DNA of 64,000 nt from Ahaetulla prasina (taxonomy: Eukaryota; Chordata; Lepidosauria; Squamata; Colubridae). Under the pieces are notes generated by a model. It searched no databases and was not told the DNA's origin. It saw nothing but the letters and a program-made list of their open reading frames with translations. The position numbers were made by a program, and so were the translations under genes. The stretch is taken from positions 135,712,580 through 135,776,579 of the forward strand of contig NC_080542.1 of assembly GCF_028640845.1 (NCBI RefSeq). Reading direction: 5' to 3'. This document shows, piece after piece, positions 1 to 64,000 of the stretch. Numbering within the stretch: the stretch's first letter is position 1; the number at the start of each line of letters is the position of its first letter.

Positions 1-59
1 GTTTTTGAGCGCATGGCAATAAGGCCAAGCGCTTATTTCAGGGTTCAAAAAAATATAAG

Positions 60-260
60 AAAGGGTCTTATTTTGGGGAAAATACAGTATCTGCAAATGA
101 ATGTGGAGGTAATAGAAAGTCTGAAGATAATGTTGGAAGAAATGTCCATCTGGGTTCAGTTCCAAGTGGGGAAAAAGACACTGGAAACATGGAGACTGCT
201 TGGAAAGATGGTTTAATGGTGGTTCATATGGTTTGAGTGCCTGAACAGAAAAGGGACAAG
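60..260 (+). repeat. Dispersed repeat, copy 1 (family unknown)
   Basis: About 100 bases here, from roughly 130 to 230, recur in inverted orientation at about 1773-1885. Shared words include GTTCCAAGTGGG, GACACTGGAAACATGGAG and AAGATGGTTTAATGGTGG. The copies differ at scattered positions, so this is an old interspersed repeat rather than a recent duplication. I cannot name the family. No coding potential is visible. Confidence 0.6.
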
Positions 261-1415
261 ATATTGACTGTATCTTGGTTTTATGCTTTCTCTGAGCTTT
301 GAACCTTTCCTGATTGATTGTCAGACCCCCCAGGGAGTGGGGGTCGTAGCTAGCCTTGCTGGCTGATGTAATCTTCCCAAGTGCCATGTGGTGAGTTTCT
401 GTTGCTAGATGGGTCTTATTGTGTTGTAGATGATGGTCCATTGACAAAGGTGGGGAAAATGAGTTTCTGCCTCTGGTCCATTGACAAAGGTGGGGGGAGG
501 CTGGAAGCTGCAGGGAGCTGCTTTGTCCTTAAATGTTTCTCCATTTCTCATCCAGGGAAATATAATATTCTGCCTTTTTAATATTTTCTAAAATATTTCA
601 TTCTTCTAGAAGACGGGTGGGTGCTAACTTCCTACAATAATTAAGTTCACCAAAAAGGCATTCCATCAGCTGATAAGGTACCTTCTCACACAACTTGTTT
701 TACACATGCTCAGCATGATGGTCATAAAACTTTATAAACCAATCCCTTGGCATGGATGTACCATGGCAGAATGCAATATCTACCCATTGTCTGTTACAAG
801 GAACGCACAATGTTTATTCTTCTATGTACTGTTAACAAAGCTTGTGATGATCACACTAGCCTTCAGCAGTTCTTTTCTTGGAAATCTCTCTTGATTAGCG
901 CCCCCTGGAGGACATTTACAAATGGCATCAAGGTTTCCAAGAAATGGGCTGGGATTTTTTTTTTAAAAAAAAGGAGATGGGACTGGAAGAGAATCCTGAG
1001 TTGGCCATCCGATTGTATTGGAATCCAGTTGTAGACTGGCTTCATCAATCAAAGACACCAAGGGACTGGGAAGATGCCTTAATTTCCTAGCAGTGCCTAG
1101 AAATTTTAAGTTTCATCAGTAGAGCCGACAGATGAATGCTAGTTGCTCAGACCGGATGGATTTTGCTGGAAAGTCTTTAAAATGATAGTTGATTAAAAAA
1201 ATGGAATTTGATTGCTTTGGGAAATTTAAGATCTAATTCAGTATGTGCATTTGGAACTCCTTGCCATTGCCAAGGGAGTGGCAGGTCAAAGTCTGTGGAG
1301 ATTCTAAGTCACCCAGCATGTCCCAAACCATGATTTTTCAAGAGGCCACTAAACTTTGTTTGTTTTCCTTGGAGCCATTTCCCTGGTTTCAAGGCAGGGC
1401 CCAAGAGAAGGTATA

Positions 1416-1418
<3 letters not shown>

Positions 1419-1455
<37 letters not shown>

Positions 1456-1463
1456 CCCCCCCC
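1419..1463. repeat. (TC)n microsatellite followed by a C run
   Basis: An uninterrupted TC dinucleotide tract runs into about ten C residues. It is simple sequence without coding value, although a short ORF reads through it as Ser-Leu repeats. Confidence 0.9.
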
Positions 1464-1506
1464 ATGTGCTCATTTTGCCCAGGATCTCAAACCATGTGGT
1501 CATCTC

Positions 1507-1772
1507 CAATGGTGGGTTTCAACATTTTTTACTACCGGTTCTGTGGGCGTGACTTGGTGGGCGTGGCATGGCTTGGTGGGCATGGCTTGGTGGCGTGGCA
1601 GGGGAAGGTTACTGCAAAATCCCCATTTCCTCCTGATCAGCTGGGACTTGGGAAGCAGAGAATAGATGGGGGCAGGGCCAGTCAGAATTTTTACTACCGG
1701 TTTTCCGAACTACTCAAAATTTCTGCTACCAGTTCTCCAGAACTGGTCAGAACCTTCTGAAACCCACCTCTG
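1507..1772. mobile_element. Non-autonomous hAT element, CAGNGGTGGGTT family
   Basis: The termini are CAATGGTGGGTTTCA and TGAAACCCACCTCTG, which are imperfect inverted repeats. They are flanked by 8-bp direct repeats: GTCATCTC at 1499-1506 and GTCCTCTC at 1773-1780, matching at 7 of 8 positions. The inside carries the recurring words ACTACCGGTT and GGGCGTGGC, also seen in the 1.3-kb relative at 26176-27514. There is no transposase ORF, so it is a 266-bp MITE. It interrupts an older repeat (flanks 1464-1506 and 1773-1885). Confidence 0.85.
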
Positions 1773-1890
1773 GTCCTCTCCACCATTAAACCATCTTCGC
1801 AAATAGCCTCCATGTTTCCAGTGTCCTTCTTCCCACTTGGAACTGAAACTAGATGGACATTAGACATTTCTTCCAACACATTCTTAGAAA
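1773..1890 (-). repeat. Dispersed repeat, copy 2 (inverted)
   Basis: The reverse complement of this stretch matches the repeat at 130-230. The continuation of the same repeat is found on the other side of the hAT insertion (about 1464-1506), as judged from ATGGTTTGAG, present in copy 1 and, reverse-complemented, at about 1488-1497. The hAT element therefore landed inside this older copy. Confidence 0.65.
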
Positions 1891-2393
1891 AACAGATGTT
1901 TGGGGGGGGGAGGGAGGTAGGGTTTGTGCATTTTAGCTTTTAAACTCTAACTAGGTTTTACAAAAAAAAAATGCATAAATTTCTACTTTTCAGCTTTGCG
2001 GGTTTTGATTTTGGAAAATTGGGAATTAAATGGTATTAATGTTCTTTGCGGCTAAAATGTACATTGCTGTGTTTATCTAAGCATAAATGAAATGGACAAT
2101 TTAGTCTTTTTGGGTTGCTTGCATTCACTTTATCAGGATATGGGGACATGGTTGTTGTGATTATGTTAATTTGATTATGTATCTTTACTGCAGAACAAAT
2201 CATTATCTACAAATATACTTGCACATCTGAGGATAGGCAAAACCAATTCTAATAAAATCCAAGGTCCAGATTCTGATGGTAACCCTATGGTTCAGCAATT
2301 TCTCCTTCCATGGACAATAAAGGAATTGTTACAGTTCTTGGAAATGATGGAGTACTGGTGTTGTTTCCTCCAACAAACACCTCACCTCTTATA

Positions 2394-2890
2394 CAGGTGG
2401 TTCTCAATTTATGATCACTCTTGAGTCCAAAATTTCTGTTGCTAAGTCAGAAAGTTGCTAAGTAAGTTCTGTGACATTTTACCACCTTTCTTGCCACAGT
2501 TGTTAAGTGAATCATTGCAGTTAAGTTAGTAATATGGTTATTAAGTGAATCTGGCTTCCCCATTGAATGTGCTCATCAGAAGGTTGCAAAGAGAGATATT
2601 TGTTAACTGAATTTTGCCCCATTTTATGGCCTTCTTTGCTACGGTTAAGAGGGTCACTGCAGTTAATAACCTGGTTGTCAAGTGAATCTGACTTCCCCCT
2701 TGTCTTCGCTTGTCAAAAGTTTGCAAAAAGTGATCACGTGACCCCAGGAATCTGCAAGGGTCATAAGTATGAACCAGTGGCCAAGCATCTGAATTTTGAT
2801 CACATGATGCTTCAAAGGTCATAACTGTGAATAAACGTTTGTCACTTTTTTCAGTACCGTTGTAATTTTCATCATTAAATGTATTATCTA
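2394..2890. mobile_element. pogo-like MITE (CAGGTAGTCCTCGACTTA family), decayed
   Basis: The left end is TA followed by CAGGTGGTTCTCAATTTATG. The inside holds the family's characteristic AAATTTCTGTTGCTAAGT, CAGTTGTTAAGTGAATCA and GATCACGTGACCCC words. The right terminus cannot be followed past about 2890. Better-preserved relatives in this window begin CAGATAGTCCTCGACTTA and end in the inverted sequence next to TA. That fits a Tc1/mariner, pogo/Tigger-type non-autonomous element with a TA target. It lies upstream of the LARP4B promoter. Confidence 0.7.
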
Positions 2891-3079
2891 TATATGCATA
2901 CTCTATACTTCCATCCTGGTAAGGAATTTGTAAAATAACAAACTGTAGGGGTTTTAGTGAAAAAAATCTGAAAGGGAACATTATTGCTACATGGATTCAA
3001 ACTCTTCAGAGAACTCAAGGCACCAAAGAAAGATGGGGGGGGGATGTTTTTAATTTGAAATACACAACGGCCCTGTGAG

Positions 3080-4620
3080 GTAAACCGGAGTGACGGAGCG
3101 ACAAGGCTCCTGATCTTCCTCCTGTCGCAGCGCCTCTCAGAGAAATCCCTCCCCCCCCCCCGACACCCCCGCTCCCCCGCTCCCGGCCTCCGCTAACAAC
3201 GCGTCACTAGCAACCACTCCTGGCAAGCTTCTACTTTACTCCTCCCCTACTAAGGAAGCCGAAAGGACGGCAATTTTCTACAAACTAACAGACGCGTTTA
3301 GCACGCCCGCTTGGAAAGAGGAGGGGTCGCGACGTGCTCGGGAATTCCCCGCCTCTTTTCCCTCCTTCTCCCTCCTCCGCGCTCACAGACGCGTGCAATC
3401 AGGTCCCAAGAAAGAGCCGGTGACGTCACTCCCCCTTCGATTCACGTGCAGTTCATCTTAAAAAGTCATGCCGCGCCCCCTTCCTCCTCCTCAGAGCGCG
3501 CGCGCGCAAAGAGACACGGCTTTCCTTTCCAGCCAATCACGGACCAGGCCGGTGTATATCTCCTCCCCCAGTCCAGAGGCTCGCGCTTTCTCCTCCGGGA
3601 CGTGAGCTGAGAGGTGGGGGTAAGGAAAGAGCTGTACGCGCGAATTAGAGCGAGGGAAGAAGCGAGGATCAAACTTTCAGGCATTAGCCAATAATCTTCC
3701 TCGGACGGGGGCGGGACTTCCGCCGGGAGCCGGAAGAGAGGCTCGTGGGTCTCCCTGGCGTTCTCTCTACCTTCTCTCTCTCCCTCATATGTGAGCGAAT
3801 TGTCCCCGCTGCTTCTTGGCGTCGAAACGTTCCGGGGCTCGGACCCGCCGCCGCCGCCTCCCCTGCCTCCGTCCCTGCCTTCTCCTCCTGCCGCCGCTGT
3901 TCCGCGCCCTTCCCCTCCCGCTTGCCGCTTCTCCCTCCTCCCTGCTACCGCCGCCGCCGCCGCCACTTCTCCTCCGCCTGGTCGCCGCCGCCGCCTCTGC
4001 CCCTCTCCCCGCTCTCTCTCTCTTTCTGTCTCTCTCACCCCCTTCCTGGGACTTGGCGGCGGCGGCGGAGGAGAAGGAGGCGGCGGCGGCGGCGGGGAGC
4101 AGCAGGAGCAGCGGCAGCAGCAGCAGAATTCCCGACCCGACTTCCCAGCGAGATTCCTCCGGCCCTCCGGGGCCTTCATTAGCTCTGGGCTGGACAGGTG
4201 AGTGAGGCCCCCTTTCCCCCCTGGCCGCCGTTTCCCCCCATACCCGCCATTTTCTCACCCGAGGCCCTCACGGGGGCGGGGCTGGCCTCAGCCGGTGGGT
4301 CCGGATTTTAGGCCTGGTGGTGCCGGCGGCTCCGCACTGCGTCTGCCTGGGGTGGCCTTCGCGGTAAGGAAAAGTCGGGTTTGGGATGGGTCCGCTTCCC
4401 CCTTCCCTCCCTCCCAAGCTTCCCTTCCCTGGCCTTCCTTTTTGCCGGCTTCATGTTTCCGCAAAGCTCTGGGGTGAGGAGGGGGGGAAGAGGGGGAGAA
4501 AGCTGTCGCCCCAAATTGCCCCGTGCCTCCTGGCCTCATTCACTACCCCGAGGAGGGAAAACCGGCGTTTCGGTTCACTTTCTCTTTCTGTTTTTCTTCT
4601 GCCATTGAGACCCTTGTGAC
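3080..4620 (+). promoter_or_regulatory. LARP4B: CpG-island promoter of LARP4B
   Basis: This is the only strongly GC- and CpG-rich block in an otherwise AT-rich window, and it ends in a first-exon donor at 4198. Visible elements are a full CRE palindrome TGACGTCA at 3421-3428, an E-box CACGTG at 3443-3448, and CCAAT boxes at 3533-3537 and 3688-3692. An alternating GC tract lies near 3497-3507, and there are many GGCGG/CCGCC blocks from 3840 to 4100. No convincing TATA box is seen, as expected for a housekeeping RNA-binding protein gene. The exact transcription start cannot be read from sequence. Long ORFs on both strands here are GC-rich low-complexity artefacts. Confidence 0.85.
3790..4197 (+). 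other. LARP4B: LARP4B non-coding exon 1 (5' boundary approximate)
   Basis: The 3' boundary is set by the donor ACAG|GTGAGTGAG at 4197/4198. It is the only strong donor at the edge of the CpG island. The next matching acceptor on the + strand that leads into LARP4B coding sequence is at 30126/30127. The exon holds CCG/CGG and CAG trinucleotide runs (about 3843-4125) and no start codon that continues into LARP4B. The 5' end is a guess. Confidence 0.6.
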
Positions 4621-7330
4621 TTTCTGATAGCTTTAAAGTTTATGGGGTAACACCAAACTCCAAAACGCTAAAGCTCTTGGACTGGCACACCTCTCTTGTC
4701 ACGCCTTGGTTCGTTGTCACTTAAAGGAATAGCGAAAAGGTGGCTTCCCCCGCCCGCCCCTATCCCCCCAACGCTTTGATATACCTTAAACTGAAAGCCT
4801 TGGATTCATTGGCCTGCCTGAACTCCGGTTGTGTGGAAGCTTTGTTGTGTATTGCTTTTAAAAGGGGAATGTGGGATGCCTTGTACAATAACACATTTTT
4901 CTTCTTATGTCTCTTAAATTGGGAAAGCTAAAGTGGCAGATTAATTGCTGACATAGGTATCATGTTGGACTCTTGGCTTTTCTTTTAAAAAAATGATTGG
5001 TTAAAGGAAATGAAGATACATGTACCACAATAGTAGACTGTAAATTGCCTACTAGGATTATACGTCACCAAAAAGGGAAATGTATTTTACCTTGGTTGCA
5101 TGTCACTCCCACAAGAACTGAAAGAAGCATCATTAGGAATCATATCTTTTCCTTCTTGTTGGGTTTGTGCGTATATCAGTACATATGTGAATGTAAGGCA
5201 CTTACTTTAGAAATAAAGGAGATATGCTTACAATGGAGACAATTCATCTCTAAGACAAGAGAAACTCTTTAATGATATAAATGTTTAATCAACAGGTTAT
5301 TGAGAATGTTAGCAGTCCTGTATGGTACTTCGTTAAATATCATAATTGAGAGTGGTGCACTTGTAATAAGAGTTTGCAAGGTCAAAAATCAATATATGTG
5401 AGGTCATTTACTAACATGTCAAAGTGTTTTGGTATAAAGAGAACCTTTTTCTATCTAGAGTATTAACTCTGCCTGCATAAAAATCTCTGTTCCATTTAAT
5501 ATGAAAATAAGCTGACATTTTCATTAATCTCAGTTAGGCGTCAGTCAAGGACCAAACAGCAGAGTTCTAGAAAAATCATCAAGGTTGAAATGCAAGCACT
5601 GACCTCGAGATAGTCTAATCCTTGCTATGTCAAACACTGACCTCGACAGTCTAGTCCTTGTTATGTGCTCTTCGTTGTCTGCGAGCAGCAGTTTTCTGTC
5701 AGAAGCGAGTTTGCAGGAGACGCGTTAGGTCCTCCAGCAAGTGTTCCTAGACCACTTCTTTAAACTTTTGTTCTCCATAACCATCCGTTCCAATTGAGAG
5801 GATATATGTAAGTATCTGTAGTCAAAAGAGTTATGTGATGTTTATAGAAAAATTGAATTTGGTTTCTATATTCTAATTCTGTTACAAATCTAGTATAGTA
5901 AATCTTTTAAAGACATTTTAAAGAATACAGATGAATGGCATAACTTTTTATGAATTAATATTTCCTTCATGGGGCATCCAATAGAATCGATTTTTATATC
6001 AAATTTATGTCTTAACAAATCTGTTATATTTAAGGTGCTCCAAGACATTGAGCTGGTTTTACAACAACAAAAACTGCTACTTTTTTGTAAGTGATTATAT
6101 CTGGCAAATTGCTAAATAGATGCCACATTGTCTTCTAATTATAATTTGTATTTGAAATGGATGTCATGCATAGAAGTTGGCGTCACCATTCTAAGCATAT
6201 TTATTTAGATGGAATTCTGATTTACTTCTATGGTATTTTCTAGTTTGTAGTTTTAAATTAATAAAATCTAATTTATTTGCCTATTTTTTTGTGTCAACCA
6301 CTACATTCAGATAGTATTTGTATAGTACTATATGCATTTGTATATCATTTTTTGAAGTATGTTTAGAATTGCTAATAATATTAGGCTAAAAGCCAATCAA
6401 TATATAGAGAATGTTAATAAAAATCTTGATCATACAAAGCTTGCTTGCATGGTGTGATTTACTAAAGGATGCAATATTTTCTCAGTGTAAGACAGAAATA
6501 AGTTTTGTTTCAACAAGAAATGTTGAAAGTTATGCATTACATATTGTACTGAAAATCATAAATATTGAAAGTTTATATCCATATATTGGCAACTTTAAAC
6601 TGCGTAGACATCAATTCCCAGAATTCAAAGTTGCCAAGGTTCAGAAACGCCATTTTATGTAATATATAAATGAGTGTGGAATAGTAAATTTAATTGCTGT
6701 TAAACACGGGAGGCTTTTAGCAATTTTGGTTGTATCTTCAAATAATTTTTAAATATTTTCTGAAAATCTAGGTGCAAATAGCAGTGCAACTGTGTAAGAT
6801 AGGATTTAAAGCCTAGTATAGTTGACAACTAACCTTATTCCTTTTAAATAACACTTTTAGTATTTTTGATTGTAAAATATATGGTAGGTTGTGGAGACAT
6901 ATTGAATCACTACTATATATGATTTTAAAAGTTCCAGGTCTTTTCCTGCTTGAAATTGGCATTCCTTATTGTCTTCTCTTGAAGAGCTATTTCTTGCAGA
7001 ATACATAAAGTACACTTTGCAGAACAAGCACATCTTGCATTCTTCTCAATAGTTAATTCACATCTTTAAAAGGTAACCCAATATTTTTTCTAACATTTGA
7101 TACTAGTGGCTCTTCGGGGATTGGAGAAAAAATGGGGACTAATCAATCGTATGACCTAGTGACTCAATATTATGTGAAGTAAGTTATTGGATTTAGCAGC
7201 AGTGGCAGGAAGTATTAAGAAATATTTGGCACATATAAAACTTAGTTTTGGTCTGATATTGCCAAAGGATTAAATTGTTTTTAATGAGATTCTGCCACTG
7301 AGTCTTCTTGTACATGATTCCAAGTAGAAG
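4620..7330 (+). other. Intron 1, first part
   Basis: This is AT-rich intron sequence. Apart from the tandem duplication at 5599-5668 and a short hAT-like remnant near 6583-6650 (inverted words GGCAACTTTAAA and AAAGTTGCCAAGGTT) I see nothing coding or structured. Confidence 0.6.
5599..5668 (+). repeat. Short tandem duplication (about 33-bp unit)
   Basis: Two adjacent copies start CACTGACCTCGA and run to CCTTGCTATGT and CCTTGTTATGT. The first unit is slightly longer (AGATAGTCTAAT versus CAGTCTAGT). The flank to about 5730 is CpG-richer than the surrounding intron (for example GGAGACGCGTTAGG). It might be an old LTR or regulatory fragment. I cannot identify it. Confidence 0.6.
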
Positions 7331-7349
7331 TATTTCTGACTGAATTATA

Positions 7350-7428
7350 TATATACACACACACATACATACACACACACACAACACTTCTTTATTATTA
7401 TGGCCTACTACAATGTTCATTCATATAT

Positions 7429-7484
<56 letters not shown>

Positions 7485-7493
7485 GAATGAACA

Positions 7494-7582
<89 letters not shown>

Positions 7583-7613
7583 GTAAATGAATATTGTAGT
7601 AGGCCATAATAAG
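7350..7613. repeat. Compound CA/TA/TATATG microsatellite bounded by inverted arms
   Basis: A (CA)n tract (about 7433-7475), a (TA)n tract (about 7497-7531) and a (TATATG)n tract (about 7532-7580) lie between two inverted arms of about 32 bases. The arms are at 7395-7427 (containing TTATTATGGCCTACTACAAT) and 7583-7612 (its complement). A second small palindrome, ATGAATGAACATTCAT, sits between the CA and TA tracts. The whole block can fold into a long hairpin. Confidence 0.85.
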
Positions 7614-7836
7614 ATACAACTTATTTTAGCTTATGATCAAGTTTTTTGTCTCTGAGTAAGCTGCAGTTTATATTTAGTGTGGTAAATAAGTCGAAAAAGA
7701 TAAAGTTTTGTTTTAACCATAAATGTTGCCAGAAAGAAGAAATTATATGTATCAATATCTTAACACTTGACAAGTTAACTAGAATCTTGCTATTGCCTGC
7801 GATGACCAATATGTAAATCCCTTTGACTCCCTAGGC

Positions 7837-8154
7837 CGGTGATGGCGAACCTTTTCGGCACCAAGTGCCAAAAATGTTGCACGGAAATGTTGCATGCACA
7901 TGCATGCACTCATCTGGGCCGCGCTTTGGAAAAGCCGAACTTCTGGGTTCTAGCATGCATGCATGCCTGACGATCAGCTGGCTGATGTGCATGCGCACAC
8001 TGGTTTTCGGCTCTGCCCTGCACATGAAGGACAGTTGATTATCGTGCACACATGCACCAGAAACCAAGAAGACAAATAGGCAAGGCTGTGCGTGCTGGGC
8101 AACATGGCTTTGCGTGCCGCTTTGGGCACCCGTGCCATAGGTTTGCCATCACAG
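7837..8154. mobile_element. Non-autonomous hAT element, GTGATGGCGAACC family
   Basis: The element starts CGGTGATGGCGAACC and ends GGTTTGCCATCACAG, near-perfect inverted repeats. The flanking 8-mers are CCCTAGGC (7829-7836) and CCTTAGGC (8155-8162), a 7/8 target duplication. The 318-bp inside is GC-richer than the intron and contains ATGCATGCATGC runs. No transposase is present. A relative occurs at 61897-62232. Confidence 0.85.
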
Positions 8155-8162
8155 CCTTAGGC

Positions 8163-10079
8163 ATAGCAAACCAATATGAAATCACAATCTTGAATGTGAA
8201 CACAATTTTTGTAGCTGTAAGCTTTGTTTATTTTGACCAGTTGATACCCATACCATAATAAAAACACAGTTTATTATATAGCAAAGGCAACAAACTTTTT
8301 GGAATATTAATGTAGTTGCGGGAAGCATTGGATCAGGGAAAGCAATGAGTAGCAACATACACCTGTTATGCGATATCCTTTTTTAAAACAAGCAACTCTT
8401 TACGTCCCTGTGTGCCATCCTATCCCCAAATTGGTAAGAGTAGTTTCAAGTAGAAAAATATTCAAATTGAACCGAGGGACACAAGGTTCTTTACCCCACC
8501 ACATAACAGCTCAGTTCTTTAGTTCACTTTGGATCAGCCCTATATGAGTGATTTAAAATGAACTAAAGGTCTGAGCTAAAGCTTTGATGATTTCTCAGCC
8601 AGCCTTAAAATGAAATTCATAGTAAATAAGAAATTGTATTGGAGGTAGGAAGATTTTTGTTTTTCTTGTAATTTTGTCCTTAAACAGAATGGCTACAGAT
8701 ATTGGTTCTGTTGGCCTAAAATGGCAGGCAAGTCAACTTTTCTGAAAAATATGCAGAAGTTCTGCTTCACTTTGCAAAATGTTGACAGCCAACAGCACAA
8801 ATGTATGTGATACACGAATAGTTATTATAGTAGCAAGTTAATAGCTAGAAATACTTGATAGAGGAAACTGGCTTCAAATAATAGGCTTCTAAGGTATGTA
8901 TAATTAAAAAGGCCTAGGTGTGTTGCCTAAACTATAGTTTAGTTTGGTTTTCTATAAATGTATGACACATGGTTATGTTATTTCCCAAAATTAAAAATAC
9001 CTTTGAATTATGTTTCCTTGAAAACATCCAGTTTTAACATTATGAATTTACAAAGTTTTAGCATACTTGTTTTTCATACTCAGTAATGTTTAATATTTTA
9101 CTGATTCTCTTCTGGTTAATACGTGAATTTTAAAGAAATACTCTAGAATTGCTTGTTTAAATAAAAATTGGTGGCTTTTCAGAAATTTAGGATAGATTTT
9201 TAAAATATCTACAGCACAACCTCTGTAAAGCTAGTATTTCTTGTTTGTGATTTTTTTTAATATTTTAAAAATATGTTCTTTCCTTGGCTACCTCAATCTG
9301 AATTGATTGAGTACCAGAAATACATTTGAAACACTAAGAACCTTCCCTTGAAGTTTGCTTCACAAACAAAAAAGTTGTCATGCTTCACTTGGTCCTCAGA
9401 TCAATTGCATGAAAAGGTTTATGCACCCCTGGTCAATTAAGTGTTTCAGTGAATCCCTAAGTGAACAAAAGCTGACACAACATCTGCATAGTAGAGTGTT
9501 AAACATTGCATCTTTCTGCATATTTGAATGCATTCTTACTAGTTATTTGTAGTTGTTTGTTTATTCAAGATAAGAAAACAATAAATATGGATGGTGTATA
9601 AGTTTGGATACCCTTTTTAGTTAGTATTTGTAACACTTCCTTTGGCAGATAATGCAACTTCCTAAAGCCATCTAAAAGTATCCTTGCAGCTCAGAAATAT
9701 TATAGAGCCTCCTTACATGCATTGTGCACTTGAAATCTCCCCACAGATTTTCACTTCTATCCCAGTCTGAGAGCCATGAAGGATGCTCCAAACCAGGTGT
9801 CCTTTTTCCTATGCTTCATGGTTGATTTTGTAGGTATATTTTGGATGCACACATGCACACATTGCTTGATCAATTCATATTGTTATGCTGCAGCATTGCA
9901 GTTACCTTTTTATGTCTTCCCTTTAACAGGGAATAACAAAAACTGCCATTCAAGCATTTTGTACTATTTCTGTTAGAACTTTGCTATATATAAAAAAAGA
10001 AGCATTTTTCTTTTTCCCAAAATGTTTTAAAATCTGATTTCAGTTCCTGCATAGTGAACTGTTAACTTTATGGGACATA
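8163..10079 (+). other. Intron 1 sequence without recognised features
   Basis: AT-rich intron. Short ORFs on both strands have no recognisable domains, and no repeat family was identified here. Confidence 0.6.
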
Positions 10080-10385
10080 TATTTATTTATTTATTTATTT
10101 ATTTATTTATTCAAATTTATATACCGCCCTATCTCCCGAAGGACTCAGGGCGGTGTACAGGCATTTAAAAGACATATAAATACAATATAAAACAATTAAA
10201 AAACTGATTCTAACAAGCCCGTAAATTTAGAATTAAAATATCAAATAAAACCCAATTTAAAACCAATAATTTAAAATCTAGCTCAGCCCTGCACAATTAA
10301 ATAAATACGTTTTAAGCCCGCGGCGGAAGGTCCGGAGGTCCGAAAGCTGACGAAGTCCGGGGGGTAGTTCATTCTACATAAAGAT
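10080..10385 (-). mobile_element. CR1/L3-like LINE 3' end fragment with (ATTT)n tail
   Basis: Read on the - strand this is the last part of the LINE ORF and 3' UTR found in fuller form at 22882-25905 and 27983-29291. It ends in a stem-loop and then an ATTT/AAAT tetranucleotide tail (10081-10111). The stem arms are ACCGCCCT at 10123-10130 and AGGGCGGT at 10147-10154. The copy is truncated at about 10370-10385. Confidence 0.85.
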
Positions 10386-12308
10386 CATTGGGAAAATATT
10401 CTGAGTCATTTCTGTATCGGTCCCTTCCCCACCCCACATCTCTTAATTTAATTAGGATTTCCAGAGGGTGTCATAGGTACAGATCACTGGTTATTTTCTT
10501 TCAGTGTCACAGACAGTTAAGTACAGTACCTTTTTAGGAAACATTACACCAAGAACACAGTACTACTTGGTCTAGATATAGAGTTAGTTTGAAATTATTT
10601 AAGCTGTGTATTTTCAGAGTTCTGTGTGAGCAGGATATCTACTTAGCCTGCTGTTAGTTCATATCTTCCATGTTAAGATCATATGTATATATCTATAGGA
10701 CAAATACAGAAGGTACTTTTTCCTTTAAAATTACTATCTGTGTTGAGATCCTATAACTGGACTATAAAACTAATGAACCAACTTATTCTTATGAAGTATG
10801 GAGTGCTTCTCCCAGCTTTTAATTTTATATAATTATAAAAGAATATACTATATTCACAACTATTTGATGTTTTGATTGTTACTAGATTTTCCCCCCCTGA
10901 AAATTTAAGTTCAGTATTTGTAATAGATGCCTGCAGTGCAACAGTGATTTGGTTTCATAATAAGCATAGATTTAATCTTGTTACATATATAGCAAGTGTA
11001 CTGTATCATATTATTTGATAGATTTGTTTCTTAGTAGGTTAAATGGAGGCTAATTGCAATGGTGGTGGTGATGGTGATGACTCACACCTTTTAACTTCTA
11101 GGACGTTCTCCTGCTGACCTTGTCCTTCAGAGATAGATAGGAAAATAGCACTTAATAGCAGATAATAATCTGCTACTCTTTCAATTTTTGCTAATTATTG
11201 AGCTTTCTTCTGGCCAGAACCGTTTGTTTAGAGAAAGGGTAAAAATTGTTGGTTATAATTGTTGCCTTTAGTGAGAAAGCCACCTTTCACCTTTTAATTT
11301 TTTTTCTTGCCTTAAATACTGACAGTTTTCAACAAAACAGTCTGAAAAGTATCTTTATTACTCAAACATTTGTTCAATTAGTGGCTGCAGTTACACATTA
11401 ATAACAATGGTTCACTTTACATATCACTCTAGATTGAAGCCAGACTAATTACTTTATGGCTAAATATGATGCTTGAACCAGCCATTGAATTAAAATTAAC
11501 TTTATTAATGCTGTGAGTAGCTGTTATTTTTACTGAGCTGGTGTATTGTGGTAACAGCAGGTTAGATGTGTTTAGCAAACGTTTCAATAACACATAGACC
11601 AGCCAGATTCTTGCTTGAATTGCTTATAAATAAACGTTGGTTAGGTTGTTTATATGTTACTTGCTTATAATATATAGAAGAACCAGTATACTTACTCTAA
11701 GAATAGAGTTACAATTAGGTTTTTTTGTTTATACTGGGCAGTAAACATTATTTCTTCATGCCAGAAGCCTTAGCATAATTATCAAACTTAGCACTTGCCA
11801 GATCTCAATGTGAATTTCTACAATCTCCTCCTGCGGTCCATTTGAACAGGATGACTTAAATCTGGATTTCATGACTTCAATGTTAGTCAAGTATTTACCT
11901 TGTCTTTTTTGGTTTTTGCTCACCAAAAGGTTTGTAACCTAAACATATGAATTTTGAAATCTGAAAAGACTTTGGTTATGAAAATCACGATTATAATTTT
12001 TCTGATATCTTTCTTTATGTCGCATTGGAATTACATTAGAATAATTCATTTTGGTTATTCCTTTTTTTCCACATTTTGTATGTCCAGAATAGCTGATTAT
12101 TTGAATTATTTCAACTGTGCATCATTGTGCCAAGAGCAGTTGCTTGAGGCGATTTCAGACATTACATTAAGGTACTTAGCCAGGTGCCAAAAAGCAGGTT
12201 TCATGGTCTTCTTGTACAGTTCTTGTTTTGGCTTGTTTGTTGCCTGAGTGAGCTTTGCTTACTGACCATTCTTCTACCTTTTTATTGGTTTTCACTTTTT
12301 TATTTTTA
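10386..12308 (+). other. Intron 1 sequence without recognised features
   Basis: AT-rich intron with a small TGG/TGA-rich stretch near 11060-11080. Nothing else supportable was seen. Confidence 0.6.
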
Positions 12309-12310
12309 TA

Positions 12311-13531
12311 CAGATAGTCCTTGACTTAATGACCTTTCTAAATTACAACAGTACTCCCCAGTGATACTTACAACATGGTGGCTGAGGATCCCTGCAGTCC
12401 TGTGACCACATTTCAGGCTCTTGGCAACCATCCCACATTTATGGCTGTTTACAAGGTGACCCATTTTATGACGTTTTGTCAGAACAGCAAAACAGGATCG
12501 GAGTTGAACATTTGATTTGCTTAACTCTGGTATTCACTTAATGAGCGCCACAAAAGATGGATCAGTCACTCAGGTGGGTGGCTCATTGTACAATCACAAT
12601 GACTGTAATACATGCCAGTTGCCAAGTGTGAATTTTGATCATGTGACCATGGGCATGCCGCAATGGTCCTAAGTCAGTTTTTTAATATTCATAAGTCACT
12701 TTTTTCAGTCTGTAACTTCCTTGTTGTTGTTGTTAGTTGCAAAGTCGTATCCGACCCATCGTGACTCCATGGACAATGTTCCTCCAGGCCTTCCTATCTT
12801 CTACCATCCTCTGGAGTCCATTTAAGTTCATGCCTACTGCTTCAGTGACTCCATCCAGCCACCTCATTCTCTGTCATCCCGTTCTTCTTTTGCCCTCAAT
12901 CTTTCCTAGCATTAGGCTCTTCTCCAGTGAGTCCTTCCTTCTCATTAGGTGGCCAAAGTATTTCAGTTTCATCTTCAGGATCTGGCCTTCTAAAGAGCAG
13001 TCAGGGTTGATCTCCTCTAGGACTGATTTTTTCATTCGTCTTTCAGTCCAAGGGACTCACAAGAGTCTTCTCCAGCACCAGAATTCAAAGGCCTCAATTT
13101 TTTGGCGCTCAGCCTTTCTTATGGTCCAACTTTCACAGTCAAACATTGCAACTGGGAAAACCATAGCCTTGACTATAAGCACTTTTGTTGGCACAGTGAT
13201 GTCTCTGTTTTTTAGTACCCTGTCTAGATTTGCCATAGCTTCCTCCCCAGGAGCAAGCGTCTTTTAATTTCTTGACTGCAGTCCCCATCTGCGGTGAACT
13301 TGGAGCCCAGGAAAATAAAATCTGTCACTACCTCCACTTCTTCCCCATGCCAGGAATTTAGAGGGCCGGATGCCATGATCTTAATTTTCTTAATGTTGAG
13401 TTTCAACCAACTTTTGCATTCTCCTCCTTCACCCACATCAAGAGCCTTTTTAGTTCCTCTTCGCTTTCTGCTATTAGAGTGGTAACTTCCTAGGGTCACT
13501 AAATGAATGATTGTAAGTGAAGGACTGCCTG
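12311..13531. mobile_element. pogo-like MITE split by a Bov-B insertion
   Basis: The left end, TA then CAGATAGTCCTTGACTTAAT, starts at 12311. The right end, GTAAGTGAAGGACTGCCTG followed by TA, finishes at 13531. Both are the family termini in inverted orientation and both abut TA. The two halves (12311-12721 and 13492-13531) are separated by the Bov-B copy and its duplicated target. Confidence 0.85.
12722..13481 (-). mobile_element. 5'-truncated Bov-B (RTE) LINE
   Basis: On the - strand, a frame from about 13480 to 13260 gives the Bov-B reverse-transcriptase C-terminal words KIKIMASGP, VTDFIFLGSKFTADGDCS and EIKRRLLLGRK. Downstream (lower coordinates) the ORF is disrupted but Bov-B words continue to the (TTG)n stretch at 12722-12736, which is the 3' tail. 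A 10-bp direct repeat, GTAACTTCCT, flanks it (12712-12721 and 13482-13491). Only the 3' third of the element is present. The + strand ORF of 176 codons is the antisense shadow. Confidence 0.92.
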
Positions 13532-13947
13532 TAGTCTTTAAAGCAGCCCCATATAAAGTGCCTTGCTGTAGTATGCCAAGTGGTAATGAGGGCATTGTTA
13601 CTGTAGTCAGTCCCTCTTGCACCGAATAAGGTTACAATTGTTACACTAGCTGGAATTGGACAAAGGTCTATCTAAAGCAAAACCTGCATTTAATTTTCAA
13701 GCAGGAACTGTAAATGCCAGAGTGCCCCTAATCACAAGCCTATTCCTTCACAGGTAATGCTTGCTTGCTTGTCAAAAGACAGAACTTTTTCCACTGCATA
13801 AACAGCAACTCTATCCTGTTTGGGTTCATCTTTAGTCTGTTCTCTTTAATCCAAACTCTTGCAACTGCTGGCTAAAACATCAACAGCATCTCACCTATAG
13901 CCTGGAATAGCAAGGTATAATTGGGTATGATCACCAAATCTTTAAAC

Positions 13948-14036
13948 CAGGGGTCTCCAACCTTGGCAACTTTAATTGTTGAATTCTGGGAGTTGAAGTC
14001 CACAAGTCTCAAAGTTGCCAAGGTTGGAGATCCCTG
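13948..14036. mobile_element. hAT MITE, CAGGGGTCTCCAACC family, copy A
   Basis: Nearly the whole 89 bp is two inverted arms: CAGGGGTCTCCAACCTTGGC at the left and its complement, ending GGAGATCCCTG, at the right. Perfect 8-bp target duplications CTTTAAAC lie at 13940-13947 and 14037-14044. Confidence 0.93.
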
Positions 14037-14259
14037 CTTTAAACGCTTTCTAGTGATTTCATATGTTTACTAAAAAGCAGAAGAGAGATGACCACTCATT
14101 TGCACTCCACAAACCAGGGTCCACAAATCTGATCTCTCACCCCCATCACTACAAAACTGCAACCATTCCCTGAAGGAGAATGACCTTAAAACAAGAAACC
14201 TGTGTAATAACTGCTGTTATGGTATGGGTTAAATAATTCAAATGGTATGTTATCTATAG

Positions 14260-14353
14260 CAGAGGTCTCCAACCTTGGTCCCTTTAAGAATTGTGGACTT
14301 CAACTCCCAGAGTCCCTCAGCCAGCAAAGTCCACAAGTCTTAAAGGGACCAAG
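14260..14353. mobile_element. hAT MITE, CAGGGGTCTCCAACC family, copy B
   Basis: The left end is CAGAGGTCTCCAACCTTGGTC. The right arm is complementary but loses the terminal bases. Flanks ATCTATAG (14252-14259) and GTCTATAG (14354-14361) match at 7 of 8. The central part carries the family word GTGGACTTCAACTCCCAG. Confidence 0.8.
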
Positions 14354-15379
14354 GTCTATAGTACAATAGTTCTAAATTCAAAGTAATACACAGGGAATTT
14401 GGTTATGAATTAAGAAATACACATTAATGGAACTATAGGCATCTTAGTTGTGTTGATAATAATCTGTTTAGCTATACACAGATATTTGTCAACAAAACAA
14501 TTATACTTCTATGTTTATTGAAATGTTATTATTATGCAATTGGGTTTTTAAGTTTCATACAATGAGGTAAAGAAAAAAAAACTTAGATGACACATCCCTG
14601 GCATTCTTATTTCTTTTGTTCTGTCAAATGCATTTAAAGGAAAGGATGGCATGGTTTTAAAAAGGGTATCCTAATTTGGAACATTGCAGTACATTTATTG
14701 GGATTGATTGTTACAGAAAGAGAGAAGAAAGTCCTCTGAAGTCATTTCTTGTACTCTTAGCTACAGTAAAGGCAGTTGGCTCCATGACAGTGTTCTGTAG
14801 CTATGTATCTAGAATGCTGAGTTGTCACTGGCAGACCTGCAAAAAAAGCTGTTGGATTGTTCCCCATAGCTTGCTATCACTCTTCAGACCAGACAGTGCT
14901 CCAATAAATGCAACACTACACAAATGCAAGATGAATTATTTGAATTTGAACTACTAGATGAATTTAAATGACTAGAAGAATTATTTCAGTTATCTCAAGC
15001 ACACTTCTTCAGCTATTACACAGCAATCTAGGAATTTATTTTAATGTAAAGTTAATATGCTGATAGGAAGTGTGCTTCAGAAACTACTGTATTCATTACA
15101 ATTAGTTACCTGTTGCTTATTCAAGCAACTCTAGCAGCTTGCAATAATTAAGACCATCAAATCCAAAATATTTTTTTTAATTACATCTATTTGTATTGTA
15201 AGCCTTTGTTCTTTAAATTCTCAGAATAGAGATACTACATTAATTAGTTGGGTGTATTGTCTCTGTGGCTAGAACACTTAAATGTGGTTTAAGATGGTAC
15301 TGTACCATTTTAGTGCTAGTACTATCTTAATGCTAGCCTCATTTTCAGTAGCATTGATCTTCCTGAAAGATGCTTAAAG

Positions 15380-15498
15380 CAGGGGTCTCCAACCTTGGCA
15401 ACTTTAAGACTTATGGACTTCAACTCCCAGCAAAGCTGGCTGAAGAATTCTGGAAGTTGAAGTCCACAAGTCTTAGTTGCCAAGGTTGGAGACCCCTG
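15380..15498. mobile_element. hAT MITE, CAGGGGTCTCCAACC family, copy C
   Basis: The terminal arms CAGGGGTCTCCAACC and GGTTGGAGACCCCTG are perfect inverted repeats. The flanking 8-mers GCTTAAAG and CTTTAAGC are inverted relative to each other rather than direct. The target was therefore either palindromic or has mutated, and the palindrome continues beyond the element. Confidence 0.88.
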
Positions 15499-16199
15499 CT
15501 TTAAGCAGTCAACACTTAATTTGTTTTCCTATTTTCTCCCAATTAGAGGCTAAGAATTTACAAGAAATGGGCACCCAGATAACTTACCAGAAGCATATTC
15601 TTTCCAAGATTGATTGTATAATGGGTAGCATCAGTATTCGGTATAACTAATATAGAATTCCACCTTTGGGGTGGCAGTCAGCTTTTAAAACCTGTGTGCA
15701 TGTCATAGTTGAGCATTTCTCTGATTTATCATTGGAAGGATAATCACAGTGCTTGCATTACCAATGCTTTAAAAGACTAAAACAGTAATTCCTAAATAAT
15801 GATTCAAGGTAGATTAAAGTGCCACAATAACTTTTTATAATACAACTTGTAAACGCATTCCCACCTACATAGGAAGTTGCCCAAACCGTCTTAGGCTTGC
15901 AGAGTTGCCTGTGTCTTTCTGAGAAGTCTCCATTGTGAGTAGGCACTTGTGTAGCATATCTTCAAAGTTTTTGTTGGTTCCGTTGGCTAATTGTAATGGG
16001 TATCCTCATAGCAAAATTGCCTGTCTTTGAAGAGTTTGCAAAAGTTTGCAGCTATGTGACTGAAATACATAACACATTTTTGATAGGGAAAAACTATCTG
16101 GTGAATTGAAAACTTGAAAAATATGACTATATCCATATCAAATTATGATCTGGTAGCTGGATTACTGTCACTGTGTGTAACTGATAAAAAACCCTAAGA

Positions 16200-16317
16200 C
16201 AAGGATCTGGAAACTTGGCTCTTTTAAGACTTGTGGGCTTCAAGTTCCAGAGGAACTCCCAGAACTTTGGGAGTTGAAGTCCACAAGTCTTAAAAGAGCT
16301 AAGTTTCCAGACCCCTG
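16200..16317. mobile_element. hAT MITE, CAGGGGTCT family, copy D
   Basis: The ends are CAAGGATCTGGAAACTTGGC and TAAGTTTCCAGACCCCTG. Perfect 8-bp duplications CCCTAAGA lie at 16192-16199 and 16318-16325. The inside is the inverted GTGGGCTTCAAGTTCC / GGGAGTTGAAGTCCACAAG arms. Confidence 0.92.
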
Positions 16318-16887
16318 CCCTAAGAGATATCCCCGATCATCTGTTGATATCTCTAATCCCAGAAGCATCAAGGAGGAGGAGGAGGGCTCTGCAGAATGTT
16401 AGGTTTTTCTTTTTCTGTTGAACTCCTAACCCAGGCAATTTTGCAAATTGTTTTTGCTATCCCCGTTTTAAATGTCTGTTTGCCATTCAGCTAAAAGGAA
16501 AAAAAAACAAACCAAGATATGACTTAGCTGGATGTTCTACTGGTTAATTCTGATAAAAGTGCAGTCACTAAAATTGTTTAATGTATCCCCTTTTCTGGCT
16601 GCTTTTATTGCCTTGGCATTTCTTTTCCATTTTTTTTCCACATATTTAGTAAATCCTGGATTTATATACTAGATTTGAAAATCTGATGCTGTGTGCCACC
16701 GGTTGTGTGCTGTGGAAGATGGTTCCCCAGATGCCTCTTGTTAGCATGGCTACAAATTCTTGTAGGGGGCTGAATTGTTTGTTTGTGTCCCTCCACTTCA
16801 GTTTGTTGGGGCCGAGGAACCTGCAGCAGTAGTCCAAGCTCCCCAATTGAGATTCAGCTCTCTGAGGCAACAACAGTTGGATTATAA

Positions 16888-17010
16888 GTAGTCCTCATTT
16901 AGCAACCACACTAGGATCAGCAGCATGGTCATTAAAGCAGTTGCTAAGTGAAACTGCAACTGTGTTATATGGTCTTACTTTAGCTTTCCTTTGCTTTACA
17001 GACCTGTGAA
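16888..17010. repeat. Possible MITE fragment (AGTCCTCATTTAGCAACC)
   Basis: The words AGTCCTCATTTAGCAACC and GTTGCTAAGTGAAACTGC resemble the pogo-like family but the element is incomplete. Neither terminus can be placed. Confidence 0.4.
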
Positions 17011-19870
17011 AGTCATAGATGTGAGTATTGCTCATAAAATTATTTGTTCATCTTTTAATTGCAAACAGTAATTGATTAAGGCAGTCACTAAACCACAGCT
17101 ACTTGCATTTAGAAAGGCAAAATAGTCCTATTTAAAATAAGATAGCACTTACAATTCGGATTATTCTAATACATAGGTGGTATAATTCTCAGATTTTTTT
17201 AAATAGTCAAGATCACTCTGCTTTTTGTTTGTTTCATGCTAGTAAATAGCTAACTTCTATAATAGGTAGTTCACATTATTGCTATTGACTCCCAACTGCA
17301 TGTTTATTTTCATACTACAGAATTTGCTAGGAAAGGTTTAGTTATCTGTTTATCTAAAACTTTTGCAGATCAGTAAAATAACGTATTTCTGATCATAATA
17401 ACAATAGATCCAATTCATCTAGAAAATTACCACCTCAGGCTTAGATTTAGGCTTTATTATAGATATTAATACTCTCTCACCACCAATTTGCCAGTTTGAA
17501 GCTCAGATACTTTCATATTTATAAGGCAGAAAAGCTACAATATTTGCAAAAGCATTTCATCCAATTTGCCTATTGAACTTTTTGTAACCTCTGTGAACAC
17601 TAAGGTTTTTACGGGTAACAAGTTGAACGGTCAAATCTAAGGTCAAGAAGCTGGCACCACACAACAAACAGGAAAATGCAATGATAGAATTCTAAAAAAA
17701 TATAATGGCATGAATAACAACTGATAGCAAATGAGGAGAGGGAACAGAATGCATAAACAGAGACAGAAAAAGCAAAATATCTTGGAATTATTCAGATAAG
17801 TCGCTCATTTCGGCGCCGCATATTGCTAGACTTTTCAGTTTACACTCTAATATTTAGAATTGCTTATTGATAAGAACGCTTTGAAAGGAACAACAATGTT
17901 AGTGAGAACTGTTTCCTCTAAGTTTTCTCAAATGCAATATAGCAGCTGAAAATAGATGCCTTCCAGTTGTTCAAGGTGTAATGGCATTTGTTAATAACAT
18001 ACAAGCTGCTAAGATTTTATAAATGAGAATAAAAACTATTGTTGTGTCACTTCCCTCACAGAGAAACATTTTCTCCCCAGGCTGTGATCCAGAGTGATGA
18101 TTCCTGACATGCAGCTGACATGTAGCTTATTAACCTAAAAGTAGTTTAGCTGGCAGGATGTTTACCTTTGTGTAATGTCTATGATTGTACACAACTTATG
18201 TGGAATGGAAAATGGAAGTATCATCCATAGCTAAAATGTCAGTGATACAAACGTGTATGTAATATGTAAACTGTTGGTAGATGTAGTCAGCATCTTCAGT
18301 TTTAAGCTTTCAATGCTTGGTAGTGTCATTTCTCCAGGTTTATTTAAAATATTTATATTTTGTCAGTCAAATGGTGCATCTGTAAGTGATGTGCAAAATT
18401 AAAAATGAAAGAGTAAATGAAACAATAAAATCACAGTTTATTATGATAATAATAAATCAGGATTACAATTTGTCAGGATTATCAAGATTTAAAATTAATC
18501 ATATCAAAAATCAAAAGGGTCTTTGCAATTTTATTTTGAAAGGAAGCCATTCAGGGAATGGATGTTAACAAGCTTAAATGTAATATTCCTGGTTGAGATC
18601 AAAGGAACATTTGGAGGATGATTTATACCTGATGTGGTTCTTAGTAGGCAAGCAGATTTATAGAGAAGGTATTCCATCAGTGCCTCAATATAAAAACTTT
18701 TAAAATGGTATGGTACCAAGTCAGCAGCTAATCTTTCAGTAACAGTTTATGCTTGCAGTGACTAGGTAAATCACAACAATCTTACTAATGCATTTTGCAT
18801 GCTACTTGTGATAAGATCTACACATTGCATTTAATGTTCTATATAAAGGTAGCCCTCTCCCCCCACCCATAGAATACATTATAAGAATCCCATTAAGAAG
18901 GGACTAATATTAGTTCTAGGGACTAAGCTATACAATCCATGTCATTTCTGCATAGTTTACCTCTGGTTTAAAATAATTTCTAGTCTTTAAGTGCCTCTAG
19001 TAACAATTGTATATTTCTGTCAGGATCTTTGCCTGCTCCTTTAAAGAGGAGCACAGCCCTCATCCAAAGGAGGTGAGTTGTGCAGCACTTGGATGTCAAA
19101 GGTAAAAATATGTTTGGGGGCACTCATATACATCTCTGTAACTCTTAAAGCAGCTGCATCTTTTCCAAAAATATTAAGGCAGCCTTCCACAGTTGTTGCA
19201 CCACCCCAGGAAAAGACTCTTCATTCAATTGCAGATGGATGCTATGTGTCTACTCTTGTAAGCTTCAAAATATGTTTTACTTTTAAATCCACAGCACTAT
19301 ATAGCCCTCTTGTTTTTTAGATTTGGGAGTCATATTTCCATGGAACATTTCAGGATGATTTATCAATCTCATGAATCTTACACTCCTAAGTAATCTTGTA
19401 TTTCACTGAAGAGGGTTTTCTCACCCACCCATTTCTGTTCCTGTTTCTAGCACTTTGACGGCTTCCCAGATTGAAGGATTCTCCAGAATACCATAGATGC
19501 AGCACTGTGTTACTGCTACAGAAAAGGGGAACTGACGGGTTTCAGAGAAGGAGCCTGCAATTTGAACGTAAGAGGAAAAATGTATTTACTGTATTTGGGA
19601 TTCCTTCCCTATCCACTACTAGAGAGTGCTCTCCTTTTATTGTGTAGGAAGGCATTGAAGGCCAACTTCTTGTACAGCTTTCAGTTTATAGAATGCTGGA
19701 TGCTGGGAAGGTTGTCTTTTATTCAGTGTACAGTGTAGAATTGACACTATAATTTTTAATAGCATTGTTTTAAAGTATTTGGAATAGGGATGTCCAGAAT
19801 ATTCCTGGATTAATTGTATCATGCAAAGCCTATACTTCTCAAATGTCAGTATTTTAATACATTGGATTAT
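17011..19870 (+). other. Intron 1 sequence without recognised features
   Basis: AT-rich intron with no exon, repeat family or structured element that I can support. Confidence 0.55.
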
Positions 19871-19871
19871 T

Positions 19872-20446
19872 TACTGTATGCTCCGGACTATAAGACCCAT
19901 CTAGCTTTTGGGGAGGAAAACAAGGGAAAAAACCCCTGCCTTTTCCTCTGTCTCCCAGCAATTTGCCTCCTTGGAGCAAACAGCCTGGTCAGCTTCAGCA
20001 CAGCCTGATTTAGCAGGAACAGCTGATTGGCAGTTGGATCGGGGATCGCCTCCTCCTCTACTCATCCCATTTTTGGCGTCCACATGTTCCATTTTCAGCC
20101 TGTTCCAGGCAGCAGGGATCGCCGAAAATGAGGCACGCGGTGGGTGAAAATGGGACATGCAGTGGTGGCAATAGGCACAATTCTGGCAGCCTGGAACAGC
20201 TGATTGGCGATATTCCAGGAGGCAGATCCAACTGCCAATCAGTTGCTCATGGTAAATTAGGTTCTGCGGAAGCTGACCAGACTGTTTGCTGCAAGGAGGC
20301 AGATTGCTGGGAAGCAGAGGCCGAAAGGTGGAGACCGGAGGGTGGGTGGGACTTTGGCAACATTTGCTCTCTAAGACATACAGATATTTCCACCCACTTT
20401 TTAGGGGGGAGAAAGTGCATTTTATACACTGAAAAATATGGGTAAT
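19872..20446. mobile_element. Foldback MITE (CGGACTATAAGA family)
   Basis: The left end is TACTGTATGCTCCGGACTAT and the right end, CACTGAAAAATATGGGTAA, is its approximate complement. Inner arms are also inverted: CCCAGCAATTTGCCTCCTTG near 19957 against CAAGGAGGCAGATTGCTGGG near 20293, and CCAACTGCCAATCAG near 20228 against GCTGATTGGCAGTTGGATC near 20020. It is GC-richer than the intron. ORFs on both strands are by-products of the inverted repeat. A small relative lies at 32188-32266. Confidence 0.75.
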
Positions 20447-21700
20447 TAATAATTAGGAAGAACAGAATTCCTTAGGATAACTTATTACATTTGAATAAGA
20501 TGATCAGGTGGCATGAGCCAAACAAATGCCATTTTGGAGAGCTTGGATTTCCTTTTTTACTAAAAGTTATATTTTAAAATATTCAGACAAGCTATTTGGG
20601 AGCAATACATTATTATAGTATAATAGTATAATTGTAGTACTTGTGATTCTGAATGGAAACTATCTCTGGGTAAATCAACAATAATGCAAACTTTGACTTA
20701 GGTATAATAAGGACATTTTGTTATACTGGCTGGCTCCCAAGATTGCAAAACCTATCATATTTTGCCAATTCATATTCGCATAATAGTCGATTCATATTCA
20801 TTCAATTCATAATCTCACAACAGTTATTCAAGTCATTTGTTTTAAGGTATGAATATTTCAAGTCTACTAATTTTTTTACACAATAATTAGCATGTTGTTA
20901 AAAAGTTAACTTGGGGGGTGGGTGGGAATTAAGCATTTACAAGGTAAGGATTATTTTAAAGTTTATTTTAAAGTTTAAATGCCAGGGGTAATCAATGAGG
21001 TAACGAATACCATGATTGCTTTTATATACTGAGATGGGTCTCTGAATAAACCTATTGCACCATGTAAATACAACATATAAAATGGCTGTAAGTATGTATA
21101 TGCAGTGCATCTGAACTACACTCTAGTGTCTTTAGGATATATTAAAGGAGCAAGTTATACTACATATGTGCCCACACGTTGTGTTCTATAATACATGTAG
21201 TAGTAGGCTCAAACCCACACCATAGTTTGCATATACTCTAGGTGACTACAGCATGTTCACTAATAAATGGATGTTTTCCAAATAGTTACAGTGTCTTCTA
21301 GTGAGCATGTCATAGCAGTATCTTAATATGCTGTTAATTTCATGTCTGCATAGCATAAGGTGACACATTAAATTGTCAAAGTCTGATAAATGTTAAAGCA
21401 ATTTAATGGAAGTAACTTTGCTAGAAATATTGGGGAAGATGCAGCACAGCTTATTCTATTAGCAGTAGCTTACAAATTTGTAAACCATTATATTCTCAAC
21501 TAAAATAATATTTTAGCTGTATAACCAAAACAATACAGTAGATACTCTGAATTTTAAAAATATTCCCAATTTTTTTAGCACTTTTTATGGATGAGCAGAA
21601 AGTCTGCCTCTGTCCTTAGCACAGTACAGTACTTGAGCATTCTTTCAAATAAGCTGTTATTTAATATCTGTATTGTCAAGCACAGGCAAGCAGTTCCACA
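20447..21700 (+). other. Intron 1 sequence without recognised features
   Basis: AT-rich intron. Nothing supportable was seen. Confidence 0.55.
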
Positions 21701-22299
21701 CATGAGGGGTTAAAATAGAATATACCTACTTTATTGTACTCTACCTATAATAAAAGACTGCTTCCCTTCTTTTTGGAACTAGCAAATAAGATTCCACGGA
21801 ACTCGCGAAGGGGGTCAGTTTGAGGTCTTTTGTAGCTGTGCAGCGATGCAAGGCTAATTCCTCATTTGATCCCTCCTTGTCTTGCTGGTAGTTTACCAAC
21901 ATCATCCCTCTACCACAGAAGCCCCCCTCTCTTTTCCATGTTGCTTCCAATGTTTGAGTTCTCATAGGAAATTCAGATGGGTGGGAGCAATGCCACTTTA
22001 AAGGAATTGTCTGCCCCAAGTCTAGAATCTTCCCACCCAGGTGGCAAGACGGTACATATCCCTTGATGTCTGCCACCATCCTAGATCACCCAAAGTTTCA
22101 CAATATCCTGTGTGGTGTCTTGAAGACACTTCCATGACCAGTTGTCTCAATATGATGGCAAAGCTACAGAAAGGTAATGAACCCTTACTGTGATCTTACT
22201 ACTGTAATTATCTTTGTAATTGTGCACTATGCACATCTGGACCTCACTAATTGGGTTCTGAAATTCTGTCTCTTTTTAAGAACAAAAAAGGTAAGTGCT

Positions 22300-22650
22300 A
22301 AAGTTGGTGACTTTGAGGGTCTGATAAATCCTCTCTGCAAATTGGAACTCAAATAAGATCAACAATTCCTTTGTTGATATTAGATATTGCTTCTTAGATG
22401 GAATTCTGGCCCAGCTTTCTATCGCTGTTGCTTTGTTCCAATCCACATCTGCCAATAACTTGAAATTGCTTGTGCCTTCTTTGAGCTGCTAAATCTCACA
22501 GCTGGCTGTCATGATTTATACTCAGAGGCTCTAAAATGCCCCTTGGATCTGTCCATCAAGTTCTGGTAATTGTCCATGACCTGGTTGTTTCCCTTTAGGA
22601 TTGGCAGCATCCACTTAACTGCCAACTCCTATAGCAAGCTTAGCACAAAG
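22300..22650 (-). pseudogene. Gag-like remnant of the LTR element
   Basis: On the - strand, broken frames give words such as KKAQAISS and, in another frame, DWNKATAIESWARI. They resemble the conserved central part of Gypsy-type Gag proteins. Several stops and frame changes make it non-functional. No pol sequence from the same element remains. Confidence 0.45.
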
Positions 22651-22880
22651 AATACCCTTTTGGGTTCTGTAGGGAAATTCTTCAGTTCAACCTGAGTGGT
22701 AAAGGTTCTTATCTTGTCCACTTCTCCCCACCCCCACCCCCAAATGTATATGGCAAACCTCCATGGCAAAGCAGCAAAACTGGCTGTGCAGCTGGAATGG
22801 CTGGGGATATTGGCCAGCCAGTATATTGAGTAGCCAGAGCCCCTGGCAGTGGGATGCTCTGAACTTGCTGCTGAACTAGG

Positions 22881-22987
<107 letters not shown>

Positions 22988-23622
22988 TTTAATTTTTATA
23001 CCGCCCTTCTCCCGAAGGACTCAGGGCGGTGAACAGCCAAGTAAAAACAGTACAATATATTACAATAAAAGCTATTTAAAAAACTTATTCAATGTGGCCT
23101 AAATTTAAATATAAAATACATAATATAAAATATAAAATAAACCCCATTTAAAACAAATTAAAAACCCCTATCAAGCCAGTCCTGCTCGGAAGAATAGGTA
23201 CGTCTTCAGCTCGCGGCGAAAAGTCCAGAGGTCAGGAAGTTGTCGAAGTCCTGGGGGAAGCTCATTCCAGAGGGTAGGAGAAGGCTCTCCCCCTGGGGGT
23301 CACCAGCCGACACTGTTTGGCTGACGGCACCCTGAGGAGACCCTCTCTATGGGAGCGTACCAGTCGGTGGGAGGCATGTGGTAGCAGAAGGCGGTCCCGA
23401 AGATATCCCGGTCCTATGCCATGGAGCACTTTAAAGGTGATAACCAACACCTTGAAGTGCACCCGGAAGACCACAGGTAGCCAGTGCAGCCTGCGCAGGA
23501 TTGGTGTTATATGGGAGCCACGAGTGGCTCCCTCTATCACCCGCGCGGCTGCATTCTGGACCAACTGAAGCCTCCAGGTGCTCCTCAAGGGGAGCCCCAT
23601 GTAGAGAGCATTGCAGTAGTCC

Positions 23623-24144
23623 TGTTGTGTCTTGCCCGCCCTCAGAGCAGCCGGGGCCTTCTTACCTGCTCCCCAACACTGAGGAATGTATGCCTTCCGG
23701 CCCAAGTCCTGGCTCCATGCCCCCACAAACTGCAGAAGAAGGAGCATCTCCCTGCCCCAGCCCTGACTCCATGCCCAGGCAAACGGAGCAGCTAGACCCC
23801 TCCCCCTCATCCACAGCAGGTGAGCCTGAGGAGGGTTTACTCCCAAGAACAGCTGATTGGAGTGACCCTCGCATCAGAAGATTGGAGAGGCGGAGGCAAC
23901 AGAGGGAAGGGAGGGGCAGGCCTTAATGAGTGCTGAGTCATGGAGCCACACCCCATGGCCTATATAAAGGAGCTACTTTCTGACAGTCTCTGAGTCAGGC
24001 AAAAGTCAAACTTATCTTGCTGAAGTCACTTACTGGTCTCCTGCTTGCTCTGAGGACTTTGCTAGGACTTTGGGCAGAGCTGCAGAGGCAAGCCTGATTC
24101 GGATTTCCCGGACCCAGCCATCAGCGGAGGAGTGGGACACGACA
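23623..24144 (+). mobile_element. Solo LTR inserted in the CR1 ORF
   Basis: The 522-bp insertion begins TGTTGTGTC and ends GACACGACA, an LTR-type TG...CA with extended inverted termini. A perfect 5-bp duplication AGTCC flanks it (23618-23622 and 24145-24149). The second CR1 copy (27983-29291) lacks it at the same place, confirming the boundaries. A TATA-like CCTATATAAAGG near 23959-23970 suggests + orientation. It contains no internal genes, so it is a solo LTR of a Gypsy- or ERV-type element. Confidence 0.9.
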
Positions 24145-26175
24145 AGTCCAGGCGAGAAGTGACGAGGGCGTGAGTGACCGTGCATAAGGCATCCCGATCT
24201 AGAAAGGGGCGCAACTGACGGACCAGGCAAACCTGGTAAAAGGCTCTCCTGGAGACGGTCGCCAAATGATCTTCAAAGGACAACCGTTCATCCAGGAGAA
24301 CACCCAGATTGCGCACCCTCTCCATTGGGGCCAATAATTCGCCTCTAACAGTCAGCCGCGGTTGCAGCTGGCTGTACCGGGATGCCGGCATCCACAGCCA
24401 CTCAGTCTTGGAGGGGTTGAGCTTAAGCCTGTTTCTCCCCATCCAGACCCGCACGGCTTCCAAACACCGAGACAACACTTCGACAGCTTCATTGGGGTGG
24501 TCAGGGGTGGAAATGTACAGCTGGGTGTCATCCGCGTACAGTTGATAACTCACCCCAAAACCACTGATGACCTCACCCAGCGGCTTCATATAGATGTTGA
24601 ACAGGAGAGGCGAGAGAACCGACCACTGTGGCACCCCACAAAGGAGGCGCCTTGAGATCGATCTCTGCCCCCCTGCCAACACCGTCTGCGATCGGTTGGA
24701 GAGATAGGACAAGAACCACCGAAACACGGTGCCTCCCACTCCTAAACTCCCCAACCATCGCAGCAGGATACCATGGTCGATGGTATCGAAAGCCGCTGAG
24801 AGATCTAGGAGAACCAGGGCAGAGGAATAACCCCTATCCCGGGCCCTCCAGAGGTCATCCACCAACGCGACCAAAGCTGTCTCAGTGCTGTACCCGGGTC
24901 GGAAACCAGACTGGAACGGGTCTAGATAGACAGATTCATCCAGGTACCGGGGTAACTGATGTGCAACCACACTCTCAACAACCTTCGCCACAAAGCGAAG
25001 ATTGGAAACTGGACAATAGTTACCTAAAACAGCTGGGTCCAGGGAGGGCTTCTTGAGGAGGGGCCTCACCACCGCCTCTTTCAAGGCGGTGGGAACAACA
25101 CCCTCTCCCAAGGAAGCGTTGACAATTCCCTGGAGCCAGCCTCATGTCACCTCCTGGGTGGCCAGCACCAGCCAGGAGGGACACGGGTCCAATAAACATG
25201 TGGTGGCATTCAGCCATCCCAGCAACCTGTCCATGTCCTTGGGAGCCACAGGATCAAACTCCTCCCAGATGGTCTCAACAAGACTAGCCTCCGTCACCTT
25301 GCCCGAAACTACCAAATTTTGGTCCAGTCCGTCCTGAAGCTGAGCGATTTTGTCAAACAGATACCTGCTGAAATCCTCAGCACAACCCTGTAAGGGATCA
25401 TCGCCCCCCCCCCCCGGTGTAGAAGGGAGCGAGTCACCCTAAACAGGGAGGCTGGGCGGTTCTCTGCTGACGCAATGAGGGTAGAAACATAGGCCCGCTT
25501 GGCCTCCCTCAATGCCACTAGATAGGTCTGGGTGAAAGACCTAACTAGTGTACGGTCAGCTTCGGAAAGGCGACCTCCAAGCGCTCTCTAGGCGTCTTCT
25601 CCGGCGCTTCATCTCCCTCAGCTCCTCGGAGAACCAAGGAGCTGGTTGAGACCTACGCCGGGTCAGAGGCCGCAAAGGCACGACACGGTCCAAGGCTCCC
25701 GTCGCGGCCTGTTCCCAGGCCGCAACAAGCTCCTCGGCCGAGCCATGGGTCAGATCACCAGGGAACGGCCCAAGCTCCATCAGGAACCTCCCTGGGTCCA
25801 TCAGTCGCCTGGGACGGAACCAACGCATTGGTCCCGTCTCCCTGCGGTGTTGAGCGGCGGTCCAAAAGTCCAGACGAAGGAGAGAGTGATCTGACCTCCC
25901 ACGTGAAGCCTCCCAAGTTCCTCACTTCAGTCTCTATCCCTTCCTGATGCCATAGCTAGGCATCTACTATATTCTGAGCTGATTCTTTGGGTCTTGGCCA
26001 TCGCAATAAACTTTATCCTTTCCCCAGAAGTGAGAGATAGAAATCTGTAGAGAGATTAATGAGCAGGCAACCAGATTCCCATGTAAAAGGTTCAAGTTGA
26101 CTTAATATATTCTACCTATAATACAAGTATCTGTCCAGACTGCTTGCCTTCACTTGGGAACCAAAAGGAAAGGTT

Positions 26176-26449
26176 CAGGGGTGGGTTCCAATTTTTTTTA
26201 CTACCGGTTCTGTGGGCGTGGCTTATTTGGTATGTGTGGCTTGGTGGTCATGTGACTGAATGGGCGTGGCCAACTTGAAGTCACTCAGGGCAAGGTGGGG
26301 CAGCACCTTGTTGTAAGTGACATCAAGTCGGTCACGCCCACTCAGTCACATGACCAATGCTGCAGAGACAGGGCAATTTCTCCCGGGGGACAGCCAGAGT
26401 TTCGCCACCTCCTCTTTTCCTCAGAGGAGCTGCCTCCAAGTCCTTGTGA

Positions 26450-26485
<36 letters not shown>

Positions 26486-27514
26486 CCCACAACACACTCG
26501 CACACAATGTAAAAGCAGCTGCGCTTCACCCAAAATGGCCCCTGCAACAAGCAGGAACTTCACACAGCCACAAAAAGCTAAAAAACCAACTGTCACACAT
26601 TACACACACACAACACAACACAACAGACTCACACACAATGTAAAAGCAGCTGCACTTCACCCAAAATGGCCCCTGCAACAGCAGGAACCTCACACAGCCA
26701 CAAAAAGCTCAAAAACCAACTTTCACACTTTACACACATACAACACAACACAACTGACTCACACATGCCACATACAGCTTTCTGAGATTCTGTGTGTTTG
26801 TGTAGTTAGAGTGAAACACTATAGAAACACACCAAATCTCAGAAAACTGCACAAATATTTTATTATTTTATTTTATTTATATTTTTTAGATCAGGGGTCT
26901 CCAACCTTAGTAACTTTAAGGATTGTGGACTTCAATTCCCAGAGTTCCTCAGCCAGCAAAAGCAGATTTAGTTGTTCACTGAGGACATGGATTTTAGGCA
27001 GGCAGATTCAGTTGCTAGCTAATGCAACTGATTGCAGAAGCCGAAGGAAAGCGAGTCCAAAAGGAGCAGTAATTAAGTGAGGAGGGGGGATTGGGTGGGC
27101 CAGAGGAAAAAAAGATTTTAAAAGGCTCCTCTGATGATCCCAGTTGAAGTTGCCTAATCACAGCCCAGAACCTCTTAAAACAGCTGGGATCGCCAGAGGG
27201 GCCTTTTAAAATCTTTTGTTTTAACAACCTCTTTGGCCAAAGAGGTTGTTTTTAAAAAAAAAAAACTTTTAAAGGGGTCTGATTATCCCTGCTCAGTCAC
27301 ATGGTCATCAAAGGTTTTTTTTTTTACTTTTAAAAGCCCTTTTTTTGGCTAAAAAAAAGATGCTTTTAAAAGTAAAAACAAACAAACCTCTGATGATCGG
27401 GGAACCGGTTCGGGGGCGTGGCCAGTCAGCCATTACTACCGGTTTCCCGAACGCCAGCAGATTTTTACTACCGGCTCTTCAGAACCGGAGTGAACTGGGA
27501 GCAACCCACCACTG
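26176..27514. mobile_element. hAT element, CAGNGGTGGGTT family, 1.34 kb, non-autonomous
   Basis: The termini are CAGGGGTGGGTT and AACCCACCACTG, with perfect 8-bp target duplications GAAAGGTT (26168-26175 and 27515-27522). The inside has a (CA)n tract (26455-26484), a 131-bp tandem duplication (units starting at about 26511 and 26642) and a half copy of the CAGGGGTCTCCAACC MITE near 26892-26957. No transposase is recognisable. The 261-codon + strand ORF runs through the microsatellite and duplication and is not a gene. It interrupts an LTR of the older retrotransposon. Confidence 0.93.
26511..26772 (+). repeat. 131-bp tandem duplication within the hAT element
   Basis: Two units share AAAAGCAGCTGC, CTTCACCCAAAATGGCCCCT, ACACAGCCACAAAAAGCT and ACAACACAACACAAC in the same order, with a spacing of 131 bases and a few substitutions and indels. 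Confidence 0.9.
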
Positions 27515-27889
27515 GAAAGGTTCCATGGAACTTGGAGTGGAGTGTGGGAGTGGGGGTTGTCAGTTCTAGGTCTTTTGCGGTTGTGCAAAAGGTCTTTTAC
27601 TTGCCTGGTAGTTTCCCAACAGTTAATGCAGATGCAGAATTACAAAAACCTCCAAGGATTCACCTTCCCAGCGCCCCCTCTGGTTCTTTAATTATGTGGT
27701 TCAGTTTTAATCCGTTCTAAAATGAAATCCTGTAAAATTGTCTAAAGGATGTATGCATATACAGTATATTACTTAGTATAAAGTGTGTTTGTTTAGGAGG
27801 AAAAATCTTAGACATGGGCTATCTCCATGTCCAAAAAAAGTCATAGCTTTATATAAACATTATTTAATGATCAATATGTCTAATCACCT

Positions 27890-29395
27890 ACAGGTAGTCA
27901 TCAATTTACAACTGGTTGTTTAGTGATTATTCAAACTTACGATGGATCTATGATCCAGTTCCAAAGTTCCAACGATTGGGCTTTATTTATTTATTTATTT
28001 ATTTATTTTTCATATTTTTATACCGCCCTATCTCCCTAGGGACTCAGGGCGGTTCACAACCAGATAAAAACATACATATAAATACAAATAAAACATCCAT
28101 TAAAAAACTTATTATAATTGGTCGAATAATTAAAATAAATTAAAATAAAAATAATAATAAAAATAATAAAATCCCCATTAAAACCAATTTGAATTTAAAA
28201 TCTAGTCCAGTCCTGCGCAAATAAATAGATGTGTCTTAAGCTCGCGGTGAAAGGTTTGGAGGTTGGGAAGTTGGCGAAGTCCTGGAGGAAGCTCGTTCCA
28301 GAGGGTGGGAGCCCCCACAGAGAAGGCCCTTCCCCTGGGTGTCGCCAGCCGGCGCTGTCTGGCCGACAGCACCCTGAGGAGTACCTCTCTGTGAGAGCGC
28401 ACGGGTCGGTGAGAGGTATTCGGTAGCAGCAGACGGTCCCGTAAGTATCCCGGTCCTATGCCATGGAGCGCTTTGAAGATAGTCACCAAAACCTTGAAGC
28501 GCACCCGGAAGACCACAGGTAGCCAGTGCAGTCTGCGCAGGAGAGGTGTCACATGGGAGCCACGAGGGGCTCCCTCTATCACCCGCGCAGCCGCATTCTG
28601 AACTAACTGGAGCCTCCGGGTGTACCTCAAGGGGAGCCCCATGTAGAGAGCATTGCAGTAATCCAGACGAGACGTCACGAGAGCGTGAGTGACCGTGCAT
28701 AGGGCATCCCGGTCTAGAAAGGGGCGCAACTGGCGAACCAGGCGAACCTGGTAAAAAGCTCTCCTGGAGACGGCCGCTAGATGATCTTCAAAGGACAGCC
28801 ATTCATCCAGGAGAACGCCCAAGTTGCGCACCCTCTCCATCGGGGCCAATGACTCGCCACCAACAGTCAGCCGCAGCTGCAGCTGACTGTACCGGGATGC
28901 CGGCATCCACAGCCACTCTGTCTTGGAGGGATTGAGCTTGAGCCTGTTTCTCCCCATCCAGACCCGTACGGCTTCCAGACACCGGGACAACACTTTGATA
29001 GCTTCGTTGGGGTGGTCCGGTGTGGAAAAGTACAGCTGAGTGTCATCAGCGTACAGCTGGTACCTCACACCGAAACCACTGATGATCTCACCCAGCGGCT
29101 TCATATAGATGTTGAACAGAAGGGGCGAGAGAATCGACCCCTGCGGCACCCCACAAGTGAGGCGCCTCGGGGCCGACCTCTGCCCCCCTGTCAACACCAT
29201 CTGCGACCGATCGGAGAGATAGGAGGAGAACCACCGAAAAACGGTGCCTCCCACCCCCAATCCCTCCAACCGGTGCAGCAGGATACCATGGCTTCCGCAG
29301 TCATATAACCAAACTTTGGGTTCTTGACAGCAAAGCTGCATTTAAGGCCATTTGCAGCACCCTACAGTCAAATGACCTTGTTTTATACCAGATTT
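27890..29395. mobile_element. pogo-like MITE split by CR1 copy 2
   Basis: The left piece (from about 27892) begins TACAGGTAGTCATCAATTTAC and contains TTTAGTGATTATTCAAACTT. The right piece (about 29292-29395) contains words like CAGTCATATAACCAAACTTT and GTCAAATGACCTTG, matching the middle of other family copies. The LINE lies between them. The right terminus is not recognisable. Confidence 0.6.
27983..29291 (-). mobile_element. CR1/L3-like LINE, copy 2, 5'-truncated
   Basis: The - strand ORF is open from about 29290 to a stop near 28202. It contains [34 protein letters not shown] (catalytic YADD), and a complete C-terminus ending LKTHLFICAGLD. It covers RT from the middle of the fingers/palm region to the end. 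The copy is nearly identical in organisation to copy 1 but lacks the solo LTR. The 3' UTR ends with the stem-loop (28022-28029 and 28046-28053) and a (TTTA)n tail at 27981-28007. Confidence 0.93.
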
Positions 29396-30126
29396 ATTAA
29401 AAACTGGAACTTCCTGTGTTTGGCAAAATCACCCCCATGGCAAACCATGGGTTTGCCTTATGTCTTTTGTAAAAAGAAAGGCCATAAAATTGAGTCAGTC
29501 CTGGGAACAATCTGTTTTATGATCCTAACAACTTTCAACTATCCATTACAATCAAATGTCAAGATCTACCTATATCCATTTGTAAATTCCATGTTTCCAT
29601 GGAGTTAGGTGGGCAGTTAATCAGTTCACACTGTCATGAAGCAACGGTGTGGCAGTTCTTTAAAAATTTGACTTTCCAGTTAACTCAAATCTACCAATCT
29701 GTTGCCAAATCTGACAGCCAGAAATCTTGAGGCATGTCTGGAGAGTAACTTTGAAATAATCCAATGGAATTCAGAAAATAGAACAAAGCAATTGAGAGAT
29801 ATACTTTATAGAAGTATAACAGCAGCTCTAGATTGAATCTGAAAATAATTGAATAGATCTTTGCCCAGACAAAGTGAGCCCACTACATGCTCTGAATTGA
29901 TGCAGCAAAAGTCAGTGAAGTGACTTTTTAGCAAAATAAATGCTAAATATGTGCTGCTACCAATGAGATTAAAGAGGATTAAATGTTTTTGCATAAGATA
30001 AGTTTTTGCATCAGATTTTTTTCCACAAACTTTCTTTCAGTATAATATCAACTATTAATTGTTATGAGGTCGGTTTACTACTTTCAATTGTATAGAAAAT
30101 AAATTACGGTTTGTTTCTTTTTGCAG
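29396..30126 (+). other. End of intron 1
   Basis: AT-rich intron, ending in the acceptor TTTCTTTTTGCAG at 30126. No other feature was seen. Confidence 0.6.
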
Positions 30127-30257
30127 CTTAGGTGATCCATATAGTTCTCTTTGAGGAGTCAAAAAGCAGACAGCTCATGACTTCTGATCAGGACACTAAA
30201 GTTGTGGCTGAACCGCAGGTACAGCAAGTGCAGGAAGTAAAGGATAGTTCTCCTCTG
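30127..30257 (+). CDS. LARP4B: LARP4B exon 2: 5' UTR tail and first coding exon (residues 1-27)
   Basis: LARP4B is a cytoplasmic RNA-binding protein that binds poly(A)-binding protein and AU-rich mRNAs and supports mRNA stability and translation. This exon has 50 bases of 5' UTR, then ATG at 30177, encoding MTSDQDTKVVAEPQVQQVQE and seven more residues. The first six residues (MTSDQD) match the known LARP4B start, which fixes the initiation codon. The acceptor is TTTTTGCAG and the donor CTG|GTAAGT at 30257/30258, phase 0. As I recall it, human LARP4B has about 20 more residues between this exon and the PAM2w exon, and I could not find them here. The whole canonical protein from this window is 714 residues. 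Confidence 0.93.
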
Positions 30258-31270
30258 GTAAGTATTGACATTATCTCGACTAGTAGGAGCTTGCAAATAT
30301 AATTAATTAGGCACTGTGTTTTATGCTGTGAAATACAATTTTGCACTTGGTTACTTGTCAGACTACTTTACAAAATCCATTGTAGCAAGTAGCAATCTTC
30401 TCATGACACTATAATATATTTTTTCAGATTTTAGTTAATTAATACTAACATAAATGAAGACATTACATAACTGATATTGCCAGTAGTAGCTATCCTTCAT
30501 TGGACTAGCAAGATTTCTTTTTCATGTCTACATTACTAGCAGAGAAAACAGGCACCGTTTATTTATAAAATCCCAACAGGAGAAGGAGATATTGGATGAG
30601 GTATTGTAAAGACAGGATTTCCAAAGTTACTTTCCCTATACAGTGAAAATGGCTTACACAATATGATTGTTTTTACCAAATCCCAGTGAAAAAAAGAATA
30701 TCTACATGAGCAAAATTTCTGTGATGAACCACTTAGCCTTTATTTAAATAATGTAATAAAGTGTGTATTTTGATCAAACAGAACGAACAGGGTGTTAATT
30801 ACATTTCTCTAAGGCATCTTTTTAATTTGAATCTTGTTTCCTTCATCCAGTTTGAAATTTTTTGGAATCAACTTGAATTATACCCCCAGGCATCTAAATT
30901 GTTACTAAAGCCATATCAGAGATTATCTAAATTGCTGTTAACAATGGAAAGTATAATTTTCATATCCATATACTGGTACAAGGATTGCATTTCACTGCCA
31001 CAGAAATTAAAGATAATTTTAGTTAGTTATGATTAGATTTTAATACTGATTTCAGTAGACTTAAATTTCATAAATATACCCTGAATCATTTTTATGGGCT
31101 TCTGAATTGGTGGACATTGTCCGCTTGCCTATTTAAGGTAATTGAATTGTACTATTAATTATATGTAACGAAATACAGGCATGGTCCAGGTATAAGGGCA
31201 TATGCAAGTTTTAACATGATGTTTAGAACTCAAAACAGATCAGTCTGTTCAAAATATAGGAACATTTTCC

Positions 31271-31330
31271 GTTTTGTTTATTAAATTTATGTGCTGCCCA
31301 TCTTGCTGTCCAAAGCGATTCTGCTTGGAA
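31271..31330 (-). repeat. LINE 3' end fragment
   Basis: On the - strand the words CGCTTTGGACAGCAAGATGG and GGCAGCACATAAATTTAATA resemble the 3' ends of the CR1-like LINEs at 10.1, 23.0, 28.0 and 40.6 kb. It is a short, diverged fragment. Confidence 0.5.
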
Positions 31331-31703
31331 TCTACTTGCAAACAAACAAACAAACCTGAATATTTTAATGTTCCAGCACAGGAAAATAAAACATTGTTCA
31401 GAATAACTTTAGTTTATTTTTAAAAAATCAAAATACCTTGGCCATTTTTTTTTTTTAGCTTGGGTGGTAGAAAGTTCATTTCTTAAAATATTTACCTCAT
31501 CTGTTCCTGTGACTACAAAAAAACAATGGAGCAAGAGCTTGTTTTAACTTCATATTCTTGAAGTGAGTCAAAAAAACAATGTTTTCTGGCAAGATATTTT
31601 TGCCTTGAAGGATAGTTTTCCTTCTTAATTTTCTAGCTTGAAATACTGAAAAGTATACAGGATAGATATATTGTCCTATGAGTTTCTTTAACATTGGATA
31701 GTA

Positions 31704-32068
31704 CAGGTAGTCCTCAATTTATAACATTTCATTTAGTGATTATTCAAAGTTACAATGGCACTGAAAATATTTATGACCATTTTTCACACGACTGTTCTAG
31801 TGTCCACATGTGGTCACGTCATCCAAATTTAGACACTTGGCAACTAATTCATATTTATGGCGGTTATAGTGTCCCAGGGATCATGTGATCATCTTTTGCA
31901 GCTTCCTGACAAAGTGAATGGGCCAGATTTACTTAACAGCCATGTCACTAACTTAACAACTGCAGTGATTCACTTAACAACTTAAAATGGGGCAGAATTA
32001 ACTTAGCAAATGTCTCAACAACAGAAATGTTGGGCTCAATTGTAGTCATAAAGTCGAGGACTACCCAG
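31704..32068. mobile_element. pogo-like MITE, nearly complete
   Basis: It starts TA|CAGGTAGTCCTCAATTTATA and ends near AAGTCGAGGACTACCCAG, inverted to the start. The inside has TTTAGTGATTATTCAAAGTT and CACTTAACAACTTAAAATGG. There is no ORF. Confidence 0.85.
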
Positions 32069-32187
32069 ACAACTGAAATTAAGGTAGTGTACATGTTCTT
32101 GCACCATCACAAACTATTCATAGACTTCAGATCAACAGAAAAAACATTAAGAAAATAAAAGTACCAATGCTTGGGTGGGCTACATTC

Positions 32188-32266
32188 GGACTATAAGATG
32201 CACCCAGATTTTCACCCTCTTTTTGGGGGGGGAAAGGTACATCTTACACTCTGAAAAATACGGTAA
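32188..32266. repeat. Short MITE, CGGACTATAAGA family
   Basis: The left end contains TTCGGACTATAAGATGCACC and the right end ACATCTTACACTCTGAAAAA then TACGGTAA, which are inverted to each other. It is a small relative of the foldback element at 19872-20446. Confidence 0.7.
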
Positions 32267-32954
32267 TTGCCAAGAAATGAAGATTCATGTGTACAAATTC
32301 CTGCCATTCAATTTATTGTAACAATAAATGGTTACGTGATTTTGGAATTATTGTAATTTAGCATATTCGGAGGGCCGTAGGCTGCTATATATAGCACATC
32401 TTTTTCCTATGTGAAATTAGTAATTTCAGCAAGCTATAGTAATGGTGGAGTTTCATTTAAGAATAAGTTATGTTTTCTTATTTTAATTTGCAGACCACAT
32501 GAGTGTGGTGTGATGAAAACTGAATTTCTACACACACACACACACCCAAAAAAACCCAGTAAAGGTTTATTTAAATACATTTAACCAACAAAATACATTG
32601 AATTCAGTATTACTTTCCTGTTAGTTAATTCTGTATTGTATTAAAATAACGTGCTTATACAATGCATATATCAGTGGCTTCAGAATTCAGCAAGTATGTC
32701 TTTGGCTTTTTGACAACATTCTTGTAAGGAGAAACTTCTGAAGTTCCTAATTTACTCCTTCCTCTCATAGAACACAGTGCAAGCCCTCAAATAGTTAAGG
32801 GGTAAAATTCTCGGTGCAAAACATCTTGTATGTATAATATACTAAGGCATTTCTACGAAACTGAGCTTAATGTTGAGTGGCAATAGCACATGAGCCCCCT
32901 GCACTGTTTAAACAGTACTATTTTTGGCATCTGGGTGTTGGCTTGTCTCCCCAG

Positions 32955-35900
32955 CAGTTTTAAAGTGAAGTAGTTGTATGCAGAAAAGAGCTTACAGCTC
33001 TGGGACTTGCAAAGGAGAACTTAAAATGGGCTGCTGTTTCACTAAAGAACCAAATAACAGCCATAATGAGAAAATGAGCCTGCTGCAGAAAAGTATAGAA
33101 GAGGAAACCTCTGAAAATAGGATAAGTAAAACTTTAATTTCAGTTTTAGAGGCTAAGGAAAAAATGGAATTGCACGTAATCCAAGAGGCAGATTGCCTAG
33201 AACCTACCATTTATAACGACTGTACAGAATCAATTAAGCATCCTTCAGCCCATCGTGTGGGATTTGTTGGAAACATTTCTAGTAGGCAGTTTAAGCCTCA
33301 TTGGTTTAATACAGAAAGAAGTTTGAATAAGTACGATCGTTTACCCGAAACTGAATTAACAGTCGGGATTAATGATAAAAAGCTAACAGAAAAAAGCAGT
33401 CACAATAATCAGTTTGTGAATAATGTAGGCAATCATATTAATAGTAATAGTGAAAGTGAATTGATTCTCTCGGAAAAGCAATGGCATTCATTTGAAAATG
33501 CTTCTGCTTTGTGTGTGCCGATGGCTTTAAATGAAGAAGGTTTGTTCCTAGAAGCTCTAAATGCTTATGGTGTAATGAGCAAGAGTTCCATGCCACAAGC
33601 TGAAATGGAGACTGTTGAAGATAATGATGCGGTTTCAAGTAAAATGGATAAGGAAATATCAGCGTTGACAAACTCTGTATGTTTTGACATAGATGGACAT
33701 CATAGAAATGTCAAAGATGAATTCTATAGCATTTGTATAATTGATGATGATGTGAGAAATGAAGAAAGGCAAGCAATCACTAATGAAGAGTCTATTACCA
33801 CTGTACAATCATCCGCTATTCAGGAAGACTGCAGTTTAACATACCCGGTAGAAGATAGGGAAGAACTCTTAGTTGAGGAGGCAGGGCGTGTGCCAGTTAA
33901 TATCAGCATTCTGAAAGATGCTAATCTGATGAACAATAACACAGTGGAAGAAAGTGAAAAGAAAAAAGACCCTCCCCTTGGCTTGGTGAATGACGGCTAT
34001 GAAAGCATAGCAACATGCGGTGTAGAGGCACAAGCACGTGTTGAAGAAGGACCTCAAAATAGAACTTGGAAAATGGATATGCTTAATAGTAGAATCATTT
34101 TGAATGAATCAGATTGTGAACACAATTCTTCAACGCCTCTGCTTGTGGAAAAAGGCGTAGACATAAATTCTTTGCAATTCAGAAAGTCAGGGTATACATG
34201 CCATTCCAGCCCGGATAATGGCAGGAGTAGTCATGATATTAAAGTAAATTTTGAACATCATAAAAATCAGAATATTGAAGAATATTGTAGATGTCTGTTA
34301 TCAGAGCCACTGATTTCATCAAAATGTAGTCATGCAGCCATTGATTCAGTTTTTGTAAGACATACCAATACAGAAATTGTAAGGCAAGGAAATAGGCAAA
34401 AATTAGAAAACAAAAACAAGTGTTTTAGGAATGAGAATGAAGTTCAGACAATTTCTGATTGCAGCAATGAGGAAATATCAGATATTTCTGAACAGAATAA
34501 TCTAGAAAATCTCTTAAAATATGATATAGTTTCCCATCAAGAAGCTTCATGCAGTCCTGAAAACCTGACTGAAAATGCTCTCATCATGCTTTCAGCATCA
34601 AATGATTTCGTTTCTGGAGCAGAACAAACACATGTACCAGAGTTTAACAATAATGAAAATTGCAACTCTATAAGAACTGCTCAGCAATTCCAATCTCAGA
34701 TAAATATCATACCTTCAGAAAACAGTGGTTTAAAAGGAGGTCTGCTGGAGAACAAGGAGACTACAAGTTTTTCAGACCTTTTCAACATAAATGTTGAAGG
34801 TAAGAACATTGAAAAAGAAAATTGCTTGCAAGATCAAACCCAGCAAAATTTCTTAAAAAGCAGCAGTAAAACATATGAAAATTCCAATGCACTTAATGAA
34901 GACAGACATTGCTCCATCTGTTTGGCATGCCCTGAATCAAATGAGTTGGATTTGGACAGGAAACAGTTAAAGGCATGGAACAAATATATATTCTATAGGC
35001 CTGAAGATCAAATAAATGTAGTCCCTTCAGAAAACCTTATAAATAGAACCCATGAGACACCGTTCAGTGGAGTGGAATCTAAAGATTCTGATGATTCCAG
35101 TATTAGTTTTAGTTGCATATTAAATACCAGTAATAATTCACCAGCGATGCATAGTGTATCTCCAGAAGCACAATACATGGTTGCAGATCTGAAAGCTCCT
35201 AAAAATCTGCAGACTTGCATATCTAACAGCCAAAGTGAAACCGTGAGATTTCCTATATCAGATTTAATAGCAGAAATAGAATACAAAGAAACATCTAGCA
35301 ATTTAAATGAAAAAAGTTCAGATATTTATAAAAATAGCTCTTCACTTGAACAAAGTAAAACAGCAACTATATGTCCACATGATCATTTTTCTAGATTTTC
35401 TGTTCATTATGATAATTTAATAAAAGAAAACACAAAGAATTCTGCTTTTGAAGATAACCATGATGAATTAAAAATCAAGATAGAAAGTTCTTCTAAAGTA
35501 AGACCTAAACGCAGTGGGAGCTGTGGTTTGGAAACTTATGAAGATGCAGGTCTGAGTTTTATTGACCCCAGACAAGAAGATAAGTATGCTGCTATTCCTT
35601 CCTACGAAATACTGCTTTTCCCTAATAATGAGCAAGAATCTGAACAGGACAATTCAAGCAACGTTTTAGATCTAATGGAAGATATATTAAAGGACTCTGA
35701 TAATATGCAAAAACTATATCTAAGAGATTCAGAAGATGATGATGCATATCCGGTTTGTCAGTCTGCCGAAATAAACAGATTGTTTTCAGCCACTGATATT
35801 ACATGTGGTCAGGAATGTATGAGCTATCTATGGATTGATTCTTTTAACAAAACTGAAAATGCGTGTCTGTCAGCTGGCACAGTGCAAAACCAAGGTGGAG

Positions 35901-36037
35901 ATCTAAGAGTTTCTCCTTTTCATATGGAAAAATATCCTTATCATTTGTTAATGAAAGAAAAGAGTGCTATTTGGGGATGGCGAGAGAGAGATAAAGAATG
36001 TGTAAGTAATTGTAGCTTCATTCATGAACTTTCTTAG
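32955..36037 (+). CDS. Long alternative exon of LARP4B, or independent gene: 1003-residue ORF starting MGCC
   Basis: An acceptor, TTGTCTCCCCAG|CAG, lies at 32954/32955 (tandem NAGNAG). The ORF is open from 32978 to a TAG at 36035-36037. An in-frame TGA at 32966-32968 excludes reading in from upstream. The first ATG (32978) has a poor context. The second (33026, AAAATGG) is strong and gives MGCCFTKEPNNS, with Gly2 and Cys3/Cys4 suited to N-myristoylation plus palmitoylation, so I take it as the start. The protein is Ser/Asn/Glu-rich, apparently disordered, with short hydrophobic islands near its end (PSYEILLFPN, DLMEDILKD, EKYPYHLLMKEKSAIWGW). At 36001/36002 a GTAAGT donor follows codon 992 in phase 0. 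Splicing there to 38858 would continue as ...DKEC-EPAKVSELNPNA into LARP4B (1679 residues). Unspliced, 11 more residues follow. I do not recognise the family. The coding call is strong because of its length in AT-rich DNA. Linkage to LARP4B is inference. Confidence 0.85.
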
Positions 36038-36041
36038 AAAA

Positions 36042-36434
36042 CAGATAGTCCTCAACTTACAACAGTTCATTTAGTGACCATTCAAAGCTACAATGGTAGT
36101 GGGCAAAAAAGTGACTTATGACCATTTTCCATACTTACGACCATTGTATCATCCCCACAGTCACTGGATCAAATTTTAGATGCTTGGTAACTGACTCATA
36201 TTTATGACAGTTGCAGTGTCCCGGGGTCATGTCTTTTGCAAAATTCTGACAAGCAAAGTCACTGGGGAAGCCAAATTCACTTAACAACCAGGTTACTAAC
36301 TTAACTAAACCTGCAGTGATTCACTTAACTGTAGCAAGAAAGTTTGTAAAACGGGGCAAAATTCACTTAACAAATGTGTCACTTAGCAACAGAAATTTTG
36401 GACTCTATTGTGGTCGTAAGTTGAGGACTACCTG
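36042..36434. mobile_element. pogo-like MITE just after the long ORF
   Basis: It starts CAGATAGTCCTCAACTTACA, four bases after the TAG of the long ORF, and ends TAAGTTGAGGACTACCTG before TA. Both termini and the internal words (TTTAGTGACCATTCAAAGCT, CACTTAACAACCAGG) are typical of the family. Confidence 0.9.
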
Positions 36435-36739
36435 TACATTATTTGACGCTTAACTCGAAGATTTTAATTTGACAAAGGTTTACTTAAAGATCCTGTGGCT
36501 TGGATTTAAAAGTGACTATTTGCTTATTTTGTATTACCGATACATTCCTGCAAAACTCCTGTAATGTTGCAGTTTCTCCATGACTTGCCCCATTCTGTGA
36601 GAACATAGGAGGCTGCAGTCGGCCCTATTGAAAGACCAAAGTTCTTCTCGTTTTTTGTAGAATCAGTTCACTATTGTAAAGTTTTCTAACCTTCTCCTGA
36701 GGTTTAAGCCATGAACACCACTTCAAGATCATTACCACC

Positions 36740-37147
36740 ACCACCAGGATGTATTTTATTTAAATCAATTCAATTTAAATCATGATTTAAATCACTAGTA
36801 AAAAGGCTTGATTTAAATCAGCTCGATTTAAATTATAATTTTTTAAGAGCAACTGTCATCTCTCTCCTGCAGCAGCTCCTCCTCTGACCTGCTGTTGACT
36901 CACCAACAGTCCCAATATTGCAGAATATACAGCCTCATGCCACATAACTAAGCTCCATTTCATGCTGAATAAACTAAATTAGTAATGTATTTTAAACAGA
37001 AAACTATCTTTCGATAGATTTTTAATCCAAAAGCATTTTATTAAAATAAAATTTGATAAAAAAATTAAAAATCTGATTTATAAATTTAAAAAATCTTATT
37101 TTTTTAATTTGTTAAAAAAAATCCTTGATTTTTATCTACCCCGGCCA
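36740..37147. repeat. AT-rich inverted-repeat MITE (ATTTAAATC-rich)
   Basis: Dense ATTTAAATCA/TGATTTAAAT words lie at 36765-36835. The right side, rich in AATTTAAAAAATC, ends in TTTTTATCTACCCCGG. Arms of the two sides are partly complementary (GGATGTATTTTATTTAAATC against the right end). The superfamily is uncertain. Confidence 0.5.
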
Positions 37148-38857
37148 CCACAATAGGGAATTGGATAGGAAATGAGTTTGTAACTGAGACACTTTGAGAA
37201 ATACAATTTAAGTTAGCGTAACTTGACAGAATAGCATTATGTATTATATAATTCTGCAAAATATACAGAAAATTATGGTGTATATAATGCCCAAATGTTG
37301 AAGTTAGGACAGTGTAGCACTTAGTCACCTTGTTGAAATACAAGAACAGTGAGAAAATTCTTAGTTCATTGGTTGCAAATCACATGGTTTTGTCTTCTTT
37401 TAAAAAAATACACATGAGTTTTTTGTTAGCAATTTTAATGTACTCTCAAGATTCGTTTTCCTGACTAAGATCCAGTTGCACGAATATCAATCAAGGGCAC
37501 ATGAATATTGCTTAAACTGGATTTGTAACTAAACATGTTTTAATATGACATTTGAATATTGCCATTGTTTAAAAATAATCAGGCATTGACTTCCTTATTA
37601 ACTTCGAAGGACTGAACTTTGTAGTTTTAATTGTTGGCAGAGCTAACCAATTATCTTCATAAAATGTTATGCTGCACGTGTCTTATGCATTCTTTTTGTC
37701 TTTATTTGGAAAGGAGAAGTAATACCTAATAATTTAAATGCAGTGTATTTTTCTTTTTAAAAATGTTCCCAGGCATATATTTTACAGCCAGTGCAATTAA
37801 AACAAATTCCTTAAGGGAATTATTTAATTAAAAGGCCCAATTATAATATGATAAACGTTTAAATAGCTTTTTTATTTTGAATCGCTATAACTAAAATAAT
37901 AGGTTAACATGGAGAACTATAAACCTAAAGGATTTCAACAGTTCTAGCATAAATTTTGCTTGAGGCTTTTAACCATGCATATTATAATTTGTTGACTAAA
38001 TTGTCATTGGCTGGACTTGGACTTACAAACTACATAACCACTTAGGATTATGTGATTCAAACATTTTCCTGAGTTGTTTAGCTATGTAATGGTTGGATTC
38101 ACATATTAAAACACATAAAAAACAGACAGTAGTGTATTTGTATGAATTCATATTCATAAATTCATATTTAAGTCTTCTGTTTTCACTGGTTAAGTGGCTC
38201 TAAAATTGCAATCATCTGTACCTCTATAAAACATTGGCTTTAACTTTAGAGGTTTACCATAAGAATACAGTATTGCTTTTGATTTTTCTATTGATTATGC
38301 TTTTTGTTTGGCTCCCTTGTTCCCCGCTGTCTTTATGATGAGTTGATGAAGATATTGGCCCTAATCTTACAATGTTTTCAAAGACTTAGATCTACTTTCT
38401 TGTCATAAATGAGAACGTTATTGCTTTTTCTTGTTCCCCCAGAGCTTGTTTGTGGGAACTGTGAGGATACAGAGAATGTTATGGGAATAAGTTGTACAAA
38501 GGGACTGTAAATAAAGGGGAAGTTGATGGAAATCCATCCTTTTATCTGATATTGGAACAACTTTTAAGTTAGTTACAAAAGATAAAATAGCTTTGATCAT
38601 AATAAAGAAATGTATACATAGGATGCTTATGATTTAGACTTAGAAGCAAAGTTAATTCAGCTAAACATCTTGATTCAGGATCTTTATAGGAAGTTTCTTT
38701 TCTAAAAAAGTGTATCTTTCATTTTGTGGTAGTACCTATATATGCAACTCTTAGCAGTAATTTATTTTTAATGAGATAAATACTGCTGTGTGTATATCTG
38801 TATATGTATATGCAGTCAATGAACATAGGTATTCTGAGTATGTGTTATGTATTACAG
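37148..38857 (+). other. End of intron 2
   Basis: AT-rich intron leading to the acceptor TGTATTACAG at 38857. I looked here for the roughly 20-residue exon I recall from human LARP4B and found none. Confidence 0.55.
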
Positions 38858-39002
38858 GAACCAGCCAAGGTTTCAGAATTAAATCCTAATGCAAAAGTGT
38901 GGGGGAATCACATGGTACATGTGGAAGCAAGTGGTACTGAAGGGGGTGTGAGCAAACCCTGGGAAGAAGTAACAGATCACCCACCTGATTCCTGTAAAGA
39001 AG
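38858..39002 (+). CDS. LARP4B: LARP4B exon with PAM2w motif (residues 28-76)
   Basis: This encodes EPAKVSELNPNAKVWGNHMV and onward to DHPPDSCKE. LNPNAKVW (residues 35-42) is the PAM2w motif of LARP4/4B, a variant of PAM2 with tryptophan in place of phenylalanine, used to bind the MLLE domain of poly(A)-binding protein. The acceptor is TATTACAG and the donor GAAG|GTACAA, phase 1. It starts in phase 0, so it can follow either the MTSDQD exon or the long MGCC exon. Confidence 0.95.
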
Positions 39003-39564
39003 GTACAAGAAATCCGTTTTGAAATACCACATTATTACTAACAACTAAAGCTAACTATTTGAATTTACACAATACTTTCCTTATACAAACAATTTTTCTT
39101 TCTTCAATTAACAAGATTCCTCATACTCCTCCCAGCCCACATTTTCTTCTCTGTTTTTATTATAACCTTAACAAAACTAGCATTTACTGAGCAATATACT
39201 ACTCTTAGCTAATCTCTTCCTTTCTCCCCCCCCCCCCCAACTTCATATCCTAATCCAGAGGGTATACCCTGTTCTAGTTGTTCAGTTTAAAAAATAATTA
39301 CTTAAAAATTAATTAGTCCATTCTTAAAACACACCAGAGCCACCAAATAACGGCTTAGCTTGAGGAAAGAAGAAAAGTTGTTTGCCAGCAGCAGTCACGT
39401 ATACACAAGTAAAAAAATCATTGCATATTTCTTGCAGGTTTCATTGAAAGAAACTTAACAGCAAATAACAGCAAACCCAGGAGTTAGTCAGACTATGAAA
39501 CCTTTGATGTCTAAGTCACAACAAATGAAGTATATTTTTGTGACTCTTATAGTTTTCTCCACAG
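39003..39564 (+). other. Intron
   Basis: 562-bp intron containing a 10-base C run near 39228-39238. Nothing else was seen. Confidence 0.7.
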
Positions 39565-39726
39565 CATTAGAGGCCAATGGTGATGGTGACAAAAAACACC
39601 AGAACGAATCGTTAAAAGAACATCAAGAACCATCACTATCTGTTCCATTATCAAATCAAACAGATATGAACTCTTTGGCTCTAGATCATGCAGAGTACAA
39701 AACTGTACATGAAAACACTGAGTCAG
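39565..39726 (+). CDS. LARP4B: LARP4B exon (residues 76-130)
   Basis: This encodes ALEANGDGDKKHQNESLKEH and on to KTVHENTES. ANGDGD and DMNSLAL are conserved LARP4B words. It is an acidic linker between the PAM2w motif and the La motif. The acceptor is TTTTCTCCACAG and the donor TCAG|GTATGG. Phases are 1 in and 1 out. Confidence 0.93.
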
Positions 39727-40589
39727 GTATGGAAAAGGTCCTTGCTCATTCTTAAAGCTGTAAGAGTTTCTATAAGAGTTTATAGAATGATCTTCAGGAA
39801 ATTTGCACATTCTAGCTACTGAAGAAACACACCTGAGCAGGACTGAATTGTAGGCATTGTTACAGATGTGCCTATATGAACAATACCTGTGACTATTAAA
39901 TCCATAACACCCTATTTAGTAGGAAGTGCAGAGTAATAACTTTATCAGCACACCCATGTATTACGACTCATCAAATTGGAATTGTTGCTTGCCTTGTTAG
40001 GTTTGTCCTGCTTACACACATACTATAAGAACAAATTGCTTCCTGTCATCTTCCATTTTAATATCAAGCTGAATGTACAACTGTATTTTTTTTAAAATGT
40101 TACATTCCACACCCCCTTTCAGCTTAGCACAGAACCACCCAGAGTCGAGTCAGGTAGAAAGGTTTTGCCTTACAGACAATGTTGGGAGTTTGGATTTCTG
40201 ATAGTAAATATGAATGTAGAGTATGAGTCTGCATATTGTGTTATGCTACTAATTTCAGTTCTACAGTGAATTCATACCTCCAAAAAGGTTTGTGTACTTC
40301 AAAAATCCAGTTCCAAGAAAAGTTGAATTGGGTGGTCTTATCATGGCCAAGAAAGTTCCAGAGTTTCTTCTAAGCAGTTTCCTTCATGGTTTCTCATCCA
40401 CAGAGATCTTGCCAAACTAAAGGAAACTCCTTGCATCCTTATAAGATATACTTTGAGGATTTCTAGGGAGGAGCTGTCTTGACCTTCTCCCTCCCTCCCA
40501 ACCAAATTATCTAAAATTTGCTGTCTCTTATTCCTCTGGAAGGCATTCTCTCTCTCCTGGGAAACCAGATTACATTCACCACATCCCAG

Positions 40590-40668
40590 AGTCATCCCAT
40601 ATATAGCCATCCCAGAGTCACTTTGGACAGGAGAAGTGGGTGGCATATAAATTTAATAAATAAATACT
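40590..40668 (+). repeat. Diverged LINE 3' end with (AAAT)n tail
   Basis: GCCATCCCAGAGTCACTTTG is followed by a matching GGGTGGC arm, then ATATAAATTTAATAAATAAA. The arms GCCATCC and GGGTGGC pair with one G-U. The arrangement is the same as in the CR1-like stem-loops at 10.1, 23.0 and 28.0 kb, though the sequence has drifted. Confidence 0.65.
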
Positions 40669-41689
40669 ATGCAGATGTTCTTTAAATTAAATGTTTTGCA
40701 TATGATGGTCATAGGAAAAAAAATATTATGTAAGACATCGGTATATTTTCACTCCTCCACCAACATTTGCATATTTTCTGGCCTCTCTCCACACAGTGGA
40801 GATGAGGAAGAAAATAAACATAATCTTATTGTAACTGTTGAGCAAAGGTAGTTCATGCTGTCATCTTAACTCTTTTATACAGTATTTGGAAAATAGTTTT
40901 TGTATGATGAAACCACTGCCAGAAGGAGACGAGGTCCTGATTTGGGGTGGGGGTTAAAAGACAGACTAGCTTAGGATCCATTTGGGGAAGGAAACATTTG
41001 AGATCGAACCCTTAAGTCCATACCTGATGTTTCCCTAGGGAAGGCAGACAATCTGGTGTGATGCTTGTAAACTGGTGATCAACAATAAAGAAACCTATTT
41101 GACCCATTCCCAGAGCTATTCTGCTTGCTTGCACCTGACATTCCTGGATGCTTATATAACAATTTATTTTAAACTTATTTTGGAAGAATGGTGTTCATAC
41201 CAATATTTGTAATTTTTATTTGATGAGGTTATTTTTGAACCTTCTGATTTGTTCACAAACCATTGGAATGTGGTTAATTGGAAGTGCGCCTAGCTTTGAC
41301 ATTCCCTTGGTGCAGTTCTTCTTCATCACCGAATTGGCAGAATGACTGCTTTAGCTTGGTTTTAACCATATTCTTGTGACTATATGTGTATTTATTTTCT
41401 GCATGGAGGAGCTGGGAAAAGTGAATAAATAAACTTGCCCAATGACTTTGCATAAACTGGAGGTCTGTATAAAAGGAATGTAAACAAAAGATCTGAACAG
41501 TAAATAATAGCAACAAAATGCTTGTAGTTTGAGTTCTCATACCACAAGCATTTGCTCCACTGAAGGTTTTGGCATTTTATAAGCTGCTGCTATTCAAAGT
41601 AAGTATTAAGCCTGTCATGTTTGTAAGTCATGTCGGTTGTAAAACAAACACCTACATGACCAACTTGATTATAGAACCTTTATTTTTGC

Positions 41690-41792
41690 AGCCATCAAAA
41701 CTTTGGAACCAGATCATAAATACATCTGGAGAGGTCCATCATAACTTCAAATGGTCACTCAGTGACCAGTCATAAACCAAGGACTATATGTA
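41690..41792. repeat. pogo-like MITE right-end fragment
   Basis: CATCATAACTTCAAATGGTC and CAGTCATAAACCAAGGACTA followed by TATGTA are the right-hand portion of the family. The left part is missing. Confidence 0.55.
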
Positions 41793-42464
41793 GCGTCAAA
41801 TAATAAGCACAATACTAGCTATGTTGCCTTAAAATTGTGATGGTTTCCTTAACCACTAGAAATAGTTAACGCAAACAAATATTTTTTTTCAATCATGTCC
41901 AATTTGTGCAAATTTCAGGTGCTGTTGCTACTAAAAGATCCAAAACAGTGATAGCTAATTATTGGAGGCCCTTAATTGTTTTCAGATACATAATACCAGT
42001 CTTAATCCAAAAAGTTACTTATTTTTTATGTATAAATGATTTCCTACAACCTGCTAATTTGGAAAGAAATTGTGAACAGATTGTGTATTAAATACACAAT
42101 ATACTCTTAAATATATTTTTGTTCATTGACTGTTCAGTTTAGGTAATTCCTCTTTTATCAAATATTTTTAAATTGTGGGATGTCCATGATTACCCTTCTT
42201 AAATGTAGCTTATCACCATTGACATATTTGTTTCATCTGCTTAGAATCAAATATCTTCGCTTATCTTCAAAACCTGAACCAGTTTAGATCTGGTTAATGT
42301 TTAGATAGGAATTTCCTGGCCAGTCTGAGTAGGAAGTTTAAAAAGAAGAAATATATGGAAAACAATTTCTATACTGATTTTTTAAAAAAAACCTGTAATG
42401 TCAATACTGTATGCCATAGTGGTAGACTATCTAGAGCAGTAAGATGGGTAAAGTTAAGATGAGT

Positions 42465-42595
42465 AAACTTCATGTCCCAGAATTCCAGCCATTATTGATT
42501 CTAGTATACTAGAATTATACTAGTATTGACTAGAGAATTCTAGGAGTTGAAGTCCACCCAAGATAAAATTGCCAAGATTGAAAAATCCTGATCAA
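42465..42595. repeat. Decayed hAT MITE remnant
   Basis: The inverted words TCCCAGAATTCCAGCCA and GAATTCTAGGAGTTGAAGTC, with TTGCCAAGATTG, belong to the CAGGGGTCTCCAACC family. Termini are too decayed to place. Confidence 0.55.
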
Positions 42596-42664
42596 GGTAC
42601 ATTGCTACTTTTATGAAGAATTGTATACCATTTTTTTTTCTTTATTTCTTGTTTTCCATTCTAG

Positions 42665-42746
42665 GGAGTAAAGAAGATCTTCGGCCAGAAGATCAAGAAG
42701 AGCTACGAGAAGCTCTTAAAAAAACACTGGAGTTCTGCTTATCAAG
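42665..42746 (+). CDS. LARP4B: LARP4B exon, start of La motif (residues 130-157)
   Basis: This encodes GSKEDLRPEDQEELREALKK and TLEFCLS. It is the N-terminal helix of the La motif; KKTLEFCLSRENL spans this exon and the next and is a strongly conserved LARP4/4B sequence. The acceptor is CCATTCTAG and the donor CAAG|GTAAAT. Phase 1 in, 2 out. Confidence 0.95.
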
Positions 42747-43707
42747 GTAAATATATAATGGATATAATATAGTCAAGCTTCTTGCTCTTGTAATAAGATT
42801 AAATGTTAATTAGGGTGGAATAGGCAATATAATTAAATATGAATGCCATAACCAATATGTTAGCCTTTGGACCGCATAGAAATTCATGATCAGGTAGGGA
42901 TATATTTATATGTTAATTTTATAGCTTGAAATTCAGAAAGGATTGGGAAGGAATGAAAATCCAATCACAAATATTTTATTTTCCTTAATTGTTTCATTTT
43001 CTTATCTTGATTTCTACAACTGAAACACAAAAGATAAAACCCAATTTTACAAGCTGCCAGCCATTTGCTAGGTATTCCAGGGCTCCCTATTACAGGAAGG
43101 TTTGTTATTTCAATGCTTTAGAAGAACTAATTGTTGAGAATAGATGCAAGTCAATTGTATGCTGTCGTCTGCACTAAAAAGGAATGTTTCGATACTGATA
43201 CCTTATTTTACTTATCATTCAATGTAAAGCACCAGACACTTTGAAATCTTGTATAGAATGACTTACATAGCAGTAATTTTTCAAAACTCCCCACATAATC
43301 TGATTAATGTTTAGTCTTTAATATAAAGCTGTAGCTTTAAATAAAATTTAATGAAGCCATGTGCCGCCTTCATGACTTACTAGAAGTTTGGTATATATCA
43401 CAATTGTTTTTTCTGTCTGCCTGGATATTGCTTTTTAAAAGCATTTGAAAATGGGCTACATTTGGCTTTCTGTGTCAAATGGTTCAAGAAAAGCAGGACT
43501 TGACAATCTTTAGAGGCAAAAACTTCAAGTGTGGCTATAATTATGTAATTTTGCAAGAAATGAGGCATTTAAAGTTAAAGAAACACAACAGTATCTTAAT
43601 ATTGAGAAATAATCTTAAAGGCAAGGGCAACTATTGGAATGTTCCACTAGGAATTGCATGGAGAGTTAATTTTATACTAATCCCCCCCCCCTTTTTTTCT
43701 TCTACAG
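42747..43707 (+). other. Intron
   Basis: AT-rich, ending in a long C/T tract (43681-43703) before the acceptor. No other feature was seen. Confidence 0.65.
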
Positions 43708-43844
43708 AGAGAATCTTGCTAGTGACATGTACCTTATATCGCAAATGGACAGTGATCAGTATGTGCCAATAATGACCGTAGCTAATCTTGATCACGTCAA
43801 AAAGTTGACTACAGATATGGATTTGATTGTTGAAGTGCTGCGAT
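43708..43844 (+). CDS. LARP4B: LARP4B exon, core of La motif (residues 157-203)
   Basis: This encodes [20 protein letters not shown], then [20 protein letters not shown] and IVEVLR. It carries the winged-helix core of the La motif. LARP4 proteins differ from genuine La in this pocket, which relates to poly(A) recognition together with the N-terminal region. The acceptor is TTCTACAG and the donor GCGAT|GTAAGT. Phase 2 in, 1 out. Confidence 0.95.
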
Positions 43845-44050
43845 GTAAGTCATGGCAAATCATGTATTATTTTTGCACCATACTTTAAAACAAAAGGGCT
43901 TAATTGAGATGGGCAAGGTCGAAAGTCATTTTTATTCTCTTAAGAAGCAATGTATCTTGAAATTGGAACACCAGGGGCGTGTTTAATAGGAAAGCTTTAT
44001 ACAATACTAAGTTGTTTTTATCTTAAACAGAGTCAAGTCCCTTTTTATAC

Positions 44051-44465
44051 CAGCAGTCCTTGATGTAGAGCCATAATCAGGACTGGAAGATTTTTTGTTA
44101 AACAGTACAGGCATTAAAGGAAGTATCATGTGGCCACACCCGAGTTTATGACCTTTATGTCCCAGTCATTAAGCAAATCCGTATAGCCATTAAGTGAAAC
44201 ATAACAATTGCAATTTGAGACCTCCCTTTCCCTCTTCCCATTAACTTTGCTTTTCGGAAGTTGGCTGGGAAGTTCACAATTAGAAATCATGTGACCCCAG
44301 GATTCTGCAGTCATCACAAAGCCAAGCTGATTGCCAGTACCCAGATCTTGGTCATGTGATCGCTCACGTGTCATAAGTGTGAGGAATAATCATAAGTCAT
44401 TTATTTCAGTGCCATCATAATTCAAACAGTCACTGAATGAATGATCATAAGTCAAGAACTACCTG
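44051..44465. mobile_element. pogo-like MITE
   Basis: The left end is TACCAGCAGTCCTTGATGTA and the right end CATAAGTCAAGAACTACCTG before TA. Internal words GACCTTTATGTCCCAGTCAT and ATCATGTGACCCCAGGATTC fit the family in the reverse orientation. Confidence 0.75.
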
Positions 44466-45000
44466 TATTTATTCACTAGCCTGAGTCAGGGTTCAGGAAT
44501 GCACTGGCTTCTTCTAGTGAACTATGTGCCTGCTGGCTTCTTCTAGTGAACTATGAGTTTGCAAACAGCTGTCCTGAATAATGGTGGTTTTCCTGAATAC
44601 AGTGTGCATTGAGTGCCTTACCTGAAGCTTATTTGCACTCTCAAGAATATCTGCAGTAGTTAGAAAGCCTTTAAGGAGTTGGAAACAGGATAAAATGACT
44701 TCTTTTCTAAAATGACTCTCCCAGCACCTCTTAACATCAAACACATATTTTTCTGAGAGTGCATGGTTGAAATCCAGGAAGCTTCTTTTGGGAGGTCTCC
44801 TTAGCTTCATCTCAAACCCCTTTTCCACATCGGATTAGAACAGCTGTGTATTGCTGTTTAAAGTTTAGATGCGGTAGATAGAGTAGTGAAGATAATTTCT
44901 ACCTTAGGCATTGAATGTGTTTGATAGTAAAGTGTCAGGTGAGCCTATAGCATGAAAAGTCAAATATATCTTATCTTCCTTCCCCAGAAGGCCTCTAGAT

Positions 45001-45136
45001 CAGGGGTGTCAAACTTGCACCATCATGGCAGCGTCACGTGACGTATCAGAACTTTTTCCCCCCTTCACTAAACCGGGTGGGGTTGGGGCCAGCACATGAC
45101 TCATCCAGTCCGCAGACCATGAGTTTGACACCTCTG
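45001..45136. mobile_element. hAT MITE, CAGGGGTGTCAAACT family
   Basis: The termini are CAGGGGTGTCAAACTTG and ATGAGTTTGACACCTCTG, with perfect 8-bp duplications CTCTAGAT (44993-45000 and 45137-45144). The element is 136 bp. Confidence 0.94.
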
Positions 45137-45918
45137 CTCTAGATGGTACACACCCTTAGCCTACCTTGATGTAGTTGTTAGGTAATGGCAGAACTAACTA
45201 CAGTCTTCCAGAGATATGTCTTTATCCCACATTCTCTCACTTAACCCAAGTGAGTCACAGAGCCTCCCAACCTATAGTCAACAGATAAAACTTTTAGTAG
45301 TAAAAGAAATAAAAATATGTTGCTCAATTCACAACAGCATCTTAAAGAAATCTCCTATAAAATTTTCAAAGGAGAATTTCAGTCTGAGGCAGATTTCAGG
45401 AGATGAATAGCATAAGAGACACAATTGCACAGAGATCTCAAAATTTATTAAACGTAGAATAGTTGAGCTTCCATTGTATGAAATATATATCAGAACCAAT
45501 AAAGTTCTGCTTTGTCCTTAGGAAATAAAGAATAACCTTAGCTCACTGCTAAATAGACATTTATCCTTATTGCCCAAGTAACACTCCAGTTGAATTGTAT
45601 GGGGGTTTTCCTGGTTCATTTTTAGCTGTGTTTGCTTTTTGCTTTTCTGGAAATTCCAAATTTAAATTGGAGCTAAAGAAGGTTTCTCCTTCCATCCATT
45701 CTGATATACTTTCTTTTATTAGTGATCAGTAATCAGTACTTTATAGGAGAACCAAGAACTATTATACTTCTCGGTCATGTTTCAATTAGATTGAATATAG
45801 ATTTAGGCAGTGTCCGGGAATGGTTATAACAGGGGGGAATTATATTTTTTAATTTATTCCCCTGTTAAATGTTTATTTTTAATCACAATTGAGCTAATGC
45901 AATTATAGGTTAATAATG

Positions 45919-46095
45919 AGTGGTTCTAACTTGCGGTCTGTGAACGCCTGGGGGGTGTTGATGTCATCAGATGGGGGTCTAAGAAGACTTGAAGAAATGT
46001 TATGATTTAAATCTTGAGTTAAGTCTTGCAGGTACGTGGCCACAAAATGTATTTAAAGGGGATCCGTGATGACGAAAAAGTTGAGAAACACTGTA
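45919..46095. repeat. hAT-like MITE, TGGTTCTCAACTT type
   Basis: The left side AGTGGTTCTAACTTGCGGTC and the right side AAAAAGTTGAGAAACACTG are imperfect inverted ends of a common vertebrate hAT design. No target duplication could be confirmed. Confidence 0.6.
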
Positions 46096-46177
46096 ATAGA
46101 ATATTAAAAGTAATAAATGCAAGATATAATTCTACCTGTTGATACCAAAGCAACAATATTGAGGGTTTTTTTTCCAG

Positions 46178-46281
46178 CATTGCCTTTAGTCCAAGTAGAT
46201 GAAAAAGGTGAAAAAGTCAGGCCAAACCAAAATCGCTGCATTGTAATTTTGCGTGAAGTACCTGAATCCACTCCAATTGAA
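46178..46281 (+). CDS. LARP4B: LARP4B exon (residues 203-237)
   Basis: This encodes [20 protein letters not shown] then [15 protein letters not shown]. It joins the La motif to the [11 protein letters not shown] is the first RRM strand (RNP2-like position). The acceptor is TTTTTTTCCAG and the donor GAA|GTAAGT. Phase 1 in, 0 out. Confidence 0.95.
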
Positions 46282-46435
46282 GTAAGTATATTATTTCATC
46301 AACAGAGTTTTTAAAGGTTTATTTTTTAAATTGATGAAGATAGTAAAACACTAATAAGGAGGATACCTTGAGTATTAGCTTTACTAGTTCATGACCTGTC
46401 TTGAAATTAAGCAAATGTCAAGCCTCCAAGTAACG

Positions 46436-46865
46436 TGTCTCCAAAAATAAAGTCCAAGGCATCCGTCTTCCTTTTCAGATCCATTTATTAGAAACACATT
46501 GAATTGGCACGGACTTGGTATAATTCCGACTCTGAACCGGATCTTGAAGTACACTCGATAAAAGCATAAATTAGAAACTTCCCCCTTGATTCACAACCTC
46601 CAATCAATTATCAGTCCAACAACCCAGTGATTCCAAACTCCACCTTCAGCCAGCTGCAGGTGTCTTCTCTCTTCCCATGGGAAAGGAATGGAATAAAGAG
46701 GAAAACATTCCCTCTTTATCTTTGCATCCCCCTTTCAACAGTTAGAAAGTGGTGAGCCTGAAATATTTATAAAATTCAGTTACCACAAATCTAAAAGCTA
46801 ATAGAAAAAGAGTACAAAGGCTACAAGAAAATATGGCTACACATATGTCGTCCTCAGGGTCGACA
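46436..46865 (-). mobile_element. Ty3/Gypsy 3' LTR
   Basis: A 430-bp segment is bounded by TGTC...GACA inverted termini. Read on the - strand it begins TGTCGACCCTGAGGACGACA, contains a polyadenylation-type AATAAA, and ends TTTTTGGAGACA. A purine tract, AAGGAGGGCAGCC, immediately precedes it on the - strand, as expected for the polypurine tract. It follows the chromodomain-bearing end of pol at 46975-47130. The 5' part of the element is missing, so target duplications cannot be tested. Confidence 0.85.
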
Positions 46866-46974
46866 GGCTGCCCTCCTTCAAGTGAAAAGAGTCTGGGAAA
46901 GAGAAAACCATAAAAGATTAACTCTAACCTCCCTGCCATCCCCAGGAACCCCTTATGGGTTATGAGGATCCTTC

Positions 46975-47130
46975 CCATGAAAACTTTTAATCAGTCTATC
47001 AGCATTCACCTTCCAGCTTTTTATCCAGGTTGCCTCTAAAATAGGATATCCTTTCCAGTGTATTAAATATTGCAATTCCCCCTTATAAATACGGGAATCT
47101 ACAATTAATTTCGCCTCGTAATGTTCATGA
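46975..47130 (-). pseudogene. Gypsy integrase C-terminal chromodomain fragment
   Basis: In one uninterrupted - strand frame, ending at a TAA, the sequence reads EHYEAKLIVDSRIYKGELQY, then LIHWKGYPILEATW, then a tail with NADRLIKSFH. This is the chromodomain signature of chromovirus-type Ty3/Gypsy integrases (hydrophobic strand, HWKGY, TW). Only the last 50 or so residues of pol remain. It lies about 42-197 bases upstream of the LARP4B exon at 47172. Confidence 0.85.
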
Positions 47131-47171
47131 CCTGCAATTAATTAATTAATTAATTTCTTTATTTATTTAAG

Positions 47172-47282
47172 GAGGTCCAAGCACTCTTCAAAGGCGACAA
47201 CCTGCCTAAGTTCATCAACTGTGAGTTTGCCTATAATGACAACTGGTTTATTACATTTGAGTCTGAAGCGGATGCACAACAG
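47172..47282 (+). CDS. LARP4B: LARP4B exon, RRM core (residues 238-274)
   Basis: This encodes [20 protein letters not shown], then [26 protein letters not shown] corresponds to the RNP1-type strand of the atypical LARP4 RRM. The acceptor, TTTATTTAAG, lacks the usual C before AG. The donor is CACAACAG|GTAAAC. Phase 0 both sides, 37 codons. Confidence 0.95.
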
Positions 47283-48168
47283 GTAAACTTTCTTTTTTGT
47301 ATGTGGGTATGTATACATTTCTGCATACATTATTTTGAATTACCTATGTCAGAGACTGTATGATTCAGGTTAATCATGGTTCAAGTACAGTACTATGATG
47401 AGAACACAACCAAAGAAGACCTCAGCTACTAAGTGACAATAAGGGATCATTCTCCCATGTTTGGAACAAAATGCTGACTCTGTTATGCAAATAAGGATTC
47501 TATAATTAAATGAACTAATTATTTCCCCCAGTTAATTTGGCAGTTGGCAAATAATTAAAGGTAGTCACCAAATAGTTAAATAAGTAGCCACAGGCAGTGT
47601 TGTCATATACTTGTAAGTTCTCCAGTTGGGAAGGTATTTGTAATTTTAATAGGTACGCTAAGTCCATTGGAAGCATAGCAAATAGTTTATTTCTCTCTCT
47701 CCCCCCCCCCCCACATCCTATTACCTTCTTGATAGAGTTTGGAAGTCTAATGAAAAGGAGCCTGAAGTTAACAGTTCCCCAACTGCTATAAGATGTTAAT
47801 AGTATCACTTGGGTTCAATTCCCACTAAAATGAGTTATATAACTTGTTCCTTTGGCTTTGTTAAATCCAAAATGCATATTCTGTGATTGTCAAGTTTGTC
47901 TGGATTTCTCTCAAAAACATTTTTCAACCCCATAATTGCAAAAATTTCCAGTGCTTTCTCTAGCTGATTCTTTTTCACAATATGAGGTTATTGCCAGATC
48001 AAAATAAACACTAAAAAATTGATGTGTTTCCTAATATGGAGCCTATAATACGTTATTTGTAAATTTGAATCACATTTGTAAATTTTACCTTAGGTAAAAA
48101 GGTATTCATGCTTTTATTCCCATTAATTCACTTGCATCGTTTCAAACAAGTGTATCTTTCTTTTAAAG
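47283..48168 (+). other. Intron
   Basis: It contains a CT/C-run at 47691-47712. No other feature was seen. Confidence 0.65.
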
Positions 48169-48222
48169 GCTTACAAATACCTTAGAGAAGATGTGAAAAC
48201 TTTCCAAGGAAAGCCAATTAAG
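48169..48222 (+). CDS. LARP4B: LARP4B exon, RRM end (residues 275-292)
   Basis: An 18-codon exon encodes AYKYLREDVKTFQGKPIK, the last helix and loop of the RRM. The acceptor is CTTTTAAAG and the donor TTAAG|GTAACT. Phase 0 on both sides, so skipping would keep frame but truncate the RRM. Confidence 0.95.
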
Positions 48223-48309
48223 GTAACTGAATTATTTGAGAATTTGAAATTATAATTGGGATAATTTTGAACTGCATCTTCTAAGAATATAATCTTCTGT
48301 CATTCGCAG

Positions 48310-48522
48310 GCAAGAATAAAAGCAAAAGCAATAGCTATAAATTCATTTTTGCCAAAGAATGGCTACAGACCTGTGGACATGAATATCTACGCACAACAGC
48401 GTTATACAACATCATTTGCATACATACCTCCAGTATATGGACCCCAACAGCAATTTCCACTATATAGTTTAATTGCACCACAAGCCTGGTCTACAACACA
48501 TAGCTATATTGATCCGTCATTG
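48310..48522 (+). CDS. LARP4B: LARP4B exon (residues 293-363)
   Basis: This encodes ARIKAKAIAINSFLPKNGYR, then a Tyr/Pro/Gln-rich stretch with YAQQRYTTSFAYIPPVYG and PQQQFPLYSLIAPQAW. It completes the RRM and starts the region in LARP4 proteins that contacts RACK1. The preceding intron is only 87 bp. The acceptor is TCATTCGCAG and the donor CATTG|GTAAGC. Phase 0 on both sides. Confidence 0.95.
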
Positions 48523-49741
48523 GTAAGCACTGGGATATCATTTTTGTTTGTTTGTTTTATGTTCATGCTATTGCAGAAGATTTGGGGAGAAAACTTACAC
48601 AATTGTATTTTACAACCATTCTATATATTATTCCTCTGTACCAAAAACTTCTTATGTATCTATACTTAGAGGAGATGATTATGGTCAAGTTTTCCGCAAT
48701 CGTATTCAGTAAGGCACAGGAAACTTTTAATGGGAAAAATAAAAATCCTTTGAAACCGGACAGTATAGTCTTAAAGCCTTTAGTATGTTTGCAGTGTTTG
48801 CAAAGTGCGATTTTGAAACCTGTGCTTTTTCTTTTTGAGTTGGACATCAGGACATTTCCTGAAGTAGCTAATTTTAGAGTTAAATCTACATTACGCGATC
48901 TAATACTATGATTCAAACTCAGAACATTCTGTTTAATAATCAAACAAGTTAAAATTCCGGACAACTTGCTGGATATATAACATGTGTTTATTTTATATTT
49001 TAAAACTTACAGGATAAATTGGATTGATAATGTTGCCTTCTTGATGTATATTAATTTTTATAAATCCATTATACTAAGCTTACTAAATAAAATCTCGTAG
49101 GATGTAAAATTGCATACTGAGACATTTTGTCATCTCTCTTGTATACTTGTATGCTTATTTTCTTCATGTAAATTTTTGTTCAGAAGAACCAAGGTTTTAG
49201 ATATATTAGTGTACAGATAGTCCTCGACTTAACAGCAGTTCATTTAGTGACCATTCAAAGTTACGACGACACTGGAAAAAGTGACTTATGACTGTTTTTC
49301 ACAGTTACGACCTTTGCAGCACCCCATGGTCATGTGATCAGCTTTTGTAACCTTCTGACAAGCAAAATCAATAAGAAAACCAGATTCATTTAACAACTAG
49401 GTCTGTTGTATCATATCGCTTGCAGCAATTCACTAATAACTGGCAAAAAAGGTCATAAAATGGGGCAAAATTCACTTAATATCTCACTTAACAACAGAAA
49501 TTTTGGGTTCTATTGTCGTAAGTTGAGGAATACCTGTACTTGTATTGTTTTATAAGTGTATTTATAAATATATTGTAATTGGTACGTAATGGTTTTGGTA
49601 TGAAATGAGAATATTAATAAGCACAAGTTTGATGCTTATGAGGAAAGGTAAAGTGAACTAATGAAACCATTGTGCTATTTTCAGAACTTTATGGATATAT
49701 TGAAAGTTTCAAATCTATATCTGAAATTTTCTCTTCTATAG
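48523..49741 (+). other. Intron with a pogo-like MITE
   Basis: Apart from the element at 49214-49536 nothing was recognised. Confidence 0.65.
49214..49536. mobile_element. pogo-like MITE, complete termini
   Basis: TA|CAGATAGTCCTCGACTTAAC at the left and CGTAAGTTGAGGAATACCTG|TA at the right give a clean TA target. Internal words TTTAGTGACCATTCAAAGTT and CATGGTCATGTGATCAGCTT are typical. Confidence 0.9.
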
Positions 49742-49848
49742 GTCACCCCATTTCCAAATACTGGATTTATCAATGGATTTACAGCTCCTACCTTCAAGCC
49801 AACTGTTGCTCCACTTGCTACTCTTAGGCAGTATACACCAAGAACCAG
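49742..49848 (+). CDS. LARP4B: LARP4B exon with GC donor (residues 364-399)
   Basis: This encodes VTPFPNTGFINGFTAPTFKP, then TVAPLATLRQYTPRT. The frame and conserved continuation (RNPSKS) require the exon to end at ACCAG, so the intron begins GCAAGT at 49849. That is the strong consensus AG|GCAAGT used by GC-AG introns. No GT nearby restores the frame. Phase 0 in, 2 out. Confidence 0.93.
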
Positions 49849-49947
49849 GCAAGTTCTGTTCACACATTTTTGCCTACCTGGACAATATGCCTAGTGCAAA
49901 TAAACTCATATATCTCTCAGGGATTTCAATCACAAAATGTCACAATT

Positions 49948-49983
<36 letters not shown>

Positions 49984-50395
49984 TCTCTTAAAAAGGCATA
50001 CACAACAAGAAAGGCAGGTAAAATGGAATAGGGAAATATTTGTATAGAAGACTAAGAACCAAAGAAAGTGGCGAATTAGCTGTAAATATTTTATAGCAAA
50101 TTATGAATTCTATTACAAAATGACTATTGAGTCATAACTGCTATCTTTGTGCAGAGAAGTATGTTTCCAAAATAAACTTTGGACTGTAGTACCCATCATT
50201 CTAAAGATGTCTCTAGGATTTGGGCTTGGCCCAGAAGCATTCTTGGAAATACGGATTGCGGTTGAGAGTAGTGCCGAATACTGTGATCAATTGATCTTAG
50301 ACGCCAGTAAAAGCTGTGCATGTTGATGCAATTCTAAACATTTCCTGAAGATGGCATATGATAGCTCTGAAAGGTTTTTATTTTTCCCTGTCCAG
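49849..50395 (+). other. GC-AG intron with (TC)n tract
   Basis: It begins GCAAGT and ends CCTGTCCAG. A (TC)n tract lies at 49950-49980. Confidence 0.85.
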
Positions 50396-50647
50396 AAATC
50401 CCAGCAAATCATACCTACGGCATACAATTCCTACTGTAGACAGAGGGACTGGATTGCTAGAGAGCCCTACAATATTCAATCTTTCTGCTGACCGATTAAT
50501 CAACGGTGTCAGGACCCCACAAACCAGGCAGCCAGGACAAAACAGAACACGGATGCAAAATACTACAAGCTACATAAAGCGAGATGTAGGGAGCGGGCGA
50601 GTAGAATCCATGGCTTCAGATTCATCCCCCAGCTTAGGCAGAGGAAG
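50396..50647 (+). CDS. LARP4B: LARP4B exon (residues 399-483)
   Basis: This encodes NPSKSYLRHTIPTVDRGTGL, LESPTIFNLSADRLINGVRT and onward to DSSPSLGRGR. It is a low-complexity, Ser/Arg-containing central region well conserved with LARP4B (LESPxIFNxxADRLINGVR). The acceptor is CCCTGTCCAG and the donor GGAAG|GTGCGT. Phase 2 on both sides. Confidence 0.95.
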
Positions 50648-51759
50648 GTGCGTATTGAAATTTAGGGTAAAGCACTAGCCCCTGAGGTTGGGAATGTTGT
50701 GTGTTTCCATGTTAGAGATTTCAAAAAGACGAATTCTGTGGAAATAAGGCAAGAAAAAACTTCTCAGTTGAAAAGAGAAAGATCTAAACAAGCAGAACTA
50801 TTTGAAGTGAATTTGTATTTGATAGTATAATCAGTGGCAAGGCACTAAGGAGATTCTCAGGTCAAATTAAGCCATGATGATTTAGGTCTCTTCAGTATGT
50901 GAACTGACTTTTGTTTATAGTTTCAGTTATCCAGCTAAGAAGTAATCTATCTATCTATCTGTCTGTCTGTCTGTCTATCTTTCTATCTATCTAAAGATAA
51001 ACTGAGTAGAAACATAACAGCATATGGAAAGTAGTGATGCAGATGTCACTTTATGTGATGATATGCGCAATAATACTTTGTGCATAACTTACAACTACTT
51101 ATCAAAAAAGCTGATTGCTACTATATTGAATTGTTTATTAAAGTGGATCTAATTAGCGCAGCTTGGAAAACTAATGGCGAAGGAATTACTTCCAGAAACT
51201 TTGAAAAATGTTTTTATTTTAGAAAAAGAAAAAAAGTTATTTAATAAGCATCATACTTTTTGTTTTTTAAAATATTTAAAATAAAACAATGTACATCTAG
51301 ACTTAACAAAGTAATCTTCAGTGAAAGTTGTGACATTTATGGACTCAGGATATTGAACATTTCTGATATTCCAGAAGCTGGAGTGCTACAAATAAATGGA
51401 AAGTATAGATTTGAAAATTGGTAACAAGGCCATTCAGACGTGTATAAGACTTCCTTTTGGAAATTTGGGACACCATACAAACTCCTCCATTTTCTACATC
51501 CTTCCAAAATTTTTCACATAATGACTCCAAGAGGTTAGGTGAGAGAGACCCGGAGAGAGTGTAGGTTACACTAGGCTGAATAATAGTGATTTGCCCAAGA
51601 TCAGAGTTCACATACCTGAGAAAAAGAATTTTGAGCCTGCTTCTTTGACCTAATTGAAAGTTCTGACAGCTATGCCCCAGGGGTTTTATCAGTGTAACAG
51701 TATAATCACATTTAAAATGAATGAATAAATTCTAATAATAATGATGTCTGTCCTTCCAG
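50648..51759 (+). other. Intron with (ATCT)n/(GTCT)n microsatellite
   Basis: Tetranucleotide repeats lie at 50946-50992. The rest is AT-rich and featureless. Confidence 0.7.
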
Positions 51760-51805
51760 AAAAAACACTTATGGCTATCGAAAAAAGAGAGATGACAAGT
51801 TCGTG
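51760..51805 (+). CDS. LARP4B: LARP4B small exon (residues 483-498)
   Basis: A 46-bp exon encodes RKNTYGYRKKRDDKFV, matching the conserved GYRKKREEKF-type basic patch. The acceptor is GTCCTTCCAG and the donor GTG|GTGAGT. Phase 2 in, 0 out. Confidence 0.92.
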
Positions 51806-53549
51806 GTGAGTACGCATTGTCTAGTTATTCACTTGAGACTGGAAGATTCATGACTAGAAGATTCTTGACTAATATAGTAGTGCAGCCTTGGTGAGGAATG
51901 ATTTCACATGATGTTCAGTGGTGATTTAAGCGATAAAAATATCTAAATATCTATTCTGAATTACCCCAAATCATCATAATGGCGAAGTTGATGACGTTGG
52001 TGACTCATATTTCCGTTAGATTTTTAAGTTGTTGAAGCAATTTTACAAAGCATCCTACTTCTAGGTCCAGGTCTGTTTGAATTCCTTTTCTAACTAATCT
52101 GTTCTATCAAACAGGAGAAAATTCTCCCATGGCAAAATAACTGATTCTCATTTTAGTCACAGTGGTTTCCTACAAATTCCTTGATGTTTTAGCTGATTGT
52201 GTTCTTACTTTTCTCCTTATCTATAATTTCCATCTTTTTTTCCTTATGCTTTTAAGTGGATCTTATTTTAAAAAATAAATCTCCCTTTCCGCTTTCCCCA
52301 CAAAACAGAGATATGCTCACATTACTTTTTTCATATTTTGGCCATATTAGTAAGAAGAAACACTTAATTCTCCCATTTAAAATATTACAGTGGTTATTGT
52401 TTTCAGCTTCCTGTAGAAAAACCAGGTCGAATCATAATTAAAGGAAGCTGTGTGCTGCAATGGCTGTTTTTTTTTAATAACTTTAATTGAAATTTTTTTA
52501 GAAAAAAATAAGATTGCCTAATATAGGATAGTATAAAGTAAGAAACAAAAGAAATCAACAAGAAAGAAAGTGCAAAAAAACAAAAGTTGAAGAAAAATAT
52601 ATATAAAAAAGAAAAAAATACACAGCTTCACAGCTGATAAAAGTACAATTACATTTTAATCTCATTCTCTAAAGTTATATAATACTCTTCTTTCTCTAAT
52701 GTATCCTGATAAATCTTAAGTTCATTTTTTTTTCATTTTTACACAAAAAGTTCCTAAGAGCTTTCTCTCTCTCTATCTACTAATAAATGTAAATAGTATC
52801 TTTTTTTGTAATCAAAGAAATTAATTTATCCATGTCTGCAAGATATGTCAATTTTGCCAAACATTCCTCCATAGTGGATAGTGTTTAATCTTTCCTTATC
52901 TCTGGTTGACTATTTTTCATGCATAAAATTGTCAAGTTATGCCCAGAAAATCCGCACCAACTCCTTAAAGTAAGAGCTGATTTTTTTTATTCACCTGGGT
53001 TTCTTGAAATAAAGATTATGGTAAAAGGGCTTTTTTTGTTGTATTACCTTTCCTTTGGGACAGCATCCCTTGGAGAATCACTCCCCTCCCACCATTCTTG
53101 CTTTTGCGACAACCTTAAAAATATGGCTGTTCTCTAAGGATTTAGTTATGTTATTTGGTAGACATGTTTAGGTTGGGGTGATATGGAAGACTGTTTTCTT
53201 CACGGTTTCTTGGTGATGGATCTTCTTTTATAGCATGTTAATTCCTCTGTTGTTAATTTTTGTTAAGAATCATTGTTTATGTTAGGCAGTCTGAAATGGA
53301 TGGACAATGCTTATAATGCATTGTATTTCATTCTAACCTGTGAATGATATTTAAATCTATATCACCTACTCAGACATAGCCTGTTGACAGGAAAGAAATG
53401 TATTTAATAAATAGAAAGCCAACTGATATTCATACTTTATGACTGCTTGAGTGTGAGGTACGCAAATTTTGATTGTTACCTACAAGTTTGTGCCCTTTTT
53501 CTTGAAGGTTGCTGTTGCCTTGCTTTCTTATTCTACACTTCTCTTGCAG
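51806..53549 (+). other. Intron with A/T-run-rich segment
   Basis: Positions 52470-52960 are dominated by T-runs and A-runs (AAGAAAGAAAGTGC, AAAAAATAC) and might be the antisense tail of an old LINE. I cannot name it. Confidence 0.5.
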
Positions 53550-53711
53550 AGAGGACAAACGCAGTCTCCACCCACTACAAAACCACCATCTCCAAGTTTT
53601 GAGCTGGGGTTATCCAGTTTCCCTCCCTTACCTGGAGCTGCTGGCCATCTAAAGACCGAAGACTTGTTTGAAAACAGATTGTCAAATGTGAATGTATCAC
53701 CAAAAGAAAAA
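53550..53711 (+). CDS. LARP4B: LARP4B exon (residues 499-552)
   Basis: This encodes RGQTQSPPTTKPPSPSFELG, LSSFPPLPGAAGHLKTEDLF, ENRLSNVNVSPKEK. SFELGLSSFPPLPGAAG and KTEDLFENRLS are hallmark conserved LARP4/4B blocks. The acceptor is CTTCTCTTGCAG and the donor AAAAA|GTAAAA, a weaker donor. Phase 0 on both sides. Confidence 0.93.
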
Positions 53712-54835
53712 GTAAAAATTCACAGATGTTGGGCAAGGGTGCATTTGGGGACACACACTTGTTCACTCTGAGGATCATAATTCTTCATTGGTCCTTGTGA
53801 TTGTTTTGAGAAAAGAGAGCGGCTCAGGAACAACACCCATCTTATAAAGTATTGCTTTCTCCAGCAGGCTATTTTTGGTAGTGCTGTTGTACTTGATAGT
53901 AGCCTTGCCAATATCATTTGGCTAGAAGCCTGCTTGGCATGGATGTTTAAGTATCTTTAAATCCTGCTCCTGAAGTCAGATTTTTCCCAGACTGGTATAT
54001 AATGGGGTACATAATCTTCAGCCTGGAAAAGGGTCACACTTCAAAACACTAGGTGGGAATGCTTACTCTTACATGTATTGTTGAACCTCTCAGATACTGA
54101 ACTGTGTGGCATCAAATATTAACTCTACTGTTTATTTCTTGCAGTGGATAGTTTCTGAAATAGGTCTGTATTTGGCCAAGATTAAAGCAATATATCATAT
54201 TCAGCATTGACTTTGATGCAGATTGACATTATTTTAAAAATGTTTGCTATTGAACCATGCTTAGTTTCTGAGGTAAACATGGCTTAATCTTTCTTTGAGA
54301 TTTTAGTAATCCACAACAGTAGTTGGGCAAGGCTGCCACAGGTTGTCCTCGACTTACAAACACAATTGAACTCCAAATTTCTCTTGCTAAGCAAGGCAGT
54401 TGTTAAGGGAGGTTTGCCCAATATACGACCTTTTTTACCAAAATTGTTAACCAAATCACTGCAGTTGTTAAGCAAATCATTCATTAAATAAATCTGGTTT
54501 CCCCATTGACGTTACTTGCTGGAAGCCAGCTAGAAAGATTTACAAATGGTGATCTCATGATGTTGAAATGCTGCAACTGTCATAAATATATGCTGGTTGC
54601 CAAGTATCTGAATTTTGATCATGGGATGCTGCAGTGGTCATACATATGAAAAACAGCCATAAATCATTTTTTTCAATGATGGTATAACTTCAAACCATCA
54701 CTAAATGAATCGTTTTAAGTCAACAACTACTTGTACTATCTTTGTTCTGCCTCTGAAGACAATGGTTTGGTTATAAATATATTCTGCTATTGAATTGAAA
54801 TGTACTTTAAATGACTTGAATTTTGTTTTTCTCAG
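53712..54835 (+). other. Intron with a pogo-like MITE
   Basis: Only the element at 54339-54733 was recognised. Confidence 0.65.
54339..54733. mobile_element. pogo-like MITE
   Basis: The left end is CAGGTTGTCCTCGACTTACA and the right end TAAGTCAACAACTACTTG before TA. Internal words AAATTTCTCTTGCTAAGC and CACTGCAGTTGTTAAGC fit the family. Confidence 0.85.
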
Positions 54836-54954
54836 GGCATCAGTGTAGGTACAAACACAGTACCAGCTGGAATTCCACGTGAGCTTTTTTTGCCAGCTTC
54901 TTCTGCTCTGCCAGGGACATCTGAAGCATCTTCTTCCGCATCCAAAGCTACTGA
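54836..54954 (+). CDS. LARP4B: LARP4B exon (residues 553-592)
   Basis: This encodes GISVGTNTVPAGIPRELFLP, then ASSALPGTSEASSSASKAT. It is a poorly conserved Ser/Ala-rich linker, placed by its flanking splice sites (TTTCTCAG and CTGA|GTAAGG) and continuous frame. Phase 0 in, 2 out. Confidence 0.85.
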
Positions 54955-55295
54955 GTAAGGACCTCATAATACCAAGCTTTGAACATATTGTTTTGAATCA
55001 ACATTTTACATTTTTCCATCGTCAAAAGGCTGGATATTATTCTGTCAATAGCTTTTGGGCCATTTAATAAACAATACTGCTTATGTAATAGCAGCAGCCT
55101 AGAATTTTTGTCTGAATTGTACAAAAGCACATAAGTCAATATTGAAAAAATTATCTGTGTGTCTGCAATATAAACAGGTTTCTTACAATAAAAATAGATA
55201 GTAGTGATTTGCTATTGCTTTGGGTGTCACTGGGCAGAAGATAGAATTGAGGTATTTTCATTGTACTCACTTATTTCTTGTATATTATTTTACAG

Positions 55296-55404
55296 TGATC
55301 CCAAAGCTATCGAGAAGCAGAAAGAAACCCAAAGTACTCAAAGACATTGTTGCATTGTTACTACTGCTTCTAAATCAGTACAAGTCAATGGGGATCTTCT
55401 AGCA
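55296..55404 (+). CDS. LARP4B: LARP4B exon (residues 592-628)
   Basis: This encodes DDPKAIEKQKETQSTQRHCC, IVTTASKSVQVNGDLLA. DDPKxxEKQ and KSVQVNG are conserved LARP4B words. The acceptor is TTATTTTACAG and the donor TAGCA|GTAAGT. Phase 2 in, 0 out. Confidence 0.92.
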
Positions 55405-55949
55405 GTAAGTGCATTTTGATTTTTGTAAGACGTTGATGAGAATCTTTTGGCTTTAATATTTTTAGTTATACTAGAGGAGAGATTTGTTATCACAAAAACA
55501 CACCATGCTAAACTATGTGATATATTTGTTTTCACTTAATATATTGTGCAAATCCAGTTTCTCTGATGCTTTTTAAAAGAGCCATCATGTTTTCAAAGTG
55601 CTCTCTAACCTCAGAATTCCAGTTGTCTTACAGATGGCAGGCATACAAGTCTTAAAATTACAACATGTTGAATCAAAAAGTTACAATTAAATTCCAGCAG
55701 CAAAGTAGTCAGAATGTGTGCCTGGGCAGTAAATCCATCCTGTCAAAAGCAGATATGTTAATATCTATCTTGCATGCTGAGAATCAAGAATTAAACCATA
55801 ATGAACCATTGTTTGTTACACAAATCCAGCCATCTTAATTTAAAAGCCCTGGGTTATGGTTCACTCTATTGTTTGAATTAAGGCAGTTGAGGTTTATTTA
55901 CCAGCCATGTTAACCAGCCTGTTCATGACTGCTTCAGCCATCCTCCTGA

Positions 55950-56215
55950 TAGATTGCTCATATAGGTAGCCTGTCAACTTCGAAACGACCAGCCCACCCG
56001 GCCCCAAAAAGTGAAAGAGGCCACCCAGACAGGCACCTGAGAGGTCCAAGGTATTCCATCGTCCACCGGAGGGGTTGATTGGGCCAAGGCTTGGTTGCTG
56101 CCTTCCCTGTTTTCAGTAGGTCTGTGATCGGCAGGGCTACCTCTGCGAACAAGGGGATGAACTGCCAGTAGAAGTTTGCAAAGCAAATGTGCAACTGCCA
56201 TAAAGGTAGTCAGAC
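55950..56215 (-). pseudogene. Ty3/Gypsy pol fragment (RT-RNase H hinge)
   Basis: The - strand frame gives CFANFYWQFIPLFAEVALPI, TDLLKTGKAATKPWPNQPLR and W. This is the conserved GFANFYRRFI...PLTDLL...W stretch after the reverse-transcriptase domain of Gypsy elements. It is short and flanked by unrelated sequence. No LTRs are nearby. Confidence 0.8.
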
Positions 56216-56329
56216 ATCTAACAGTACATGGACCTCCTATTGCATTAGTAGGTATGTATGCTTAAGTCCTCAGGTGCAGCCACTCTACAATGGACGTCAC
56301 TTTTGCGAGGTTTTTTGGTCGGAACTATG

Positions 56330-57540
56330 ACATAGTCCTCAACTTACAGCCATTCATTTGACGTTATAGTGACCAATGCCCCATTACGGCAGTTTCAATA
56401 GTACCATGGTCACATGATCAGAATTCAGGGACTTGATAGCCCACTTAAAACTGCAAGAGCACTTCAATTACCTCCACCCACCTCCCTCCCTCCATCTATG
56501 ACTTTTTGGCACCCAGCACTGCGCCTTCCCTGCTGCCCTGGTTGACCTTTGCTGTCTTCTTGCTCCCACTGTTAACCAAGCATGCCTACCTAGCCTGGCC
56601 CTCTGCGAGGCAATTACTGGCTGCACAAAGCTTCCTTTTCTGGTTGTGCGCAATGGTTTCTTCACAACACTTGGGGAAGATGGCTTCACACAGCCAACAC
56701 TTGCCCTAAGAAGAGCTAGGCTGGACATACCTCATCAGCAGTGGGAACAGGGAGATTAGCTGGGATGGCAGAGCGCCAGGTGGTAGTGGCCTCGGAATGC
56801 AGGGGGCCAAGGCTGAGTTTTTGTGCCCTGCCGCTGGGGCTGGGCTTCACATCGTGCTGTGGCCTATAACCGCAGCATACTAAAAAGCTATTTTGTTGCA
56901 CACTGTTGGGCCAAGCTGAGGCTTCTAGGGTTGGTTGCAGTCTCACACTGCAGTTCAGGATCTTCCTACAGCCACAGAGCTGCGGCTTGCCAAGAATGCT
57001 CCTAAGCTCCTGAACTAAAGCATGGCAGGCAGCCCCAGAGTCACCCAATTAGTAGGGTGCAGGATGACCAAAAGCAGGGATGGGGAGAGAGAGGTAGATG
57101 GGGAGGAGTTGGAAGCAATTCGTTACTTTACCAAGGCTCGGGGCTGGGAAGGACCAAACCCAGAATGGTTTGGATTAGGTCAGGTCCTTAGCTAAAAGCA
57201 ATAGCACTTAGATTTATATACAGTTTCATGGCACTTTACGACACTCTTATGTTGACGGAGTCAGCATATTTCCCATAACAATCCTTATTTTACCAGCCTC
57301 AGAAGGATGGAAGGCTGAGTAAACCTTGAGCCAGTCAGGACTGAACTCCTGGCAATGAGCAATGAGTTAGCCTGCAGACCAACCACTGCGCTACCACGGC
57401 TCTTGATGACTGGTGAAATTCTGTTCAGGAGTGCCAGCACTAAGTGATGCAATCATTAAAGGAATTTCACTGATCACAGGATGTCATGCTTTAGGACAGC
57501 ACTGCTTAATGATGGGATGGGATTTCAATCCAAATAACTC
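56330..57540. repeat. Large decayed pogo-like element (approximate)
   Basis: The left end ATAGTCCTCAACTTACAGCC, with TGGTCACATGATCAGAATTC, is family-like. A GC-rich middle follows, and after the SINE come TAAGTGATGCAATCATTAAA and CACTGATCACAGG. The right terminus is unclear. ORFs in the GC-rich middle have no recognisable domains. Confidence 0.45.
57185..57403 (-). mobile_element. tRNA-derived SINE (- strand)
   Basis: Read on the - strand, an AGCCGTGGTAGCGCAGTGGT start gives an A-box-like TAGCGCAGTGG and, about 50 bases later, a B-box-like GGAGTTCAGTCC. The body ends in CTAAGTGCTATTGC. It matches a SINE type common in squamates. It has no coding capacity. Confidence 0.85.
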
Positions 57541-57844
57541 TGTAATAATGCCTTACATTATTTTCCCAAATAATTTCCAGAGAGGCTGAAACTGCAGTAT
57601 GATTTTTATCACTCTGATGCCTATCAGGGATTCAAGGGAACAATTGAATGCCTTATTCTATTTTTGCTTCAATTCTTCAGAAAGACAAAAAATTTCTTAA
57701 GGAGTAACTTTTCACATTGAAGAATCACAAGCCTAAGCAAGACCTTCGTCTTCTTTTGTGCAGAATTAATATTTCTGGTAGTGATGAGATTGCTCAGTTT
57801 TATTCAATTTTTATTTTTGTGTGTGTGTGTTTTTAATAAAGCAG

Positions 57845-58105
57845 GAACGGCGGAAACCTAGCTATGCAGAAATCTGCCAGAGGATTAGTAAGGATGCAGC
57901 TCCGTTGCAATCCCCAAAAGAACAGAAGCCAAATAATGTTGTTTGTGGGAAAGAGGAAAGGAAACCCACAGAAACACTAGAAAGAAGCAGAGAATTGAAG
58001 TCTAAAGACCAGTGGAGACCATCAGGACGCAGGTCTCCTCTTCCTCCAGCCATTGGGAAACGTCCGACTAAAGAACAGAGCACTCCTCCCAAATCTCCTC
58101 AGTGA
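57845..58105 (+). CDS. LARP4B: LARP4B last coding exon (residues 629-714)
   Basis: This encodes ERRKPSYAEICQRISKDAAP, then a Lys/Glu/Ser-rich tail ending RPTKEQSTPPKSPQ and TGA (58103-58105). RKPSYAEICQR is conserved across LARP4/4B and STPPKSPQ is the known C-terminus. The acceptor is TTTTTAATAAAGCAG. Confidence 0.96.
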   Translation, partial: ERRKPSYAEICQRISKDAAPLQSPKEQKPNNVVCGKEERKPTETLERSRELKSKDQWRPSGRRSPLPPAIGKRPTKEQSTPPKSPQ

Positions 58106-61100
58106 AAGTAGCACTTAGGAGGAATTTCAAGAAGTTTTCAGTATGAAGCTACCCTATGTTGACATTCAGAGTACAAAGAAGGAGTTGCTGGTTAAAAGCT
58201 TGCAGGGGTTATGAAGTATATGAAATGATTGCTAGGGTTTTTTTTGTTGTTTATTGTTATTGTTTATTTCTTTCTTTCTTTTTTTTTGTAAAATAGATTT
58301 TTTTTCCTTCTCTTTTCTTACATCCTTATCATCAAATTTCCCTTGAGCAAACAGTCAATTCCTTCAGGATTTAATTAAACTTTATGTTAGTTGGTGCTGA
58401 ACTTAAGCCGATGCTGAAGAAATACTGAAAACTAATAATAGCAGCTAATACATAAGGTATAAAGCAGAACAGATGCTTTATAAATCAGTAAGATAAGTGT
58501 AACTTTTTTTTTTTGAAATTCCAGTTGCTTTAGCAAATTGGCAAACAGGCTATATATATTTTTTTTAAGTTTAAAAAAATAAAACTGGTTCTAATATTTT
58601 TGTTCTTGGCCAAAGGAGAATTTCATAAAGATTTACTGAGAGTTCTCTAAATTATTTGTATTGATAGACAGTAAGCAAGTAACCAGTTTCTCAGTCCAAG
58701 CTGAAATGATTTCAGGAAAAGAAAAGAAAAAAAGCACATTAGGAATTAAATAAATGTGCCCTTGTGTATGGCAGGTGCAAGCTAATGGCAGTTTTTCACA
58801 AGAGAGCACAATAGCACTCTTGTGATGAGATTTCTTTTTTTTTTTCCTTCCTCAACTGAGGAAGGAAAATTTTGAACCCTTTTCTGATTGAACCCCGTGC
58901 TCTGTCTAAGTTTTCAAAACTGTGTTCCAAATGCTCTTTGAAAGAGTTCATATCTTAATCAGCCTGAGTGCTGACATGTTCTATAACTACCAACATTGGC
59001 ATATGGATTTAATTTCTTTTTTTTTTTAGTCCACGAATTGATGGTGTTTTAGTATGTGTGTGCATGTATGCGGAAGAAGGAAATTGCCCTTTATTCTGCC
59101 TGGGGTGAGATTTATCACATTTACTTTAGAAGCAACATGCTTCCTGAAGGACAAGGCTGCACTTAAATTAATAAATTTCTAATAACGGTGGTGATAAATT
59201 ATTTTTTGTTTTAAATAGCTAAAGTTTTTTCCTTTGGGTGTTTAAGCAGCAGATGGTTCAGATCAAAAGGTGTTCCTGCTAAGTAGTTTATCCCACCTAC
59301 ACACATACACACACACTCATACACGCACGCATATACACCAAAAGATTTATTTAAACAGCTGATTTTTTTTAAAAAAAAAGAATTATTTCCATCCAATCTT
59401 TAAAGACTTGAATTTTATTTAAACTTGAAAATGACTTTGCCTTAACTTTTGTATAAGACAGCTTAGAATTATTGAAGTCTGACCCCATTAAGGGTTAGCA
59501 CGGGGTGGCATATACAGAATTACTCAGTTACAGTATCTATGTATTGTCACTGGTCTGACTGGGTAAACATACTCTAGTACAGGTCATAGTGGCAGTTTTT
59601 GTAATATACCTTGAAAGATCTTAAGCAGTTGATCTTTTTCAAAATGTTGAAAAAAAACTGTAAATGGAAATAGTCAATACTGTATTAAGATGTGCACTTG
59701 GAAGTGTGTGCTTTTGCTTGTACAGGTGTAAATAATCAGAACATATAAAAAGGTACCATTAAAAAACCTGATAAAAATTATTGATATATTATAAATGTTG
59801 CTGTTGAACTGGATGTAGATAACTAAGTGTTGTGGTTTGAATATTACTTTAATTTGTTTTTCCCTTGTTTCTTTTCTTTACTCTGATATGTTGAGCTAAG
59901 TCTGCCTCTTCACTGCTAAGGGGAATGGAAGGAAGTCTGTCTTTAAAAGTCCTGACATTGTAAATACTTCCTGGAAGTTTTGCATTTCATTCATATGGAA
60001 CACAGGTGTGCAGTATAAATTTCAATTCCTAGGAGCTGAAATTAGTATTTTGATGAATTAGAAAAGAACAGCATTGCCACCAGAAGCTCCCACCCCAAGT
60101 ACACTCAAGTATTTGTAGGCCAACACATTAGTAAAACTGGATTTAAATTTCCACGTAGCTATTTAAAAAGCAAACAAATAAAAATCCTAGGGCAGTTGAT
60201 CTCCTAACATAAGTTGCTGCTATTTATAACTATCCTTATCAAAAGAAGAACAAGCAAACCATCTTGCTCCTTGCACTGCAGACTTTAAAAATGGCAAGTT
60301 GAGTCTTGTTTGTTATTTCCTGAGAAGACACACAAGGAAGGAGTCAAAAATCACCTTAAGTAACATTGGTTTAACATTGATCCTCCCACCCACCCCCACC
60401 CCCATCCCATGAGCAGTGAAAGGGGCAGTGAGACTGGAGGTATAATTTTGGCCAGCTATGAGGTGTCTTCGTTTGCCTGCTGAGAGCATGAATAAAACAG
60501 CTGCAAACAAAGAGAGAAGTGGCCACAAGTAATAGAGCTAATCATCGGAGCTAGCTGATACAATAACTTTTGCAGGTCAGTAGATAGACTGCATTGTTTT
60601 TAATGCATTTGCTGCTGCTCTTTATACTAGGCTAATACACTGTAATTCTCACTCAAATAACAGTCTGTGACAAAAGTTTGAAACTGTTACTGTGATGGCT
60701 TTTTCTTTAAAAGAAAGTGTCATGCCAAATAACTTCTCCAGTAATTTTTTAACATTTTCATTTTCCAACAGTTCAGGACTATTTAACAACACAGGCTATT
60801 TATGTTTAACTATTCAGATCTGCCTTTCTTTTTTTTTAAAGTCGTCTTAAATTATTGAGTTGCAGGTTAAAACAGGGAGAACCCGTTGGAAAAGGTGGAC
60901 AGGACAGGATAAGACTACTTTGGTGCTCCTTGTAATAGAATTATATAGGTTCTTTTGAGTCTGTTTATTCAAAGGATGCATTCAAATATGAATTTTTGTT
61001 TCTGCATATTTAATATGTACAGTATTTTTGCCTTAGGGTGTCCTATCTACCATTATTATCCTTGCTCCAATTTTGCATCTTATCAGAAAAAAAAAACCCA

Positions 61101-61640
61101 ATAAATTGTCAAGCTCTTAATTTTGGTGTTTTTTTTCCCCTGCCTCTCTTCTGGAATTAGAACTTGTTTTCAGAGAGGTGTCATTCCTTGGATGCCAGTG
61201 GCATTCTCACAACCATTGGTTGACCAAGGTTTCCACTTGTTTCTATATCCCTTTCAACATGCTGTAATTTTTAGGGGTTACAGGCCCAAATCAGACTGCT
61301 AGCAGCGGACAATCAAAGGTTACTGCAAAGTGATAGCTGCCAAGTCATTAAAGCAAAAATGTCATAGGGAGGCCATATTTTTCCTGAAGGTGGATTTTTA
61401 GTTCTTCTGTTTAAGACTGGAATCAAGCTTACATGTAAACTATTTGATAATTTAAGTTTCCTTTTATGTCATAAAATGTACAACTGTCTAAAAATGTAGG
61501 TTATGAAAAATAAAAAGATTTAGCACTGTTGAGTTTATCTCTTTTTTTAAAAAAAAAGTCTTTTTAAAAAACCTTCATCCTTGCATTCACTTATATCTAG
61601 GCTTATTGCAATAAAGACCACTACTAGAAGTTCCTTTGCT
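58106..61640 (+). other. LARP4B: LARP4B 3' UTR (end approximate)
   Basis: About 3.5 kb of AT-rich sequence follows the stop with no splice or coding signals. Candidate poly(A) signals AATAAA lie at 61509-61514 and 61610-61615, and several earlier ones (for example near 58579 and 61104) could give shorter ends. A tract of CA-type repeats lies near 59300-59335. Which site is used cannot be told from sequence. Confidence 0.65.
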
Positions 61641-61896
61641 CCCTTCTTGGTGCTGAAAACTGACCCAATGTGCAGTTTGCTCCTTGTTAATATTTGCCTC
61701 ATTTTTTTCCAATATACGTCTAATTAGCTTGTTCCTGGCTCACTCACTATATAGTTTGCTTGCTTTAAAACTACTTTGGCCATGAACTGAAGTAATATGT
61801 GTTTTGAGTGTGTCATCCTTTCAGCAACTGGTTCACAGCAATTATTTCAGTTAATTGCGGTCTTAAAACTAACAGATAATATCCCATCTATTAGGG

Positions 61897-62232
61897 CTGT
61901 GATGGCGAACTTAGGCCGCGCATGCCACAGGTGGCACGCATAGCCATATCGGTGGGCGCACAAGCTCAGCTACAGTACACGCGCACACTGGCCAGCTGAT
62001 TTTTGGGCCTTTGGGCCCACCAGAAGTTGGGAAACAGGCTGTTTCCTGCCTCTGGAGGGCTCGGGTGGTGTGGGGGAAGGCCTGTTTTTTGCTCTCCCCA
62101 GCCTCCAGAGCCTTTCTAGGAGGGCGAAAACGGCCTTCCCCACCCACACACCTGGAGGACTTCCGGAGGCCGAAAATGGCCTGTTCCCCACCTACCTACC
62201 CCCACGCAATGGCAAAAAGGTTACCCTTTTTG
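61897..62232. mobile_element. hAT-like MITE, GTGATGGCGAAC family
   Basis: The left end is CTGTGATGGCGAACTTAGG. The right end (GGTTACCCTTTTTG) is decayed, but perfect 8-bp duplications TATTAGGG (61889-61896 and 62233-62240) delimit it. The GC-rich inside gives spurious ORFs on both strands. Confidence 0.85.
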
Positions 62233-62266
62233 TATTAGGGCATGACACTAAAGTATTGTATACAGT

Positions 62267-62601
62267 GTGTGAAAGGGATGTGATGGCTCAGTGGTTAAAG
62301 CCGCTGAGCTTGTCGGATGGAAACTGACAGCCTGGGTTCGAGACCTGAGCACCATGCAATGGAATGAGCTCCGGTTACTTGCCACTCCTGCCAATCTAGC
62401 AGTGCGAGCGCATGTAAAATGTGTCAAGATAAGTAGGTATCACTTTGGTGGGAAGGTAATAGAGTTCCTTGCTTATCGGCCATATACAGCCTTGCTGGCT
62501 ACATGACCACAAAAGCGTCTCCAGAAAACACTGACTCCCTCCGCTAAGAATCTGAGATGGTTCAGACACAACCACACAGGGAAAGCCTTTTACCTTTTTT
62601 A
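62267..62601 (+). mobile_element. Sauria-type tRNA SINE
   Basis: It carries a tRNA-like head with A-box TGGCTCAGTGG and B-box GGGTTCGAGACC at about 62334. The body contains TTTGGTGGGAAGGTAATAGA and GGCTACATGACCACAAAAGC and the 3' end CCTTTTACCTTTTTT. An 8-bp repeat TATACAGT (62259-62266 and 62602-62609) is the target duplication. Sauria SINEs are typical of lizards and snakes and share a 3' tail with Bov-B. Confidence 0.92.
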
Positions 62602-62609
62602 TATACAGT

Positions 62610-63164
62610 ACAGCTTTTGAAAGTCAATGGTTAGTCTTAAAATTATTTGCCAAGATTTATTTTTAAGAACCTGATGCTATATGGATTCAATTTTCTAATT
62701 GGCCCCCCATATATGGCTCTTGTGGGAATATGATACCTTCGCTAGAATTTGTTCACAAGCCAGTATAACCAAACTGTAAATGGGAAACCAGGGGGAGGGG
62801 TTGGCCCACAAGGTAAATTCAATACTCAAGATTCTTCTCACTTTAAGCAAGGGAAATGGCTTTGTTCAGATAATCAAAACTGCAAGCTTTTAAGATCCTT
62901 TTGTTATGGGAAAATAAAGACATCAGTACTTTGCTTAGGTGCAGATTTAGGCAAGAGTTGCCCTATTGAAATCAATTACATTTAGATGTGACTAGCCCCA
63001 CTGATTTTGACTGGTGTCTTATACAAGAATTAATAGTATGAGTTGGTACAGTATATTTCATACAGTCATTTAATTGCAGGAATTTTTTTGCAAATGCTTA
63101 ATTTTGTTGCAATGGGAGATATTCCAAAAACCAAATGAGAGACCAATTATACATTGCAGCTTAA
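62610..63164 (+). other. Intergenic, no recognised feature
   Basis: AT-rich; nothing supportable was seen. Confidence 0.55.
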
Positions 63165-63172
63165 CAATACAT

Positions 63173-63293
63173 CAGTGGTGGGATCGGGCAAACTGGTAAG
63201 CAGCGACGGGAGGCTCCACCCAGATGCAGAAGCGTCACATGTGCGCGTGCCCATGAGTGAACCGGAAGCAACAGATTTTGAAACCCGCCCCTG
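63173..63293. mobile_element. hAT MITE, CAGTGGTGGGATC family
   Basis: The termini CAGTGGTGGGATC and TTTTGAAACCCGCCCCTG are near-inverted. Flanks CAATACAT (63165-63172) and CAATACGT (63294-63301) match at 7 of 8. The element is 121 bp and related to the families at 1507 and 26176. Confidence 0.87.
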
Positions 63294-63721
63294 CAATACG
63301 TATAGTATAAAGTTTTTTTAAAACTGTCATGAATTATTCCATGAAGCTGGAAATCTTAAAGGGGAAGAAATCTTATTAAACAAACTGTGCATATTGACTA
63401 CATATTAAACATATTTTGATTGATCCCTGCTGACTGCTCAGAAATGAGCCTGCTCATGAATGTTGTACCAACTTAAGCTTCATCATGGAGGCATATTTCC
63501 ATAGTTTACCTAATACATCCCTTGGCATCAGAACAAACAGTATTAAATCTAGTTTGATCATTGTTCCTTTCAAATATCAGTGATGAAACTGGCTTGTTAT
63601 GAAATGTGACTTCTCTAGATAAGTGGGCTTTATACTTCTCTTACAGATGCAATTTTCAGCAATGCTCCAAGAGTGGAGCCTATTTGAATTCATTATTCTA
63701 GATAGAAAGATGCGGAAATCT

Positions 63722-63768
63722 GAATAGAATAGAACAAAAACAAAACGGAATAGAATAGAATAGAATAG
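63722..63768. repeat. (GAATA)n pentanucleotide microsatellite
   Basis: Repeated GAATA/ATAGA units are interrupted by AACAAAAACAAAACGG. It lies about 120 bases upstream of a LINE fragment. Confidence 0.9.
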
Positions 63769-63892
63769 GTCTTTTGCCCATTATGATTGGACATATAAGG
63801 AATTTGTCTTCAGTCCATAAGCTCTCAGTATATATAAAAGCTATAAGTGATAAATCATGATCATAGTCATAAAAATACATTCATCATAATGT

Positions 63893-64000
63893 ATAAAGTC
63901 CTAGTGGACAACCATTTAGATATGAGCCAGCAGTGTGCAGCAGCTGCCAAAAAAGCCAACACAGTTCTGGGCTGCATAAACAGAGGTATAGAATCAAGAT
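63893..64000 (+). mobile_element. CR1/L2-group LINE fragment, RT C-terminal region, runs off the window
   Basis: In an open + strand frame the sequence reads [43 protein letters not shown] and LGCI are the conserved start of the thumb region in CR1/L2-type reverse transcriptases. It continues past the window end. Confidence 0.75.

Follow-up and report, generated by a model that had tools for sequence, protein, structure and literature searches.

A 3-kb open reading frame (ORF) lying in intron 2 of LARP4B in the snake Ahaetulla prasina is almost certainly a real and conserved alternative first coding exon of that gene. The whole stretch of DNA that was analysed (64,000 nucleotides, hereafter the window) carries this exon at 32955..36001 of the + strand, as delimited by an acceptor sequence whose use is putative, a donor and the junction to exon 3. 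Joined phase 0 to phase 0 with exon 3 and read on through all 15 LARP4B exons downstream, it gives a single stop-free frame of 1679 residues; the canonical protein, which starts in exon 2, has 714. The frame, the phases, the homology and the conserved junction and start reported here were computed. The whole reading, in which the alternative exon gives LARP4B an isoform with a lipid anchor and a long flexible tether, is one that we regard as probable.

The stop-to-stop open frame extends over 32969..36037 (+) and comprises 1022 codons, or 1019 from the ATG at 32978 and 1003 from the ATG at 33026, which opens the sequence MGCC. We compared this length with 64-kb windows simulated 60 times under a second-order Markov model, in which the longest stop-free run was 164 codons on average and 216 at most, so that the earlier description of an ORF open for about 1019 codons, unlike random ORFs, is confirmed and its length is far beyond chance. 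The other five frames contain 34 to 141 stops each between 33026 and 36001. Moreover, neutral divergence was simulated from the window's ORF (ungapped, with a transition bias of 2). At 85% amino-acid identity, as observed to Naja, 8.2 in-frame stops were expected and 1 of 1000 runs stayed stop-free, and at 78, 43 and 36% identity none of 1000 did; given that database proteins are open by selection, these figures are support and not proof.

Both simulations, together with the conservation described below, rule out a chance ORF. The broader explanation that the frame is such an ORF, or else a fragment of a transposon or retrogene without function, is exceedingly improbable: reverse-transcriptase fragments do occur elsewhere in the window, but the ORF itself holds no known domain (no Pfam match above cut-off), and its position and ends are conserved from snakes to mammals. 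The two reverse-transcriptase ORFs (24062-25141 and 28202-29341, both on the - strand; Pfam RVT_1, E 1.2e-31 and 3.1e-20) lie upstream of LARP4B exon 2 and are probably LINE fragments. Between them, a stop-to-stop frame of 274 codons (26256-27080, +) had no Pfam match.

Sequence matches of the ORF to PDB entries were found only at E 0.57 and 0.6, and sub-threshold matches to a TXD17-like thioredoxin and to YoeB were taken as chance. When 39 aligned homologues were scanned against Pfam, one matched Spindle_Spc25 (E 3.2e-4) and P0014 matched nothing; a La domain was detected in 8 of these 39 proteins, which are a mixture of fused and unfused forms.

The boundaries of the exon can be followed in the window. 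An in-frame TGA at 32966, just inside the putative exon start, means that no coding sequence located before 32969 can be continuous in frame with the ORF. The acceptor reads TTGTCTCCCCAG ahead of 32955 and CAGTTTTAA from there onwards, and its tandem CAGCAG (TTGTCTCCCCAG followed by CAG) implies that the exon may begin at either 32955 or 32958. A leader part (32955-33025, +) precedes the ATG of MGCC and is followed by the coding part of 992 codons, MGCC...RDKEC (33026..36001, +), defined by the ORF translation and by the homologues. The sequence GTAAGT occurs only once in the ORF, at 36002..36007 (+), in phase 0 after codon 992 (TGT/GTAAGT), where read-through would yield V-S; the intronic tail from this donor to the first stop (36002..36037, +) is unconserved by tail scores.

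LARP4B exon 3 (38858..39002, +, from the exon model) is preceded by ...TATTACAG, starts in phase 0 and includes the PAM2w SELNPNAKVW (38873-38902, +), a motif described in PMC7356810. The other 14 LARP4B coding exons, which encode the La motif, the RRM and the C-terminal part, extend over 39565..58105 (+) and end in a stop codon at 58103-58105. The first-pass annotation had placed a GTAAGT donor at 36002 after codon 992 and a phase-0 exon at 38858, and both are confirmed in the sequence; the frame and length of its predicted product, 1679 residues joined to the PAM2w, La motif and RRM of LARP4B, were reproduced. Upstream, the coding part of canonical exon 2 (MTSDQD...SSPL; 30177..30257, +) is followed by a GTAAGT donor at 30258, in phase 0, and a CpG-rich stretch at 3001..5000 (no strand assigned; G+C 0.61 and 0.56, CpG observed/expected 0.96 and 0.61) is probably the LARP4B promoter and exon 1. 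Two details of the exon model stand apart, namely an intron that appears to open with GC (CAG/GCAAGT, at 49848-49850) and a very short intron of 87 bases (48223-48309).

To place the exon among its relatives, we collected a set of 79 proteins, 13 from a search with the window's ORF and 66 from a search with the marmoset N-terminal region, plus the window's own. The 13 matches to the ORF include uncharacterized proteins of 945 to 1148 residues from Naja, Rhineura, Podarcis and three turtle species, as well as four snake LARP4B models, marmoset LARP4B isoform X4 and two more proteins. The marmoset query added fused LARP4B models from platypus, elephant, anteater, horse, bats, rodents, seals and monkeys. 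A profile search that scored the 7992 candidates sharing most words returned 5 matches, all of them known, and is uninformative on birds, amphibians and fish; a scan of viral contigs found no relatives with DNA.

Exon 3, recognised by KVSELNPNA, is present in 39 of the 79 proteins and absent in 40, the window's included. In 36 of the 39 that have it, the end of the alternative exon (IWGW...) is joined directly to exon 3, and the remaining three (P0018, P0060 and P0069) differ at the junction by an insert or internal splices. The homologous junction occurs in mammals from platypus to primates and in three snakes with only parts of the ORF, some of the snake models showing ...RDEEC followed by EPAKVSELNPNA, as the first-pass annotation had predicted for the junction. 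The proposal that the ORF splices in frame into LARP4B exon 3 is thereby supported, through homologous sequences, by 36 of 39 proteins, snake models included.

None of the squamate proteins collected has the complete exon of 992 residues in fusion with exon 3. Crotalus tigris X2 and X4 combine the MGCC start with a C/EPAKVSELN junction and are missing most of the interior, Liasis keeps the last 150 residues of the exon and Laticauda about 100. The C. tigris proteins P0007 and P0008 omit the segments from ENRI to SNDLV and from NVEG to KYPYH, which reflects either intra-exon splicing or an annotation artefact. The fused forms come from databases as models, most of which bear X-isoform numbers, and we take them to be automatic predictions.

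The proteins lacking exon 3 point to the same boundary. A V-S dipeptide is found 8 to 10 residues past the first W in 36 of these 40 (34 counted by script, P0030 and P0071 by eye), matching the GTAAGT site, and is missing from P0002, P0003, P0012 and P0065. This is what a GTRAGT donor would give in read-through, although the count was made on protein sequences. Across clades, the conservation score over the 39 aligned rows is high up to V-S and then falls to zero for the eight residues 995-1002, so that conservation stops where a splice would close the exon and not at the stop codon.

This limit bears directly on the idea that intron 2 of LARP4B houses a separate single-exon gene, with its own promoter and poly(A) site, whose product would be a free, acylated and disordered protein of 1003 residues ending at 36037. 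Separate uncharacterized protein entries in Naja, Rhineura, Podarcis, three turtle species and Molossus speak for such a gene, as does the stop lying just 12 codons past the donor. However, conservation ends at the donor, the read-through tails beyond it vary in sequence and length between proteins, the junction is used in nearly all proteins that carry exon 3, and the first AATAAA/ATTAAA after the stop lies 931 bases on, at 36968; we therefore consider a nested gene quite unlikely, even if a shorter intron-retention form could exist beside the fused form. An undescribed isoform or a gene fused with LARP4B had been offered as joint readings at first pass; the isoform part is upheld, while a fused gene, like the independent gene given there as the alternative, is disfavoured, because conservation stops at the donor and the read-through tails vary.

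Conservation within the alternative exon was assessed on an alignment of 39 of the 79 proteins, which were picked for completeness and of which nine were grouped as sauropsid. It is concentrated in islands at residues 1-45, 97-109, 225-248, 845-861, 877-892 and 982-994. Short conserved motifs in this alignment surround EFYSIC (33698..33769, +), DPxQxDKYAAxPSYE (35558..35608, +) and VLDLMEDIL (35654..35701, +), and the exon closes on IWGW...C (35969..36001, +), in which W983 is found in all 39 rows and W985 in 38. Identity to four mammals is 25-28%, as against 69-79% for the LARP4B body, which marks the middle of the exon as fast-evolving. The almost invariant WGW at the exon end (35969-36001) lies 22 residues ahead of the PAM2w tryptophan (38873-38902). 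Its WG/GW pairs presumably recall Argonaute-binding motifs.

An AlphaFold2 model built from 39 sequences had a mean pLDDT of 38.2, with 963 of 1003 residues under 50, values that fit disorder but also poor modelling. Residues 32-51 (33119..33178, +) form its sole helix, and the 992 residues are otherwise predicted to be disordered.

The window's exon begins MGCCFTKE and that of Naja MGCCFAK. MGCC is kept in 72 of the 79 proteins, the other 7 models starting elsewhere. Among these 72, residue 6 is S in 63, T in 3, G in 3, C in 2 and A in 1, and residue 7 is K in 70 and R in 2. Dual acylation calls for an N-terminal Met-Gly, a small residue at position 6 and a Cys near Gly2, all of which are present in the same 72 proteins. 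Moreover, MGCCFSKT serves as a laboratory membrane tag in PMC10709653, PMC9411534 and PMC7704634; two of these papers state that it directs myristoylation and palmitoylation, and one that it derives from modified MARCKS and puts GCaMP6s at the plasma membrane. Its first seven residues, MGCCFSK, are identical in 61 of the 79 proteins, and the window matches six of the seven, residue 6 being T in place of S; in contrast to the engineered tag, which has T at residue 8, the LARP4B exon has E, G or D there. The N-terminal 992 residues had been left unrecognised in the first-pass annotation, which holds insofar as no known domain is present but fails for the first residues, given their match to this MyrPalm tag. 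As judged from MGCC conservation and likeness to the tag, MGCCFTK (33026..33046, +) is quite likely a dual acylation signal, with predicted N-myristoylation at Gly2 and palmitoylation at Cys3 and Cys4.

If translation began further upstream, or if alternative acceptors were used, the exon would still be real and fused, and the protein would carry an unacylated, long disordered extension acting in the cytosol. An in-frame ATG at 32978..32980 (+), which the Crotalus models use as their start, would abolish the acyl signal if used; among the 72 MGCC proteins, 10 (with the two Crotalus models among them) begin 6 to 21 residues before MGCC, and a Desmodus model skips MGCC altogether. Nevertheless, the residues upstream of MGCC differ between snakes, bats and seals, MGCC itself being retained, and the upstream ATG of the window has the weaker context (TGTATGC, with T at -3 and C at +4, versus AAAATGG, with A and G, at the MGCC codon). 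An unacylated extension is thus unlikely, and the MGCC ATG at 33026 was taken as the working start.

How the alternative exon is combined with exon 2 is constrained by the reading frame. Exon 2 joined to 32955 reads QF-stop, and joined to 32958 F-stop; an in-frame cassette exon placed after canonical exon 2 is excluded in the window, as a TAA is met at once. In this snake, exon 2 and the alternative exon would therefore be mutually exclusive first coding exons, both feeding exon 3. Other routes are predicted in other species, as in the Desmodus model, where exon 2 leads to a further piece and then to the alternative exon, without MGCC.

The early stop produced by exon 2 plus the alternative exon, like the fast-evolving middle, would also fit an exon that is mainly regulatory, whose inclusion reduces canonical LARP4B by making transcripts that are unstable or badly translated, and whose peptide sequence matters little. 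A frame of about 1000 codons held open from snakes to mammals, with conserved islands at both ends, is unexpected on that account, which makes it very unlikely.

Returning to the alternative first coding exon, we infer its transcript use in this species, and the acylation, localisation and function of its product, from the features above. The transcript would omit canonical exon 2 (ATG 30177) and take the exon at 32955 in its place; translation would begin at the MGCC codon at 33026, and splicing from 36001 to exon 3 at 38858 would complete the frame. The product would carry, in order, the dual acylation signal, the short helix, a mostly disordered stretch of about 940 residues with a few conserved short motifs, the PAM2w, the La motif and the RRM. 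Gly2 would be myristoylated and Cys3/Cys4 palmitoylated, and these acyl groups would keep the isoform at the plasma membrane or at endomembranes, where the flexible tether may let the half that binds PABP and RNA retain poly(A) mRNAs, stabilise them or translate them. We propose this membrane-tethering function as one that could equally prove right or wrong.

Compared with canonical LARP4B, a product of the same gene, the long isoform would share everything from exon 3 onward (PAM2w, La motif and RRM), while the 27 residues of exon 2 would be swapped for 992 with a predicted acylation signal. The PAM2w of LARP4B binds the MLLE domain of PABPC1 (PMC7356810). Given that, according to PMC11146010, mRNAs bound by LARP4B tend to be cytosolic, an anchored form would add a location. 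The sperm hexokinase HK1S offers a parallel (PMC4736023): an alternative first exon gives this isoform an N-terminus of its own, with Gly2 and a Cys close by, which directs an otherwise cytosolic enzyme to the plasma membrane. There, however, an enzyme bears a short tag and acylation has been shown, whereas here an RNA/PABP-binding protein bears a 992-residue disordered region and acylation is only predicted. A La-related protein is also tied to translation at a membrane in the case of LARP4, proposed in PMC12650760 to act with AKAP1 at the mitochondrial outer membrane; the same paper reports that LARP4 loss did not reproduce AKAP1 loss. In that system the membrane-bound partner is a separate scaffold, AKAP1, whereas the anchor would lie within the LARP4B chain itself.

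Long LARP4B isoforms are already present in public databases as numbered models. Among the papers listed from the open literature on LARP4B, its isoforms and its acylation, on LARP4 with AKAP1 and on acylated RNA-binding proteins, no title or abstract opening describes one. The fullest form of our proposal, for which we see the chances as evenly balanced, is that amniotes possess a second LARP4B, a PABP-binding, La-related mRNA stability factor with its own MyrPalm anchor and a disordered tether of nearly 1000 residues; poly(A) mRNAs would be captured and translated at the plasma membrane or at endomembranes, and the choice between mutually exclusive first exons would be the switch. If this holds, a gene that has been studied for its part in translation and cancer as a soluble factor would have a second product, with 992 N-terminal residues absent from the canonical form, and knock-outs, antibodies and constructs built on exon 2 would miss or misread this long isoform. 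Moreover, a change of a single residue (G2A) would then directly test the control of mRNAs at membranes by a lipid-tethered RNA-binding protein.
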